Positions 1-55,228 of a stretch of 55,228 nucleotides of DNA are shown here, piece after piece. The stretch is taken from contig NZ_BSYI01000035.1 of NCBI RefSeq assembly GCF_030270585.1, forward strand, positions 1-55,228, written 5' to 3'. Within the stretch, counting starts at the first letter, position 1; each line of letters starts with the position of its first letter. Below the pieces are notes generated by a model. It did no database searches, was not told where the DNA came from, and worked only from the letters and a program-made list of their open reading frames with translations. This DNA is from Paralimibaculum aggregatum (GTDB lineage Bacteria > Pseudomonadota > Alphaproteobacteria > Rhodobacterales > Rhodobacteraceae). The translations under genes were made by a program, and so were the position numbers.

Positions 1-1
1 C

Positions 2-1840
2 GAGGACGGCGACACCGACATCGACGACGTGATCACCGATGCGGCGGGCGGCTTCGTGCTCAACGTCACCGATCTCGACGATGTTCTCGAAGGCGACGGC
101 GTCACCATCACCTTCCAGGCCGATGGCGACAACGGCGACGAGGAGGACGAGGACGGCGACGACGAGAACGAGGGCTTCGTCTTCGACTTCCTGATCAAGG
201 GCAAGAACGTCACCGAGACCATCATCGTCGGCGACGTTGCCGATGCCACCGATGACATCGAGGTCACCAATGCCGTCGAGGATGCCCTCGAGGCGCGCGG
301 CTACGACGTGGTCCGCATCGACGAGAACTCGATCCGCATCGACGGCATGGACGGCATGGATGTCTGGGTGAACGACATCAACACCGTCGGCACCATCGAC
401 GACGACTTCAAGGTGCCGGAGGGCCTGGCGGCCTGGACCGACCAGGGCGAGGATCAGGACCTCGACCTGCGCAACGCGGTCATGCTCGGCGTCACCAAGG
501 TCAACCTCAACGGTGGCAACATCTCCATCTCCAACGGCACCTTCGACTACGACAATCTCATCATCTCCGGCGTGGGCAGCGTGGATATCGACGCCCAGGG
601 CGACGATGGCGAGCTGGTCGAGAACATGCTGAGCCGTGACAACCTCGACGTGTCGGCCTTCGATCTGCTGACCGAAGGCGGCTTCGAGGTCGACATGGAC
701 GGCGGCGACGGCGACGACACGCTGATCGGCAACGACGAGTTCGGCGAGGACATCGACGGCGGCGACGGCGACGACCTGATCTTCGGCGGCGGCCAGGACG
801 ACGACATCGAGGGTGACGACGGCAACGACACCATCTTCGGTGGCGACGGCGACGACGACACCGACGAGCTGGCCGACGAGGAGTGCGACAGCGACGACGA
901 CGAGATCGACGGCCGTGCCGGCGACGACGTCATCGACGGCGAGCTGGGCGACGACACGCTCGAAGGCGACGAGGGTGACGACCTGATCTTCGGCGGCGAG
1001 GGCGACGACTCGATCCACGGCGACGATTTCGACAACCCGGCCGACACCGGCAACGACACCGTCTTCGGCGAGGACGGCGACGATCTCATCCGCGGCGGCA
1101 GCGGCGAGGATGAGCTCGACGGCGGCGACGGCGACGACGATATCGGCGGCGGCGACGACGACGACACCATCGATGGCGGCGACGGCGATGACCTGATCAC
1201 CGGCGACGACGGCAACGACGTGATCGACGGCGGCGACGGCGACGACATCATCGAGGGCGGTCTGGGTGCCGATACCATCGACGGCGGCGACGGCGACGAC
1301 ATCTACGTCATCGGCGCCTACGACGAGAGCCGTCCGACCGAGGGCGGCCCGGACACCTATGTCAGCTTCGTCCACGGCGAGGATCTCTTCGATATCCGCG
1401 GGCTCGGCAGCGCGTGGCAGGAGTTCCCGGCCATCCAGGGCCTGGCAAACCCGGCCAACGAGCTCGATGTCGAGGCGATCTTCGGCTCGATCTCGCAGAA
1501 CATCGAGGAGAACTTCGGTCTCACCGGCGGCGACAACCCGAACTGGGATGTGCTGGTGGTCGAGGACGGCGCCGATGCCCTGGTGATCATCGATGTCGGC
1601 ACCGAGGACGATGTCTTCGATCAGGGTGACATCGCCTTCTTCGTGACCGACGGTTCCGGCATCGGCAACGATGGTGAGTTCACCTTCACCAACGCGTCCG
1701 AGGGCGGTGCGGAGTTCCCGCAGTACGAGAACCCGGGCTACGACGAGTACGATGCCGGCGACGGCGACTCGCAGGGCGACAATGTCTGGGACGAGGCCTT
1801 CATCTTCACGATCGACGGCTTCGGGGACATCTTCCCCTGA
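2..1840 (+). CDS. RTX calcium-binding repeat protein, 5'-truncated by window edge
   Basis: The reading frame is open to the left edge, so the N-terminus is missing; about 613 residues are visible. From roughly base 699 to 1283 the protein consists of glycine/aspartate nonapeptides of the GGxGxDxUx type (for example GGDGDDTLIGN, GGDGDDLIFGG), the beta-roll that binds Ca2+ outside the cell in the hemolysin/RTX family. The upstream part is acidic and non-repetitive; after the repeats comes a further acidic domain of about 180 residues ending in FTIDGFGDIFP. RTX proteins normally leave by a type I secretion system that reads a C-terminal signal, but no ABC/HlyD/TolC genes are in this window. No protease motif is visible, so toxin, protease, adhesin or S-layer roles cannot be separated. 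The family call is secure; the function is unknown. Confidence 0.88.
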   Translation, partial: EDGDTDIDDVITDAAGGFVLNVTDLDDVLEGDGVTITFQADGDNGDEEDEDGDDENEGFVFDFLIKGKNVTETIIVGDVADATDDIEVTNAVEDALEARGYDVVRIDENSIRIDGMDGMDVWVNDINTVGTIDDDFKVPEGLAAWTDQGEDQDLDLRNAVMLGVTKVNLNGGNISISNGTFDYDNLIISGVGSVDIDAQGDDGELVENMLSRDNLDVSAFDLLTEGGFEVDMDGGDGDDTLIGNDEFGEDIDGGDGDDLIFGGGQDDDIEGDDGNDTIFGGDGDDDTDELADEECDSDDDEIDGRAGDDVIDGELGDDTLEGDEGDDLIFGGEGDDSIHGDDFDNPADTGNDTVFGEDGDDLIRGGSGEDELDGGDGDDDIGGGDDDDTIDGGDGDDLITGDDGNDVIDGGDGDDIIEGGLGADTIDGGDGDDIYVIGAYDESRPTEGGPDTYVSFVHGEDLFDIRGLGSAWQEFPAIQGLANPANELDVEAIFGSISQNIEENFGLTGGDNPNWDVLVVEDGADALVIIDVGTEDDVFDQGDIAFFVTDGSGIGNDGEFTFTNASEGGAEFPQYENPGYDEYDAGDGDSQGDNVWDEAFIFTIDGFGDIFP

Positions 1841-1884
1841 TCGCGATCCCGGGCGAGGTGCAGGCCTTGCCCGCCATATCACGG

Positions 1885-1914
1885 AGAAGGGCGCCCGCCG
1901 CGGCGCCCTTTCTC
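1885..1914 (+). terminator. Rho-independent terminator after RTX gene
   Basis: A 9-bp perfect stem (AAGGGCGCC at 1887-1895, GGCGCCCTT at 1902-1910) with a 6-base loop ends in TTTCTC. It lies 46 bases after the stop codon of the RTX gene and has the expected shape of an intrinsic terminator. Confidence 0.7.
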
Positions 1915-1952
1915 ATGTCCGGCCGAGGGACTCGCCTCCGGGCGCGGGAATC

Positions 1953-1971
1953 GCGCCGGCCGGGCCGGCGC
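1953..1971 (-). terminator. Possible hairpin terminator for tRNA-Gln
   Basis: GCGCCGGC (1953-1960) and GCCGGCGC (1964-1971) form a perfect 8-bp stem with a 3-base loop, 37 bases beyond the 3' end of the minus-strand tRNA-Gln. No T-run follows, so termination activity is only inferred. Confidence 0.3.
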
Positions 1972-2007
1972 CAGGAACGCGGTCTGCGAGACGGCAGGAA
2001 TGGGAGA

Positions 2008-2082
2008 TGGCTGGGGCGGCTGGATTCGAACCAGCGCATGGCGGTACCAAAAACCGCTGCCTTACCGCTTGGCTACGCCCCA
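2008..2082 (-). tRNA. tRNA-Gln (TTG anticodon)
   Basis: The reverse strand folds as a cloverleaf of 75 bases including an encoded CCA. The acceptor stem is TGGGGCG/CGCCCCA, the anticodon stem is GCGGT/ACCGC around a TTTTGGT loop that places TTG at positions 34-36, and the T-arm carries GGTTCGAATCC. Overall it closely resembles known bacterial tRNA-Gln. Confidence 0.95.
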
Positions 2083-2092
2083 ACGTCGGCGC

Positions 2093-2121
2093 AGATTAGT
2101 CAGGCCATCAGATCGCCGCAA
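2093..2121 (-). promoter_or_regulatory. Predicted sigma-70 promoter of tRNA-Gln
   Basis: On the minus strand TTGCGG (2121-2116) and TAATCT (2098-2093) are separated by exactly 17 bases. Transcription would start just upstream of the mature 5' end at 2082. The -35 element is preceded by CTC, as at the tRNA-Gly and tRNA-Leu promoters in this window. Confidence 0.55.
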
Positions 2122-2136
2122 GAGGCGCAGACCCCC

Positions 2137-2165
2137 TTGCGCAACCGGCCGGCGGAAATTATAGG
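2137..2165 (+). promoter_or_regulatory. Predicted promoter of tRNA-Pro
   Basis: TTGCGC (2137-2142) and TATAGG (2160-2165) are 17 bases apart, with a G-run discriminator directly after the -10 element, as is usual for stable-RNA promoters. The tRNA begins at 2177. Confidence 0.55.
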
Positions 2166-2176
2166 GGGGCACGGCA

Positions 2177-2253
2177 CGGAGTGTAGCTCAGCTTGGTAGA
2201 GCACTGTCTTCGGGAGGCAGGGGCCGGAGGTTCGAATCCTCTCACTCCGACCA
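2177..2253 (+). tRNA. tRNA-Pro (CGG anticodon)
   Basis: A 77-base cloverleaf with encoded CCA: acceptor CGGAGTG/CACTCCG, D-arm with GCTCAGCTTGGTAGAGC, anticodon loop TTCGGGA (CGG at 34-36), T-arm GGTTCGAATCC. The CGG anticodon and the ACCA end identify proline. Confidence 0.95.
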
Positions 2254-2283
2254 AACAGCGCAGGGGCCGCGCAAAATTCTCTC

Positions 2284-2312
2284 TTGCAAGGCCCCGGGAT
2301 ATCTGCGATATC
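2284..2312 (+). promoter_or_regulatory. Predicted promoter of tRNA-Gly
   Basis: TTGCAA (2284-2289) and GATATC (2307-2312) are separated by 17 bases and followed by a C/G-rich discriminator; the tRNA starts at 2330. Confidence 0.5.
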
Positions 2313-2329
2313 CCTCCGCGCTGAAGCAT

Positions 2330-2404
2330 GCGGGCGTAGCTCAGGGGTAGAGCGCAACCTTGCCAAGGTTGAAGTCGTGAGTTCGAATCTCATCGCCCGC
2401 TCCA
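2330..2404 (+). tRNA. tRNA-Gly (GCC anticodon)
   Basis: A 75-base cloverleaf with encoded CCA: acceptor GCGGGCG/CGCCCGC, anticodon stem AACCT/AGGTT around TGCCA (GCC at 34-36), T-loop GTTCGAATC. It is nearly identical to textbook bacterial tRNA-Gly(GCC). Confidence 0.96.
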
Positions 2405-2452
2405 GATTTCCAGGATGATCACACAGCGATCCGGATTGCCAGGGCGGCGGTT

Positions 2453-3805
2453 GTGAACCGCCGCCCTTGGCTTTCGGCCCTGTCGCCGGGCACCGGCACC
2501 GGGCGCCATCTGGTGATGGCGGTCGGCGTCAGCGGAATGCTCTATGCCGCGCATCTGGTGCTCCTGCTGGCGGTCGCTGTGGTGCTGGCCCGCGTGCTCG
2601 GGCCGGACCAGCTCGGCGTCTATGCCTACACGCTGGCAATCCTCAACATCCTTTCGGTCTTCGTGCGGCTCGGGCTCTCGGTGCTGCTGATGCGCGAGAC
2701 CGCGCGGGCGCAGAGCCGCGGCGACTGGGCGCTGATGCGCGGGCTCTGGTCCTGGGCGGCCCGGATCGCGCTGGTTGCCGGGCTGCTGCTGACGCTGGCC
2801 ACCATCGGCGCGGCGGAGCTGGCCGGCGAGGCGCTGTCGGCGGAGCGCCGGCACACGCTCTATGCCGGGCTGGCGATCGCCTCTCTGGTGGCCTTCGGAC
2901 ATCTGCTCAACGGCACGCTGCGCGGCCTGCAGAAGGTGGTGGCGGCGCTGACGCCCGAGCTGGTGGTGCGGCCGGCGCTGCAGCTCGGGCTGCTCCTCGG
3001 GGCGCTCTGGCTCGCCGGTTCGGTGCCGCTGGATGCCCCCGGCGCGATGCTGCTCAACACCGCGGCCACGGCGGTGAGCGTGGCGGCCGGCCTGGCGATC
3101 CTGTGGCGGCTGGCGCCGGCCGAGGTGAAGGCGCCCGGGCCGATGCGGCGCGAGGTGCCGGTCTGGGTGCGGGCGGCGATGCCGATGGCGGCCTCGATCG
3201 CGCTCTTCCAGGTCTATGACCAGACGGCGATGCTGGTGCTCGGCAATCTCGGCACCGACCGCGAGACCGGGCTCTTCCGGGTGGTGCTGCAGGTCGCGCT
3301 GCTGGGCAACTATGCCTCGCTGCCCTTCGCGATGGTGGCGACGCCGATGTTCTCCAAGCTCCATGCCGAGGGCGACACCCCGGGCCTGCAGCGGATCGTC
3401 ACGGCCACCGTGCGCGGGGCGAGCGGGCTGATCCTGGTGCTCTTCATCGGCGCCTGCTTCCTCGGCGAGTGGTTCCTCGGGCGGGTGTTCGGCGCGGCCT
3501 ATGCCGCGGGTTTCCCGGAGCTTATCGTGCTCGGCATCGGCTATCTGCTCGCCTCGCTCTGCGGGCCGGCGCCGGACCTGATGAACATGACCGGCTTCGA
3601 GCGGCTGCACATGCGCTGGATGGCGGTGAGCGCCGCCGCCAACATCACCCTCTGCACGGCGCTGGTGCCGAGCCTCGGCGGCATGGGCGCGGCCATCGGC
3701 CTCGCGGTCTCGATGGTGGGCTATCGCGCCGCGATGATGCTGGCGGCGCGGGCGCGGCTCGGCATCGACACCACGCCGCTGGGGCGCCCGCCGAGGCCGG
3801 GCTAG
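2453..3805 (+). CDS. Polysaccharide flippase-like (MOP/Wzx) membrane protein
   Basis: A 450-residue, strongly hydrophobic protein with about 12 predicted membrane segments. Its layout matches the oligosaccharide flippase branch of the MOP superfamily: an early segment followed by ARVLGPDQLGVYAYTLAIL (the typical LGPxxxGxY motif), central loops rich in Arg, and a final FGAAYAAGFPEL region. Such proteins move lipid-linked glycans across the inner membrane. The start is GTG with a weak GGGCGG upstream; an in-frame ATG at 2516 is possible. It begins 49 bases after tRNA-Gly and has no glycosyltransferase neighbours, so its substrate cannot be guessed. Its stop codon overlaps the end of the convergent vWA gene by 4 bases. 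Confidence 0.8.
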   Translation: MNRRPWLSALSPGTGTGRHLVMAVGVSGMLYAAHLVLLLAVAVVLARVLGPDQLGVYAYTLAILNILSVFVRLGLSVLLMRETARAQSRGDWALMRGLWSWAARIALVAGLLLTLATIGAAELAGEALSAERRHTLYAGLAIASLVAFGHLLNGTLRGLQKVVAALTPELVVRPALQLGLLLGALWLAGSVPLDAPGAMLLNTAATAVSVAAGLAILWRLAPAEVKAPGPMRREVPVWVRAAMPMAASIALFQVYDQTAMLVLGNLGTDRETGLFRVVLQVALLGNYASLPFAMVATPMFSKLHAEGDTPGLQRIVTATVRGASGLILVLFIGACFLGEWFLGRVFGAAYAAGFPELIVLGIGYLLASLCGPAPDLMNMTGFERLHMRWMAVSAAANITLCTALVPSLGGMGAAIGLAVSMVGYRAAMMLAARARLGIDTTPLGRPPRPG

Positions 3806-5058
3806 GCGCCGGCGGCGCGCAGCAGCCGGGCCTTCTCGCCGCTGTCGTCCGGGCGTGTCAGCGCCTCGGAGAGCGCCTCGAGGCTGGCGATGGAATGCGC
3901 GGCGCGGAAGCTGTCGACATGCGGCAGCAGCGCGCGGATGCCCGCCGCCTTGGCCTCGAACCCGTCCCAGCGCAGCAGCGGGTTGAGCCAGATCAGCCGG
4001 CGGCAGGAGAGGTGCAGGCGCTCGGCCGCGGCGGCCAGCCGGCCCGGGTCGTCGCGGTCGAGCCCGTCGGTGATCAGCAGCACCACGGCGCCCTGGGCCA
4101 GCACGCGGCGAGACCAGTCGCGGTTGAACTCCTCGAGGCAGCCGCCGATCCGCGTGCCGCCCTCCCAGTCCAGCACCTCGGCGCCGCTGCGCGCCAGCGC
4201 CTCGTCGACATCGCGGTGCGCCATGTGCCGGGAGATGTTGGTCAGCCGGGTGCCGAAGGTGAAGGCATGGACACGGCTCCAGCCGGCCTGCCTGGCATTG
4301 GCGGCGGCATGGAGGAAATGCAGCAGCATCCGGCTGTAGGAGGCCATCGAGCCCGAGATGTCGCAGAGCGCGACGAGCGCCGGCCAGCGCTGGCGCCGGC
4401 CGCGGCGGGCCAGGCCGTGCATCTCGCCGCCGCGGCGCATCGCGTCCCGCATCGTCGCGCGCCAGTCGGGCAGGGCGCCATGCGGCTCGGGCCGGGTGCG
4501 CCGCGTCGCGATCGGGCGGACGGGCAGCGAGAGGCGGGCGATGGCGCGGCGGGCGGCGGCCTCCTCGGCGGCGGTCATCTGCTCGAAGTCGCGCCCGCGC
4601 AGGCGCTCGGCATCGGAGAACGAGAGCGAGGCGTCGAACTCGATCTCCTCGCCCTCGGGCTCGGCCCTGGGCGGCGCGGCGCTGCTGCCGGCGGTGAGGG
4701 CCTGCGCGGCGCGCGCCTCGGCCGCCTTCTTCTCGCGCTCGTGGGCCGGCGCCCTGATCTCCGGCAGCAGCAGCCCCATCGCCTGTTCGAGGATCTTCGG
4801 GTCGCGCCAGAACATGTGGAAGCACTGGTCGAACAGCGAGCGGTGCTCGCGCCGGCTCAGCAGGCAGGCGGCGAGGGTGTGGTAGAGATCCTCGCGCCGC
4901 TCGAGCCCGCCGGCCTCCACCGCGCGGATCGCCTCGACGATGCGGGACGGGCCGACCGGCAGGCCGGCGGCGCGCAGCGCCCGCCCGAAATGCACGATGT
5001 TGGTCGCCAGCCGGCCGTGCTCGGGGACGGCGATCGACGCCCCCGGCGCCCGGCTCAC
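3802..5058 (-). CDS. CoxE-like von Willebrand factor A domain protein
   Basis: A 418-residue protein of the vWA/CoxE family. The second half carries the metal-ion-dependent adhesion motif DISGSMASYSRM (DxSxS near residue 232) and later LLITDGLDRDDPG, both typical of vWA domains. The first half is a helical region with a charged, alanine-rich linker. Family members act in the cytoplasm with a MoxR-type AAA ATPase to mature or insert metal cofactors; CoxD/CoxE do this for Mo-Cu CO dehydrogenase. Here the partner ATPase gene overlaps by 4 bases upstream, forming a two-gene operon. No molybdenum hydroxylase or other client gene is nearby, so the client is unknown. Confidence 0.85.
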   Translation of the reverse strand: MSRAPGASIAVPEHGRLATNIVHFGRALRAAGLPVGPSRIVEAIRAVEAGGLERREDLYHTLAACLLSRREHRSLFDQCFHMFWRDPKILEQAMGLLLPEIRAPAHEREKKAAEARAAQALTAGSSAAPPRAEPEGEEIEFDASLSFSDAERLRGRDFEQMTAAEEAAARRAIARLSLPVRPIATRRTRPEPHGALPDWRATMRDAMRRGGEMHGLARRGRRQRWPALVALCDISGSMASYSRMLLHFLHAAANARQAGWSRVHAFTFGTRLTNISRHMAHRDVDEALARSGAEVLDWEGGTRIGGCLEEFNRDWSRRVLAQGAVVLLITDGLDRDDPGRLAAAAERLHLSCRRLIWLNPLLRWDGFEAKAAGIRALLPHVDSFRAAHSIASLEALSEALTRPDDSGEKARLLRAAGA

Positions 5059-5969
5059 GCGGCGCTCCCGATGCCCGCCTGCACCTGCTCGAGCACGCGG
5101 CGTGCCTCGGAGCCCTGGAAGCGGGCGATGTCGTCCTGGTATTTCAGCAGCGCGCCCAGCGTGTTGGTGATGGTCTCGGGATCGAGCTGCACGGCGTCGA
5201 GGGCGACGAGGCAGCGCGCCCAGTCGATGGTCTCGGCGACGCCCGGGCGCTTGAACAGATCCTCGGTGCGCAGGCGCTGCACGAAGGCCACCACCTGCTC
5301 CGACAGCGTCCTGGAGACCTCCGGCGCGCGGGTCCGGAGGATCGCCAACTCGCGCTCCATGTCGGGATAGTCGACCCAGTGGTAGAGGCAGCGGCGCTTC
5401 AGCGCGTCATGCACCTCGCGGGTCCGGTTCGAGGTGAGGATGACGATCGGCGGCTCGGCGGCGCGAATCGTGCCGAGCTCGGGGATGGTGACCTGGAAAT
5501 CCGAGAGCGCCTCGAGCAGGAAGGCCTCGAAGGGCTCATCGGTGCGGTCGAGCTCGTCGATCAGCAGCACCGGCGCGCCGCCGGGCTGCGGGCTCATCGC
5601 CTCGAGCAGCGGCCGGCGGGTGAGGAAGCGCTCCGAGAAGAGATCCCCGGTCAGCTTCTCGCGGTCGCGGTCGCCGGAGATCTCGGCGAGGCGGATCTCG
5701 ATCATCTGCGCCGGGTAGTTCCACTCGTAGACCGCAGAGGCGGCGTCGAGCCCCTCGTAGCATTGCAGGCGGATGACCCGCCTGCCGAGCGCCTGCGCCA
5801 GCGCCTTAGCGATCTCGGTCTTGCCGACGCCTGCCTCGCCCTCGAGAAACAGCGGCCGGCCGAGCTTCAGGCCGAGGAAGGTCACCGTCGCCAGCCCGCG
5901 GCCGCAGATATAGCCGGTGCGGGCAAGGAGCTCCTGGGTCTCGTCGATGCTCTGGGGGATCGCGTGCAT
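5055..5969 (-). CDS. MoxR-family AAA+ ATPase (CoxD-like)
   Basis: A 304-residue AAA+ protein. The Walker A motif GEAGVGKTE lies near residues 43-51, Walker B is LLIDELDRTDE near residue 133, and the sensor-1 segment IVILTSNRTREVHDAL follows. Length and motifs fit the MoxR family, which works as a chaperone with vWA proteins. The ATG is preceded by a strong AGGAGG-like site. The gene is first in an operon with the vWA gene, with which it overlaps by 4 bases. This is a second, separate MoxR-vWA pair: the NorQ-NorD pair lies about 9 kb away, so this set probably serves another enzyme. Confidence 0.88.
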   Translation of the reverse strand: MHAIPQSIDETQELLARTGYICGRGLATVTFLGLKLGRPLFLEGEAGVGKTEIAKALAQALGRRVIRLQCYEGLDAASAVYEWNYPAQMIEIRLAEISGDRDREKLTGDLFSERFLTRRPLLEAMSPQPGGAPVLLIDELDRTDEPFEAFLLEALSDFQVTIPELGTIRAAEPPIVILTSNRTREVHDALKRRCLYHWVDYPDMERELAILRTRAPEVSRTLSEQVVAFVQRLRTEDLFKRPGVAETIDWARCLVALDAVQLDPETITNTLGALLKYQDDIARFQGSEARRVLEQVQAGIGSAA

Positions 5970-5993
5970 GGGGCCTCCTGTTGCTTCGCCGTG

Positions 5994-6022
5994 CTATGGA
6001 AGGCGCCTGGCGCCTCGGTCAA
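5994..6022 (-). promoter_or_regulatory. Predicted promoter of MoxR-vWA operon with palindromic spacer
   Basis: On the minus strand TTGACC (6022-6017) and CCATAG (5999-5994) are 17 bases apart. The spacer contains the perfect palindrome AGGCGCC-T-GGCGCCT (6001-6015). Its position between the two promoter elements suggests an operator, though GC-rich palindromes also occur by chance. Confidence 0.45.
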
Positions 6023-6044
6023 GTCCGCGGGTCGGGGGAGAGGG

Positions 6045-7442
6045 TCAGAGCAGCAGGAGCGCCGCCAGCCCGAGGAAGGTGAAGAAGCCGACGACATCCG
6101 TCACCGTGGTGACGAAGGTGCCCGAGGCGAGCGCCGGATCGGCGCCGATCCGCTCCAGCCCGATGGGAATCAGGATCCCCGCCAGCCCGGCCACCAGCAT
6201 GTTGACCACCATCGCCGCCGCGATCACCGCGCCGAGCATCGGGTTGCCATAGAGCGCCCATGTCGCCGCGCCGATCACGAGCGCGAAGAGCAGCCCGTTG
6301 AGCAGGCCCACCAGCGTCTCGCGGCCGACGGTGCGCATCATGTTGGAGGGCGTGAGGTCGCGCGTGGCGAGCGCGCGCACGGCAACCGTGAGGGTCTGGG
6401 TGCCGGCATTGCCGCCCATCGAGGCGACGATCGGCATCAGGATCGCGAGGGCGACCAGCTTGCCGATCACGTCGTCGAAGATCGCGATCACCGCCGAGGC
6501 GAGGATCGCCGTGGCGAGGTTCGCGGCGAGCCAGGGAAAGCGGCGGCGGGTGATCGCCCAGACCCGGTCGGTGATCTCCTCGTCGCCGACGCCGCCGAGG
6601 CGCTTGATGTCCTCCTCCGCCTCGTCCTCCAGGACCTCCATGGCGTCGTCGATGGTGATCACGCCGACCACGCGGCCGTCGTCGTCGACCACCGGGCAGG
6701 ACACCAGGTGATACTGGTTGAAGGCATAGGCCACGTCTTCCTGGGCATCCTCCACGTGCAGCGTGCGGATGTGCTCGTCCATCAGGCTCTCGAGGATCAC
6801 CGGGCGCGGCGAGCCGAGGATGCGCGCCAGCGAGATCTTGCCGAGCGGCCGCATCGCCGGATCGACCAGCACGACATCGTAGAACTGCTCGGGCAGGTGC
6901 TCGGAGTTGCGCATCTCGTCGATCATCTGGCCGACCGTCCAGAACGGCGGGGCCTTGACGAATTCCGACTGCATCAGCCGGCCGGCGGAGTAGTCGGGAT
7001 AGGTCAGCGACTTGGAGATCATCGCCCGGTCGGAGGGCTCGAGCGCCTCGACCACGGCTTCCTGCGCCTCGTCCTCGAGGCCCTCGAGCACATAGACCGC
7101 GTCGTCGGTGTCGAGCTCGCGCAGCGCCTCGGCGACGAGGGTCGGGTCGAGCTCCGGCAGCAGCTCGTCGCGGACATTCTCCTGCAGCTCGGCGAGGACG
7201 TCCTTGTCGATCACCGGCCAGGTCAGCGTCAGGAAGGCGATGCGCTGGTCGAACTTGAGCTGCTCGACGAGGTCGGCGAGATCGGCGACGTGCAGATCGG
7301 CGATCAGCGTGGCAAGCGCGCCCGCATCCTGCGCCTCGACCGCCTCGACCACGGCCTCGAAGAGCTCGCTGTCGAGCAGGTATTCGTCTTCAGCCCGCTC
7401 GGGAACGCGCTCGGTGCCGGGGTCGCCCTGCTCGTCGGTCAT
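6045..7442 (-). CDS. mgtE: Magnesium transporter MgtE
   Basis: A 465-residue protein with the full MgtE layout: an acidic helical N-domain (about residues 30-150), a pair of CBS domains (about 155-275, including VVDDDGRVVGVITIDDAMEV), a plug helix, and a C-terminal block of five membrane segments holding the conserved MGGNAGTQTLTVAVRALA signature of the Mg2+ pore. MgtE is a dimeric inner-membrane Mg2+ channel gated by cytoplasmic Mg2+ binding to the N and CBS domains. It is transcribed alone; 75 bases separate it from the MoxR gene downstream. Length is normal for the family. No M-box-like leader could be recognised in the short upstream space. Confidence 0.93.
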   Translation of the reverse strand: MTDEQGDPGTERVPERAEDEYLLDSELFEAVVEAVEAQDAGALATLIADLHVADLADLVEQLKFDQRIAFLTLTWPVIDKDVLAELQENVRDELLPELDPTLVAEALRELDTDDAVYVLEGLEDEAQEAVVEALEPSDRAMISKSLTYPDYSAGRLMQSEFVKAPPFWTVGQMIDEMRNSEHLPEQFYDVVLVDPAMRPLGKISLARILGSPRPVILESLMDEHIRTLHVEDAQEDVAYAFNQYHLVSCPVVDDDGRVVGVITIDDAMEVLEDEAEEDIKRLGGVGDEEITDRVWAITRRRFPWLAANLATAILASAVIAIFDDVIGKLVALAILMPIVASMGGNAGTQTLTVAVRALATRDLTPSNMMRTVGRETLVGLLNGLLFALVIGAATWALYGNPMLGAVIAAAMVVNMLVAGLAGILIPIGLERIGADPALASGTFVTTVTDVVGFFTFLGLAALLLL

Positions 7443-7522
7443 GCTTGCCTCGCCTGTCCTGTCGGCACCTGACTAGCCGGGATCGCAGGCTGCGGAAACC
7501 GGTCGGTTCAAGAATGACAGGC

Positions 7523-8074
7523 CTAGCGGAGCGCGGCCAGCGCCGCATCGATCTCGGCCTTCAGCGCGATGCGCTCGGGCGCCGTGAGGGCGCGCCCGAG
7601 CTCGATCTCGCGGCCGCCGCCGGTCAGGGTGAGATAGGGTTTCACCGGCCCCCGGGGGTGCAGATGGGCATGGACGAAGCCGGGAAAGGCGCGCCAGCGC
7701 AGCACCCGGCCGGTGGGCTCGCGGCGCTCGACGCGGATCTCGTCGCGCCAGAGGGTGAGCTCCTCGACGAGGCGTCCCTCGCGGGCCGAGCGGGCCAGCC
7801 CGAGCCAGAGCATCCCGAGGCCGGCGAGGCAGAACGGCAGCAGCCCCCAGAAGGCGCGGGTGCCCGCGGCGGCCAGGAGCGGCATCGAGAAGCCGGCGGC
7901 GGCGATCAGCATGATCCGGCGGCGCCCGCCCGGAATGCGCGACCTGTGGGGCCAGATCGTGGCGCGGTAGAGGGGCGGATCGTTCCGTTCCTCCCAGTCG
8001 GCCGCCGCGCCGGGGCCGGAAGCGGCAACGGCCGGAGCTTCCGCCCCGGCCGTCGTTTCGTCGTGCGGCGCCAT
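7523..8074 (-). CDS. DUF2244 family membrane protein
   Basis: A 183-residue protein: a polar Ala/Gly-rich N-terminus, two close hydrophobic segments (about residues 55-95, beginning IMLIAAAGFSMPLLAAAG), then a soluble domain with LVEELTLWRDEIRVERREP and WRAFPGFVHAHLHP. This pattern matches the DUF2244 family of alphaproteobacteria, which has no established biochemical role and is often found next to cytochrome oxidase genes. It starts at the ATG at 8074, 11 bases after the ctaD stop, so the two genes are probably co-transcribed. A role in oxidase assembly is inference from neighbourhood only. Confidence 0.75.
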   Translation of the reverse strand: MAPHDETTAGAEAPAVAASGPGAAADWEERNDPPLYRATIWPHRSRIPGGRRRIMLIAAAGFSMPLLAAAGTRAFWGLLPFCLAGLGMLWLGLARSAREGRLVEELTLWRDEIRVERREPTGRVLRWRAFPGFVHAHLHPRGPVKPYLTLTGGGREIELGRALTAPERIALKAEIDAALAALR

Positions 8075-8085
8075 GTGTGGCGGCC

Positions 8086-9732
8086 TCAGTGATGCGCCGG
8101 CTGCTTGTCCCACATCTCCTTGGTGGGAAGCTGCTCGAAGGTATGCTCCGGCGGCGGGTTCGGCAGCGTCCACTCGAGGGTGGCGTAGCGGTCGTTCCAG
8201 TAGTTCGCCTCGGTCACCTTCTCGCCCTTCGTCACCGTGTAGTAGACGATGTAGAGGAAGAAGACGAAGCTCGCGCCCGAGATCATCGCGCCATAGGTCG
8301 AGATCTCGTTCCAGAAGGCGAAGGCCTCCGGATAGTCGATATAGCGGCGCGGCATGCCCTGGCGGCCGAGGAAGTGCTGCGGGAAGAAGGTGATGTTGGC
8401 ACCGATGAACATGGTCCAGAAATGGATCTTGCCCCAGAGCTCGGGATACTGGCGGCCGGACATCTTGCCGATCCAGTAGTAGAAGCCGGCGAAGATCGCG
8501 AAGACGGCACCGAGCGACATCACGTAGTGGAAGTGCGCCACGACATAGTAGGTGTCGTGATAGGCGCGGTCGATGCCGGCCTGGGAGAGCACGACGCCGG
8601 TCACGCCGCCCACGGTGAACAGGAACAGGAAGCCGAGGGCCCAGAGCATCGGGGTCTTGAGATCGATCGAGCCGCCCCACATGGTGGCGATCCAGGAGAA
8701 GATCTTGATGCCCGTCGGCACCGCGATCACCATGGTCGCGAGCATGAAATAGGCCTGCGCGTTGTGGCTCATGCCCACGGTGTACATGTGGTGCGCCCAG
8801 ACCACGAAGCCGAGCACGCCGATGCCCACCATCGCGAAGACCATGCCGGTGTAGCCGAAGATCGGCTTCTTCGAGAAGGTCGAGATCACGTGGCTGATGA
8901 TGCCGAAGCCCGGGACCACGAGGATGTAGACCTCGGGATGGCCGAAGAACCAGAGGATGTGCTGGTAGAGCACCGGGTCGCCGCCGCCGGCCGGGTCGAA
9001 GAAGGTGGTGCCGAAGTTGCGGTCGGTCAGCAGCATGGTGATCGCGCCGGCCAGCACCGGCAGCGCCAGCAGGATCAGGAAGGCGGTGATGAAGATCGAC
9101 CAGGCGAACAGCGGCACCTTCATCAGCGACATGCCCGGGGCGCGCATGTTGAGGAAGGTGGTGATCATGTTGATCGCGCCGAGGATCGACGAGGCGCCCG
9201 AGAGGTGCACCGCGAAGATCGCGAAATCGGTCGACATGCCGGCCTCGCGGGTCGAGAGCGGCGCATACAGCACCCAGCCGACGCCCGATCCGAGCTGCGC
9301 ATTGCCGCCCGGCACCACCAGCGACAGGATCAGCATGGTGCAGCCCGAGGCGTAGAGCCAGAATGAGAGGTTGTTCATCCGCGGGAAGGCCATGTCCGGC
9401 GCACCGATGTGCAGCGGCATGAAATAGTTGCCGAAGCCGCCGAACAATGCCGGGATCACCACGAAGAACATCATGGTCAGCCCGTGGCCGGTGATGAGCA
9501 CGTTCCACAGGTGGCCGTTCGGCGATCCGTCGCTCATCGTCATGTACTGCACGCCCGGCTCCATGAGCTCGAGGCGCATGTACCAGGTGAAGGCTACCGA
9601 GATCAGCCCGACGAAGCCCGCCGTGATGATGTAGAGGATCCCGATATCCTTGTGGTTCGTGGAACAAAACCAGCGGGTGAAGAACCCGCGGCCGTGTCCA
9701 TGGTCATGCGCGTGCACTGCAGCGTCAGCCAT
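8086..9732 (-). CDS. ctaD: Cytochrome c oxidase subunit I
   Basis: A 548-residue heme-copper oxidase catalytic subunit with 12 membrane segments. It begins with a His-rich N-terminus and the conserved [11 protein letters not shown]. The HPEVYIL motif (near residue 263) supplies the CuB histidine cross-linked to tyrosine, and the later [18 protein letters not shown] segment carries the heme a/a3 ligands. It reduces O2 to water in the inner membrane, pumping protons. Subunits II and III are absent here; in Rhodobacter-type genomes ctaD is also located apart from them. A DUF2244 gene follows directly. The ATG is preceded by GGGAGATGTTCG, an adequate ribosome site. Confidence 0.97.
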
Positions 9733-9794
9733 CGAACATCTCCCATTTCGCGTCGCAGCAGAGCGAGTCCGCCGTTTTTCACATATCTCGCTTG

Positions 9795-9823
9795 GTCATA
9801 GCGCGAGCCCCATGGCCGGACAA
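9795..9823 (-). promoter_or_regulatory. Predicted ctaD promoter
   Basis: On the minus strand TTGTCC (9823-9818) and TATGAC (9800-9795) are spaced by exactly 17 bases, giving a leader of about 55 bases before the ctaD ATG. Confidence 0.45.
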
Positions 9824-9831
9824 GCGCCGCA

Positions 9832-9898
9832 GCCGGTCTCGGGCAGGCAGGGGCAAGGGCCTACTGTCGCACGCGGCGCGGGAACGCCCGAGACCGGC
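9832..9898. repeat. 12-bp inverted repeat between ctaD and cytochrome c genes
   Basis: GCCGGTCTCGGG (9832-9843) is perfectly inverted as CCCGAGACCGGC (9887-9898) with 43 bases between. It lies upstream of ctaD and downstream of the cytochrome c gene (both minus strand), so it may form a long-loop hairpin ending the cytochrome transcript. Function is not established. Confidence 0.4.
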
Positions 9899-9943
9899 CC
9901 GATTCGTGGGAGGGCCGGCCGCAGTCCGGAAGCGGGACGCCGG

Positions 9944-10321
9944 TCACTCGCTCTTGATGAAGGCGATGAGGTCGGCGATCTGGTCGTCCTTCTTCAGGCC
10001 GGCGAAGGCCATCTTGGTGCCGGGCACGACCTTCTTGGGATTCCCGAGATACTCCGCGAGGGTCGCGTCGTCCCAGGTCTTGCCCTCGCCCCAGGCCATC
10101 ATCGCGTCGGAATACTTGAAGTCCTCCACCGCGCCGACCGGCCGGCCGATGATGCCGACGAGATGCGGCCCGACCCGGTTCTGCTCCTTGTCGAGCACGT
10201 GGCAGGCCTTGCACTTGTTGAAGACCCGCTTGCCCTTCTTGGCGTCGCCGTCGGCCTGGGCAACACCGGCGAGGCCGACGAGGGCCAGGGCGAGGGCGCC
10301 CTTCATCACGGACTTGATCAT
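9944..10321 (-). CDS. Periplasmic class I cytochrome c (c2/c550 type)
   Basis: A 125-residue protein with a Sec signal (cleavage expected after AQA at residue 23), a single heme site CKACH at residues 37-41, and the methionine-ligand region PGTKMAFAG near residue 105. The IGRPVGAVEDFKYSDAM stretch is typical of the mitochondrial-like cytochrome c2/c550 group. It would shuttle electrons in the periplasm from the bc1 complex to oxidases or to periplasmic reductases such as NirS and NorCB. A good ribosome site (GGAAGGGAGACAGGA) precedes the ATG. A degenerate FNR/DNR-type box at 10397-10410 suggests low-oxygen or NO-linked expression. Confidence 0.92.
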   Translation of the reverse strand: MIKSVMKGALALALVGLAGVAQADGDAKKGKRVFNKCKACHVLDKEQNRVGPHLVGIIGRPVGAVEDFKYSDAMMAWGEGKTWDDATLAEYLGNPKKVVPGTKMAFAGLKKDDQIADLIAFIKSE

Positions 10322-10368
10322 TCCTGTCTCCCTTCCTTTGCTGCGGCCGTCTCCGGGCCGACCGGTCG

Positions 10369-10410
10369 AAACTAGCGCCCGTGAGAGGACTCAGAAATCG
10401 CTAAAGTCAA
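10369..10410 (-). promoter_or_regulatory. Degenerate FNR/DNR box and -10 element upstream of cytochrome c
   Basis: On the minus strand TTGAC-TTTA-GCGAT (10410-10397) keeps a perfect left half and a weak right half of TTGAC-N4-GTCAA. If it sits at -41.5, the -10 position falls on TAGTTT (10374-10369), a fair -10 hexamer. The box overlaps the lipB stop codon. Spacing agrees with the norC site; the weak half keeps confidence low. Confidence 0.4.
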
Positions 10411-11084
10411 GGATCACGGGCGTCGAGGCGTGGCAAAATGGCATCCACGCTGGTCTCGAATGTCTGCCTGAGCGCGAGATCGAGATCCGCCATCTCCGCC
10501 GGCAGGCCGAGATCCACGAGGCTGGTCACGCCGTGGCCGCGGATGCCGCAGGGGACGATGCCGCCGAAATGCTCGAGATCGGGTTCGACATTGATCGCGA
10601 GGCCGTGGAAGCTGACCCAGCGCCGGAGCCGCACGCCGATCGCCGCGATCTTGTCCTCGGCCGGGCTGCCATCCGGCTGCGGCGGCTTCTCGGGCCGCGT
10701 CACCCAGACCCCGACGCGCCCCGGCCGGACCAGCCCGGTCACCTGGAAGCTGGCCAGCGCCGCGATCACCCAGGTCTCGAGCGCGTGGACGAATCGCCTG
10801 ACATCGCGGCGCCGCGCCGTCAGGTCGAGCATCACATAGACCACCCGCTGCCCCGGCCCGTGATAGGTGTATTGCCCGCCCCGCCGCACCGCATGCACGG
10901 GAAAGCGCGGGTCCAGCAGGTCCTCGGGCCGGGCGCTGGTGCCGGCGGTGTAGAGGGGGGGGTGCTCGAGCAGCCAGAGGCATTCCGGCGCCTCGCCCGC
11001 GGCGATCGCCCCGGCACGGGCCTCCATCCAGGCCTCTGCCTCCGCATAGGGGGTCAGTCCGTCGCTGACGCGCCATTCCACCAT
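10407..11084 (-). CDS. lipB: Octanoyl-[acyl-carrier-protein]:protein transferase LipB
   Basis: A 225-residue cytoplasmic enzyme that moves octanoate from acyl carrier protein to lipoyl domains, the first step of de novo lipoate synthesis. Visible LipB hallmarks: [13 protein letters not shown] (substrate loop), [17 protein letters not shown] with the catalytic-site lysine, and [16 protein letters not shown] with the catalytic cysteine. Length is normal. The start ATG at 11084 is the first in frame before the conserved [20 protein letters not shown] region. It is flanked by the cytochrome c gene downstream (85 bases) and tRNA-Leu upstream on the other strand. Confidence 0.95.
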
Positions 11085-11145
11085 GCCCCGGTGCTACGGC
11101 TTCCACGGCCGCCCGGCAAGATGCGGAGATTCTGCACCGGGGCTC

Positions 11146-11174
11146 TTGCGTGGGGTGAACGGCGCTGCTATCTC
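11146..11174 (+). promoter_or_regulatory. Predicted promoter of tRNA-Leu
   Basis: TTGCGT (11146-11151) and TATCTC (11169-11174) are 17 bases apart and are followed by a C-rich discriminator; the tRNA starts at 11191. CTC precedes the -35 element, as at the tRNA-Gln and tRNA-Gly promoters. Confidence 0.5.
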
Positions 11175-11190
11175 CGCCCCGTTCCCCGGT

Positions 11191-11277
11191 GCGGTCGTGG
11201 CGGAACTGGTAGACGCGCAGCGTTGAGGTCGCTGTCCCAGCAATGGGGTGGAAGTTCGAGTCTTCTCGACCGCACCA
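11191..11277 (+). tRNA. tRNA-Leu (GAG anticodon)
   Basis: An 87-base class II tRNA with encoded CCA: acceptor GCGGTCG/CGACCGC, anticodon stem CAGCG/CGCTG around TTGAGGT (GAG at 34-36), a long variable arm (TCCCAGCAATGGGG) and T-arm with GTTCGAGTC. Confidence 0.95.
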
Positions 11278-11463
11278 ATTTCCTCTCAGCGTCGATCCGA
11301 GTGCCCGATCCGGGGCGCGCGGAGACCTGCGGCGGCGACCGGCCGCCGCCGCCCTGCTCCAATCAAATCGCGAGGCCGCGAGGCCAACGGTGCTAGCATG
11401 CGATTCGCGTCCGCGCTGCGGACCGATTGGGGCATGAAACGCGATTACAGGGCAGGCAGACGC

Positions 11464-12171
11464 ATGATTTCACCCGGCGAGACCGCAGTGGTCCGGCAAT
11501 CCGCGCTCCTCGGCGGGCTGTCGGAAGAGCTGACGGCCGAATTGCTGCAGCATTCCTCGATCCGGAACTACGACCGCGGCGAGACCGTCTTCCTGCAGGG
11601 CGAGCCGGCCCACCGCGCCTTCATCGTGCTCGAGGGCTGGGTCAAGCTGTTCAGGATCACCCATGGCGGCTCCGAGGCCGTGGTCGCGGTCTTCACCAGG
11701 GGGCAGAGCTTCGCCGAGGCGGTCGCCTTCCAGAACGTGACCTATCCGGTCAATGCCGAGGCGGTGACCGACTGCCGGCTGCTGCGCCTCGACGCGCCGA
11801 CCATGCTCGACCGGATGCGCACCAATCCCGAGATCGCCACCGCCATCCTCTCGGCGACCTATCGGCACCTGCACGAGCTGGTGGCGCAGGTCGAGCAGCT
11901 CAAGGCGCAGACCGGCGCGCAGCGCGTCGCCGAGTTCCTGCTCAACCTCTGCGGCTCCGAAAGCGGCGCCTGCACCGTCACCATGCCCTATGACAAGGTG
12001 CTGATCGCCGGGCGCCTCGGCATGAAGCCGGAGAGCCTCAGCCGGGCCTTCACGCGGCTGCGCGAGGCGGGCGTGGAGGTTCGCAGCAACCACGCGGCGA
12101 TCGCCGATGCCGCGGAGCTGCGCGCCTTCGTGAACCGCGACCGCTCGGAATTCTGGCGCAAGGCGGAGTAG
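11464..12171 (+). CDS. Crp/Fnr-family regulator, DNR/NNR-like
   Basis: A 235-residue regulator. Residues about 15-125 form a cyclic-nucleotide-type sensor domain (DRGETVFLQGEPAHRAFIVL), followed by a long dimer helix and a C-terminal winged helix-turn-helix with GRLGMKPESLSRAFTRLRE, whose recognition helix matches the DNR/FNR type that reads TTGAC-N4-GTCAA. The N-terminal cysteine cluster of FNR is missing, which argues against an oxygen-sensing Fe-S cluster and favours the NO-responsive DNR/NNR branch. It lies next to norCBQDEF and 7 kb from nirS, both preceded by matching boxes, so it is the likely activator. An in-frame ATG at 11434 would add 10 residues. Confidence 0.85.
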   Translation: MISPGETAVVRQSALLGGLSEELTAELLQHSSIRNYDRGETVFLQGEPAHRAFIVLEGWVKLFRITHGGSEAVVAVFTRGQSFAEAVAFQNVTYPVNAEAVTDCRLLRLDAPTMLDRMRTNPEIATAILSATYRHLHELVAQVEQLKAQTGAQRVAEFLLNLCGSESGACTVTMPYDKVLIAGRLGMKPESLSRAFTRLREAGVEVRSNHAAIADAAELRAFVNRDRSEFWRKAE

Positions 12172-12182
12172 CGCCCGGCGGC

Positions 12183-12467
12183 TCAGAGCTCCGGGATCAG
12201 GAACAGCGCATAGATCAGCACCGCGGCCGCCCCCAGCGCGACGTCGAAGCCGCGCGCGATGGCCGGCACGGCGGCGAGGCCGAGATAGCCGCGCATGATG
12301 ATCCGCATCTTCGCCCAGGCGAAGCCGAGCAGGAGCGCGCCGGCCAGCGCCGCGGGCAGCCGGTCCCGGGTTATCGCGATGGCGGTGGTGCAGAGGCTGA
12401 GCCCCAGCAGCAGCAGCCAGGCGCGTGTCAGCGGGTCGCGGAGATGGATGCGCATCGCCTCTCTCAC
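12183..12467 (-). CDS. norF: NorF, nitric oxide reductase accessory membrane protein
   Basis: A 94-residue protein with three hydrophobic segments, including LTRAWLLLLGLSLCTTAIAI and ALGAAAVLIYALFLIPEL; it ends the norCBQDEF unit. NorF is a small membrane protein related in shape to oxidase subunit IV and is needed for full NO reductase activity in Paracoccus, but its biochemical role is undefined. The GTG at 12467 overlaps the norE stop by 4 bases; the ATG at 12455 has a purine-rich stretch but too close, so the exact start is uncertain. It converges on the regulator gene with an 11-base gap. Confidence 0.8.
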   Translation of the reverse strand: MREAMRIHLRDPLTRAWLLLLGLSLCTTAIAITRDRLPAALAGALLLGFAWAKMRIIMRGYLGLAAVPAIARGFDVALGAAAVLIYALFLIPEL

Positions 12468-13024
12468 AGCAGGTAGATCACCGGGAACAGCACCACCCAG
12501 ACCAGGTCGACCATGTGCCAGAAGGCGGCCCCCGTCTCGAGATTGTCGTGGCTGTCGCGCCAGGCGACGAGGCCGAGGATCGCGATGCCCGCCACCACAT
12601 GGGCGGCGTGAAAGCCGGTCAGCAGGTAGTAGAAGGTGTAGAACGCATGCGTCTCGGTGCCGATGCCGGCGGCGATCTTGTGCGCGTATTCGATCGCCTT
12701 GACCCCGAGGAACACCATCCCGAGGAGAGCGGCGCCGCCGATCGCCAGCCGGGCATCGCGGCGCCTGCCGGAGGCGCGGAACCGGACCGCCAGCGCCATC
12801 AGCCAGCCGCTGGTGACGAGCACCGCGGTGTTGATCGCGCCGAGCCTGCCGTCGAGGCCCTGCTGCGCCAGGGCGAAGCCCTCGGGATCCGTCGCGCGGA
12901 CGGCCGCGAAGGCGACCAGACCGGCGCCGAAGACCAGAAGCTCCGAGACGATCAGCACCCAGATCATCAGGTCGCCCGGCAGCGCGTCGAGCTCGCTGGC
13001 GGGCGCGCCGGCGCGGTCCTTCAT
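12464..13024 (-). CDS. norE: NorE, cytochrome oxidase subunit III-like protein
   Basis: A 186-residue membrane protein with five hydrophobic segments and the heme-copper oxidase subunit III signature region (GTETHAFYTFYYLLTGFHAA, then HMVDLVWVVLFPVIYLL). The short length and five segments match NorE rather than true CoxC (seven segments). NorE and NorF improve NO reductase function in vivo without being catalytic. The start ATG at 13024 overlaps the norD stop by 4 bases, indicating translational coupling. Confidence 0.87.
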   Translation of the reverse strand: MKDRAGAPASELDALPGDLMIWVLIVSELLVFGAGLVAFAAVRATDPEGFALAQQGLDGRLGAINTAVLVTSGWLMALAVRFRASGRRRDARLAIGGAALLGMVFLGVKAIEYAHKIAAGIGTETHAFYTFYYLLTGFHAAHVVAGIAILGLVAWRDSHDNLETGAAFWHMVDLVWVVLFPVIYLL

Positions 13025-14952
13025 GCCGCCACCAGGTGCCGGTAGATCTCCGGCAGCGCGCGGGTCAGCCGGTCGGGATGCGCGATCACCGCGAAGCCGC
13101 CGCGGCCGAAGATCCGCGGGAACCAGGCCTTGCCCTCGGCGTCCACGGCGATGCCGAAGACCGCATGGCCGGCCCGGCGCGCCTCGCGGATCGCCATGCG
13201 GCTGTCCTCGATGCCGTGGCGGCCCTCGTAGTGATCGAGATCGTTCGGCTTGCCGTCGGTGATCACCAGCAGCAGCCGGCGCGATCGGCCCTCGCGCGCG
13301 AGCCCGGCCGAGACATGGCGCAGCGCCGCGCCGAGGCGGGTGTAGAAGCCCGGCCGGAGCCCGGCGATCCGGGCCTCCACCACCGGCCCCATCGGCTCGG
13401 AGAAGCCCTTGCAGCGCTGCACGAAGACCCGGTTCCGGCGCAGCGAGGAGAAGGCATGGATCGCGACGCCGTCGCCGGCGGCCTCGATGCCCCAGGCCAG
13501 GGCGGTGAGCGCCTCGCGCTCGATCTCGATGACCGCCCGCCCGGTGACCGCGCTCTCGGTGGAGCGCGAGACGTCGAGCAGGATCGAGACCGAGAGGTCG
13601 CGCGCCTCCGGGCGGCTGGCGAGCCAGACCCGCTCGCTGCCCCGGCCGGCGGCGCGCAGCTCGGCCTCGGCGCGGACCGCCGCGTCGAGATCGAGCTCGG
13701 CGCCGTCCGGCTGGCGCGGCAGCAGCACCCGCCGCGGACGCAGCGCCTCGAACTGGCGCCTGACCCGGCGGATGCGCCGCCCGGCGGCCGGATCGGCGGC
13801 GGCGGGCCCGGCGGCGGCCTCGGCGGTGCTCGACAGCACGCGGGCATGGTCGGGCAGATAGGCACCGCTGCGCGCGTCCCATTCGGGATAGAGATGCTCG
13901 CCGGAGAGCCGCTCGCGCTCGGCCTCAGCCGGCGAGAGGTCGAGATGCAGCTTCAGCCGGGTGGCGGGGGCCTTCTCGGAGCGCGCGAGGGCGATCTCGT
14001 CGGCGTCCTCGGCGGCCTTCTGCGCGGTCTCGGGGTCGTCGTCGTCGACCCGGCGGTTGAGGTTGAGGAACTCGGCGAAGGAGAGGATGGCCTCGAACTT
14101 GTGCAGGATCAGGCTGTCGCTGCGCGCCGGCTGGTCGGCCTTGCGGCGGCGGGCGCGGCGGATCTCGCTCTCGGTCTGCTCGCGCGGGCTCTCGGGCCGG
14201 GGCGCGTCGGGCTCGGCCCCGGCGCCGGCCTCGGCGGCGCGGAACGCCGGCCAGAGCGGCACGGGCATCGGCGGGCGGTAGCCACGCGGCGCCTGCCAGC
14301 GCGCGTCGGCGCCGGAGCGGATGGCGGCATGGATGCGCGCGGCGAGGCCATCCCGCGGGGGCTCTCCGCCGAGCATCGCGAGGATGGCGGCCTCGAGCGC
14401 GGCCTCGGCGGCGGGCAGGGCGCGCCGGGGTCGCAGCGAACGGGCGGCGGTGCAGAGCTCGCGATGCAGCGCGCGCAGGCCCGGACAGGCGCCGAGCGTC
14501 GCGGCAACGGTCGCCTCCGCGGCCGCGAGCTGCGCGACATCCGCGGCCAGCGGGTCGGCCTCCGGGCGCGGCGGAACGGCATGGGCCGCGCAGGCGGCCA
14601 GCCAGAGATAGAGCGCGGCATTGGCCTCGCGCCAGGGAAAGGCCGCCAGCCGCGGCGGCAGGCGCAGGGTCTCGCCGTCGAAGGCGGCGCGGGCGATGCG
14701 CTCGGCCGCGACCCCGAGCCGGCGGCGGCGGGAGAGCCGGTGCCGGCTCTCCTCCGGCGCGGCGGCGCGGATCTCCACGCCGGCGCCGCCGCCGAGGCCC
14801 CGGAAGAACACCGCGAGCCGGCCCGCGACCTCGTCCAGCCCGACCGCGGCATCCGCATGGCTGGCCGGTGCATCGAGCCTGCTGGCGAAGGCGTGCCAGA
14901 GCTTGCCGACCGTCTCCTCCGGCTCCCAGGGCTCGAACTCGATCCGGGTCAT
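13021..14952 (-). CDS. norD: NorD, vWA-domain nitric oxide reductase activation protein
   Basis: A 643-residue cytoplasmic protein. A long helical, Ala/Arg-rich N-terminal part and an acidic middle precede a C-terminal vWA domain with the metal site LDVSRSTES and LLLVITDGKPNDLDHY. NorD works with the MoxR-type ATPase NorQ to activate the NO reductase complex, probably by inserting non-heme iron. Length and gene position (C-B-Q-D-E-F) match Paracoccus-type norD. It starts 6 bases after norQ and overlaps norE by 4, so all six genes look like one transcript. Confidence 0.93.
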   Translation of the reverse strand: MTRIEFEPWEPEETVGKLWHAFASRLDAPASHADAAVGLDEVAGRLAVFFRGLGGGAGVEIRAAAPEESRHRLSRRRRLGVAAERIARAAFDGETLRLPPRLAAFPWREANAALYLWLAACAAHAVPPRPEADPLAADVAQLAAAEATVAATLGACPGLRALHRELCTAARSLRPRRALPAAEAALEAAILAMLGGEPPRDGLAARIHAAIRSGADARWQAPRGYRPPMPVPLWPAFRAAEAGAGAEPDAPRPESPREQTESEIRRARRRKADQPARSDSLILHKFEAILSFAEFLNLNRRVDDDDPETAQKAAEDADEIALARSEKAPATRLKLHLDLSPAEAERERLSGEHLYPEWDARSGAYLPDHARVLSSTAEAAAGPAAADPAAGRRIRRVRRQFEALRPRRVLLPRQPDGAELDLDAAVRAEAELRAAGRGSERVWLASRPEARDLSVSILLDVSRSTESAVTGRAVIEIEREALTALAWGIEAAGDGVAIHAFSSLRRNRVFVQRCKGFSEPMGPVVEARIAGLRPGFYTRLGAALRHVSAGLAREGRSRRLLLVITDGKPNDLDHYEGRHGIEDSRMAIREARRAGHAVFGIAVDAEGKAWFPRIFGRGGFAVIAHPDRLTRALPEIYRHLVAA

Positions 14953-14958
14953 CGCCCG

Positions 14959-15762
14959 CTACCCGAACACCGCGGCGACCAGGTCGAGCAAGCCGCGCCG
15001 GACGTCCTCGTCGTCGGTCAGCGGCTCGATCATCGCGGCCAGCACCGCGCGCTCGAGCGGCATCCCCCGGGCGATCAGCGTCGCGGCATAGACCACGAGC
15101 CGGGTCGAGACGCCCTCCTCGAGATCCTGGCCGCGGAGCGCCCGCAGCTTGCCGGCGAGCCGCACCAGCGCCGCCGCCCGCGCCGGGTCGAGCCCGCTCT
15201 CGGCGACGACGATCTCGGTTTCCTGCCCGGGCTTCGGGAAATCGATCTCGATCGACAGGAAGCGCTGGCGGGTGGAGGGCTTCAGCGTCTTCAGGATGTT
15301 CTGGTAGCCGGGGTTGTAGGAGGCCACCAGCATGAAGCCGGGCGCCGCGGCGAGCTCCTCGCCGGTGCGGTCGATCGGCAGGATGCGCCGGTCGTCGGTG
15401 AGCGGGTGCAGCACCACGGTGACGTCCTTGCGCGCCTCCACCACCTCGTCGAGATAGCAGATCGCGCCCTCGCGCACCGCGCGGGTCAGCGGCCCGTCGG
15501 CCCAGACCGTCTCGCCGCCCTTCAGCAGATAGCGCCCGATCAGGTCGGCGGCGGAGAGATCGTCATGGCAGGCGACCGTGTAGAGCGGCCGGCCGAGCCG
15601 CGCCGCCATATGCGCCACCAGCCGGGTCTTGCCGCAGCCGGTCGGGCCCTTGAGCAGCAGCGGCAGGGCATTGGCATGGGCGGCGGCGAAGAGCGTGCAT
15701 TCGTCGCCCTGGGGGAGGTAGAAGGGGGCCTCCGCCCCCTCCCTGACCGGTGTCCCGTCCAT
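14959..15762 (-). CDS. norQ: NorQ, MoxR-type AAA+ ATPase for NO reductase activation
   Basis: A 267-residue AAA+ ATPase. Walker A GPTGCGKTRL lies near residue 39, Walker B-type ICYLDEVVEARKD near residue 100, and ASYNPGYQN supplies sensor 1. NorQ/NirQ proteins form hexamers that, with NorD, activate NorCB. No separate nirQ is present in the window, so this copy may also serve the nitrite reductase region. The ATG at 15762 follows the norB stop by 5 bases. Confidence 0.94.
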   Translation of the reverse strand: MDGTPVREGAEAPFYLPQGDECTLFAAAHANALPLLLKGPTGCGKTRLVAHMAARLGRPLYTVACHDDLSAADLIGRYLLKGGETVWADGPLTRAVREGAICYLDEVVEARKDVTVVLHPLTDDRRILPIDRTGEELAAAPGFMLVASYNPGYQNILKTLKPSTRQRFLSIEIDFPKPGQETEIVVAESGLDPARAAALVRLAGKLRALRGQDLEEGVSTRLVVYAATLIARGMPLERAVLAAMIEPLTDDEDVRRGLLDLVAAVFG

Positions 15763-15767
15763 CGCGC

Positions 15768-17135
15768 TCACTCCGCCGCGACCGTGGCGTCGGACGAGAT
15801 GATCTCCTGCCGCTTCGGCACCAGGATCGCGTAGATGAACAGGAACGCGCCGATCACCACCGCGACGCCGGCGCCGAAGCGCATCCAGTAGAACAGCGCC
15901 AGCCCGTCCTGCACGCTCATGTAGTCCTCGCCGAGCACCCGCTGCATGTGGGTCTGCACCGTGCCGGCGAAGGTCAGCACGAAGGTCATGAAGCACATGC
16001 CGCCGGCCATCAGCCAGAAGCTGCCCATGTTGAGCACCTGGTTGTAGGGGTCGCGGTTCTTCAGGATCGGGAAGGCATAGGTGAAGATCGCGAGGTTGAG
16101 CGAGACATAGGCGCCGAAGAAGGCGAGGTGCCCGTGCGCCGCGGTGATCTGCGTGCCGTGGGTGTAGTAGTTCACCCCGTGCAGCGTGTGCAGGAAGCCC
16201 CAGACCCCGGCGCCGAAGAAGGCGAGCGTGGCGCAGCCGAGGCTCCACAGCAGCGCCGCCTTGTTCGGATGGTCGCGCCGGCCCTTCCAGACCATGATGA
16301 AGGCGAAGGACATCATCGCGAAGAACGGGATCACCTCGAGCGAGGAGAAGATCGAGCCGATCCACTGCCAGTAGGCCGGGCCGCCGATCCAGTAGTAGTG
16401 GTGCCCGGTGCCGAGGATGCCCGAGAACAGCGCGGTGCCGACGATGACATAGAGCCATTTCTCGACGATCTCGCGATCGACCCCGGTGAGCTTGAGCATC
16501 AGGAAGGCGAGGATCGAGGCCATGATCAGCTCCCAGACCCCCTCGACCCAGAGATGGATCACGTACCACCAGTACTGCTTGTCGAGGCCGAGATTGTCCG
16601 GGTTGTAGAAGGCGAAGAGGAACAGCACCACGAGGCCCCAGAGGCCGAGCAGCAGCACGTTGGTGATCGCGGTCTTCTTGCCCGCCAGCACCGTCATGGT
16701 GACGTTGTAGAGGAAGATCACGGCGGCCACGGCGATGCCGAGCTTGACCCAGAGCGGCTGCTCGAGGAACTCGCGGCCCTCCTTGCCGAGCAGCCAGTGC
16801 CCGTGGAACAGGTCGAAGATGTAGGTCACCACGACGCCGGCGGTGCCGAGCAGCAGGATCGCGAGCTGGACATAGGCCAGCATCGGCGAGTGGATCTCGC
16901 GCTCGCTCTCCTCGGGGATCAGGAAATAGGCGGCGCCGAAGAAGCCGAGCAGCAGCCACACCACCAGGCTGTTGGTGTGCAGCATCCGCACGGTGTTGAA
17001 GGGCAGGATCTCCGACAGCGTGTTGGGCGCGACATAGATCCAGCCGGCCAGCAGTCCGCCGAGCACCTGCACCGCGAAGAGCGCCATGGCCGCGACGAAA
17101 TAGGCCTTGGCGACGGATTGGCTCTGATATTTCAT
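15768..17135 (-). CDS. norB: Nitric oxide reductase catalytic subunit NorB (cNOR)
   Basis: A 455-residue heme-copper-superfamily protein with 12 membrane segments that reduces two NO to N2O in the inner membrane. Ligand histidines are visible in MLHTNSLVVWLLLGFFG (low-spin heme b), HLWVEGVWELIMASILAF (FeB site with the conserved glutamates) and GTGHHYYWIGGP (FeB histidine pair). There is no N-terminal quinol-oxidising extension, so this is a cytochrome c-dependent cNOR, consistent with the adjacent norC. Length is normal and no disruptions are seen. Confidence 0.97.
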   Translation of the reverse strand: MKYQSQSVAKAYFVAAMALFAVQVLGGLLAGWIYVAPNTLSEILPFNTVRMLHTNSLVVWLLLGFFGAAYFLIPEESEREIHSPMLAYVQLAILLLGTAGVVVTYIFDLFHGHWLLGKEGREFLEQPLWVKLGIAVAAVIFLYNVTMTVLAGKKTAITNVLLLGLWGLVVLFLFAFYNPDNLGLDKQYWWYVIHLWVEGVWELIMASILAFLMLKLTGVDREIVEKWLYVIVGTALFSGILGTGHHYYWIGGPAYWQWIGSIFSSLEVIPFFAMMSFAFIMVWKGRRDHPNKAALLWSLGCATLAFFGAGVWGFLHTLHGVNYYTHGTQITAAHGHLAFFGAYVSLNLAIFTYAFPILKNRDPYNQVLNMGSFWLMAGGMCFMTFVLTFAGTVQTHMQRVLGEDYMSVQDGLALFYWMRFGAGVAVVIGAFLFIYAILVPKRQEIISSDATVAAE

Positions 17136-17147
17136 CTTTCTGTCTCC

Positions 17148-17600
17148 TCAGCCGGCTTCGTTGGGCGGCCAGTCCTGGGTGTCCATGCGGTCGGCCCAGC
17201 GGAGGAACTCGGCCAGGTCGCGGATCTGCTCGTCGGTGAAGGCGTAGCCGGGCATCTGGCGGCGGCCCTCGATGCCGCTGGGCTGCGCCTCGATCCAGCC
17301 CTTGAGGCTCTCGAAGGCGCCCTCGGGGTCGTCGATCACGCCCCAGCGGGTCATCACGTTGCCGACCTCGGGGGCGAAATAGGCGCCCTCGCCATGCAGG
17401 CTGTGGCAGTTGACGCAGGCATTGTGCTCCCAGACCCGCTTGCCGCGCGCCACGCTCTCTGTCAGCCCCGCCGTGTCGGTCGATGTCTCCACGATGTAGA
17501 TGTGGCTGTGCACCGTCAGACCGACGAAGATGACGATGAAGAACAGTGACCCGCCATAAAAGATGTTGCGGGCCATGGATTTCGTCATGACTTCGCGCAT
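17148..17600 (-). CDS. norC: Nitric oxide reductase cytochrome c subunit NorC
   Basis: A 150-residue membrane-anchored monoheme cytochrome: one N-terminal membrane helix (about residues 12-33), then a periplasmic domain with the heme site CVNCH at residues 62-66 and a methionine ligand in RRQMPGYAFTDEQIRDL. It passes electrons from periplasmic cytochromes to NorB. It is the first gene of the operon; a good AAGGAA ribosome site lies upstream. A near-perfect FNR/DNR box sits about 70 bases before the start codon. Confidence 0.96.
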   Translation of the reverse strand: MREVMTKSMARNIFYGGSLFFIVIFVGLTVHSHIYIVETSTDTAGLTESVARGKRVWEHNACVNCHSLHGEGAYFAPEVGNVMTRWGVIDDPEGAFESLKGWIEAQPSGIEGRRQMPGYAFTDEQIRDLAEFLRWADRMDTQDWPPNEAG

Positions 17601-17635
17601 TGCGACGTTCCTTCCCGGATTGGTTGCCGCTCGGG

Positions 17636-17673
17636 AGCCTAGGCAGGCCCCGGCGGAGCGGCCTTAACGAAAG

Positions 17674-17677
<4 letters not shown>
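17636..17677 (-). promoter_or_regulatory. norCBQDEF promoter: FNR/DNR box plus -10 element
   Basis: On the minus strand TTGAC-TTTC-GTTAA (17677-17664) matches TTGAC-N4-GTCAA in nine of ten key bases. Placing its centre at -41.5 puts -12 to -7 exactly on TAGGCT (17641-17636), a plausible -10 element, with a start site near 17629. No -35 hexamer is needed in such class II activation. The box overlaps the nnrS stop codon. Confidence 0.75.
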
Positions 17678-20804
<3,127 letters not shown>

Positions 20805-20824
20805 CGCGGGCCCGCGCCAGACCC

Positions 20825-20846
20825 GGCGGGGGCCATGGCTCCCGCC
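20825..20846 (+). terminator. Hairpin between nirS and nirE (attenuator or mRNA end)
   Basis: GGCGGGGGC (20825-20833) pairs with GCTCCCGCC (20838-20846), one G-U pair included, around a 4-base loop. It has no T-run, so partial termination or 3'-end protection of the abundant nirS message before the heme d1 genes is more likely than full termination. Confidence 0.45.
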
Positions 20847-20872
20847 GATCCGGCCAGCGGCGGAGGATCACC

Positions 20873-21673
20873 ATGACGCGGTTCGGGCGTGTCCATCTCG
20901 TCGGCGCGGGGCCGGGCGATCCGGAGCTTCTCACGCTGAAGGCGCATCGCCTGATCTCGCGGGCCGCGGTGATCGTGCACGACCGGCTGGTCTCCGCCGA
21001 GATCCTCGACCTGGCGCCGGAGGGCGCCGAGCTGATCCCCGTCGGCAAGGCGCCGAAGCGCCACCCGGTGCCGCAGGAGGCGATCAACCGGCTGCTGGTG
21101 GAGCTCGCCACCTCGGGCCGCTCCGTGGTGCGGCTGAAGGGGGGCGACCCGTTCATCTTCGGGCGCGGCGCGGAGGAGGCGGCGGCGCTGCACGCGGCCG
21201 GGGTGCCGGTGGAGATCGTCCCCGGCATCACCGCGGCGCAGGGCGCGGCGGCGGCCAGCGGCGTGCCGCTCACCCATCGCGGGCTGGCGACCGGGCTGCG
21301 CCTCGTCACCGGCCATTGCCGGGCCGATGCGCCGCTCGATCTCGACTGGGCCGGGCTGGCGGATCCGGAGACGACGCTGGTGGTCTACATGGGCGCGGCC
21401 AGCATCGGCGAGATCGCCGGCCGGCTGATCGCCCACGGCCTGGCGCCGGAGACCCCGGTGCTCGCCGTCGCCAGCGCCACCACGGCGCAGGAGCGGCGCC
21501 TCACCTCCGATCTCGCCGGGATCGCCGGGGCCGCCGGGGCGGCCGGGCTGTCCGGTCCGGTGCTGTTCATCATCGGCCGCGTGGTGGGGCTGCGTGGCTG
21601 CGGCGCGGGCGCGCTGATCGCCCGGCTCGCCGCCGGGGGCGCGGGCGCCGCGGCCGGGGCGCTCCGTGTCTAG
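20873..21673 (+). CDS. nirE: Uroporphyrinogen-III C-methyltransferase NirE
   Basis: A 266-residue SAM-dependent enzyme making precorrin-2 from uroporphyrinogen III, the entry to siroheme and heme d1. Motifs of the SUMT/CobA family are clear: GAGPGDPELLTLKAHRLI at the N-terminus, RLKGGDPFIFGRGAEE, and VPGITAAQGAAAASGVPLTHR. No CysG oxidase/chelatase domain is fused, so those steps come from elsewhere. Its position right after nirS marks it as the denitrification-specific copy. GGAGG lies 6 bases before the ATG. The end overlaps nirC by 8 bases. Confidence 0.95.
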   Translation: MTRFGRVHLVGAGPGDPELLTLKAHRLISRAAVIVHDRLVSAEILDLAPEGAELIPVGKAPKRHPVPQEAINRLLVELATSGRSVVRLKGGDPFIFGRGAEEAAALHAAGVPVEIVPGITAAQGAAAASGVPLTHRGLATGLRLVTGHCRADAPLDLDWAGLADPETTLVVYMGAASIGEIAGRLIAHGLAPETPVLAVASATTAQERRLTSDLAGIAGAAGAAGLSGPVLFIIGRVVGLRGCGAGALIARLAAGGAGAAAGALRV

Positions 21674-21977
21674 GCTTGCCCTCTGTGCCCTGCTGCTGGC
21701 CGCGCCCGCCACGGCCGGCGAGCCGGTGCCGGAGCGCGCCGCCGCGCTGGAGCGGCTGGTGCGGCAGGACTGCGGCTCCTGCCACGGCATGCGGCTCTCC
21801 GGCGGGCTCGGGCCCGACATCCGGGCCGCCGCGCTCGCCGGGCTGCTGCCGGAGGGCATCGCCCAGATCATTCTCGACGGGGTGCCGGGCACGCCGATGC
21901 CGCCCTGGCGGCCGCTGATTTCCGAGGAGGACGCGCTGTGGATCGCCGCCTATCTGCTCGAGGCCGGGCCGGAATGA
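21666..21977 (+). CDS. nirC: NirC-like periplasmic monoheme cytochrome c
   Basis: A 103-residue cytochrome: signal peptide to about residue 18 (APATAG), heme motif CGSCH at 36-40, and a probable methionine ligand in GTPMPPWRPL. NirC is a small c-type cytochrome encoded in nir clusters, thought to deliver electrons during heme d1 maturation or to NirS. The GTG start at 21666 overlaps the nirE end; the stop overlaps the nirF start (ATGA). Size and location fit NirC well. Confidence 0.88.
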   Translation: MSRLALCALLLAAPATAGEPVPERAAALERLVRQDCGSCHGMRLSGGLGPDIRAAALAGLLPEGIAQIILDGVPGTPMPPWRPLISEEDALWIAAYLLEAGPE

Positions 21978-23143
21978 CCCGCATTCTCGCCCTCTGCCTG
22001 CTGGTCGCCACGCTGGCCGCCACGGTCATGGTCAACCGCGCCGGCGCCGGGGAGCTCCGCGGCACCGGCGATCTCGGCGTGGTGGTGGAGCGCGCCACCG
22101 GCTCGCTGCTGATCGTCGATCGCTCGGAGCGCGCCGCGATCGGCCGGGTCGAGGGGCTCGGCGATCTCTCCCATGCCTCGGTGGTGTTCTCGCCGGACGA
22201 GCGCTTCGCCTATGTCTTCGGCCGCGACGGCGGGCTGACCCGGGTCGACATCCTCGAGCGCCGGATCGCCGCGCGGGTGGTGCAGGCGGGCAATGCGATC
22301 GGCGGCGCGATCTCCGACGATGGCCGGCTGGTGGCGGTGTCGAACTACGAGCCCGGCGGGGTGCGGGTGTTCGATGCCGAGACGCTGGCGCCGGTCGCCG
22401 ACATCCCGACCGGCTCCAAGACCGTCGGGCTGGTCGACGCGCCGGGCCGGCGCTTCGTGTTCTCGCTCTGGGAGGCGGGGGAGACCTGGATCGCCGATTT
22501 CGCCGGCGGCGCCGAGCCGGCGGTGACGCGCATCCGCGGCATCGGCCGCAACCCCTATGACGCGCTGGTCACGCCCGACGGCCGCACCTATATCGCCGGG
22601 CTCTTCGGCGAGGACGGGCTGACCCGGCTCGATCTCTGGGAGGCGGTGCCGCGGCCGCACCGGGTGCTGGCCGGCTATGGCCGCGGCGAGGCGCCGCTGC
22701 CGGTCTACAAGATGCCCCATCTCGAGGGCTGGGCGCTGGCGGCCGGGCGCTTCGCGCTGCCCGCGGTCGGCCGGCACGAGATCCTCTGGGTCGATGCCCG
22801 GAGCTTCGCGGAGGCCGGGCGCACCGCGGTCCACGGCCAGCCGGTCTTTGCCGTGGCGCGGCCCGGCGGGCGGCAGGTCTGGGTCAACTTCGCGCATCCC
22901 GACAACGACACCGTGCAGGTGATCGACACGCTCTCGGGCGAGATCCTCCGCACCCTCACCCCCGGCCCGGCGGTGCTGCACATGGAGTTCGCGCCGCGCG
23001 GCGCCGAGGTCTGGGTCTCGGTGCGCGATGCCGGGAAGGTCGTGATCTACGACGCCGCGAGCTTCGAGGCGCTGGGCGAGATCGCCGCCGAGAGCCCGTC
23101 GGGCATCTTCTTCACCGCGCGCGCGCACCGGACGGGGCTCTGA
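21974..23143 (+). CDS. nirF: NirF, heme d1 biosynthesis protein
   Basis: A 389-residue protein resembling the d1 propeller of NirS without the cytochrome domain: repeated blades such as RFAYVFGRDGGLTRVDIL and VAVSNYEPGGVRVFDAETL, and a final GKVVIYDAASFEALGEI. NirF is periplasmic and binds late heme d1 intermediates; a dehydrogenase role has been proposed. The N-terminus is a signal or anchor without a lipobox cysteine, so this one looks soluble or N-anchored rather than a lipoprotein as in Pseudomonas. The ATG at 21974 overlaps the nirC stop by 4 bases. Confidence 0.94.
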   Translation: MTRILALCLLVATLAATVMVNRAGAGELRGTGDLGVVVERATGSLLIVDRSERAAIGRVEGLGDLSHASVVFSPDERFAYVFGRDGGLTRVDILERRIAARVVQAGNAIGGAISDDGRLVAVSNYEPGGVRVFDAETLAPVADIPTGSKTVGLVDAPGRRFVFSLWEAGETWIADFAGGAEPAVTRIRGIGRNPYDALVTPDGRTYIAGLFGEDGLTRLDLWEAVPRPHRVLAGYGRGEAPLPVYKMPHLEGWALAAGRFALPAVGRHEILWVDARSFAEAGRTAVHGQPVFAVARPGGRQVWVNFAHPDNDTVQVIDTLSGEILRTLTPGPAVLHMEFAPRGAEVWVSVRDAGKVVIYDAASFEALGEIAAESPSGIFFTARAHRTGL

Positions 23144-23146
23144 GCC

Positions 23147-24145
23147 ATGATCGCGACGCTCGACGCCACCGACCGCGCGCTGCTCGACCGCTGGCAGCGC
23201 GGCTTCCCGCTGGTGCCGCATCCGTTCCGCGAGATCGCCGCGGCGCACGGCATCGGCGAGGGCGAGGCGGTCGACCGGCTGGCCAGTCTGGCGGCGCGCG
23301 GTGCGATCAGCCGGCTCGGCGCGACGCTGCGGCCGAACACCGCCGGGGCCAGCACGCTGGCCGCGGTCGCCGCGCCCGAGGACCGGATCGCCGAGGTCGC
23401 CGGCGCGATCGGCGCCGAGCCGGGGGTCAACCACTCCTATCTGCGCGAGAACGCCTGGAACATCTGGTTCGTCGCCACCGGCCCCGATCGCGCGCATGTC
23501 GACGCGACGCTGGCGCGCATCGCCGAGGCGACCGGGCTCGCGGTGCTCGACCTGCCGCTGCTGCGGCCCTTCAACATCGATCTCGGCTTCCCGCTGGCGG
23601 GCCATGCGCCGATGCCGCCGCCGCTGCCGGTGGGCCAGCTCGGCGGCATCGCCGAGGACGACCGCGCGCTGATGCAGGCGCTGACCGACGGGCTGGAGAT
23701 CGCCGCCCGCCCCTTCGCGGTGCTCGGCGCCGCGCTCGGCATGGGCGAGGCGGTGGCGATCGCGCGGATCCGGCGGCTGCTGGAGCTCAGGGTGATCTCG
23801 CGGCTCGGGCTGATCCTGCGCCACCGCGCGCTGGGCTGGACCTCCAACGCCATGGTGGTCTGGCAGGTGCCGGAGGCCGGGATCGACGGGATCGGCCCGA
23901 GGCTCGCGGCGCAGCCCGGCGTCACGCTCTGCTACCAGCGCCGCCCGGTGCCCGGGGTCTGGCCCTACACGCTCTACGCGATGATCCATGCGCGCTCCCG
24001 CCCCGAGGCGCTGGAGGTGCTGGAGCGGGCGCGCGCCGCCGCCGGCCTCGGGGGCGTGCCGGAGGCGGTGCTCTTCAGCCTGCGGTGCTTCAAGCAGCGC
24101 GGCGCGCTGGTGGCGCACCGGCCGGGCGGGGAGGCCGCGGCATGA
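23147..24145 (+). CDS. nirD-nirL: NirDL fusion, siroheme decarboxylase subunit
   Basis: A 332-residue protein made of two consecutive Lrp/AsnC-like modules. The first (about 1-155) starts LDATDRALLDRWQRGFPLVPHPF; the second (about 165-320) starts ALMQALTDGLEIAARPFAVLG, and each has a winged-helix plus an AsnC ligand-binding fold. Siroheme decarboxylase removes two acetate carboxyls to give didecarboxysiroheme. NirD and NirL are separate in Pseudomonas but fused in some species, as here. The protein is expected to act with the separate NirG and NirH encoded next; gene ends overlap by 4 bases. Confidence 0.93.
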   Translation: MIATLDATDRALLDRWQRGFPLVPHPFREIAAAHGIGEGEAVDRLASLAARGAISRLGATLRPNTAGASTLAAVAAPEDRIAEVAGAIGAEPGVNHSYLRENAWNIWFVATGPDRAHVDATLARIAEATGLAVLDLPLLRPFNIDLGFPLAGHAPMPPPLPVGQLGGIAEDDRALMQALTDGLEIAARPFAVLGAALGMGEAVAIARIRRLLELRVISRLGLILRHRALGWTSNAMVVWQVPEAGIDGIGPRLAAQPGVTLCYQRRPVPGVWPYTLYAMIHARSRPEALEVLERARAAAGLGGVPEAVLFSLRCFKQRGALVAHRPGGEAAA

Positions 24146-24609
24146 AGGACAGCGATGCCGCCCCGCTCGACGCCACCGACCGCGCGATCCTGAACGCGCT
24201 GCAGGGCGGCTTCCCGGTCTCGCCGCGGCCCTATGCCGAGGCGGCGGCGGGGCTCGGCCTCAGCGAGGCCGTGCTGATCGAGCGGCTGGCGCGGCTGCGG
24301 GCGGAGCGGGTCATCACCCGGTTCGGCCCGTTCTACGATGCCGCGGCGCTCGGCGGCGCCTTCTGCCTCTGCGCCATGGCGGTGCCGGCGGAGCGCTTCG
24401 AGGCGGTGCTGACCGAGGTCAATGCGCATCCCGAGGTGGCGCACAACTATGCGCGCACGCACCGGCTCAACATGTGGTTCGTGCTGGCCACCGAGACGCC
24501 GGAGGGCATCGCGGCGGCGGCGGAAAGCATCGAGGCGGCGACGGGGCTCCGGGTGCTGCGCTTTCCCAAGCTCGTCGAGTTCTTCATCGGCTTCAGGGTG
24601 CAGGCATGA
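24142..24609 (+). CDS. nirG: NirG, siroheme decarboxylase subunit
   Basis: A 155-residue single-module Lrp/AsnC-like protein beginning with LDATDRAILNALQGGFPVSPRP and containing RTHRLNMWFVLATETPEG, the conserved segment with active-site histidine in this enzyme family. It acts in the cytoplasm on siroheme with the DL/H partners. Start overlaps nirDL by 4 bases and its stop overlaps nirH by 4, indicating tight coupling. Assignment as G rather than H rests on order and on resemblance to the first half of the DL protein. Confidence 0.9.
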   Translation: MKDSDAAPLDATDRAILNALQGGFPVSPRPYAEAAAGLGLSEAVLIERLARLRAERVITRFGPFYDAAALGGAFCLCAMAVPAERFEAVLTEVNAHPEVAHNYARTHRLNMWFVLATETPEGIAAAAESIEAATGLRVLRFPKLVEFFIGFRVQA

Positions 24610-25109
24610 CCGACGGGATCACCATCGAGGCGACCGACCGCCGGATCATCGAGGCGACGCAGGGCGGGCTGCCCTTCGTGCCGGCGCCCTATGCCGAGAT
24701 CGCCGCCGGCCTCGGGCTCGCCGAGGCCGAGGTGATGGCGCGGCTCGAGGCGATGCTGGCACGCGGCGTGATCCGGCGCATCGGCGCGGCGCCCAACCAT
24801 TACGCGCTCGGCCTCGGCGCCAACGGCATGACGGTCTGGGACCTGCCGGACGAGACCGCCGAGCGCCTCGGCGCCGCGGTCGGCGCGCTGGCATTCGTCA
24901 CCCACTGCTATCTCCGGCCGCGCGCGCTGCCGGACTGGCCCTACAACCTCTTCGCCATGGTGCATGGCCATGACCGGCCCGAGGTCGAGGCCAAGGCCGC
25001 CGAGATCGCGGCGCTGCTCGGCCCCGCCTGCCGGGCGCGCGACATCCTCTATTCGACCCGCATCCTCAAGAAGACGGGGCTCCGTCTCAAGCGCCAGGGA
25101 GAGACCTGA
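24606..25109 (+). CDS. nirH: NirH, siroheme decarboxylase subunit
   Basis: A 167-residue Lrp/AsnC-like module starting [20 protein letters not shown], with [19 protein letters not shown] and [21 protein letters not shown], the pattern of the second half of the DL protein. Together NirDL, G and H supply the decarboxylase of heme d1 synthesis. The stop codon overlaps the nirJ start (TGATG). Confidence 0.9.
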
Positions 25110-26323
25110 TGTTCCGCCTCTCGCAATACATGCACCAGCTCGTGGAGCCGACGCCGCTGCGCGCCCGGCGCGGTTCCGGCGCGGTCAAGCCCGTGGTGAT
25201 CTGGAACCTCACCCGGCGCTGCAACCTGCTGTGCCGGCACTGCTACACCGTCTCGGCCGACCGGCACTTTCCCGGCGAGCTCTCCACCGCGGAGGCGATG
25301 GCGGTGCTCGACGATCTCGAGGGTTTCGGCATCCCCTGCCTGATCCTCTCCGGCGGCGAGCCGCTCTCGCGGCGGGACTTCTTCGAGATCGCCGAGCGCG
25401 CCCGCCGGATCGGCTGCTATCTCGCGCTCTCGACCAACGGCACCGCGATCGCCGGCGAGACCGCCGACCGGGTGGCGGCGGTCGGCTTCGACTATGTCGG
25501 CATCTCGATCGACGGGATCGGCGCCACCAACGACTGGTTCCGCGGCCGCGAGGGCGCCTATGCCCAGGCGCTGGCCGGGGTGCGGGCCTGCAAGGCGCGC
25601 GGCATCAAGGTGGGGCTGCGCTTCACCATGACCGCCGACAACGCCGCCGAGCTGCCGAAGCTGCTCGATCTCTGCGAGGCGGAGGGGGTCGACAAGTTCT
25701 ACCTCTCGCATCTCGTCTATGCCGGGCGCGGCAACAAGAACCGCGGCGAGGATGCCGGCCATGCCCGCGCCCGCGCCGCCATCGACCTGCTGATCGAGCG
25801 CGCCTGGGCCGCCGCCGCCGGGGGCCGCGCGCTGGAGATCGTGACCGGCAACAACGATGCCGACGCGGTCTATTTCCTGCGCTGGGCGGAGCGCAACTTC
25901 CCCGGGGAGACGGTGGCGCATCTGCGCGCCCATCTCGAGGCCTGGGGCGGCAACGGCGCCGGCGTCGGCGTCGCCAACATCGACCCGCAGGGCGAGGTGC
26001 ACCCGGACACCTACTGGTCGAGCTACGCCATCGGCAACGTGCGCGAGCGGCCGTTCTCGGAGCACTGGACCGGGGCGGACCCGATGCTGGCCGAGCTGCG
26101 CATGCGCCCGCGCCCGCTCAAGGGCCGCTGTGGCGCCTGCGCCTACAAGGCGGTCTGCGGCGGCAACACCCGCATCCGGGCGCTGCAGCTCACCGGCGAT
26201 CCCTGGGCCGAGGACCCGGCCTGCCACATGCGCGACGAGGAGATCGGCGTCACCGCGGAGGCGCGCCTCGAGGTCACGCCGTTCAGGGGGGTCCGCCATG
26301 AGCCGGCGCATCAGTACCGCTAG
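25109..26323 (+). CDS. nirJ: NirJ, radical SAM enzyme of heme d1 synthesis
   Basis: A 404-residue radical SAM protein. The SAM-binding [4Fe-4S] motif CX3CX2C is at Cys38, Cys42 and Cys45 ([12 protein letters not shown]). A C-terminal cysteine region ([12 protein letters not shown] followed by a later Cys in DPACHMRDE) suggests the second cluster of the SPASM-like type known in NirJ. It removes the two propionates of didecarboxysiroheme to leave the oxo groups of heme d1. Conserved [14 protein letters not shown] is visible. It overlaps nirN by 26 bases. Confidence 0.96.
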
Positions 26324-27857
26324 CCGCGCGCTGGCGCTCTCGCTGCTGCTGGCGGGGTCGGCGGCGGCCGATCCGGCGGCGCTCTATGCCGCGCATTGCG
26401 CCGCCTGCCACGGCGCCGGGCGGCTCGGCGCGGATGGCCCGGCGCTGATCCCCGAGACGCTGGGCCGGATGCGCGGCCCGGATGTCGCGGCGGTGATCGC
26501 CGGGGGCCGGGAGGCCACCCAGATGCCCGGCTTCGCGGACACGCTGGGCGCGGCGGAGATCGCCGCCCTCGCCGCCCATGTCACGGCGCCGCTCGCCGCG
26601 GTGCCGGCCTGGGGCGCGCCGGAGATCGCCGCGAGCCGTATCGCCAGCCCCGGCTACACCGCGCCGGAGGCGCCGCTGCACGGCGCCGACCCGCTGAACC
26701 TCTTCCTCGTGGTCGAGAAGGGTGACCATCATCTCAGCATCCTCGACGGCGACCGCTTCGAGCGGCTGGCCCGGCTGCCGACGCCCTTCGCGGTGCATGG
26801 CGGGCCGAAATTCTCGCCCGACGGGCGCTTCGCCTTCGTGATGTCGCGCGACGGCTGGGTGCAGAAGCTCGACCTGCACGCGCTCGCCGAGGTCGCCCGC
26901 ATCCGCGCCGGCATCAACAGCCGCAACATCGCCATCTCGCGCGACGGGAAATGGCTCGCCGTGGCCAACTACCTGCCGCGCACGCTGACCATCCTCGACG
27001 CGGCCGACCTGACGCCGGTGCGGATCATCGACATCGTGGCGCGCGACGGCAGCCGCTCGCGCGTCTCGGCGGTCTACCAGGCCCGCCCGCGCGACAGCTT
27101 CATCCTCGCGCTGAAGGACGCGCCGGAGATCTGGGAGATCGCCACCGACCCGGCGGCCGGCCCGTTCCACGAGGGGTTCGTGCACAGCCACGAGACCGGC
27201 ATGGAGGAGGCGCTGGCCGCCGAGCGCGGCCTCTTCGCGCGGCGCCGCATCATGGTCTCCGAGCCGGTCGACGACTTCTTCTTCACGCCGGACTACCGCA
27301 ACCTGATCGGCGCCACGCGCGACGGCGCCCGCGCCAAGGTGGTCAACCTCACCGTGGGGCGCGAGATCGCCGCGCTGCCGCTGCCGGGGATGCCGCATCT
27401 CGGCTCCGGCATCTCCTGGATGCGCGGCGGCCGGCGGGTGCTCGCCACGCCGCATCTCGGCGAGCCGCGGATCTCGGTGATCGACCTCGAGAGCTGGGCG
27501 GTCGTCGCCACCATCGAGACGCTGGGCCCCGGCTTCTTCCTGCGCAGCCACGAGACCAGCCGGCATGTCTGGGCGGACGTGTTCTTCGGCCCGCACCGCG
27601 ACGCGATCCACGTGATCGACAAGGAGACGCTGGAGATCGTCGCCACGCTGCGGCCCGAGCCGGGGCAGACCCTGGCCCATGTCGAGTTCGACCGCAGCGG
27701 CGCCCATGCGCTGGCCAGCCTCTGGGAGGAGGACGGCGCGGTGATCGTCTACGACGCCGAAACGCTGGCGGAGATCCGCCGCCTGCCGATGCGCCGGCCC
27801 TCGGGGAAATACAATGTCTGGAACAAGATCACCTTCTCCGACGGCACCAGCCACTGA
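26298..27857 (+). CDS. nirN: NirN, c-type cytochrome/d1-propeller dehydrogenase
   Basis: A 519-residue periplasmic protein built like NirS: signal peptide ending near ADP (residue 25), a cytochrome c domain with CAACH at 34-38, then a propeller with [41 protein letters not shown], and a C-terminal [16 protein letters not shown]. NirN oxidises dihydro-heme d1 to heme d1 and hands the cofactor to NirS. Distinguished from nirS by sequence and position at the end of the biosynthesis operon. ATG at 26298 lies inside the end of nirJ. Confidence 0.94.
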
Positions 27858-27858
27858 C

Positions 27859-28080
27859 ATGGCCGGGCGCTGGTCGGTGGGCGCGCTGGCGCTGCTGCTC
27901 TATCCCTTCGTGGCGCTGGCCGCGGCGATCAACCTGTTCCTGCTGGCGCTGATGGGGCAGGTGCTGGGCCTGCCGGTGCTGGCGCCGCTCGACGCCCTGC
28001 TCGCCGGGCTGGCGCTGGGCGTGCCGCTCGCGCCGCTGGCCGGGCGCTGGCTGCGCCGGCTGATGGACCGGGCCGGCTGA
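27859..28080 (+). CDS. Small two-helix membrane protein
   Basis: A 73-residue protein with two hydrophobic segments (LALLLYPFVALAAAINLFLL and LDALLAGLALGVPLAPLAGR) and a basic C-terminus. It starts 1 base after the nirN stop, so it belongs to the nir transcript. I do not recognise the family; a role tied to NirS maturation or d1 export is possible from position only. Confidence 0.65.
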   Translation: MAGRWSVGALALLLYPFVALAAAINLFLLALMGQVLGLPVLAPLDALLAGLALGVPLAPLAGRWLRRLMDRAG

Positions 28081-28085
28081 GGCGC

Positions 28086-29432
28086 TCACTCGCGCCCCGC
28101 GCGCCACTCCTTGTAGCGCAGATAGGCATTCGCCCCGATGCTGGCGACCGGCTCGGGCGGCAGCCGGGCAGGGGCCTCGGCGCCGGCGAGCGCGCGGGTG
28201 CGCCCGGTCTCGCGGCCCAGCGTCGCCTCCGCCGCGGCCATGCCGGCGAGGGTGCCGCGCACGGTGCCGAGCCCGTTCTGGCAGCAGGCGGCGACGATGC
28301 CCGGCTCGACCTCCCCGAAGGCCGGCACGCCGTTGCGGCTGAGGCAGAGATGCCCGGCCCAGCGATGCGCCATGCCGACCCCCGCCAGCATCGGGAAGCG
28401 CTCGGCGAAGCGGCGGTCGTGCAGCCGCCCGGCGCGGGCGACCTGCGCATCGGAGACCGTCATCGAGGGCTCGAAGGTGAAGCGCGAGCGCACCACGATC
28501 CGGTCGCCGCCGGTGCCGGAGATGCGCCGCACCGTGGTGCCCATCGGGTCGGCCGGGGTGACGCCCCAGCGCGCCTGCCCGCCGAGCCGCGCGGCCTCCT
28601 CCGCGGTCAGCGCCCGGGTCATCGAGGCATAGGTGAAGACATGCATCAGCCGCCGCGCGAAGAAGCCGAAGCTCTCGGCATGGCCGTTGACCGCGAGGAT
28701 CACCCGCGGCGCCGTCAGCGTGCCGGCGCCGGCCTGCAGCGCCCAGGCGTCGCCGGCCCGCGCGATCTCCCTGACCGGGCTGTCCTCGTGCAGCGTCACC
28801 CGGCCGGCCCGCGCCGCCAGCCCGTCGGCCAGCCCGCGGATGTAGCGCGCCGGCTGGATCATCGCGGCGCCCGGCGTGAACAGCCCGGCGCGGTAGAAGC
28901 CGGTGCCGGTGATCTCGCGCATGGCGGCGGCGTCGAGCATCTCGTGCGCCTCGCCGAGCTGCCCGAGATGCGCCGAATAGCCCCGGTTGGCGCGCTCGCC
29001 GGCCTCGGTGGCGGCGGCGTTGATCTTGCCGGCGGGGGCGAAGGTCTCGGCGTCGAGGCCAAGCTCCTCGACCGCCTCCGCGGCGAAGCCGATGGCCTGG
29101 CGGTTGAGCGCGATCTGCGCCCGGTCGTCGCCGCTGCCGGCATAGTCGTCGGAGGCGAGGTCGTGCGGCAGGTCGATCATGAAGCCGGTGTTGCGCCCGG
29201 CCGCGCCCTCCGCCACCCGCCCGGCCTCGAGCACCGCGATGCGCAGCGCCGGGTCGAGCTGCGCCAGCCGCCGCGCCGCCGAGAGCCCGGCGAAGCCGGC
29301 GCCGATGATCGCGACATCCGCGGTCTGCCGGCCCGCCAGCGCCGGGCAGGGCGCCCGCGCCGGCAGGATCGCCGCCCAGCCCGAGACGCCGGGCTGGCGC
29401 GGCAGCCGCAGCGCGCGGCGCGGCGCGCTCAC
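28086..29432 (-). CDS. FAD-dependent amine/amino-acid oxidoreductase (DAO family)
   Basis: A 448-residue flavoenzyme of the glycine oxidase/D-amino-acid oxidase fold. The dinucleotide-binding motif DVAIIGAGFAGLSAARRLA starts near residue 39, followed by VLEAGRVAEGAAGRNTGFM; the C-terminal FAD region contains CCQNGLGTVRGTLAGM. Similarity is to gamma-glutamylputrescine oxidase (PuuB/OrdL) type proteins, which oxidise amines to aldehydes. An aldehyde dehydrogenase encoded in the same operon would handle such a product. GTG start at 29432 overlaps the upstream gene's stop by 4 bases (GTGA). Substrate unknown. Confidence 0.85.
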   Translation of the reverse strand: MSAPRRALRLPRQPGVSGWAAILPARAPCPALAGRQTADVAIIGAGFAGLSAARRLAQLDPALRIAVLEAGRVAEGAAGRNTGFMIDLPHDLASDDYAGSGDDRAQIALNRQAIGFAAEAVEELGLDAETFAPAGKINAAATEAGERANRGYSAHLGQLGEAHEMLDAAAMREITGTGFYRAGLFTPGAAMIQPARYIRGLADGLAARAGRVTLHEDSPVREIARAGDAWALQAGAGTLTAPRVILAVNGHAESFGFFARRLMHVFTYASMTRALTAEEAARLGGQARWGVTPADPMGTTVRRISGTGGDRIVVRSRFTFEPSMTVSDAQVARAGRLHDRRFAERFPMLAGVGMAHRWAGHLCLSRNGVPAFGEVEPGIVAACCQNGLGTVRGTLAGMAAAEATLGRETGRTRALAGAEAPARLPPEPVASIGANAYLRYKEWRAGRE

Positions 29433-30190
29433 CCCGGCCCCGCGAGGCGGCGCTCGATCGCATCCATGGCGCCGGTCAGCGCCGCGGTGGCGCCGCCGGT
29501 CTCCAGCGCCTCGACCATCATCAGGCTGAGCGAGCCCGGGGTGGCCAGCGCCTGCTTCTCCGCCGCGAGCCGGCCGGCGCCCGGCGCCATCGCCGCGAGG
29601 AACCCGGCCATCAGCTGCGCGGTGTAGCGCTCGGCGCCGTCCGCATCGCCGGTGCGCTCGGCGAGCCAGCCGCTGCCGGCCTCCAGCATCGCCAGCAGCC
29701 CCGGGATCATGGCGCAGACCGCGAAATGGCTGTTGAGCGCCGCCTCGCTGGCCACCGGGATCACCGGGTTGGCCGGGGCGAAGAGCGGCGCCAGCGTCGC
29801 GCCATGCGGATAGACCGCGAGCGGGCAGCCCCCGGCCTCGAGATAGCCGAGCGGGATGGTGATCGAGATGTCGCGCGCCGGCGCGCACCAGGCCGCCAGC
29901 GCCGCCGCCGGCACCCCGGCCATCACCGAGACGATGCGCTGCTCCGGGCGGAAGGCGAGCGGCGCCACCGCCGCCTCGGCATGCTGCGGGCGGAGGCAGA
30001 GGAACACCGTCTCCGCCCCGTCCACCACCGCCTGGTTCTCCGCCGCCGCGATCCGCGGCGAGCCGGCGACCAGCGCCGCCGAGACCGCGGCGCTGCGGCG
30101 CGAGACCAGCACCTCGTGGCCCTCGCCGGCGAGGCGCCGCGCCATCGGCGCCGCGATGTGCCCGGTGCCGATGAAGCCGATCCGCGCCAT
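29429..30190 (-). CDS. NAD(P)-binding oxidoreductase, ProC-like
   Basis: A 253-residue protein with a Rossmann N-terminus (ARIGFIGTGHIAAPMARRLA), the RIVSVMAGVPAAALAAW segment typical of pyrroline-5-carboxylate reductase relatives, and a helical C-terminal domain. ProC relatives reduce cyclic imines or oxidise the reverse substrates. The catalytic helix is divergent from true ProC, so a different imine or hydroxy acid substrate is likely. The ATG at 30190 overlaps the aldehyde dehydrogenase stop by 3 bases (ATGA arrangement). Confidence 0.75.
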   Translation of the reverse strand: MARIGFIGTGHIAAPMARRLAGEGHEVLVSRRSAAVSAALVAGSPRIAAAENQAVVDGAETVFLCLRPQHAEAAVAPLAFRPEQRIVSVMAGVPAAALAAWCAPARDISITIPLGYLEAGGCPLAVYPHGATLAPLFAPANPVIPVASEAALNSHFAVCAMIPGLLAMLEAGSGWLAERTGDADGAERYTAQLMAGFLAAMAPGAGRLAAEKQALATPGSLSLMMVEALETGGATAALTGAMDAIERRLAGPG

Positions 30191-31695
30191 CAGTCCACCG
30201 CCTCCGGCGCGTCGTCGGAGAGGTCGAGCCAGATCGTCTTGAGCTGGGTGTACTGGTCGTGCGCGTGCAGGCCGTTGTCGCGCCCGCCGAAGCCGGACTG
30301 GCGGAACCCGCCGAACGGGGTGGTGATGTCGCCCTCGCCGAAGCAGTTGACCGTGACCGTGCCGGCCCGGATCGCCCGCGCGGTGCGCAGCGCCCGCCTG
30401 CCATTGGCCGAGAACACCGAGGCGGCGAGGCCGTAGACGGTGTCGTTGGCCACCGCCACCGCCTCCTCGGCGCTCTCCACCGTGATCACCGCGAGCACCG
30501 GGCCGAAGATCTCCTCGCGCGCCGCCGCGGCGCCGGCCGGCAGCGCCACCACCGTGGGCTCGATATAGGTGCCGCATTCGCGCCGGCCGCCGAGCAGCAC
30601 CGCCTCCGGCGCGATCGCGTCGAGATAGGCCGAGACCTTGGCGAAATGCGCCTTCGAGACCAGCGCGCCGACCCGGTTCGCCGGGTCGAGCGGGTCGCCC
30701 ATGCGCCATTCCCTCAGATGCGCGCCGATCCGTGCCACCAGCCGGTCGCGCACCCCGGACTGCACGATCAGCCGCGAGGCGGCGGAGCAGTTCTCGCCCA
30801 TGTTCCAGAACGCGCCGTTGACCACATGGGCGGCGACCACGTCGAGCGCCTCGGCATCCTCGAGCACGATGCAGGGGTTCTTGCCGCCCATCTCCAGCAC
30901 CACCTCCTTGAGGTTGGAGGCGGCGGCATAGGCGAGGAAGCGCCGCCCGGTCTCGGTCGATCCGGTGAAGGAGACCATGTCGACATCCATGTGCCGGCCG
31001 AGCGGCTCGCCGGCCTCCGGGCCGGTGCCGGTGACCACGTTGAACACGCCGCGGGGGATGCCCGCCTCATGCGCCAGCTCGGCGACCCGCAGCGCGGTCA
31101 GCGAGGTCTCCTCCGCGGGCTTGACGATCACCGAGCAGCCGGCGGCCAGCGCCGGGCCGATCTTCCAGGCCAGCATCAGCAGCGGGAAGTTCCAGGGCAG
31201 CACGAGGCCGACCACGCCCACCGGCTCGCGCACCACCAGGGCGATGTGGTCGTCCGAGGCCGGGGCGACCTGGTCGTAGATCTTGTCGATCGCCTCGGCA
31301 TGCCATTTCAGGCAGTGCACGGTCTCCGGCAGGTCCACCGTGGCGCAGTCGTGGATCGTCTTGCCGCTGTCGAGGCTCTCCATCACCGCGAGCTCGGGGG
31401 CGTTGCGCGCGATCAGCCTGGCGAGCCGGAGCAGCGCCGCCTTGCGCGCGCCGGGCGGAAGCTTCGACCAGCGCCCGTCCTCGAAGGCATCGCGCGCCTT
31501 CGAGACGGCGAAATCCACGTCCTCGGCGCCGCAGGCCGCGACATCGGCGAGGGTGGCGCCGGTGGCCGGGTTCACCGTGGGGAAGGTCTTGCCGGAGATG
31601 GCGGGGCGGAAGGCGCCGTCGATGAAGGCGGCCTCCGGCAGCGCCAGCCCGGCGGCGATGGCGCGGTATTCCTCGGCGGTCAGCAGCGCGCTCAT
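30190..31695 (-). CDS. NAD(P)-dependent aldehyde dehydrogenase (PuuC-like)
   Basis: A 501-residue ALDH superfamily enzyme. Visible are the cofactor region VGVVGLVLPWNFPLLMLAWK, the general base glutamate in LEMGGKNPCIVLED and the nucleophile cysteine in NMGENCSAASRL, plus the C-terminal FGGFRQSGFGGRDNG. The sequence resembles gamma-glutamyl-gamma-aminobutyraldehyde dehydrogenase and betaine aldehyde dehydrogenase types. It converts an aldehyde, perhaps the product of the FAD oxidase in the same operon, to an acid. The end overlaps the next gene; its start overlaps the DapA-like gene by 4 bases. Confidence 0.93.
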   Translation of the reverse strand: MSALLTAEEYRAIAAGLALPEAAFIDGAFRPAISGKTFPTVNPATGATLADVAACGAEDVDFAVSKARDAFEDGRWSKLPPGARKAALLRLARLIARNAPELAVMESLDSGKTIHDCATVDLPETVHCLKWHAEAIDKIYDQVAPASDDHIALVVREPVGVVGLVLPWNFPLLMLAWKIGPALAAGCSVIVKPAEETSLTALRVAELAHEAGIPRGVFNVVTGTGPEAGEPLGRHMDVDMVSFTGSTETGRRFLAYAAASNLKEVVLEMGGKNPCIVLEDAEALDVVAAHVVNGAFWNMGENCSAASRLIVQSGVRDRLVARIGAHLREWRMGDPLDPANRVGALVSKAHFAKVSAYLDAIAPEAVLLGGRRECGTYIEPTVVALPAGAAAAREEIFGPVLAVITVESAEEAVAVANDTVYGLAASVFSANGRRALRTARAIRAGTVTVNCFGEGDITTPFGGFRQSGFGGRDNGLHAHDQYTQLKTIWLDLSDDAPEAVD

Positions 31696-32663
31696 GCCAC
31701 GGCTCCCTCGGCAACGGGCCTCGGCGCGGCGGGGGCGGCGCCCTGCCGGTCGGCCTCGATCTCGGCGATGGTGCGCCTGAGCACCCGCACCACCTGCGCC
31801 AGCGCGCGCTTGTCGTCCTTGCCGAGCGGGCGCAGCGGCGGGCGCGGCGGCCCGGCCCGGCGGCCGGCGAGCTCGACCCCGTGCTTGACGCACTGGATGA
31901 ACTTGCCGCCCTGCTCGAGCACCCGCATCAGCGGCATCAGCGCCGACATGATGCGCCGGCCGCGGGCGAAATCGCCCTCCACCGCGCAGGCCCGCCACAG
32001 CGCCAGATGCTCCTCGGGCAGGAAGTTGGAGCCGGCGCAGACCCAGCTCCGCGCGCCCCAGGCGAAGAACTCCAGCGCCTGGTCGTCCATGCCGCAGGAG
32101 AGCTGGACATGCGGATAGTCCCGCGCCAGCAGATGCACCCGGTTGATGTCGCCCGAGCTCTCCTTGATGGCGCAGAAGTTGCGGCTGCGCCCGACCCGGT
32201 CGAGGAACTCCTCGCCCATGTTGACGCCCATCCGGCCGGGATAGTTGTAGAGCATCACCGGCAGGTCGGCGGCGCGCTCGATGGCGAGGGCGTTGAGCGC
32301 GTTCTCCCGCTCGGTCGGCACGGCATAGGGCGGCGAGCCGATCAGCAGCCCGTCGGCGCCGATCTCGCGGGCGGCGCGCGCCATCGCCACGCTGTCGTCG
32401 AGGCGGATCGCCCCGGTGCCGACGACGAGCGCCGCGCGCCCCTCGGTCAGCTCGCGGGTCAGCCGGGCCAGCGCGATGCGCTCCTCGATCGACTGGGCGT
32501 AGTATTCCCCGGTCGAGCCGCCCGAGATGATGCCGTGCACGCCGGCGCCGATCAGGTGCTCGACCTGCGCCGCCAGCGCCGCGCGGTCGATCTCGCCATC
32601 CGCCGCGAAGGGCGTGATGACCGGTGTGTAGATGCCGTCGAAGACGAGCGGGAAGGTCGTCAT
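31692..32663 (-). CDS. DapA/N-acetylneuraminate lyase family aldolase
   Basis: A 323-residue class I aldolase of the dihydrodipicolinate synthase family. The Schiff-base lysine is Lys167 in CAIKESSGDINRV, the catalytic tyrosine is Tyr139 in MLYNYPGRMG, and SGGSTGEYYAQS replaces the usual GTTGE loop. It lies in a catabolic operon, not with lysine genes, so a keto-acid aldolase or dehydratase role (such as KDG-type or hydroxyproline-type) is more likely than DapA itself. Overlaps both neighbours by 4 bases. Confidence 0.88.
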   Translation of the reverse strand: MTTFPLVFDGIYTPVITPFAADGEIDRAALAAQVEHLIGAGVHGIISGGSTGEYYAQSIEERIALARLTRELTEGRAALVVGTGAIRLDDSVAMARAAREIGADGLLIGSPPYAVPTERENALNALAIERAADLPVMLYNYPGRMGVNMGEEFLDRVGRSRNFCAIKESSGDINRVHLLARDYPHVQLSCGMDDQALEFFAWGARSWVCAGSNFLPEEHLALWRACAVEGDFARGRRIMSALMPLMRVLEQGGKFIQCVKHGVELAGRRAGPPRPPLRPLGKDDKRALAQVVRVLRRTIAEIEADRQGAAPAAPRPVAEGAVA

Positions 32664-33379
32664 TGGGGCTCCCCTGCCTGGCGTTGCGGGCTGTCGCCGA
32701 GCGGGGCGTCGAGCCCCTCCGGCGTCACGAAGGTCTCGATCATGTCGCGCGACAGCGCCCAGTGATCGAGCGTCACGGCGGCGGCGGTCTCCTCGTCGCC
32801 GGCCTCGATGGCGGCGATCAGCGCATCGTGCTGGTCGGCGGCGCGGGCCAGCCGGCTGTCCGGCCCGGCGCGGCGCGGGCGGTAGAAGGTCATGCCGATT
32901 CGCGCATGGTCGATCAGCAGCCGGCGCAGGCTCGGCAGCAGGTAGACATTGTCGGCGATCTCGCCGATCGCGGCGTGGAAGCGGTCGTTCCAGGTGACCC
33001 GCTGCTCGGCCTCGCCGCCGGTCACCGCGGCGCGGAACTGCCGCTGGATCTCCTTCAGCCCGGCGACCTGCGCGGCGCTGGCGTTCTGCGCCGCGAGCCG
33101 CGAGATCGCGGCATAGATCATCGGCGCCGCGAGGAAGAAGTTGCGCAGCGTGGTGTGGGTCATCGGCGCCACCGCGGCGCCCCGATTGCGCCGCAGCTCG
33201 AGATAGCCCTCGCCGGCCATCTGCCGCAGCACCTCGCGCAGCGGCGGGCGCGACAGCCCGTATTGCAGCGCCAGCGCGGCCTCGTCGAGCGCCGTGCCGG
33301 GGGCCAGGCGCAGGGTCAGGATATCGCGCCGCAGCGCGGCGTGAAACGCGTCCTTCCGGTCGAGCGCATCGTCCCTCAT
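32660..33379 (-). CDS. GntR family transcriptional regulator, FCD type
   Basis: A 239-residue regulator: N-terminal winged helix (ALQYGLSRPPLREVLRQMAG) and a helical C-terminal FCD domain that binds small carboxylates and a metal (the histidines in DRFHAAIGEIAD and LIDHARIGM are typical). The start at 33379 was chosen because GGAGG stands 5 bases upstream; an in-frame ATG at 33415 has no good ribosome site. It is the first gene of the enzyme operon and sits beside the control region shared with the divergent peptide-type transporter, whose inverted repeat it probably binds. Confidence 0.88.
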   Translation of the reverse strand: MRDDALDRKDAFHAALRRDILTLRLAPGTALDEAALALQYGLSRPPLREVLRQMAGEGYLELRRNRGAAVAPMTHTTLRNFFLAAPMIYAAISRLAAQNASAAQVAGLKEIQRQFRAAVTGGEAEQRVTWNDRFHAAIGEIADNVYLLPSLRRLLIDHARIGMTFYRPRRAGPDSRLARAADQHDALIAAIEAGDEETAAAVTLDHWALSRDMIETFVTPEGLDAPLGDSPQRQAGEPQ

Positions 33380-33415
33380 GCCGGCCTCCAGCATCGCGGC
33401 CACCCTCAGCCGCAT

Positions 33416-33468
33416 GATTGTCTTACGATATAATTATCATTGCAGACAATCGGAATCCGAGTGCAGAC
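33416..33468. promoter_or_regulatory. Divergent control region with GntR operator candidate
   Basis: An AT-rich island in a GC-rich neighbourhood. GATTGTC (33416-33422) is inverted as GACAATC (33445-33451); inside it a perfect TATAAT occurs at 33429-33434, and ATTG-CAGA-CAAT (33440-33451) is a smaller palindrome. TGCAGAC recurs directly at 33462-33468. This is the most operator-like sequence between the GntR gene and the transporter. The rest of the gap to 33717 shows only the ribosome site of the binding protein. Confidence 0.5.
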
Positions 33469-33717
33469 TGTGGCTGCCGCCGGGGTGCCCGCCACCGGTC
33501 CCCGGGCCGGGACGGGCGCCGCTGGCGGCGATGCGAGCAAGGCAGACGTGATGTAATCGGCGAATGTTTCCGCGATCCCCGAATAACGGCAAAGTCAAAT
33601 GGGGAGTTGCAATTACGTCTATCACGTGAGGAGATGGGTCGGCACGCCGGCCAGCGCTCGCTTTGCCAAGCGTAGGCGGTCCGCGAGAGACCGTCCCGAA
33701 CCGAAATGGGAGATGTC

Positions 33718-35328
33718 ATGTCCAATATTCACGATAAAGAGCTGATCCGGAGGATGGCCGAAGAGGCCAAGCGCGGCCGTCTTTCGCGGCGGGAATTCAT
33801 GCACTACGCAGTGGCGGCCGGTCTCACCGCCAGCGCAGCGACGGGGATGTGGAGCGGCGTGGCCCGCGCCGAGCCGAAGCGCGGCGGCGTCTTCCGCTGG
33901 GGCATCCATGACGGCAACACCTCCGACACCCACGATCCGGGCACCTATGTCACCCGGCAGATGATCTATCTGGCGCACCAGATCCGCAGCTACCTGACGA
34001 TGATCAACCCGGACAATTCGCTCGGGCCGGATCTCGCCACCGAGTGGAGCGCCAACCCGGATGCCACGGTGTGGACCTTCAAGCTCAACGAGCGCGCGGT
34101 GTTCCACAGCGGCCGGAAGGTGACCTCGGCCGACGTGATCGCCTCGCTCAACCATCACCGCGGCGACGACTCGACCTCCGCCGCCAAGGCGCTGCTGACC
34201 GATGTGGTCGACCTGCAGGCCGACGGCGATCATGCGGTGGTGATCACCATGGCGCGCGGCAATGCCGACCTGCCCTGGCTGATGACCGACTATCACCTGG
34301 CGATCTGCCCGGCGATGGACAACGGCAAGATCGACTGGAAATCCGCCGACGGCTGCGGCCCCTACAAGATCGAGCAGGGCGAGATCGGGCTGCGCTGGTA
34401 TCTCTCGCGGCACGACGGGTGGCATGGCGAGGGCGCCTATTTCGACAATGTCGAGATGCTGATCCTCAACGATCCGAACGCGCGCCAGACCGCGCTCGTC
34501 ACCGGCGACGTGGACTGCGTCTCGCTGGTCGAGCTGAAGACCCTGGCGCTGCTCAAGCGCTCGCGCGACATCGAGATCGACAACGTCGCCTCGGGCGGCG
34601 CGATCACCATGCCGATGCATTGCAACGTGGCGCCCTTCGACAATGTCGACGTGCGCAACGCGCTCAAGCTCTGCATCGACCGCCAGGAGATCATCGACAA
34701 GATCGCCTTCGGCGCCGCCACCATGGGCAACGACTTCCATCTCGCCCCGGTGCAGCCCTACTGGCCCGAGGACATCCCGCAGCGCGCCTACGACCCGGAC
34801 CAGGCGAAGTCGCTGCTCAAGAAGGCCGGCATGGAGGGCCTCTCGGTCAGCATCTCCACCGCCGACAGCCTGTTCTCCGGCGCCGTGGACATGTGCGTGC
34901 TCTATGCCGAGCAGGCCAAGAAGGCGGGCATCAACATCAACGTGGTGCGCGAGCCGAACGACGGGTACTACTCCGATGTCTGGCTCAAGAAGCCGTTCTG
35001 CGCGGTGTCCTGGGGCTCGCGGCCGACGCCGGACGTGATGTTCACGCTGGCCTACAAGTCCGACGCCGCCTGGAACGAGAGCTACTGGCAGAACGAGCGG
35101 TTCAACGAGCTGCTGCTGCAGGCCAAGGCCGAGCTCGACCAGGAGCGCCGCGCCGACATGTATCGCGAGATGTGCCTGCTGATGCGCGACGACGGCGGCA
35201 CCATCATCCCGTTCTTCAACAACTTCGTCTACGGCCGGCGGAGCAACGTGAAGCACAGCGGCTCGCTCGCCGCGAGCTGGGAATGCGACGGCGCCCGCGC
35301 CCCGAGCCGCTGGTGGTTCGAGAGCTGA
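33718..35328 (+). CDS. Dipeptide/oligopeptide-type ABC substrate-binding protein
   Basis: A 536-residue solute-binding protein of family 5 (DppA/OppA). The N-terminus carries a twin-arginine signal, SRREFM at residues 23-28 followed by a short hydrophobic stretch and cleavage near ARAEP. SBP family 5 features include GLRWYLSRHDGWHGEGAYF and VRNALKLCIDRQEIIDKIAFG. It would collect a peptide or similar solute in the periplasm. The start at 33718 follows GGGAGATGTC; an upstream ATG at 33706 is less likely. Tat export of a family 5 protein is less common than Sec. The enzymes divergently encoded suggest the solute feeds that pathway. Confidence 0.92.
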   Translation: MSNIHDKELIRRMAEEAKRGRLSRREFMHYAVAAGLTASAATGMWSGVARAEPKRGGVFRWGIHDGNTSDTHDPGTYVTRQMIYLAHQIRSYLTMINPDNSLGPDLATEWSANPDATVWTFKLNERAVFHSGRKVTSADVIASLNHHRGDDSTSAAKALLTDVVDLQADGDHAVVITMARGNADLPWLMTDYHLAICPAMDNGKIDWKSADGCGPYKIEQGEIGLRWYLSRHDGWHGEGAYFDNVEMLILNDPNARQTALVTGDVDCVSLVELKTLALLKRSRDIEIDNVASGGAITMPMHCNVAPFDNVDVRNALKLCIDRQEIIDKIAFGAATMGNDFHLAPVQPYWPEDIPQRAYDPDQAKSLLKKAGMEGLSVSISTADSLFSGAVDMCVLYAEQAKKAGININVVREPNDGYYSDVWLKKPFCAVSWGSRPTPDVMFTLAYKSDAAWNESYWQNERFNELLLQAKAELDQERRADMYREMCLLMRDDGGTIIPFFNNFVYGRRSNVKHSGSLAASWECDGARAPSRWWFES

Positions 35329-35340
35329 TCCGGCACTGAC

Positions 35341-35371
35341 GGAGCCCGGCGCCCGCGCGGCGCCGGGCTCC
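35341..35371 (+). terminator. 13-bp-stem hairpin between binding protein and permease genes
   Basis: GGAGCCCGGCGCC (35341-35353) and GGCGCCGGGCTCC (35359-35371) form a perfect 13-bp stem with a 5-base loop. No T-run follows. Hairpins at this place in ABC operons commonly stabilise the binding-protein message and reduce read-through to the permeases. Confidence 0.6.
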
Positions 35372-35498
35372 GGGCCGCGGCGGATCGCGGCGGCGCCGGA
35401 CCCAGGAGCGGCGGATCCCCGCCCTTTCGAGCCCGATGCGCCCCCGCTCCGGCCGCCGGCCAGACGATCCGCATGGATGACGGAACCGGAGGGGAGAT

Positions 35499-36455
35499 AT
35501 GAAGGACGTTCTCATCATCGTGCTGAAGAGACTCGGGCTCGGCCTGATCACGCTGTTCGTGATCTCGATCCTGATCTTCGGCGCGGTGGAGCTTCTGCCC
35601 GGCGACATCGCCGAGGCGGTGCTCGGCCAGGGCGCGACGGAGGAAAACGTCGCCGCGATGCGCAAGCAGCTCGGCCTCGACCGGCCGGCGCCGGTGCGCT
35701 ACCTCGACTGGCTGTCGGGCGCGGTGGTCGGCGATTTCGGCAATTCGCTGGTCTCGGGCTCGAATGTGAGCGAGGTGATCGCGCCGCGCTTTGCCAACAC
35801 GCTGTTCCTGGCGGCCTATGCCGCGGTGATCGCGGTGCCGCTGGCGATCATTCTCGGGGTGATCGTGGCGCTGCTGCGCAACTCGGTCTTCGACCGGGTG
35901 GCCAACGTGCTGACATTGACGTCGATCTCGTCGCCGGAATTCTTCCTGGGCTACATCCTGATCCTCTATCTGTCGGTGAAGACAGGCTATTTCCCGGCGA
36001 TCGCGAAGCTCAGCTCGGACATGAGCCTGCTCGAGGTGCTGCACCGGACCTTCCTGCCGGCGCTGACCATGGTGCTGGTGGTGATGGCGCACATGATGCG
36101 CATGACCCGGGCGGCGATCATCAACCTGCTGGCCTCGCCCTATATCGAGATGGCCCGGCTCAAGGGCACGCCGGCCTGGAAGGTCATCGTCAAGCACGCG
36201 CTGCCCAATGCCTGGGCGCCGATCATCAACGTGGTCGCGCTGAACCTCGCCTATCTGATCACCGGCGTGGTGCTGGTCGAGGTGGTGTTCGTCTACCCGG
36301 GCATCGGACAGCTCCTGGTCGACGCCGTGACCAAGCGCGACTTCCCGGTGGTGCAGGCCTGCTGCCTGGTCTTCGCGGCCACCTTCATCCTGTTGAACCT
36401 CGCGGCGGATGTCGGCTCGATCCTGACCAATCCGCGGCTGCGGCATCCGAAGTAA
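35499..36455 (+). CDS. ABC transporter permease, DppB type
   Basis: A 318-residue inner-membrane permease with six hydrophobic segments and the family layout: LGLGLITLFVISILIFGAVE at the start, MLRKQLGLDRPAP-like MRKQLGLDRPAPVRYLDWL, and the cytoplasmic EAA-type loop YIEMARLKGTPAWKVIVKHA that contacts the ATPase. It pairs with the DppC-type permease encoded 13 bases downstream. A GGAGG-like ribosome site precedes the ATG. Confidence 0.94.
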   Translation: MKDVLIIVLKRLGLGLITLFVISILIFGAVELLPGDIAEAVLGQGATEENVAAMRKQLGLDRPAPVRYLDWLSGAVVGDFGNSLVSGSNVSEVIAPRFANTLFLAAYAAVIAVPLAIILGVIVALLRNSVFDRVANVLTLTSISSPEFFLGYILILYLSVKTGYFPAIAKLSSDMSLLEVLHRTFLPALTMVLVVMAHMMRMTRAAIINLLASPYIEMARLKGTPAWKVIVKHALPNAWAPIINVVALNLAYLITGVVLVEVVFVYPGIGQLLVDAVTKRDFPVVQACCLVFAATFILLNLAADVGSILTNPRLRHPK

Positions 36456-36468
36456 GAGGGGGGGAGAC

Positions 36469-37530
36469 ATGGATTATTTCGTTCTCGGCTACTACACGCT
36501 GCTGATCGGGGCCTCCTGCCTCGCCGCCTACTACCAGCAGCGGCCGATCTTCATGCTGCTGTTCTCGATCACGCTGGTCAGCTTCGTGATGGGGATCATC
36601 GGCGGCAAGGAAGCGCTCTGGACGACCACGGTGGTCGCCGCCTCGATCGGCCTCGCGGCCGGCACCTCCTATGGCTTCCGCGAGTTCCTGATCAACATCT
36701 CGGGCCGCGAGACCCAGAAGATGCTGCGCACCGCGCCGCTGACCGCGAGCTTCGGCATGTTCATCATCTTCACCTATGCGATCATGGGGATCTTCGCGCC
36801 GGTGATCGCGCCCTATGGCGAGGCCGAGGTGATCGGCGGCGCCTTCGACCCGCCGGACGAGAACATGCTGCTCGGCGCCGACCAGCTCGGCCGCGACATG
36901 TTCAGCCGCATCGTCTACGGCGCGCGCAACACGGTGGGCCTCGCGCTGATGGCCACCGGCGCCGCCTTCGTGATGGGCGCGATGGCGGGGATGCTGGCCG
37001 CGGTCAAGGGCGGCTGGTTCGACCAGCTGATGGGCCGGACGGCGGATGTCATCATGTCGGTCCCGTCGCTGATCTTCGCGCTGCTGCTGCTCTCGATCTT
37101 CGGCACCAACCTCACCGTGCTGGTGGTGATCGTCGCGGTGATCTATGCGCCGCGAGTGTTCCGCCTGACCCGGGCGGTGGCCGGCAACGTCGTGGTGATG
37201 GACTATATCGAGGCGGCCAAGCTGCGCGGCGAGGGCACCTGGTACCTGATCCGCAAGGAGATCCTGCCGAACTCCACGGCGCCGCTGATCGCCGAGTTCG
37301 GGCTGGAATTCTGCTTCGTGTTCCTGCTGCTGGCGGGCCTCTCCTTCCTCGGCCTCGGGATCCAGCCGCCGACCGCCGACTGGGGCTCGATGGTGCGCGA
37401 GAACGCGACGCTGATCTCCTTCGGCGAGATCACGCCGCTGATCCCGGCGGCGGCCATCGCGCTGCTGACCGTGGCGGTGAACTTCGTGGTGGACTGGATG
37501 CTCTACCGCTCGTCCGGCCTGAAGACCTGA
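36469..37530 (+). CDS. ABC transporter permease, DppC type, with N-terminal extension
   Basis: A 353-residue permease. From about residue 86 on it is a normal DppC protein (TASFGMFIIFTYAIMGIFAP, the periplasmic GGAFDPPDENMLLGADQLGR motif, and the EAA loop YIEAAKLRGEGTWYLIRKEI). The first 85 residues are extra for the family and contain about three more hydrophobic segments (YTLLIGASCLAAYY, FMLLFSITLVSFVMGIIGG, and one more). The extension is continuous with no frame change, so it is real, but its use is unknown. Confidence 0.92.
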   Translation: MDYFVLGYYTLLIGASCLAAYYQQRPIFMLLFSITLVSFVMGIIGGKEALWTTTVVAASIGLAAGTSYGFREFLINISGRETQKMLRTAPLTASFGMFIIFTYAIMGIFAPVIAPYGEAEVIGGAFDPPDENMLLGADQLGRDMFSRIVYGARNTVGLALMATGAAFVMGAMAGMLAAVKGGWFDQLMGRTADVIMSVPSLIFALLLLSIFGTNLTVLVVIVAVIYAPRVFRLTRAVAGNVVVMDYIEAAKLRGEGTWYLIRKEILPNSTAPLIAEFGLEFCFVFLLLAGLSFLGLGIQPPTADWGSMVRENATLISFGEITPLIPAAAIALLTVAVNFVVDWMLYRSSGLKT

Positions 37531-37543
37531 AGGAGTGATTGCG

Positions 37544-39190
37544 ATGACGGAGAAGAAGGAAATCCTGCTCAAGATCCGCGACCTCAGGATCGAGGGCTAT
37601 TCCGACGAGAAGTGGATCGAGATCGTCCACGGCGTCGATCTCACGCTCCGCCGCGGCGAGGTGATGGGGCTGATCGGCGAGAGCGGCGCCGGCAAGTCGA
37701 CCATCGGGCTCGCCGCCATGGGCTTCGCGCGGGATGGCTGCCGGATCTCCGGCGGCTCGGTGGAGTTCGACGGGCTCGAGCTCACCACCACCGCGGAGGA
37801 GGACCTGCGGGCGCTGCGCGGCAACCGCATCGCCTATGTGGCGCAGTCGGCCGCCGCCTCGTTCAACCCGGCGCACAAGCTGATCGACCAGCACACCGAG
37901 GCGCCGGTGTATTACCGCATCAGGAAGCGGATGGAGGCGCAGGAAGACGCGATGGAGCTCTATGAGCGCCTGCGCCTTCCCAACCCGCGCGAGATCGGCT
38001 TCCGCTATCCGCACCAGGTCTCGGGCGGGCAGCTGCAGCGCGCGATGACGGCGATGGCGATGGCCTGCCGGCCGGATCTCATCATCTTCGACGAGCCGAC
38101 CACGGCGCTCGACGTCACCACCCAGATCGAGGTGCTGGCGGCGATCCGCGACATCGTCGACCAGTTCAACACGGCGGCGATCTACATCACCCACGACCTC
38201 GCGGTGGTGGCGCAGATGGCCGACACCATCAAGGTGCTGCTCAAGGGCAACGAGGTGGAGGAGGCGCCCACCGCCGAGATGCTGGAGAACCCCAAGGAGG
38301 AGTACACCAAGAGCCTCTGGGCGGTGCGCAGCTTCAAGCGGCCGCAGAAGCCGCGCCCGACCAGCGAGGAGCCGGTGGTCTCGGTGCAGAACGTCGATGC
38401 CGCCTATGGCCCGGTGAAGGTGCTCGACGACGTCTCCTTCGACGTCTATTCCGGCATGACCGTGGCGGTGGTGGGCGAGTCCGGCTCCGGCAAGTCGACC
38501 ACGGCGCGGGTCATCACCGGGCTGCTGCCGCCGACCACGGGCCGCGTGCTGTTCAAGGGCGAGGAGCTGCCGCCGAACTATCGCAGCCGCACCAAGGACC
38601 AGCTCCGCCAGGCCCAGATGATCTACCAGATGGCCGACACGGCGCTGAACCCCAAGGTGCAGATCCACGAGATCATCGGCCGCCCGGCGCAGTTCTACGG
38701 CGGGCTGAAGGGCGCCGCGCTGAAGAGCCGGATCGACGAGCTGCTCGACCTGATCGAGCTCGAGCCGGCGAAGTATTTCCACCGCTATCCGCCGGAGCTC
38801 TCGGGCGGGCAGAAGCAGCGCATCGGCATCGCCCGGGCGCTGGCGGCGGAGCCGACCTTCATCATCTGCGACGAGGTGACCAGCGCCCTCGACCAGCTGG
38901 TGGCGGAGGGCATCCTCAAGCTGCTCGACCGGCTGCAGAAGGAGCTCAACCTCGCCTACATGTTCATCACCCACGATCTCGCCACGGTGCGCTCGATCGC
39001 CGACGAGGTGGTGGTGATGAAGCAGGGCAAGGTGGTGGAGCAGGGGCCGAAGGACGTGATGTTCACCCCGCCGCACCACCCCTATACCGACCTGCTGCTC
39101 TCCTCGGTGCCGGAGATGGACCCGAACTGGCTCACCACGCTGCTCGAGGAGCGGGGGGTGGACAATATCGGCGAGGCGGCCGATAAGTAG
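37544..39190 (+). CDS. Fused double ATPase of dipeptide-type ABC transporter (DppD-DppF)
   Basis: A 548-residue protein with two complete ABC ATPase halves. Half one (about 1-265): Walker [10 protein letters not shown], signature [10 protein letters not shown], Walker [13 protein letters not shown]. Half two (about 275-548): GESGSGKST, signature [10 protein letters not shown], Walker [13 protein letters not shown]. In many systems these are separate DppD and DppF proteins; the fusion is common in alphaproteobacteria. It powers the importer made by the three genes upstream. The ATG at 37544 has AAGGAG 9 bases upstream. Confidence 0.94.
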
Positions 39191-39199
39191 CGCCCGCCG

Positions 39200-39221
39200 C
39201 GCGGCGGGACCTCCCGCCGCG
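39200..39221 (+). terminator. Hairpin after ABC transporter operon
   Basis: CGCGGCGGG (39200-39208) pairs perfectly with CCCGCCGCG (39213-39221) around a 4-base loop, 9 bases after the ATPase stop. No T-run is present. The rest of the space to 39488 holds a second, imperfect hairpin (39307-39330) flanked by direct repeats TCATGCG (39295-39301, 39340-39346) and a promoter candidate. Confidence 0.5.
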
Positions 39222-39354
39222 CCCTCCGCTGCCCCGGCACCGGCGCCCAGGCGCCCCCGCATGGCGGCGGCAGGTTGAGAATTCCCTGCGCGCGTCATGC
39301 GTTTTTCGCCCGGGTGGTATGCACCGGGCGCAGGGCGATTCATGCGCCTTTTGC

Positions 39355-39382
39355 TTGATCGCGGGCGCCCAGCTGCTACATG
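39355..39382 (+). promoter_or_regulatory. Predicted promoter of the 38-codon ORF
   Basis: TTGATC (39355-39360) preceded by C, and TACATG (39377-39382), 16 bases apart, give a CTTGA-type promoter. The transcript would have a leader of about 100 bases before the small ORF at 39489. Confidence 0.35.
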
Positions 39383-39488
39383 CGGACCATCGACATCAAC
39401 CCCGGGCCGGCGCCTCCGTGCCGGCATGACAAGGGCGAGATCGGCCACCGCAGGAGGCGACTGGAGAGTCGCAGCATAGGAGCGTGCC

Positions 39489-39605
39489 ATGAACCGCGAC
39501 CAGTGGATCCGGGAACACCGCCTGCAGGCTTCGACCTGGCACGGGCTGGCTCTTGTCTATGGGTTGATCGTGCTCACCATGCTCGGGGCCTACTCGATGA
39601 TGTGA
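39489..39605 (+). CDS. 38-residue single-helix membrane protein
   Basis: A short ORF in a long gap, flanked by its own hairpin downstream and a promoter candidate upstream. ATAGGAGCG lies 6 bases before the ATG. The peptide begins MNRDQWIREHRLQASTW, polar and charged, then has one membrane helix (HGLALVYGLIVLTMLGAY) and ends SMM. Such an amphipathic start plus one helix is typical of small regulatory or accessory membrane proteins. I do not recognise the family. It is convergent with preA and not overlapped by another gene. Confidence 0.55.
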   Translation: MNRDQWIREHRLQASTWHGLALVYGLIVLTMLGAYSMM

Positions 39606-39656
39606 GCCGGGCCGCGCCGCGCGCGACCCAGCCCCTCTCCATCGCCGCAATGGAAC

Positions 39657-39679
39657 GGCGCGGCGTCCGCCGCCGCGCC
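39657..39679. terminator. Bidirectional hairpin between small ORF and preA
   Basis: GGCGCGGCG (39657-39665) and CGCCGCGCC (39671-39679) form a perfect 9-bp stem with a 5-base loop between the convergent small ORF and preA, 6 bases from the preA stop. No T-run follows on either strand. Confidence 0.45.
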
Positions 39680-39685
39680 CCGCCC

Positions 39686-40987
39686 TCATTCCGCCGCCAC
39701 CCGGCCGGGATTGTTGGGATGCGTGGTCCAGTCGCCATGCTCCGCCGGCACCGTGCGCCCGGTGCGCGGATCGGTGGCGCCGGGGGCCAGCCGCTCCATG
39801 GTGATGCAGTTCTCCACCGGGCAGACATTGACGCAGAGATTGCAGGCGACGCATTCCTCGTCGATCACCTCGAACACCCGGCCCGGCTTGATCGCGATCG
39901 CCTGGTGGCTGGTGTCCTCGCAGGCGGCAAAGCAGCGCCCGCACTTGATGCAGGCCTCCTGGTCGATGCGCGCCTTGGTCACGAAGTTGAGGTTGAGGTG
40001 CTGCCAGTCGGTCACGTTGGGCACCGCGCGGCCGGTGATCGCGGCGAGATCGGCATGGCCCTTCTCCGCCATCCAGGCCTCGAGCCCGGCGGCCATCTCC
40101 TGCACCACCCGGAAGCCATAGGTCATCGCCGCGGTGCAGACCTGCACGTTGCCGGCGCCGAGCGCCATGAACTCGGCCGCGTCGCGCCAGGTTGTGATGC
40201 CGCCGATGCCGGAGATCGGCAGCCCGGCGCAGTCCGGGTCGCGGGCGATCTCGGCCACCATGTTGAGCGCGATCGGCTTCACCGCCGGGCCGCAATAGCC
40301 GCCATGCGAGCCCTTGCCGTCGATGCTCGGCTCCGGGCTGAAGCTGTCGAGATCGACGCTGGTGATCGAGGAGACGGTGTTGATCAGGCTCACCGCATCG
40401 GCGCCGCCCTTCTTCGCCGCCCGCGCCGGGTAGCGGATATCGGTGATGTTCGGGGTCAGCTTGACGATCACCGGCATCCGGGTGTTCGCCTTGCACCAGC
40501 GCGTGACCATCTCGATATAGTCCGGCACCTGGCCGACGGCGGAGCCCATGCCGCGCTCGCTCATCCCGTGCGGGCAGCCGAAGTTGAGCTCGACCCCGTC
40601 GGCGCCGGTGTCCTCGACCTCGGCGAGGATGCCGCGCCAGCTCTCCTCGTCGCAGGGCACCATCAGCGATACCACCATGGCGCGGTCCGGCCAGTCGCGC
40701 TTGACCTGCTTGATCTCGGCGAGGTTCACCGCCAGCGGCCGGTCGGTGATCAGCTCGATGTTGTTCATCCCGAGCACGCGGCGGTCGGCGCCATAGACGA
40801 CGCCGTAGCGCGGGCCGTTGACGTTGACGATATGCGGGTCGAGCCCGAGGGTCTTCCAGACCACCCCGCCCCAGCCGGCGCGGAAGGCGCGCTCCACGTT
40901 GTAGGCCTTGTCGGTGGGCGGGGCGGAGGCGAGCCAGAACGGGTTGGGGCTGCGGATCCCGATGAAGTCGCTGCGGATATCGGCCAT
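39686..40987 (-). CDS. preA: Dihydropyrimidine dehydrogenase catalytic subunit PreA
   Basis: A 433-residue enzyme reducing uracil and thymine to the 5,6-dihydro forms, first step of reductive pyrimidine breakdown. An FMN-binding TIM barrel (about 1-320) contains NFGCPHGMSERGMGSAVGQ with the catalytic cysteine region, and SGIGGITTWRDAAEFMALGA for phosphate binding. The C-terminal ferredoxin domain holds two [4Fe-4S] motifs, CIKCGRCFAAC and CVACNLCVNVCP. Electrons come from PreT. AAGGAGCCGAGAG precedes the ATG. In most genomes preA directly follows preT; here two other genes lie between. Confidence 0.96.
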   Translation of the reverse strand: MADIRSDFIGIRSPNPFWLASAPPTDKAYNVERAFRAGWGGVVWKTLGLDPHIVNVNGPRYGVVYGADRRVLGMNNIELITDRPLAVNLAEIKQVKRDWPDRAMVVSLMVPCDEESWRGILAEVEDTGADGVELNFGCPHGMSERGMGSAVGQVPDYIEMVTRWCKANTRMPVIVKLTPNITDIRYPARAAKKGGADAVSLINTVSSITSVDLDSFSPEPSIDGKGSHGGYCGPAVKPIALNMVAEIARDPDCAGLPISGIGGITTWRDAAEFMALGAGNVQVCTAAMTYGFRVVQEMAAGLEAWMAEKGHADLAAITGRAVPNVTDWQHLNLNFVTKARIDQEACIKCGRCFAACEDTSHQAIAIKPGRVFEVIDEECVACNLCVNVCPVENCITMERLAPGATDPRTGRTVPAEHGDWTTHPNNPGRVAAE

Positions 40988-41067
40988 CTCTCGGCTCCTT
41001 CGCATGAACGCTGCGGTCAGGTCCGGCCGGGCGGGGGCCCGGCGCGGGGCGGTCGGGTCGGGCGGGC

Positions 41068-41589
41068 TCAGCCCGGCGGCTTCAGCCAGCGCCCGCCGCC
41101 GCCGGCGGTTCCGGGGCTCTCTCCGGCGCGTTGCCCGGTGCTCTGGCCGGCGCTCTGGCCGGCGCTGCTGCCGGGCGGGCGCAGGCGCCGGCCCGGGCTG
41201 TCGAGCGCCGGCGCCGGGGGCAGCGCCTCGGGCGCCGGCAGGCCGCCCGCCCCGGCCCCGGCATCGGGGTTCATCGCGGCGAGCTGGCGCACCATGTCGG
41301 TGAGCTGCGCGCAGGGGGTGCTCTCGGGCATCCGGCGGCAGATCGTGCGGGTGCGGTCGATCGCGTCCATCAGGCAGCTGTTGTCGCGGTGGCAGGGGGC
41401 GCTCTCCGGCACGCTGCGGGCCATCTCCTCGCAGACCCCCGGCTGCCCGGCGCAGAGCCGCGCCAGCGCCGCCTTGGCCCGCGTCACCTCGCCGGCGCTC
41501 GGGCCGGCGGCGGCGGCGGCGCCGGCGACCAGCGCCGCGGCAAGCGCCCCTCCGAGCCTCCATCCGGCAGTCGCGGCGATCGGTGCCAT
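41068..41589 (-). CDS. Exported cysteine-rich protein of unknown function
   Basis: A 173-residue protein with a signal peptide (ALAAALVAGAAAAAGPS) and a mature part of about 70 residues with six cysteines spaced in two similar CX(n)C blocks (LCAGQPGVCEEM, PCHRDNSCLMD, ICRRMPESTPCAQL), likely disulfide-bonded in the periplasm. The remaining 70 residues are Gly/Pro/Ser-rich and of low complexity with QSAGQS-type repeats. A strong GAGGAGAGGGAG ribosome site supports expression. It stands between the methyltransferase and preA on the same strand. I do not recognise a family. Confidence 0.65.
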   Translation of the reverse strand: MAPIAATAGWRLGGALAAALVAGAAAAAGPSAGEVTRAKAALARLCAGQPGVCEEMARSVPESAPCHRDNSCLMDAIDRTRTICRRMPESTPCAQLTDMVRQLAAMNPDAGAGAGGLPAPEALPPAPALDSPGRRLRPPGSSAGQSAGQSTGQRAGESPGTAGGGGRWLKPPG

Positions 41590-41601
41590 CTCTCCCTCTC
41601 C

Positions 41602-42432
41602 TCAGGGCTTGCGGAACAGCATCTCGACCGGCGCGATCCGCCCGGCCTCGATATTGGCGATCATGTTGGCGATCTTCTGCCCGGCGGTCTCGCCCATCAG
41701 CAGATGGATGCCGAGCGGCGGCGGCCCGGTCTCGGCGATCCGGGTGCGCAGCCGGGCGAAGAAGTCGAGCGCGTCGTCGCGCCGGTCGTGCTCGGCCTCG
41801 AGGGCGAGCCCGGCGGCGGCGGCGGCGGCGCGGTAGGCCTCCGGCGCCGCGATGAAGCTGCTCTCGGCCGCGGCGGCCCAGGGCACCGGATAGGCGATCT
41901 GCCCGGCGCCGACGGCCATCACGTCATAGACCGCGAAGCGCCCGCCCGGGCGCAGCACCCGCGCCGCCTCGGCGAAGAGCCCGGGCTTGTCCGGCACGTT
42001 CATGCCGACATGGAACAGCAGCGCGAGATCATGGCTGGCATCCGCCGCCGGCAGGGCGCGCGCGCTGCCGACCGCGAAGCGGCAGGCCGCGTCGAGCCCG
42101 ACCCGCCGGGTCAGCGCCGCCGCGGTGGCGACGAATTCCGGCGTCAGGTCGACCCCCAGCACCCGGCAGCCGTGCCGGCCGGCCAGATGGCGCGCGGTGC
42201 CGCCGATGCCGCAGCCGATGTCGAGCGCCTCCGCGCCGGCGGCGATGTCGAGCCCGCCGAGCACCGCGCGCGTCGCCTCGGCGCCGCCGATGTGGAACTC
42301 GTCGACCGGCTTCAGGTCCTCCGGCGTCGGCGCCGCGGGGTCGGCCCCGGCGGCGGCCAGCCCGGCCTCGATCCGCGCCAGCAGGCCGGAGGCGCCGTAA
42401 TGGCGGGCGACGGTCTCCTCGATCTCGGTCAT
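41602..42432 (-). CDS. Class I SAM-dependent methyltransferase
   Basis: A 276-residue methyltransferase of the Rossmann type. Motif I is ALDIGCGIGGTARHLA, followed by CRVLGVDLTPEFV (acidic residue for the SAM ribose), and LALLFHVGMNVPDK plus VLRPGGRFAVYDVM as later motifs. The layout is that of small-molecule N- or C-methyltransferases such as sarcosine/dimethylglycine or tocopherol types; the C-terminal half is not diagnostic. It lies 12 bases upstream of the cysteine-rich protein gene and between preT and preA, an unusual place for such an enzyme. Substrate unknown. Confidence 0.85.
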   Translation of the reverse strand: MTEIEETVARHYGASGLLARIEAGLAAAGADPAAPTPEDLKPVDEFHIGGAEATRAVLGGLDIAAGAEALDIGCGIGGTARHLAGRHGCRVLGVDLTPEFVATAAALTRRVGLDAACRFAVGSARALPAADASHDLALLFHVGMNVPDKPGLFAEAARVLRPGGRFAVYDVMAVGAGQIAYPVPWAAAAESSFIAAPEAYRAAAAAAGLALEAEHDRRDDALDFFARLRTRIAETGPPPLGIHLLMGETAGQKIANMIANIEAGRIAPVEMLFRKP

Positions 42433-42452
42433 CGGCGATCCTCCCTGGATCC

Positions 42453-42519
42453 CCCGGTGCGGCCCCGGTGCGGCCCGGGCACGGCCCCGGCGGGCGCCCC
42501 GGTTCGGCCCCGGTGCGGC
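42453..42519. repeat. Degenerate 11-bp tandem repeat between preT and methyltransferase
   Basis: Six consecutive units near CCCGGTGCGGC: exact copies at 42453-42463, 42464-42474 and 42509-42519, with diverged copies of 11-12 bases in between. It occupies most of the 102-base gap in the preT transcript. Confidence 0.6.
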
Positions 42520-42534
42520 CGCATCGGGCGCCGG

Positions 42535-43926
42535 TCAGTCCCCCGTCAGGCTGCGATGGATCGACATCGCGGCGTCGCGCCCCTCGGCGACCGCGGTGAC
42601 GGTGAGGTCGTCGCCCCCCGCCGCGCAGTCGCCCGCCGCCCAGACGCCGGGGCGCGAGCTCCGGCCCTCGGCATCCACCGCGATCTTGCCGCGCTCCAGC
42701 GCGATGCCCTCGGGCGCGCCCTCGAGCACCTGGCCGATCGCGGTGAAGAGCTGGTCGGCGGGCAGCCGGAAGGTCTCCCCGGTGCCCTCGAGCCCGGCGT
42801 CGCCGGCGCGGGTGTACTCGAACTCGACCTCGCGCAGCGCGCCCTCGCCGAGCGCCGCCACCGGCCGCGCCCAGAAGCGGAAGGCGACGCCGGCCGCCGC
42901 CGCATGGTCCTGCTCGACCCGCGAGGCCGGCATCGAGCCGCGCCCGCGGCGGTAGACGATGGTCACGGTCTCCGCGCCGAGCAGCTTCGACTGCACCGCG
43001 GCGTCGATCGCGGTCATGCCGCCGCCGACCACCACCACGTTGCGCCCCACCGGCAGCGCCGAGAGATCGGCCGCCTGGCGCAGCTCGGCGATGAACGCGG
43101 TGGCGGGGCGCGCGCCGGGCAGCTCCTCGCCGGCGGCGCCGAGCGCGTTGACCCCGGCGAGCCCCATCGCCAGCAGCACCGCGTCATGCCCGGCCGCCAG
43201 CGCGTCCAGCGTCAGCTCCGCCCCGAGCCGGCCGTGCCGGATCGTGATGCCGCCGATGCCGAGCAGCCAGTCGACCTCGCGGCCGGCGAAGCCGCCCACC
43301 GCCTTGTAGGCGGCGATGCCGTACTCGTTGAGCCCGCCGGGCTTCTCGCGGGCGTCGTAGACGGTCACGCCATGCCCGAGCATCGCCAGCCGGTGCGCCG
43401 CGGCGAGCCCCGCCGGCCCGGCGCCGACCACCGCGATGCGCCGGCCGGTCTCGGCGGCGCGGGCGAAGGGATGCGCCCCGGTGGCCATCTGCGCATCGGT
43501 GGCGAAGCGCTGCAGGCGGCCGATCTCCACCGGCTTGCCCTCGGCGGTCTCGCGCACGCAGGCCTCCTCGCAGAGCGTCTCGGTGGGGCAGACCCGGGCG
43601 CAGATGCCGCCGAGGATGTTGGCCTCGAAGATCGTCCGCGCCGCCTCCACCGGGCGCTCGGCGGCGATCTGGCGGATGAACATCGGGATGTCGATGCCGG
43701 TCGGGCAGGCGGTGACGCAGGGCGCGTCGTGGCAGAAATAGCAGCGGTCGGCGGCGACCAGCGCCTCATGCGCCGAGAGCGGCGGGTGCAGGTCGGCGAA
43801 GTTGCCGGCCAGGCGCTCCGGCGGCAGGCGCCCCGGCGCGATCCCGGGGGTGCGGGCGGCGCCCGAGCTGTCGGGATGGCTGGCGGCGGCGGTTTCGGCG
43901 GGCTTGGCTGTCTGGCTGGCGGTCAT
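42535..43926 (-). CDS. preT: NAD-dependent dihydropyrimidine dehydrogenase subunit PreT
   Basis: A 463-residue flavoprotein that passes NAD(P)H electrons to PreA. The N-terminal Fe-S domain has CYFCHDAPCVTACPTG and CARVCPTETLCEEAC; FAD binding uses IAVVGAGPAGLAAAHRLA and NAD(P) binding NVVVVGGGMTAIDAAV, the order seen in glutamate synthase small subunit-like proteins. The first 45 residues are low complexity. It heads the minus-strand unit preT - methyltransferase - Cys-rich protein - preA and is divergent from the amidohydrolase gene, so both pyrimidine units share a 184-base control region. Confidence 0.95.
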   Translation of the reverse strand: MTASQTAKPAETAAASHPDSSGAARTPGIAPGRLPPERLAGNFADLHPPLSAHEALVAADRCYFCHDAPCVTACPTGIDIPMFIRQIAAERPVEAARTIFEANILGGICARVCPTETLCEEACVRETAEGKPVEIGRLQRFATDAQMATGAHPFARAAETGRRIAVVGAGPAGLAAAHRLAMLGHGVTVYDAREKPGGLNEYGIAAYKAVGGFAGREVDWLLGIGGITIRHGRLGAELTLDALAAGHDAVLLAMGLAGVNALGAAGEELPGARPATAFIAELRQAADLSALPVGRNVVVVGGGMTAIDAAVQSKLLGAETVTIVYRRGRGSMPASRVEQDHAAAAGVAFRFWARPVAALGEGALREVEFEYTRAGDAGLEGTGETFRLPADQLFTAIGQVLEGAPEGIALERGKIAVDAEGRSSRPGVWAAGDCAAGGDDLTVTAVAEGRDAAMSIHRSLTGD

Positions 43927-44045
43927 CGGCGCGACATGGTCCCTGGCACGAGTGGCTCGGAGCCTGTCAGCCTGCCCAATGCGCCGCGCCAGATCAAAGG
44001 GAAAATGCCCGCGGCCGGGGCCGCGCCGGCGCCGGCGATTAGTCC

Positions 44046-44073
44046 TTGACCGCGAGGCCGCGGCGGCTAGCGT
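44046..44073 (+). promoter_or_regulatory. Predicted promoter of the N-carbamoyl amidohydrolase gene
   Basis: CTTGACC with TTGACC at 44046-44051 and TAGCGT at 44068-44073, 16 bases apart; the start site would be near 44080 with a 30-base leader carrying GGAGACAGCC before the ATG. Confidence 0.45.
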
Positions 44074-44110
44074 CGGGAAGACCCCACCCCCCGGAGCGCA
44101 GGAGACAGCC

Positions 44111-45358
44111 ATGGCCACAGGCGACAATCTGAAGATCAATGGCGAACGGCTGTGGGACAGCCTGATGCAGATGGCCAGGATCGGCCCGGGAATCGCCGGC
44201 GGCAACAACCGCCAGACCCTCACCGACGCCGATGCCGAAGGCCGCGCGCTGTTCAGAAAATGGTGCGAATCCGAGGGGTTGGAGATCGGGGTCGATCGCA
44301 TGGGCACGATGTTTGCGGCCCGGCCCGGCACCGATCCGGCGGCGCTTCCGGTCTATGTCGGCAGCCATCTCGACACCCAGCCGACGGGCGGCAAATACGA
44401 CGGCGTGCTCGGCGTGCTCGGCGGGCTGGAGATCATCCGCACGCTGAACGAGGCCGGGGTGAAGACCCGCCATCCGATCGTCGTGACCAACTGGACCAAC
44501 GAGGAGGGCACCCGCTTCGCGCCGCCGATGCTGGCCTCCGGCGTCTTCGCCGGGGTGCACGAGCTCGACTGGGCCTATGCCCTCGAGGATGCCGAGGGCA
44601 AGCGCTTCGGCGACGAGCTGGCCCGGATCGGCTGGCAGGGCGAGGAGGAGGTCGGCGCCCGCAGGATGCACGCCTTCTTCGAGCTGCATATCGAGCAGGG
44701 CCCGATCCTCGAGGCCGAGGGTGTGGATATCGGCGTGGTCACCCATGGCCAGGGCCTGCGCTGGATCGAGGTGACCGTCACCGGCAAGGAGAGCCATACC
44801 GGCTCGACGCCGATGCCGATGCGCCTCAATGCCGGCCGCGGCCTCGCGCAGATCACTGAACTTGTTCACGAAATCGCCATGAGCCGGCAGCCCGACGCGG
44901 TCGGCGCGATCGGCCATGTCGACGTCTATCCCAACTCGCGCAACATCATCCCGGGCCGCGTGGTGTTCACGGTGGATTTCCGCAGCCACCTGATCGACGT
45001 GCTCGAGGGCATGGTGGCGCGCTTCGCCGACGAGGCGCCGAAGCTGGCCGCGGGCCTCGGGCTCGGCTTCGAGAGCCGCGTGGTCGGCAGCTTCGATCCG
45101 CCGGCCTTCGACGAGGGCTGCGTCGGCGCGGTGCGCCGGGCGGCCGAGGCGATGGGCTATTCGCACCGCGACATCGTCAGCGGCGCCGGCCACGACGCCT
45201 GCTGGATCAACCGCGTCGCGCCGACCGCCATGGTGATGTGCCCCTGCGTCGACGGGCTGAGCCACAACGAGGCCGAGGAGATCACCCCGGACTGGGCCGA
45301 GAAGGGCGCCAACGTGCTGTTCCGCGCGGTGCTGGAAACCGCCGGGATCGCCGCGTGA
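44111..45358 (+). CDS. Zn-dependent N-carbamoyl-beta-alanine amidohydrolase (M20 family)
   Basis: A 415-residue metal-dependent amidase of the M20 hydantoinase/carbamoylase group. Metal ligands are in VGSHLDTQPTGGKYDG, NWTNEEGTRFAPP, FFELHIEQGPILE and GAGHDACWIN; a dimerisation domain lies between them. In this neighbourhood it is best read as beta-ureidopropionase, releasing beta-alanine (or beta-aminoisobutyrate), CO2 and ammonia as the last step of reductive pyrimidine breakdown. Allantoate amidohydrolase relatives look similar, but no purine genes are here. It is divergent from preT and precedes a lipoprotein and hydA. Confidence 0.9.
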   Translation: MATGDNLKINGERLWDSLMQMARIGPGIAGGNNRQTLTDADAEGRALFRKWCESEGLEIGVDRMGTMFAARPGTDPAALPVYVGSHLDTQPTGGKYDGVLGVLGGLEIIRTLNEAGVKTRHPIVVTNWTNEEGTRFAPPMLASGVFAGVHELDWAYALEDAEGKRFGDELARIGWQGEEEVGARRMHAFFELHIEQGPILEAEGVDIGVVTHGQGLRWIEVTVTGKESHTGSTPMPMRLNAGRGLAQITELVHEIAMSRQPDAVGAIGHVDVYPNSRNIIPGRVVFTVDFRSHLIDVLEGMVARFADEAPKLAAGLGLGFESRVVGSFDPPAFDEGCVGAVRRAAEAMGYSHRDIVSGAGHDACWINRVAPTAMVMCPCVDGLSHNEAEEITPDWAEKGANVLFRAVLETAGIAA

Positions 45359-45360
45359 GC

Positions 45361-45480
45361 GGTTCGCTTTCGGCGGAACCGGGGTTCGCGCGAACCGGCC
45401 GGAACAAGGTTCGCGCCGCCCCGCCGCGCCGGCCGGAAATGTACGGAAGGACGGGGTTCGGCCGGGAGGTTCGCGGGAAC
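45361..45480. repeat. Cluster of GGTTCGC motifs and nested palindromes
   Basis: GGTTCGC occurs at 45361, 45383, 45408 and 45468, with GGTTCGG at 45455. They form inverted repeats: GGTTC/GAACC (45361-45380), the perfect 14-base palindrome GGTTCGCGCGAACC (45383-45396) and GTTC-GCGG-GAAC (45469-45480). This fills the 215-base gap between the amidohydrolase and the lipoprotein gene; nothing else is recognisable there. Confidence 0.6.
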
Positions 45481-45573
45481 ACCGCATGAGGGCGGAGCGC
45501 GATGCGACCGGGCGCCGCCCGTGATCCGCGGCCGCGCCCGGGAGCGGGCCGAGACCGGCCCAGGGAGGAGAGC

Positions 45574-45972
45574 ATGAAGCGGCGCCTGGCCATCGCAAGC
45601 CTGACCTGTCTCGCGGCGTGCTCGCCGCCGCCCCCCGGCGCGAGCAGCGTCACCGGCGTGAGCAGCGTCGCCGGGCCGGGCGGCGCACCGCCGAACAGGG
45701 TGAGGCGCAGCCGCGCGCCCGATGCCTGCTGCGCGGCGGCGTCCCGGACCTGCGGCGGCGGCAGCCATCAGGTGCCCGGAAGCGCCAGCCATGCCGGCGG
45801 GCTCCTCGCCGATGTCCTGCCCGGCCCGGTGACCTGGTACGGGATGACGTTTGCCTGCGGCCCCTCCGACGGCCGGCCGGCCGGTTTTCCACCACGTGGC
45901 GCCGCTCAGAGAGCGCCGGGCTTCGCCACCTGCAACACGATCGGGAACTCAACGAATTGCGTTCAGTTCTAG
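45574..45972 (+). CDS. Small putative lipoprotein
   Basis: A 132-residue protein with an export signal and a lipobox LAAC (lipidated Cys16) in MKRRLAIASLTCLAACSPP. The mature part is Ser/Gly/Pro-rich with several cysteines (DACCAAASRTCGGG, TFACGPSDG) and ends CNTIGNSTNCVQF, a Cys-rich tail suggestive of disulfides. GGGAGGAGAGC stands directly before the ATG. It sits between the amidohydrolase and dihydropyrimidinase genes, 32 bases from the latter. I do not recognise a family, and base composition in the middle leaves some doubt about the frame. Confidence 0.55.
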   Translation: MKRRLAIASLTCLAACSPPPPGASSVTGVSSVAGPGGAPPNRVRRSRAPDACCAAASRTCGGGSHQVPGSASHAGGLLADVLPGPVTWYGMTFACGPSDGRPAGFPPRGAAQRAPGFATCNTIGNSTNCVQF

Positions 45973-46004
45973 GGCTTTAGGGCGCTGAGCAAGGAGCCAG
46001 AGCA

Positions 46005-47465
46005 ATGACCAAGGTGATCAAGGGCGGGACCATCGTGACCGCCGACCGGAGCTGGAAGGCCGATGTCCTGATCGAGGGCGAGACCATCAGGGCGATCGGC
46101 GAGAACCTCTCGGGCGACGAGGTGATCGACGCCTCCGAGGCCTATGTCATCCCCGGCGGCATCGACCCGCATACCCATCTCGAGATGCCCTTCATGGGCA
46201 CCCGCGCGGCGGAGACCTTCACCTCCGGCACCTTCGCCGCCGCCGCCGGCGGCACCACCATGCTGGTGGATTTCGTGCTGCCGGGGCCGGATGGCAGCCT
46301 GCTCAACGCCATCGAGGACTGGAACGGCCGCGCGCTGCCGCAGATCTCGGTCGATCTCGGCTACCACATGGCGATCACCGGCTGGTCCGAGCAGATCCAT
46401 GCCGAGATGCCCGAGGTGGTGAAGCGCGGGGTCAACACCTTCAAGCATTTCATGGCCTACAAGGGCGCGCTGATGGTGGAGGACGACGAGATGTTCGCCT
46501 CCTTCCAGCGCTGCGCCGAGCTCGGCGCGCTGCCGCTGGTGCATGCCGAGAACGGCGACCTGGTGGCGGCGCTGCAGGAGAAGTACATGGCCGCCGGCAC
46601 CACCGGGCCGGAGGGGCATGCCTATTCGCGCCCGCCGGAGGTCGAGGGCGAGGCCGCCAACCGCGCGATCATGATCGCCGATGCCGCCGGCGTGCCGCTC
46701 TACATCGTGCATGTCTCCTGCGAGCAGGCGCATGAGGCGATCCGGCGCGCCCGGCAGAAGGGCATGCGGGTCTATGGCGAGCCGCTGATCCAGCACCTGG
46801 TGCTCGACGAGCGCGAGTATTTCCACGCCGACTGGGAGCACGCGGCGCGCCGGGTGATGTCGCCGCCGTTCCGCGACCGCGGCCACCAGGACAGCCTCTG
46901 GGCCGGGCTCGCGGCGGGCTCGCTGCAGGTGGTGGCGACCGACCATGCCGCCTTCACCACCGAGCAGAAGCGGATGGGGCTGAAGGGCTTCCCGAGCATC
47001 CCCAACGGCACCGGCGGGCTCGAGGACCGGCTCGCCGTGCTCTGGTCGAAGGGGGTGGAGAGCGGGCGGCTGACCCCGGAGGAGTTCGTCGCCGTCACCT
47101 CGACCAACATCGCCAAGATCCTCAACGTCTATCCGCGCAAGGGCGCCATCGTCGAGGGCGCCGATGCCGATCTCGTGGTCTGGGACCCGAAGCTCTCCAA
47201 GACCATCACCGCGGCGACGCAGAAGAGCATCATCGACTACAACGTGTTCGAGGGCATCGAGGTCAGCGCGCAGCCGCGCTACACCCTCTCGCGCGGCGAC
47301 GTGGTCTGGGCGCATGGCCAGAACAGCCAGCCGCAGCCGGGGCGCGGCCGCTTCATCCCGCGGCCGGCCTTCCCCTCGGCGCACAAGGCGCTCTCGGCCT
47401 GGAAGTCGCTCAACAGCCCGCGCAGGATCGAGCGCGACCCGCAGAACATCCCCTCGGGGGTGTGA
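46005..47465 (+). CDS. hydA: Dihydropyrimidinase
   Basis: A 486-residue cyclic amidohydrolase opening dihydrouracil or dihydrothymine to N-carbamoyl-beta-amino acids. The binuclear Zn site is visible: GGIDPHTHLEMPF (first two His), carboxylated lysine in NTFKHFMAYKGA, HAENGD, LYIVHVSCEQAH, and VATDHAAFTTEQKR with the aspartate. Length and motifs are normal; product goes to the amidohydrolase encoded upstream. AAGGAGCCAGAGC is the ribosome site. The last ten codons and stop (RDPQNIPSGV) are the first element of a tandem repeat that continues downstream. Hydantoinase activity is a common side function of this family. Confidence 0.96.
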   Translation: MTKVIKGGTIVTADRSWKADVLIEGETIRAIGENLSGDEVIDASEAYVIPGGIDPHTHLEMPFMGTRAAETFTSGTFAAAAGGTTMLVDFVLPGPDGSLLNAIEDWNGRALPQISVDLGYHMAITGWSEQIHAEMPEVVKRGVNTFKHFMAYKGALMVEDDEMFASFQRCAELGALPLVHAENGDLVAALQEKYMAAGTTGPEGHAYSRPPEVEGEAANRAIMIADAAGVPLYIVHVSCEQAHEAIRRARQKGMRVYGEPLIQHLVLDEREYFHADWEHAARRVMSPPFRDRGHQDSLWAGLAAGSLQVVATDHAAFTTEQKRMGLKGFPSIPNGTGGLEDRLAVLWSKGVESGRLTPEEFVAVTSTNIAKILNVYPRKGAIVEGADADLVVWDPKLSKTITAATQKSIIDYNVFEGIEVSAQPRYTLSRGDVVWAHGQNSQPQPGRGRFIPRPAFPSAHKALSAWKSLNSPRRIERDPQNIPSGV

Positions 47466-48307
47466 GCGCGCGCCCTGGCCGGCATCGGCGGGCGCAGGGC
47501 CTGCCTCGGGTTGCCCGCCGCGGCGCCGGGCCGCGCGACCCGCAGAACATCCCCTGGGGGGTGTGAGCGCCTGCCCTGGCCGGCATCGACGGGCGCGGGG
47601 CATGCCCCGGGTTGCCCGGCGAGGCGTCGGTCCGCGCGACCCGAAGAACATCCCTCGGGGGTGTGAGGGCGCGCCCTGGCCGGCATCGGCGGGCGCAGGG
47701 CCTGCCTCGGGCTGCCCGGCGAGGCCCGCGGCCCGGCATCGCCGGCTGCCCGCCGCGGCGCCGGGCCGCGCGACCCGCAGAACATCCCCTGGGGGGTGTG
47801 AGCGCCTGCCCTGGCCGGCATCGACGGGCGCGGGGCATGCCCCGGGTTGCCCGGCGAGGCCCGCGGCCCGGCATAGCCGGCCGGCCGCCGCGGCGCCGGG
47901 CCGCGCGACCCGCAGAACATCCCCTCGGCGGTGTGAGGGCCTGCCCTGGCCGGCATCGCCGGGCGCAGGCCCTGCCTCGGGCTGCCCGGCGAGGCCCGCG
48001 GCCCGGCATCGCCAGCTGCCCGCCGCGGCGCCGGGCCGCGCGACCCGCAGAACATCCCCTCGGGGGTGTGAGGGCGCGCCCTGGCCGGCATCGGCGGGCG
48101 CGGGGCCTGCTTCGGGCTGCCCGGCGAGGCCCGCGGCCCGGCATCGCCGGCCGCCCGCCGCGGCGCCGGGCCGCGCGACCCGCAGAACATCCCCTCGGGG
48201 GTGTGAGGGCGCGCCCTGGCCGGCATCGGCGGGCGCGGGGCCTGCCTCGGGCTGCCCGGTAAGGCACGCGGCCCGGCATCGCCGGCTGCCCGCCGCGGCG
48301 CCGGGCC
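47432..48307. repeat. Seven-unit GC-rich tandem repeat that includes the 3' end of hydA
   Basis: Units start with GCGCGACCCGCAGAACATCC at 47432, 47533, 47634, 47768, 47903, 48038 and 48173, ending at 48307: lengths 101, 101, 134, 135, 135, 135, 135. The first 35 bases of each unit copy the hydA tail, including its stop codon; unit 1 is the true gene end. The long units contain an extra 33-34 bases flanked by short CTGCCCG or GGCG repeats whose deletion would give the short ones. Each long unit carries GCGGCCCGGC and, at its junction, GCCGGGCCGC (9 of 10 in the last), a 10-bp hairpin. Reading frames run through it on both strands because 135 is a multiple of 3 and GC is high; no ribosome site supports translation. 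Confidence 0.9.
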
Positions 48308-48694
48308 GGGGCGGGCGCGGAGGCGGGGCGGCGCGCGCACCGGGTGGCCCCCGGGCCGCGTGCGGATCGCGGCGTCCGGGATGAGGCCCGGGGCGGCGCG
48401 CCGGTGCGATCCGGGCGATCCGGGCGGCGCAACCGGCGCGACCCGCGAGACCGCGGGCCGGGCCGCTTCAGGGCCCGGCGCCTCGCGGGGGCCGGCTGCC
48501 GGCGACGGGGCGGGCCACGGGGCGGGCCTCCGCGCCGTGCGTCTGGCGCAGGGCGGCAAAGCGGGCCGCGTTCCCGCCGCCGGGAGCAGCGCGGCGACGG
48601 GCTTCCGCGGGCTCGACATCCGGGCGGGCGGCGGCGAAGATCGGGCCGGGTCCGCACGCGCGGTGCGGCGCGGCATCATCTGAGGGAGCGCCCC
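48308..48694. other. GC-rich spacer without recognised gene
   Basis: This 387-base stretch follows the repeat array and precedes the nitronate monooxygenase gene. Frames are open (for example GTG at 48360 to 48683) but the translations are Arg/Gly/Ala-rich without domain features and without a ribosome site. A GAGGGAGC ribosome site for the next gene lies at its right end. I see no hairpin with T-run and no clear promoter. Confidence 0.5.
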
Positions 48695-49780
48695 ATGGGC
48701 TGGCCGGACCGGCGCTTTGCGGATCTCGTCGGTGTCGAGCACCCGATCGTGCAGGCGCCGATGACGCATTCCTGTTCGCCGGCGCTGGCGGCGGCGGTCT
48801 CCGACGCCGGCGCCCTGGGCTCGATGGGCATGGCCTTCAAGTCGGCGGAGCGGCGCGCCGGGGACATCGCCGCCGCCGCGCGGCTCACCAACCGGGCGGT
48901 CAATCTCAACTTCTTCGCCAACCGGGCGGCGGTGGAGGGGCCGGGCCGCCCCGATGCGGCGCGGGCGGCGGCGGCGCCGGCCTATGCCGCGCTCGGGCTC
49001 GGCGCGCCGCCGGAGGCGCTCCCGGCAGAGGGGCTCGCCGCCACCGGCGACGGTTTCGGCGCGGCCGAGCTCGCGCTGCTGCTCGCGGTGCGGCCGCGGG
49101 TGGCGAGCTTCCATTTCGGCCTGCCGGACCGGGACGCGGTCGCGGCGCTGAAGGCGGCCGGCATCCGGCTCGGTGCCACCGCCACCACCACGGCGGAGGC
49201 CCGCGCGGTGGAGGAGGCGGGCTGCGATTTCGTCGTCGCCCAGGGCTTCGAGGCCGGCGGGCATCGCGGCGCCCATGCGCCCACGGCGGCGGATGGCGGG
49301 GTCGGCACCCTCGCGCTGGTGCCGCAGATCGCCGATGCGGTGACGCTGCCGGTGGTGGCGGCGGGCGGCATCGCCGACGGGCGCGGCATCGCCGCGGCCT
49401 TCGCGCTGGGCGCGGCGGGGGTGCAGCTCGGCACCGCCTTCCTGCGCTGCCCGGAGGCGGCGACCGATGCGCCCCGCCGCGCCCGGCTGGCGGCGGCGAC
49501 CGACAGCGACACCATCGTCACCGCCGCGGTCTCGGGCCGGTCCAACCGGATCGCCGCCGGGCCGGGGCTGCGCGCGCTGGCGGCCGGGGCGCCGGCCTGC
49601 CTGCCGTTCCCCACGCAATACGCGCTCTCCGGCCCGCTGCGCGCCGCCGGCGGCGCGGATTACGCGGCGCACCAGTATGGCCAGGCGGCGGCGCTGGCGC
49701 GGGAGCTGCCGGCGCGCGAGCTGGTCGCGGCGCTGGCCGCCGAGGCGCTCGACCGCTTGGCCTGGCTCGGCAGGGCCTGA
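48695..49780 (+). CDS. Nitronate monooxygenase (2-nitropropane dioxygenase family)
   Basis: A 361-residue FMN-dependent TIM-barrel enzyme. The N-terminal VEHPIVQAPMTHSCSP and SDAGALGSMGM, the GCDFVVAQGFEAGGHRGAH motif with the catalytic-site histidine, and LPVVAAGGIADGRGIAAAFA for FMN phosphate binding are diagnostic. The family oxidises alkyl nitronates such as propionate-3-nitronate to aldehydes or keto acids plus nitrite; some members act on other substrates. The ATG at 48695 is preceded by GAGGGAGC. It starts a small unit with the next gene 3 bases away. Confidence 0.92.
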   Translation: MGWPDRRFADLVGVEHPIVQAPMTHSCSPALAAAVSDAGALGSMGMAFKSAERRAGDIAAAARLTNRAVNLNFFANRAAVEGPGRPDAARAAAAPAYAALGLGAPPEALPAEGLAATGDGFGAAELALLLAVRPRVASFHFGLPDRDAVAALKAAGIRLGATATTTAEARAVEEAGCDFVVAQGFEAGGHRGAHAPTAADGGVGTLALVPQIADAVTLPVVAAGGIADGRGIAAAFALGAAGVQLGTAFLRCPEAATDAPRRARLAAATDSDTIVTAAVSGRSNRIAAGPGLRALAAGAPACLPFPTQYALSGPLRAAGGADYAAHQYGQAAALARELPARELVAALAAEALDRLAWLGRA

Positions 49781-49783
49781 GCG

Positions 49784-50395
49784 ATGGAGCCGCTGATCCC
49801 TCTCCTCGCGCTCGGCATCGTCGCGCTCGGCGTGCTGGTCACGCTCCGGCGGCGGCGCAGCCGGCAGCGGCGGCTCGACCCGGAGGGCTGGCGGCTGATC
49901 CGCAGGCGCCGGCACTGGCGCGCCGACCGGCAGCACCGCAGCCCCGGCAGCCTGAGCTACGAGGTCGCGCTCGACCGGCTCGGTGCCGAGCGCAACGCCC
50001 GGCTCAACGAGCTGATCGCGGCGCGCGACGTTGCCGCCGCGGCGGCGCTGCTGGAGGCGGCGGGCTTTCCGGCGGCGGAGGCGATCGACCGGGCCGAGCG
50101 CTATACCCTGCGCCCGCATCCGGAGGCCGACACCCGCGGCCTCGGCGCCGGGCGCCGGCGCGGCGCGGTGGAGCTGCCGCCGGCCGCCGCGATGGCCGAG
50201 GCGCGGGCCCGGGCCGGGCTCGCCGCGGCGCCGGGCGGCTCCGCCGGCGCGGTCGAGGCCGAGATCGCGGCGCTGATGGCTGCCGGGCGCAAGATCCATG
50301 CGGTCAAGCTCTACCGCAGCCATTACGGCACCGACCTGCGCACCGCGAAGCTGGCCGTCGAAGCGATGGACAGGGACCGCCGCGCCGGGGGATAG
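49784..50395 (+). CDS. Membrane-anchored protein with ribosomal L7/L12 C-terminal-like domain
   Basis: A 203-residue protein: one N-terminal membrane helix (LIPLLALGIVALGVLVTL), a very basic segment, an Ala-rich helical middle, and a C-terminal module AEIAALMAAGRKIHAVKLYR followed by the YGTDLRTAKLAVEAMD helix. The last part resembles the L7/L12 C-terminal fold (pattern KIxAIKLYRxxTGxxLKxAKxxVE), which also occurs in non-ribosomal proteins of unknown role. It starts 3 bases after the monooxygenase stop, so the two are probably co-transcribed. Confidence 0.65.
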   Translation: MEPLIPLLALGIVALGVLVTLRRRRSRQRRLDPEGWRLIRRRRHWRADRQHRSPGSLSYEVALDRLGAERNARLNELIAARDVAAAAALLEAAGFPAAEAIDRAERYTLRPHPEADTRGLGAGRRRGAVELPPAAAMAEARARAGLAAAPGGSAGAVEAEIAALMAAGRKIHAVKLYRSHYGTDLRTAKLAVEAMDRDRRAGG

Positions 50396-50442
50396 ATGGG
50401 CAGGCGCGCCGCGAGGCGCCGCGCAAAAGGGGGAGAGCCGGA

Positions 50443-50991
50443 ATGCAGGCGAGCCAGGCCAAGGACTTCTTCGTCAGCGAGTTCAAGCACATGCTGCCGC
50501 CGACGATCTTCTTCATCATCTGCTTCAACGTGATCGCGCTCACCGTGGCGCTGCTCGCCGAGGGCCGCGAGGCCAGCCTCGGCGCCCATGCCGGCGCCAC
50601 CCTGGCGGGCATGGTCTGCGGCAAGGCGGTGCTGGTGGCCGACCGGCTGCCCTTCTTCAACCGCTATCCGCAGTATCCGCTGATCTGGAACGCGCTCTGG
50701 AAGACGCTGCTCTATGTCGCCGTCACCTTCGCCTTCCGGCTGCTCGAGAAGCTGCTCTCGGCGGCCACCGGGGAATACGGCTTCTCCGCCGGCGTGGCCG
50801 AGCATGTCGCGCATTTCGAGTGGTCGCGGTTCTTCGCGATCCAGCTCTGGCTGCTGATCCTGTTCTTCCTCTACACCGCCTTCGGCGAGCTGGTCGGGCA
50901 GGTCGGGCGGGCGCGCATCATGCAGATGTTCTTCGGCCCGGTGGCGCCCGGGGCGGCGGAGCCCGGCGGCCGGCCGGCCGGCCCTTCGTGA
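50443..50991 (+). CDS. Integral membrane protein of unknown function
   Basis: A 182-residue protein with about four hydrophobic segments (PTIFFIICFNVIALTVALLA, LAGMVCGKAVLVADRLPFF, ALWKTLLYVAVTFAFRLLE, FAIQLWLLILFFLYTAFGEL) and a Gly/Pro-rich tail. The DRLPFFNRYPQYPLIWNALWK stretch is well kept in proteobacterial conserved hypotheticals of this size, but I know no function. GGGGGAGAGCCGG is the ribosome site. It ends near the convergent cupin gene, 14 bases away. Confidence 0.75.
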   Translation: MQASQAKDFFVSEFKHMLPPTIFFIICFNVIALTVALLAEGREASLGAHAGATLAGMVCGKAVLVADRLPFFNRYPQYPLIWNALWKTLLYVAVTFAFRLLEKLLSAATGEYGFSAGVAEHVAHFEWSRFFAIQLWLLILFFLYTAFGELVGQVGRARIMQMFFGPVAPGAAEPGGRPAGPS

Positions 50992-51005
50992 GCGCCGCGG
51001 CGGCC

Positions 51006-51452
51006 TCAGCCGGCCTCGATGCCCGCGAGCTCCGGCACCAGCCCCTCGAGATCGGGGCGCAGCACGACGCTCTCCTGCTCGTGCGGGTCGGTGCGCGCGA
51101 TCACCGCGACCGCCTCGGCGCCGGAGAGGTTGGCCGGCAGGTGCGGCATCCCGGCGGGGATGTAGACCAGGTCGCCGGCGCGGGTGTCCATGCGGTGCTC
51201 GAGCCGCTCGCCCCACCACATGACGACCTCGCCGGAGATGGTGTAGACCGCGGTCTCGTGGCTCTCGTGCAGATGCGCGCGGGCACGCCTGCCGGGCGGG
51301 ATGGTCAGCAGATGCATGCAGATCGCTGCCGCGCCGGTGGTCTCGCGGGCGATGCCCTCGAAATAGTCGAAGCCCTGCTTGCCGGAATAGGTGTTGGCGG
51401 GGCGTATCCTGTGGCAGACAGGTTTGCCTGAGGGGGTGTCCGATGCGCTCAT
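51006..51452 (-). CDS. Cupin-domain protein
   Basis: A 148-residue single-domain cupin. Motif 1 is ARAHLHESHETAVYTISGEV (two His, one Glu as metal ligands) and motif 2 is GDLVYIPAGMPHLPANLSG (third His). Small cupins of this type bind a metal and act as isomerases, dioxygenases or sensors; no specific reaction can be assigned. It is divergent from the ABC transporter genes, and its start codon lies only 44 bases from the chosen start of the ATPase gene, so the two control regions overlap the coding sequences. Confidence 0.85.
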   Translation of the reverse strand: MSASDTPSGKPVCHRIRPANTYSGKQGFDYFEGIARETTGAAAICMHLLTIPPGRRARAHLHESHETAVYTISGEVVMWWGERLEHRMDTRAGDLVYIPAGMPHLPANLSGAEAVAVIARTDPHEQESVVLRPDLEGLVPELAGIEAG

Positions 51453-51495
51453 GTCCGATCCTTTCGCGAGGCCGCGCCGCCGCGGCGGGTGCCCG

Positions 51496-52326
51496 ATGAG
51501 CGGCGCCGGTCCCGTCTCCGGCCAGTTGGCCCCCGGCGCCGCGGCGCTGTCAACCGCGGTCGAGGCGCGCGGGCTCTCGCTGACCTTCGAGACCGGCGAC
51601 GGCCCGGTCGAGGCGCTGAAGGGCGTCGACCTCTCGATCGCGCGCGGCGATTTCGTCAGCTTCATCGGCCCCTCGGGCTGCGGCAAGACCACCTTCCTGC
51701 GCTGCATCGCCGGGCTCGAGCACCCGACCGGCGGCAGCCTCGAGGTCAACGGGCTGACGCCGGACGCGGCGCGCCGGGCGCGCGCCTACGGCTATGTCTT
51801 CCAGGCCCCGGCGCTGCTGCCCTGGCGCACCATCGGCGGCAACATCCGGCTGCCGCTGGAGATCATGGGGGTGCCGAAGCCCGAGCGCATGGCGCGCACC
51901 GGCGAGGTGCTGGCGCTGGTCGGGCTCGACGGCTTCGCCCGGAAATATCCCTGGCAGCTCTCGGGCGGCATGCAGTCGCGCGCCTCGATCGCCCGGGCGC
52001 TCTCCTTCGATGCCGATCTGCTGCTGATGGACGAGCCCTTCGGCGCGCTCGACGAGATCGTCCGCGACCATCTCAACGAGGCGCTGCTGGAGCTCTGGGC
52101 GCGCACCGGCAAGACGGTGTGCTTCGTCACCCACTCGATCCCGGAGGCGGTGTTCCTCTCGACCCGGATCGTGGTGATGTCGCCGCGGCCCGGCCGCATC
52201 GCCGACGTGATCGAGAGCCCGCTCGGCCGCGAGCGCCCGCTGGAGATCCGCGAGACGCCGGAATTCCTCGAGGTGGCGCGGCGGGTGCGCGAGGGGCTGC
52301 GCGCGGGGCACAGCTATGACGACTGA
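51496..52326 (+). CDS. ABC transporter ATP-binding protein (SsuB/TauB/ThiZ type)
   Basis: A 276-residue ATPase: Walker A GPSGCGKTT, Q-loop VFQAPALLPWRTIGGNI, signature LSGGMQSRASIARAL, Walker B LLLMDEPFGALD, and a switch histidine in VTHSIPEAVFL. The LPWRT Q-loop sequence is typical of the nitrate/taurine/sulfonate/pyrimidine importer group. The start at 51496 matches the family length; an upstream ATG at 51451 overlaps the cupin start. It works with the two permeases encoded at 53100-54811. Confidence 0.92.
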   Translation: MSGAGPVSGQLAPGAAALSTAVEARGLSLTFETGDGPVEALKGVDLSIARGDFVSFIGPSGCGKTTFLRCIAGLEHPTGGSLEVNGLTPDAARRARAYGYVFQAPALLPWRTIGGNIRLPLEIMGVPKPERMARTGEVLALVGLDGFARKYPWQLSGGMQSRASIARALSFDADLLLMDEPFGALDEIVRDHLNEALLELWARTGKTVCFVTHSIPEAVFLSTRIVVMSPRPGRIADVIESPLGRERPLEIRETPEFLEVARRVREGLRAGHSYDD

Positions 52327-52627
52327 GCCGGAGAACCGCCGCGTGGCCGCCAGGGCGGCCCGGCAGGAGCACGCGCGCCCGGGCCGCGCCCCCCTTGGCC
52401 GCCCGGCCCGCCGCCTCGCCGGGGCGCTGGAGACCTGCCTGCGGCTCTGGCTCTGGGCGCTCGGCATCGGCTTCGCGCTGGCGCTGGTCGGCATCGCGCC
52501 GACGGCGATCGGCGTGGCGGCGCTCACCGGGCCGGTCTGGCTGGTGATCGCCGCGCTGGTGTTCTGGGGCCGGATGCTCGACGAGACCATGCAGCCGCGC
52601 TCCGACCTCGAGGAGGGCCCGCGATGA
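52316..52627 (+). CDS. Small membrane protein in ABC transporter operon
   Basis: A 103-residue protein with a basic N-terminal 30 residues and two hydrophobic segments (LWLWALGIGFALALVGIAP and LTGPVWLVIAALVFWGRML). It overlaps the ATPase gene by 11 bases and the acetyltransferase gene by 4, so it belongs to the transporter transcript. No family recognised. Confidence 0.6.
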   Translation: MTTEPENRRVAARAARQEHARPGRAPLGRPARRLAGALETCLRLWLWALGIGFALALVGIAPTAIGVAALTGPVWLVIAALVFWGRMLDETMQPRSDLEEGPR

Positions 52628-53103
52628 CCGCCGCCCTCGCCGCAGCCCGGATCCGTGCCGCCCGCCCCGGCGACGCCGCGGCCTGCGCCGCGATCCTCAA
52701 TGCCTGGATCGACGCCACCCCCTGGATGGTGCGGGTGCATCCCGCGGAGGCGGTGCTGCGCCACTACCGCGAGCGCGTGCTGACGCAGCAGAGCGTCTTC
52801 GTCGCCGAAGTGGCGGGGGCGGTCGCCGGCTTCCTCGCGCTCGACCTGGCGGAGGCCAAGGTCACCGCGCTCTATGTCGCCGCGGCGCATCGCGGCCGCG
52901 GCATCGGCGCGGCGCTGCTGGGCCGGGCCAAGGCGGCGCGGCCGGACCGGCTGCGGCTCTGGGCCTTCGCGGCCAATGCCGGGGCCCGCCGCTTCTATGC
53001 CCGCGAGGGGTTCCGCGAGGCCTGGCGCACCGAGGGCGAGAACGAGGAGGGGCTGCCGGACGTGCTGTTCCTCTGGGGCAGCCATCCGGGGGCGCCGTCA
53101 TGA
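52624..53103 (+). CDS. GNAT family N-acetyltransferase
   Basis: A 159-residue acyltransferase. The acetyl-CoA binding motif A is ALYVAAAHRGRGIGAALLGRAK (shown here as RGRGIGAALL), followed by FAANAGARRFYAREGF, the usual C-terminal part of the fold. Phosphinothricin-type N-acetyltransferases have a similar start (RIRAARPGDAAACAAILNAW). It overlaps both neighbours by 4 bases, inside a transporter operon, which suggests it modifies the imported compound or protects from it. Substrate unknown. Confidence 0.88.
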   Translation: MTAALAAARIRAARPGDAAACAAILNAWIDATPWMVRVHPAEAVLRHYRERVLTQQSVFVAEVAGAVAGFLALDLAEAKVTALYVAAAHRGRGIGAALLGRAKAARPDRLRLWAFAANAGARRFYAREGFREAWRTEGENEEGLPDVLFLWGSHPGAPS

Positions 53104-53984
53104 GCTGGCTGAGCCGCACGGCGCTGCCGGTGCTCGCGGTGCTCGCCGCGGTGGTGGCGCTCTGGTATGCCGGGGCGGTGCTGCTGAACGCGCCCTGGGA
53201 GCGCGACCAGGCGGCCCGCGCCGGCACCGAGATCGGCCTCGCCGAGCTGGTCGCCAACACCATGCACCAGGACCGCCCGGTGCTGCCGGCGCCGCATCAG
53301 GTGGCGGCGGAGATCTGGGAGACCACGGCGGAAAAGCGCATCACCTCGAAGCGCAGCCTGGTCTACCATGCCTCGATCACCCTCTCGGCGACGCTGGTCG
53401 GTTTCGCGCTCGGGGTCGGGCTCGGCATGCTGCTGGCGATCGGCATCGTGCACAACCGGGCGATGGGGCTCTCGGTGATGCCCTGGGTGATCGCCAGCCA
53501 GACCGTGCCGATCCTCGCGGTGGCGCCGATGATCATCGTGGTGCTGTACAATCTCGGGGTGCAGGGGCTGCTCGCCAAGGCGGCGATCTCGGCCTATCTC
53601 TCGTTCTTCCCGGTGGTGGTGGCGATGGCCAAGGGGCTGCGCGCGCCGGACCGCATGGCGCTCGACCTGATGGCGACATGGAACGCCAGCCCGGCGCAGG
53701 TGTTCTGGAAGCTGCGGCTGCCGGCGGCGCTGCCCTACCTGTTCCCGGCGCTGAAGGTGGCGATCTCGATCGCCCTGGTCGGCGCGATCATCGGCGAGCT
53801 GCCGACCGGCTCGCAGGGCGGCTTCGGCGCGCGCATGCTGAACGGCAGCTATTACGGGCAGGTGCTGATCATCTGGTCGGCGCTGATCGGCGCCGCCTGC
53901 TGCGCGGCGGTGCTGGTCGGGCTGATCGGGCTGATCGAGCGGCTGGTGCTGAAGGCGATGGGAGGCCGGGCATGGGCGGGCTGA
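53100..53984 (+). CDS. ABC transporter permease (SsuC/ThiX type), first
   Basis: A 294-residue permease with an N-terminal helix, a periplasmic stretch, then the six-helix BPD core. The cytoplasmic loop APDRMALDLMATWNASPAQV plus the helix VFWKLRLPAALPYLFPAL is the EAA contact with the ATPase, and IGELPTGSQGGFGARML follows. Such permeases import nitrate, sulfonate, taurine or pyrimidine precursors. It overlaps the GNAT gene and the second permease gene. Confidence 0.92.
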   Translation: MSWLSRTALPVLAVLAAVVALWYAGAVLLNAPWERDQAARAGTEIGLAELVANTMHQDRPVLPAPHQVAAEIWETTAEKRITSKRSLVYHASITLSATLVGFALGVGLGMLLAIGIVHNRAMGLSVMPWVIASQTVPILAVAPMIIVVLYNLGVQGLLAKAAISAYLSFFPVVVAMAKGLRAPDRMALDLMATWNASPAQVFWKLRLPAALPYLFPALKVAISIALVGAIIGELPTGSQGGFGARMLNGSYYGQVLIIWSALIGAACCAAVLVGLIGLIERLVLKAMGGRAWAG

Positions 53985-54811
53985 TCGCGGGCGGCGCCGT
54001 CGGGCTCTGGCTCGGGCTCTGGTGGCTCAACATCCGGCTCTCGCGGCGGCACGGGCGCTGGGTGCGGGTGCTGGTGCCGGGGCTGTTCGGGCTGGCGCTG
54101 CTGCTGCTCTGGGAGGGGCTGGTGCGCGGGCTCGGGGTGCCGGCGGTGATCCTGCCGGCGCCCTCGGCGATCGCCGCGGCGATCGCGGCGCGGCCGGAGA
54201 TGCTCTGGGCGGATTTCGTGCAGACGGTGATCCGCTCGGTGCTGCCGGGCTATGCCATGGGCTGCGGCGCCGCCTTCCTGGTGGCGCTGGCGGTCGACCG
54301 CTCGCCGTTCCTGCAGCGCGGGCTGCTGCCGCTCGGCACCCTCGCCGCGGCGCTGCCGATCGTCGGCATCGCGCCGATCATGGTGATGTGGTTCGGCTTC
54401 GACTGGCAGTCGAAGGCGGCGGTGGTGGTGGCGATGGTGTTCTTCCCGGTGCTGGTCAACACCATGCAGGGGCTGAAGGCGGCCGACCGGCTGCATCTCG
54501 ACCTGATGGCGACCTATGGCGCGAGCTACTGGCAGACGCTCTTCCGCCTGCGGCTGCCGGCGGCGGCGCCCTTCGTCTTCGGCGGGCTCAAGCTCTGCAC
54601 CACGCTGGCGCTGATCGGGGCGATCGTGGCGGAGTTCTTCGGCACCCCGACCCAGGGCATCGGCTTCCGCATCTCGACCGAGATCGGCCGGCTGGCGCTC
54701 GACACCGTCTGGGCCGAGATCGCGGTGGCGGCGGTGGCCGGCTCGGTGTTCTTCGGGCTGGTCGCGGCGATCGAGCGGGCGGTGACGTTCTGGCATCCGA
54801 GCCAGCGCTGA
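53972..54811 (+). CDS. ABC transporter permease (SsuC/ThiX type), second
   Basis: A 279-residue permease of the same family: LLLLWEGLVRGLGVPAVILP and a core with AADRLHLDLMATYGASYWQT, RLPAAAPFVFGGLKL and IVAEFFGTPTQGIGFRIS. It overlaps the first permease by 13 bases, and the two would form a heterodimeric channel. No substrate-binding protein gene is found between 48 kb and the window end; it could lie beyond the right edge. Pyrimidine-pathway clusters often carry this kind of transporter, so a pyrimidine-related substrate is a fair guess. Confidence 0.92.
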   Translation: MGGLIAGGAVGLWLGLWWLNIRLSRRHGRWVRVLVPGLFGLALLLLWEGLVRGLGVPAVILPAPSAIAAAIAARPEMLWADFVQTVIRSVLPGYAMGCGAAFLVALAVDRSPFLQRGLLPLGTLAAALPIVGIAPIMVMWFGFDWQSKAAVVVAMVFFPVLVNTMQGLKAADRLHLDLMATYGASYWQTLFRLRLPAAAPFVFGGLKLCTTLALIGAIVAEFFGTPTQGIGFRISTEIGRLALDTVWAEIAVAAVAGSVFFGLVAAIERAVTFWHPSQR

Positions 54812-54873
54812 TCCGGCTTTTCCGCCGCGGGCGGCGGCGCTATGATCCGCCATCCCTGTCAGCGAGTCGTCCG

Positions 54874-55161
54874 ATGGGCAGTTCCGACACAGTTCCCAGG
54901 ACCGTCCTGGATCTCCTCAAGGCGGCGCGGAAGCGGCAGTCGCGGCTCGATGCCGCGGCCCGGAGCAACCGCGCCCTGGTCAGGCGCCTCGGCGCCGCGC
55001 TGGCCGAGCGCGATGCGCAGAAGCAGGCGCGGCAGTTCGACGAGATCATGCGCGTGCTGGCCGAGATCCAGACCACCATGAAGCTGAGCACCGAGATGAT
55101 CGCGACGCTCTCCAAGCACAGGTCGGAAATGGGAGCGATGGTGGCCCGCAACCATCGCTAG
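54874..55161 (+). CDS. Small helical protein of unknown function
   Basis: A 95-residue, strongly charged protein that looks almost fully alpha-helical (VLDLLKAARKRQSRLDAAA, ALVRRLGAALAERDAQKQAR, then FDEIMRVLAEIQTTMKLST), possibly a coiled coil. Alternative frames of the same region give less credible sequence. It starts 62 bases after the permease stop. I do not recognise a family. The remaining bases to the window end (55162-55228) show no gene. Confidence 0.55.
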   Translation: MGSSDTVPRTVLDLLKAARKRQSRLDAAARSNRALVRRLGAALAERDAQKQARQFDEIMRVLAEIQTTMKLSTEMIATLSKHRSEMGAMVARNHR

Positions 55162-55228
55162 CGGCGGCGTGCGCCTGCCGCCGCCGGGCCGGCGCGGCCC
55201 AGCCGGGGCGGCGTGCCGGGACGCCGGG

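Follow-up and report, generated by a model that had tools for sequence, protein, structure and literature searches.

The window, that is, the whole 55,228-nucleotide stretch of Paralimibaculum aggregatum DNA analysed here, carries hydA, followed by a GC-rich tandem array, a GC-rich spacer that runs from the array to position 48694, three further genes, a cupin gene, and an ABC transporter ATPase gene (Table 1). TRF, which scores the array at 483 and 1182, and alignment of the units confirm the seven-unit array that a sequence-only reading had placed at this site, together with its two units of 101 and five of 134–135 nucleotides (start-to-start spacings of 101, 101, 134, 135, 135, and 135). 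As a series of head-to-tail copies of a unit longer than about 10 bp, the array is a minisatellite. That reading was also right in seeing the gene end captured in the duplicating unit: the repeat takes in the final 34 bases of hydA, and the native stop codon (47463–47465) lies inside unit 1. Each unit opens with a G and the last 33 nucleotides of hydA or a variant of them, with 33 of 33 matches in units 6 and 7 and 32 of 33 in units 2, 4, and 5—encoding RDPQNIPWGV, RDPQNIPWGV, and RDPQNIPSAV, respectively, each followed by a stop. The rule is qualified by unit 3, in which one substitution and the loss of one base leave the copy frameshifted and its stop out of frame. Since unit 1 supplies the working gene end, hydA is intact and the downstream copies appear to be tolerated.

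Table 1. Coordinates of hydA, the array with its units, and the neighbouring genes in the window
Feature	Position	Strand	Evidence or remark
hydA, amidohydrolase of dihydropyrimidinase/hydantoinase type	46005–47465	+	PF01979, 1.7e-26; relatives up to 85% identity
Tandem array, 7 units, 83% GC	47432–48307	+	TRF and unit alignment
Unit 1, 101 nt	47432–47532	+	True hydA end plus 67 nt 3′ of the stop
Unit 2, 101 nt	47533–47633	+	97.9% identity to unit 4 (columns 1–95)
Unit 3, 134 nt	47634–47767	+	hydA-derived part short of one base
Unit 4, 135 nt	47768–47902	+	
Unit 5, 135 nt	47903–48037	+	One pair broken in each of two stems
Unit 6, 135 nt	48038–48172	+	
Unit 7, 135 nt	48173–48307	+	Length when the end is set at 48307
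Weak 17-base sub-repeats, three, within a long unit (unit 3 as example)	47709–47759	+	TRF, alignment
hydA stop to cupin gene end: array, GC-rich spacer, three genes	47466–51005		Comparison with same-genus genomes
Nitronate monooxygenase gene, next downstream of hydA	48695–49780	+	PF03060, 2.5e-67
Second gene of three-gene stretch	49784–50395		
Third gene of three-gene stretch	50443–50991		
Cupin gene, convergent to hydA	51006–51494	−	PF07883, 4.7e-13; in 18 of 84 hydA loci
ABC transporter ATPase gene, usual hydA partner	51496–52326	+	PF00005, 5.7e-28; in 73 of 84 loci

The units are 86.3–97.9% identical to one another over alignment columns 1–95, and they vary at 26 of 135 columns as well as in length. 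The highest identity is that between units 2 and 4, which are not adjacent in the array; this points to copying or exchange of several units at a time. Substitutions affect three of columns 1–34 (in addition to the base lost from unit 3) versus 10 of columns 35–86, and the hydA-derived columns are not special compared with the rest. Short and long units differ by 34 bases, equal to two of the weak 17-base sub-repeats (TRF period 17 at 47710–47752, sub-units agreeing at 10–14 of 17 positions). The size of the deletion of 33–34 bases proposed as the source of the short units thus holds, but a single event is too simple, because units 1 and 2 retain different parts of the sub-repeat stretch. The genome is a draft of 201 contigs, a kind of assembly that may misstate the precise number of units; the array as a whole, however, is very unlikely to be an assembly artefact, given that neither the variable columns nor the length differences resemble a duplicated-read error and that dozens of similar arrays with differing units exist. 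Still less credible is a coding role. Open frames of 406 codons on the plus strand and 1014 codons on the minus strand do cross the array, but at 83% GC long frames commonly arise by chance, the variable columns fall 7, 7, and 12 by position modulo 3 with no clear third-position excess, and our gene caller placed no gene there.

Among 111 loci with a hydA match, 108 were readable after one without a stop and two representing the window itself had been left out. An ungapped search for each gene's own last 33 nucleotides within 1.5 kb downstream found a hydA-end copy in none of the 108 (best identity 0.64, a level that shuffles exceed at 0.67). The lack of an array behind hydA in all of these relatives indicates a recent origin in this lineage. 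The gene end itself is older: most relatives above about 75% identity keep the C-terminus RDPxNIP(S/A)G(V/I), so the native hydA end is ancestral, and more distant relatives have other C-termini such as TGIPASGV. Recent slippage, one of the origins suggested earlier, is therefore right in part. The array is best read as the product of duplication by slippage or unequal exchange, and its absence from relatives agrees with a recent date, but units that have diverged to 86–98% identity are not very fresh, and amplification may have been slow or old.

The ABC transporter ATPase gene follows hydA on the same strand at a distance ranging from a slight overlap to 1,953 bases in the 73 loci that have it, and the cupin gene lies between the two on the opposite strand in its 18 loci, including those of the same-genus genomes G001 and G003. 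In these two, the only same-genus loci with enough flank, the cupin gene ends about 9 bp from the hydA stop; in the window, it still adjoins the ABC gene but lies some 3.5 kb from the hydA stop. At the third same-genus locus, in G004, the ABC gene begins 32 bases 3′ of hydA. The three extra genes have no match at 1e-10 in the 84 hydA loci, whose flanks are limited, and relatives of the monooxygenase (44–61% identity) sit elsewhere in genomes G001–G004. Judged by gene order, the cupin gene is the ancestral neighbour of hydA, and the array stands at the margin, on the hydA side, of a seemingly lineage-specific three-gene insertion into a convergent junction. The notion that hydA and the ABC gene are kept apart by four genes in this genome alone is wrong, as the cupin gene is ancestral and, across 73 relatives, the distance ranges from an overlap up to 1.95 kb. 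Near the contig start, at 677–1300, the window also encodes RTX calcium-binding nonapeptide repeats (PF00353, 8e-26), and similar in-gene repeats are present in two further stretches of the same genome (L130 and L168).

The hydA array is one of many in its genome. The sample surveyed—the window and 56 further stretches, 1,149,562 of 5,505,440 bases (21%)—is non-random, with the first 16 stretches chosen near earlier weak matches and the other 40 located at the beginnings of contigs C1, C2, C3, C7, and C9. TRF rows with a period of 50 or more and no fewer than 1.9 copies were merged into arrays, and genes were called with our own simple caller. This yielded 55 arrays in 1.15 Mb (48 per Mb, 2.35% of bases), 48 of them in the 40 contig-start stretches (800 kb) and 12 wholly within predicted genes, RTX-like repeats among them; when 94,556 intergenic bases were dinucleotide-shuffled three times, a single row in total passed the same filter. 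Relatives yielded two arrays in 220 kb (G001, 9.1 per Mb), three in 420 kb (G008, 7.1 per Mb), one in 220 kb (G022, 4.6 per Mb), and none in 220 kb each of G003 and G028, 100 kb of G002, 70 kb of G004 (excluding one fully masked piece, L228), or 160 kb of four other genomes, while 80 named hydA loci held two in 1.0 Mb (2.0 per Mb). No relative sampled exceeds one-fifth of the array density seen in P. aggregatum. The arrays are clustered, with none in 33 of 57 pieces and a variance of 2.45 against a mean of 0.96, and their number drops as the coding fraction rises (r = −0.80). Dense groups of unrelated intergenic arrays occupy, for example, three 20-kb stretches of low coding fraction (0.52–0.70): L162 (seven at 4812–14444), L157 (five at 2923–16074), and L177 (six at 4549–15019). 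At least one of the relatives' arrays, with 258-base units in G008, which belongs to a related genus (L119, 16201–16887), occupies a convergent space, so arrays of this kind are not wholly exclusive to P. aggregatum.

Two possible causes of the excess were rejected. A missing repair gene is not supported, as seven DNA-repair families show no explanatory difference from nine other genomes: mutS, recJ, recG, xseA, and addA are present as in the other nine, Ku is absent from all 10 genomes examined, and SbcD exceeds its cut-off in only one, which is not this one. The recG product is full-length, and its 638 bits against a curated cut-off of 659 have parallels in six of the nine others, which also fall below it. 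In G001, which is not array-rich in the sample, the mutS match consists of two adjoining pieces in different frames (C33, 148880–151487), perhaps a broken gene or a sequencing error. High GC content fails likewise, since G003 has 71.1% GC and no array in 220 kb, compared with 72.5% GC in P. aggregatum.

Most of the arrays are mutually unrelated, barring near neighbours and RTX-like gene repeats: at 1e-6, cross-array BLAST gave 10 pairs, seven within one 20-kb stretch and three between RTX-like in-gene repeats. This bears on the question of a dispersed repeat family copied into many intergenic sites. MIRU elements of mycobacteria are such a family, with intergenic tandem units some 100 bp long that are homologous across many sites. 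The hydA array resembles them in unit size and intergenic position, and the genome is rich in intergenic arrays. In contrast to MIRUs, no homologous units at unlinked sites were found in the array comparison, which covered 21% of the genome: distant non-coding array units are unrelated at 1e-6, matches of the hydA unit elsewhere in its genome are short, GC-rich, and no better than E 5.6e-5, and the unit is in part hydA itself. Membership in a dispersed family is accordingly most improbable.

The arrays are unevenly distributed with respect to gene orientation. After three ORF calls within arrays had been dropped, convergent gene spaces held an array in 12 of 84 cases, tandem spaces in 12 of 349, and divergent spaces in one of 127 (convergent versus divergent, p = 8e-5; convergent versus tandem, p = 5e-4); before removal, the counts were 12 of 84, 15 of 352, and one of 127. 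Per array-free kb, this corresponds to 0.57, 0.23, and 0.03 arrays, respectively. Five gene stops are overlapped, by four arrays, and no gene start. Gene-end capture, scored as at least one downstream match of 25 of 33 to a gene's own last 33 bases, was found at 15 of 935 gene ends versus 0 of 403, one of 388, and 0 of 804 in controls, although two of the 15 are ORFs in an array and several are lone far-downstream matches that may reflect chance or paralogues. Besides hydA, clear captures are those of L150 (37–888), L132 (15675–17081, an amidase gene), and L163 (1664–2428); the match of L162 (8376–9407) is a low-complexity CGC run. As for a general link of arrays with synteny breaks, at least one flanking gene was found in sampled relatives for two of 28 array spaces (none adjacent) versus 92 of 535 others (27 adjacent), a comparison of few cases.

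Could the array serve as a transcription-end or mRNA-protecting device, its GC-rich hairpins and repeated stops ending transcription or translation and blocking exonucleases? The hairpins reported from the sequence exist. The outer 10-bp stem is present in the five long units and missing from both short ones; its eight alignable pairs are invariant, and the remaining two extend into the next unit, so that one is lost after the last unit, leaving 9 bp. The inner GCCCTG/CAGGGC stem shows the described U–G pair in four units and U–A in three, but unit 5 breaks another pair. Pairing is retained in 98.5% of cells versus 21–58% when the stems are slid, a contrast to be read with the stems having been derived from the same sequences; a 7-bp stem is possible at the hydA end itself in most units, and arrays lie mostly at gene 3′ ends. 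However, across the units no pair in the three stems counted shows a two-sided change, the sole alternative being U–A/U–G at one position. Fold energies of all seven units remain at the level of shuffles (z from −1.05 to +0.16), with differing predicted folds, so that neither compensatory changes nor stability above composition, the marks of a conserved structured RNA, were found in the units. From 46800 to 49000, the plus strand has no GC-rich stem followed by a T run, and the only terminator-like site is on the minus strand (one found versus 0.3 expected). Rfam has no family in the array, its one match being below the gathering score on the minus strand within hydA. By predicted folding, mid-array segments genome-wide show no excess of structure over segments that follow stops and contain no array (median z −0.13, n = 43, versus −0.48, n = 106; p = 0.30). 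Nor are repeated stops kept: besides the out-of-frame copy in unit 3, CGA or CGG stands in place of the TGA stop in all three copies found in L150 and both in L132. A protective or read-through-blocking role, as the sequence-only reading had envisaged, is thus unlikely.

The E. coli tyrT repeats provide a precedent for the geometry of the array: these 178-bp units with the rtT RNA follow a tRNA gene, and each opens by repeating the 3′ end of that gene. They differ in belonging to a tRNA operon with a known transcript, whereas the hydA array has no rtT match. Another parallel is VNTR3239 (ETR-F) of the M. tuberculosis complex, described as lying between rnc and fpg1 with composite units of 55 and 79 bp and as confined to one lineage, related species having a few bases between the two genes (PMC2734929). 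Both arrays are intergenic, have two unit lengths, and occur in a single lineage. According to the same account, however, the VNTR3239 repeats extend from 40 bp past the stop to the start codon of the next gene, whereas the hydA unit contains the gene end; for VNTR3239, variation among strains and a connection with expression have been reported (PMC2734929), while the hydA array is known from the sequence of one genome.

Most probably, the hydA array is a minisatellite that arose by local tandem duplication and is tolerated behind the gene, one of many such arrays in this genome. New DNA would first have come to lie 3′ of hydA, after which roughly 100 bases, comprising the final 34 of the gene and adjoining spacer, would have been duplicated and the copies multiplied by slipped-strand replication or unequal exchange. 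Length variation may then have arisen in the 17-base sub-repeat, and multi-unit copying would have linked units 2 and 4. Because the gene end ahead of the copies stays intact, capture would be harmless, neutral, and incidental. That minisatellites lie mainly behind genes would reflect the purging of arrays near promoters. Alternatively, the 3′-end bias could be one of origin rather than survival. We consider it conceivable, though on balance doubtful, that the species acquired a process, absent or weak in the sampled congeners, that continually makes unrelated tandem arrays at 3′ ends and may be coupled to convergent transcription or to transcription ends. If so, gene-end capture as at hydA would be a footprint of this process, marking its start points.

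A lone array of this kind is ordinary; the genome is unusual in its dense, mostly unrelated minisatellites concentrated behind genes. For annotation, it serves as a warning: in arrays of this kind, neither repeated gene ends nor long open frames rich in GC should be taken for genes. For the biology of the organism, it constitutes a natural case in which to ask what lets bacteria gain minisatellites and whether the direction of transcription shapes their sites.
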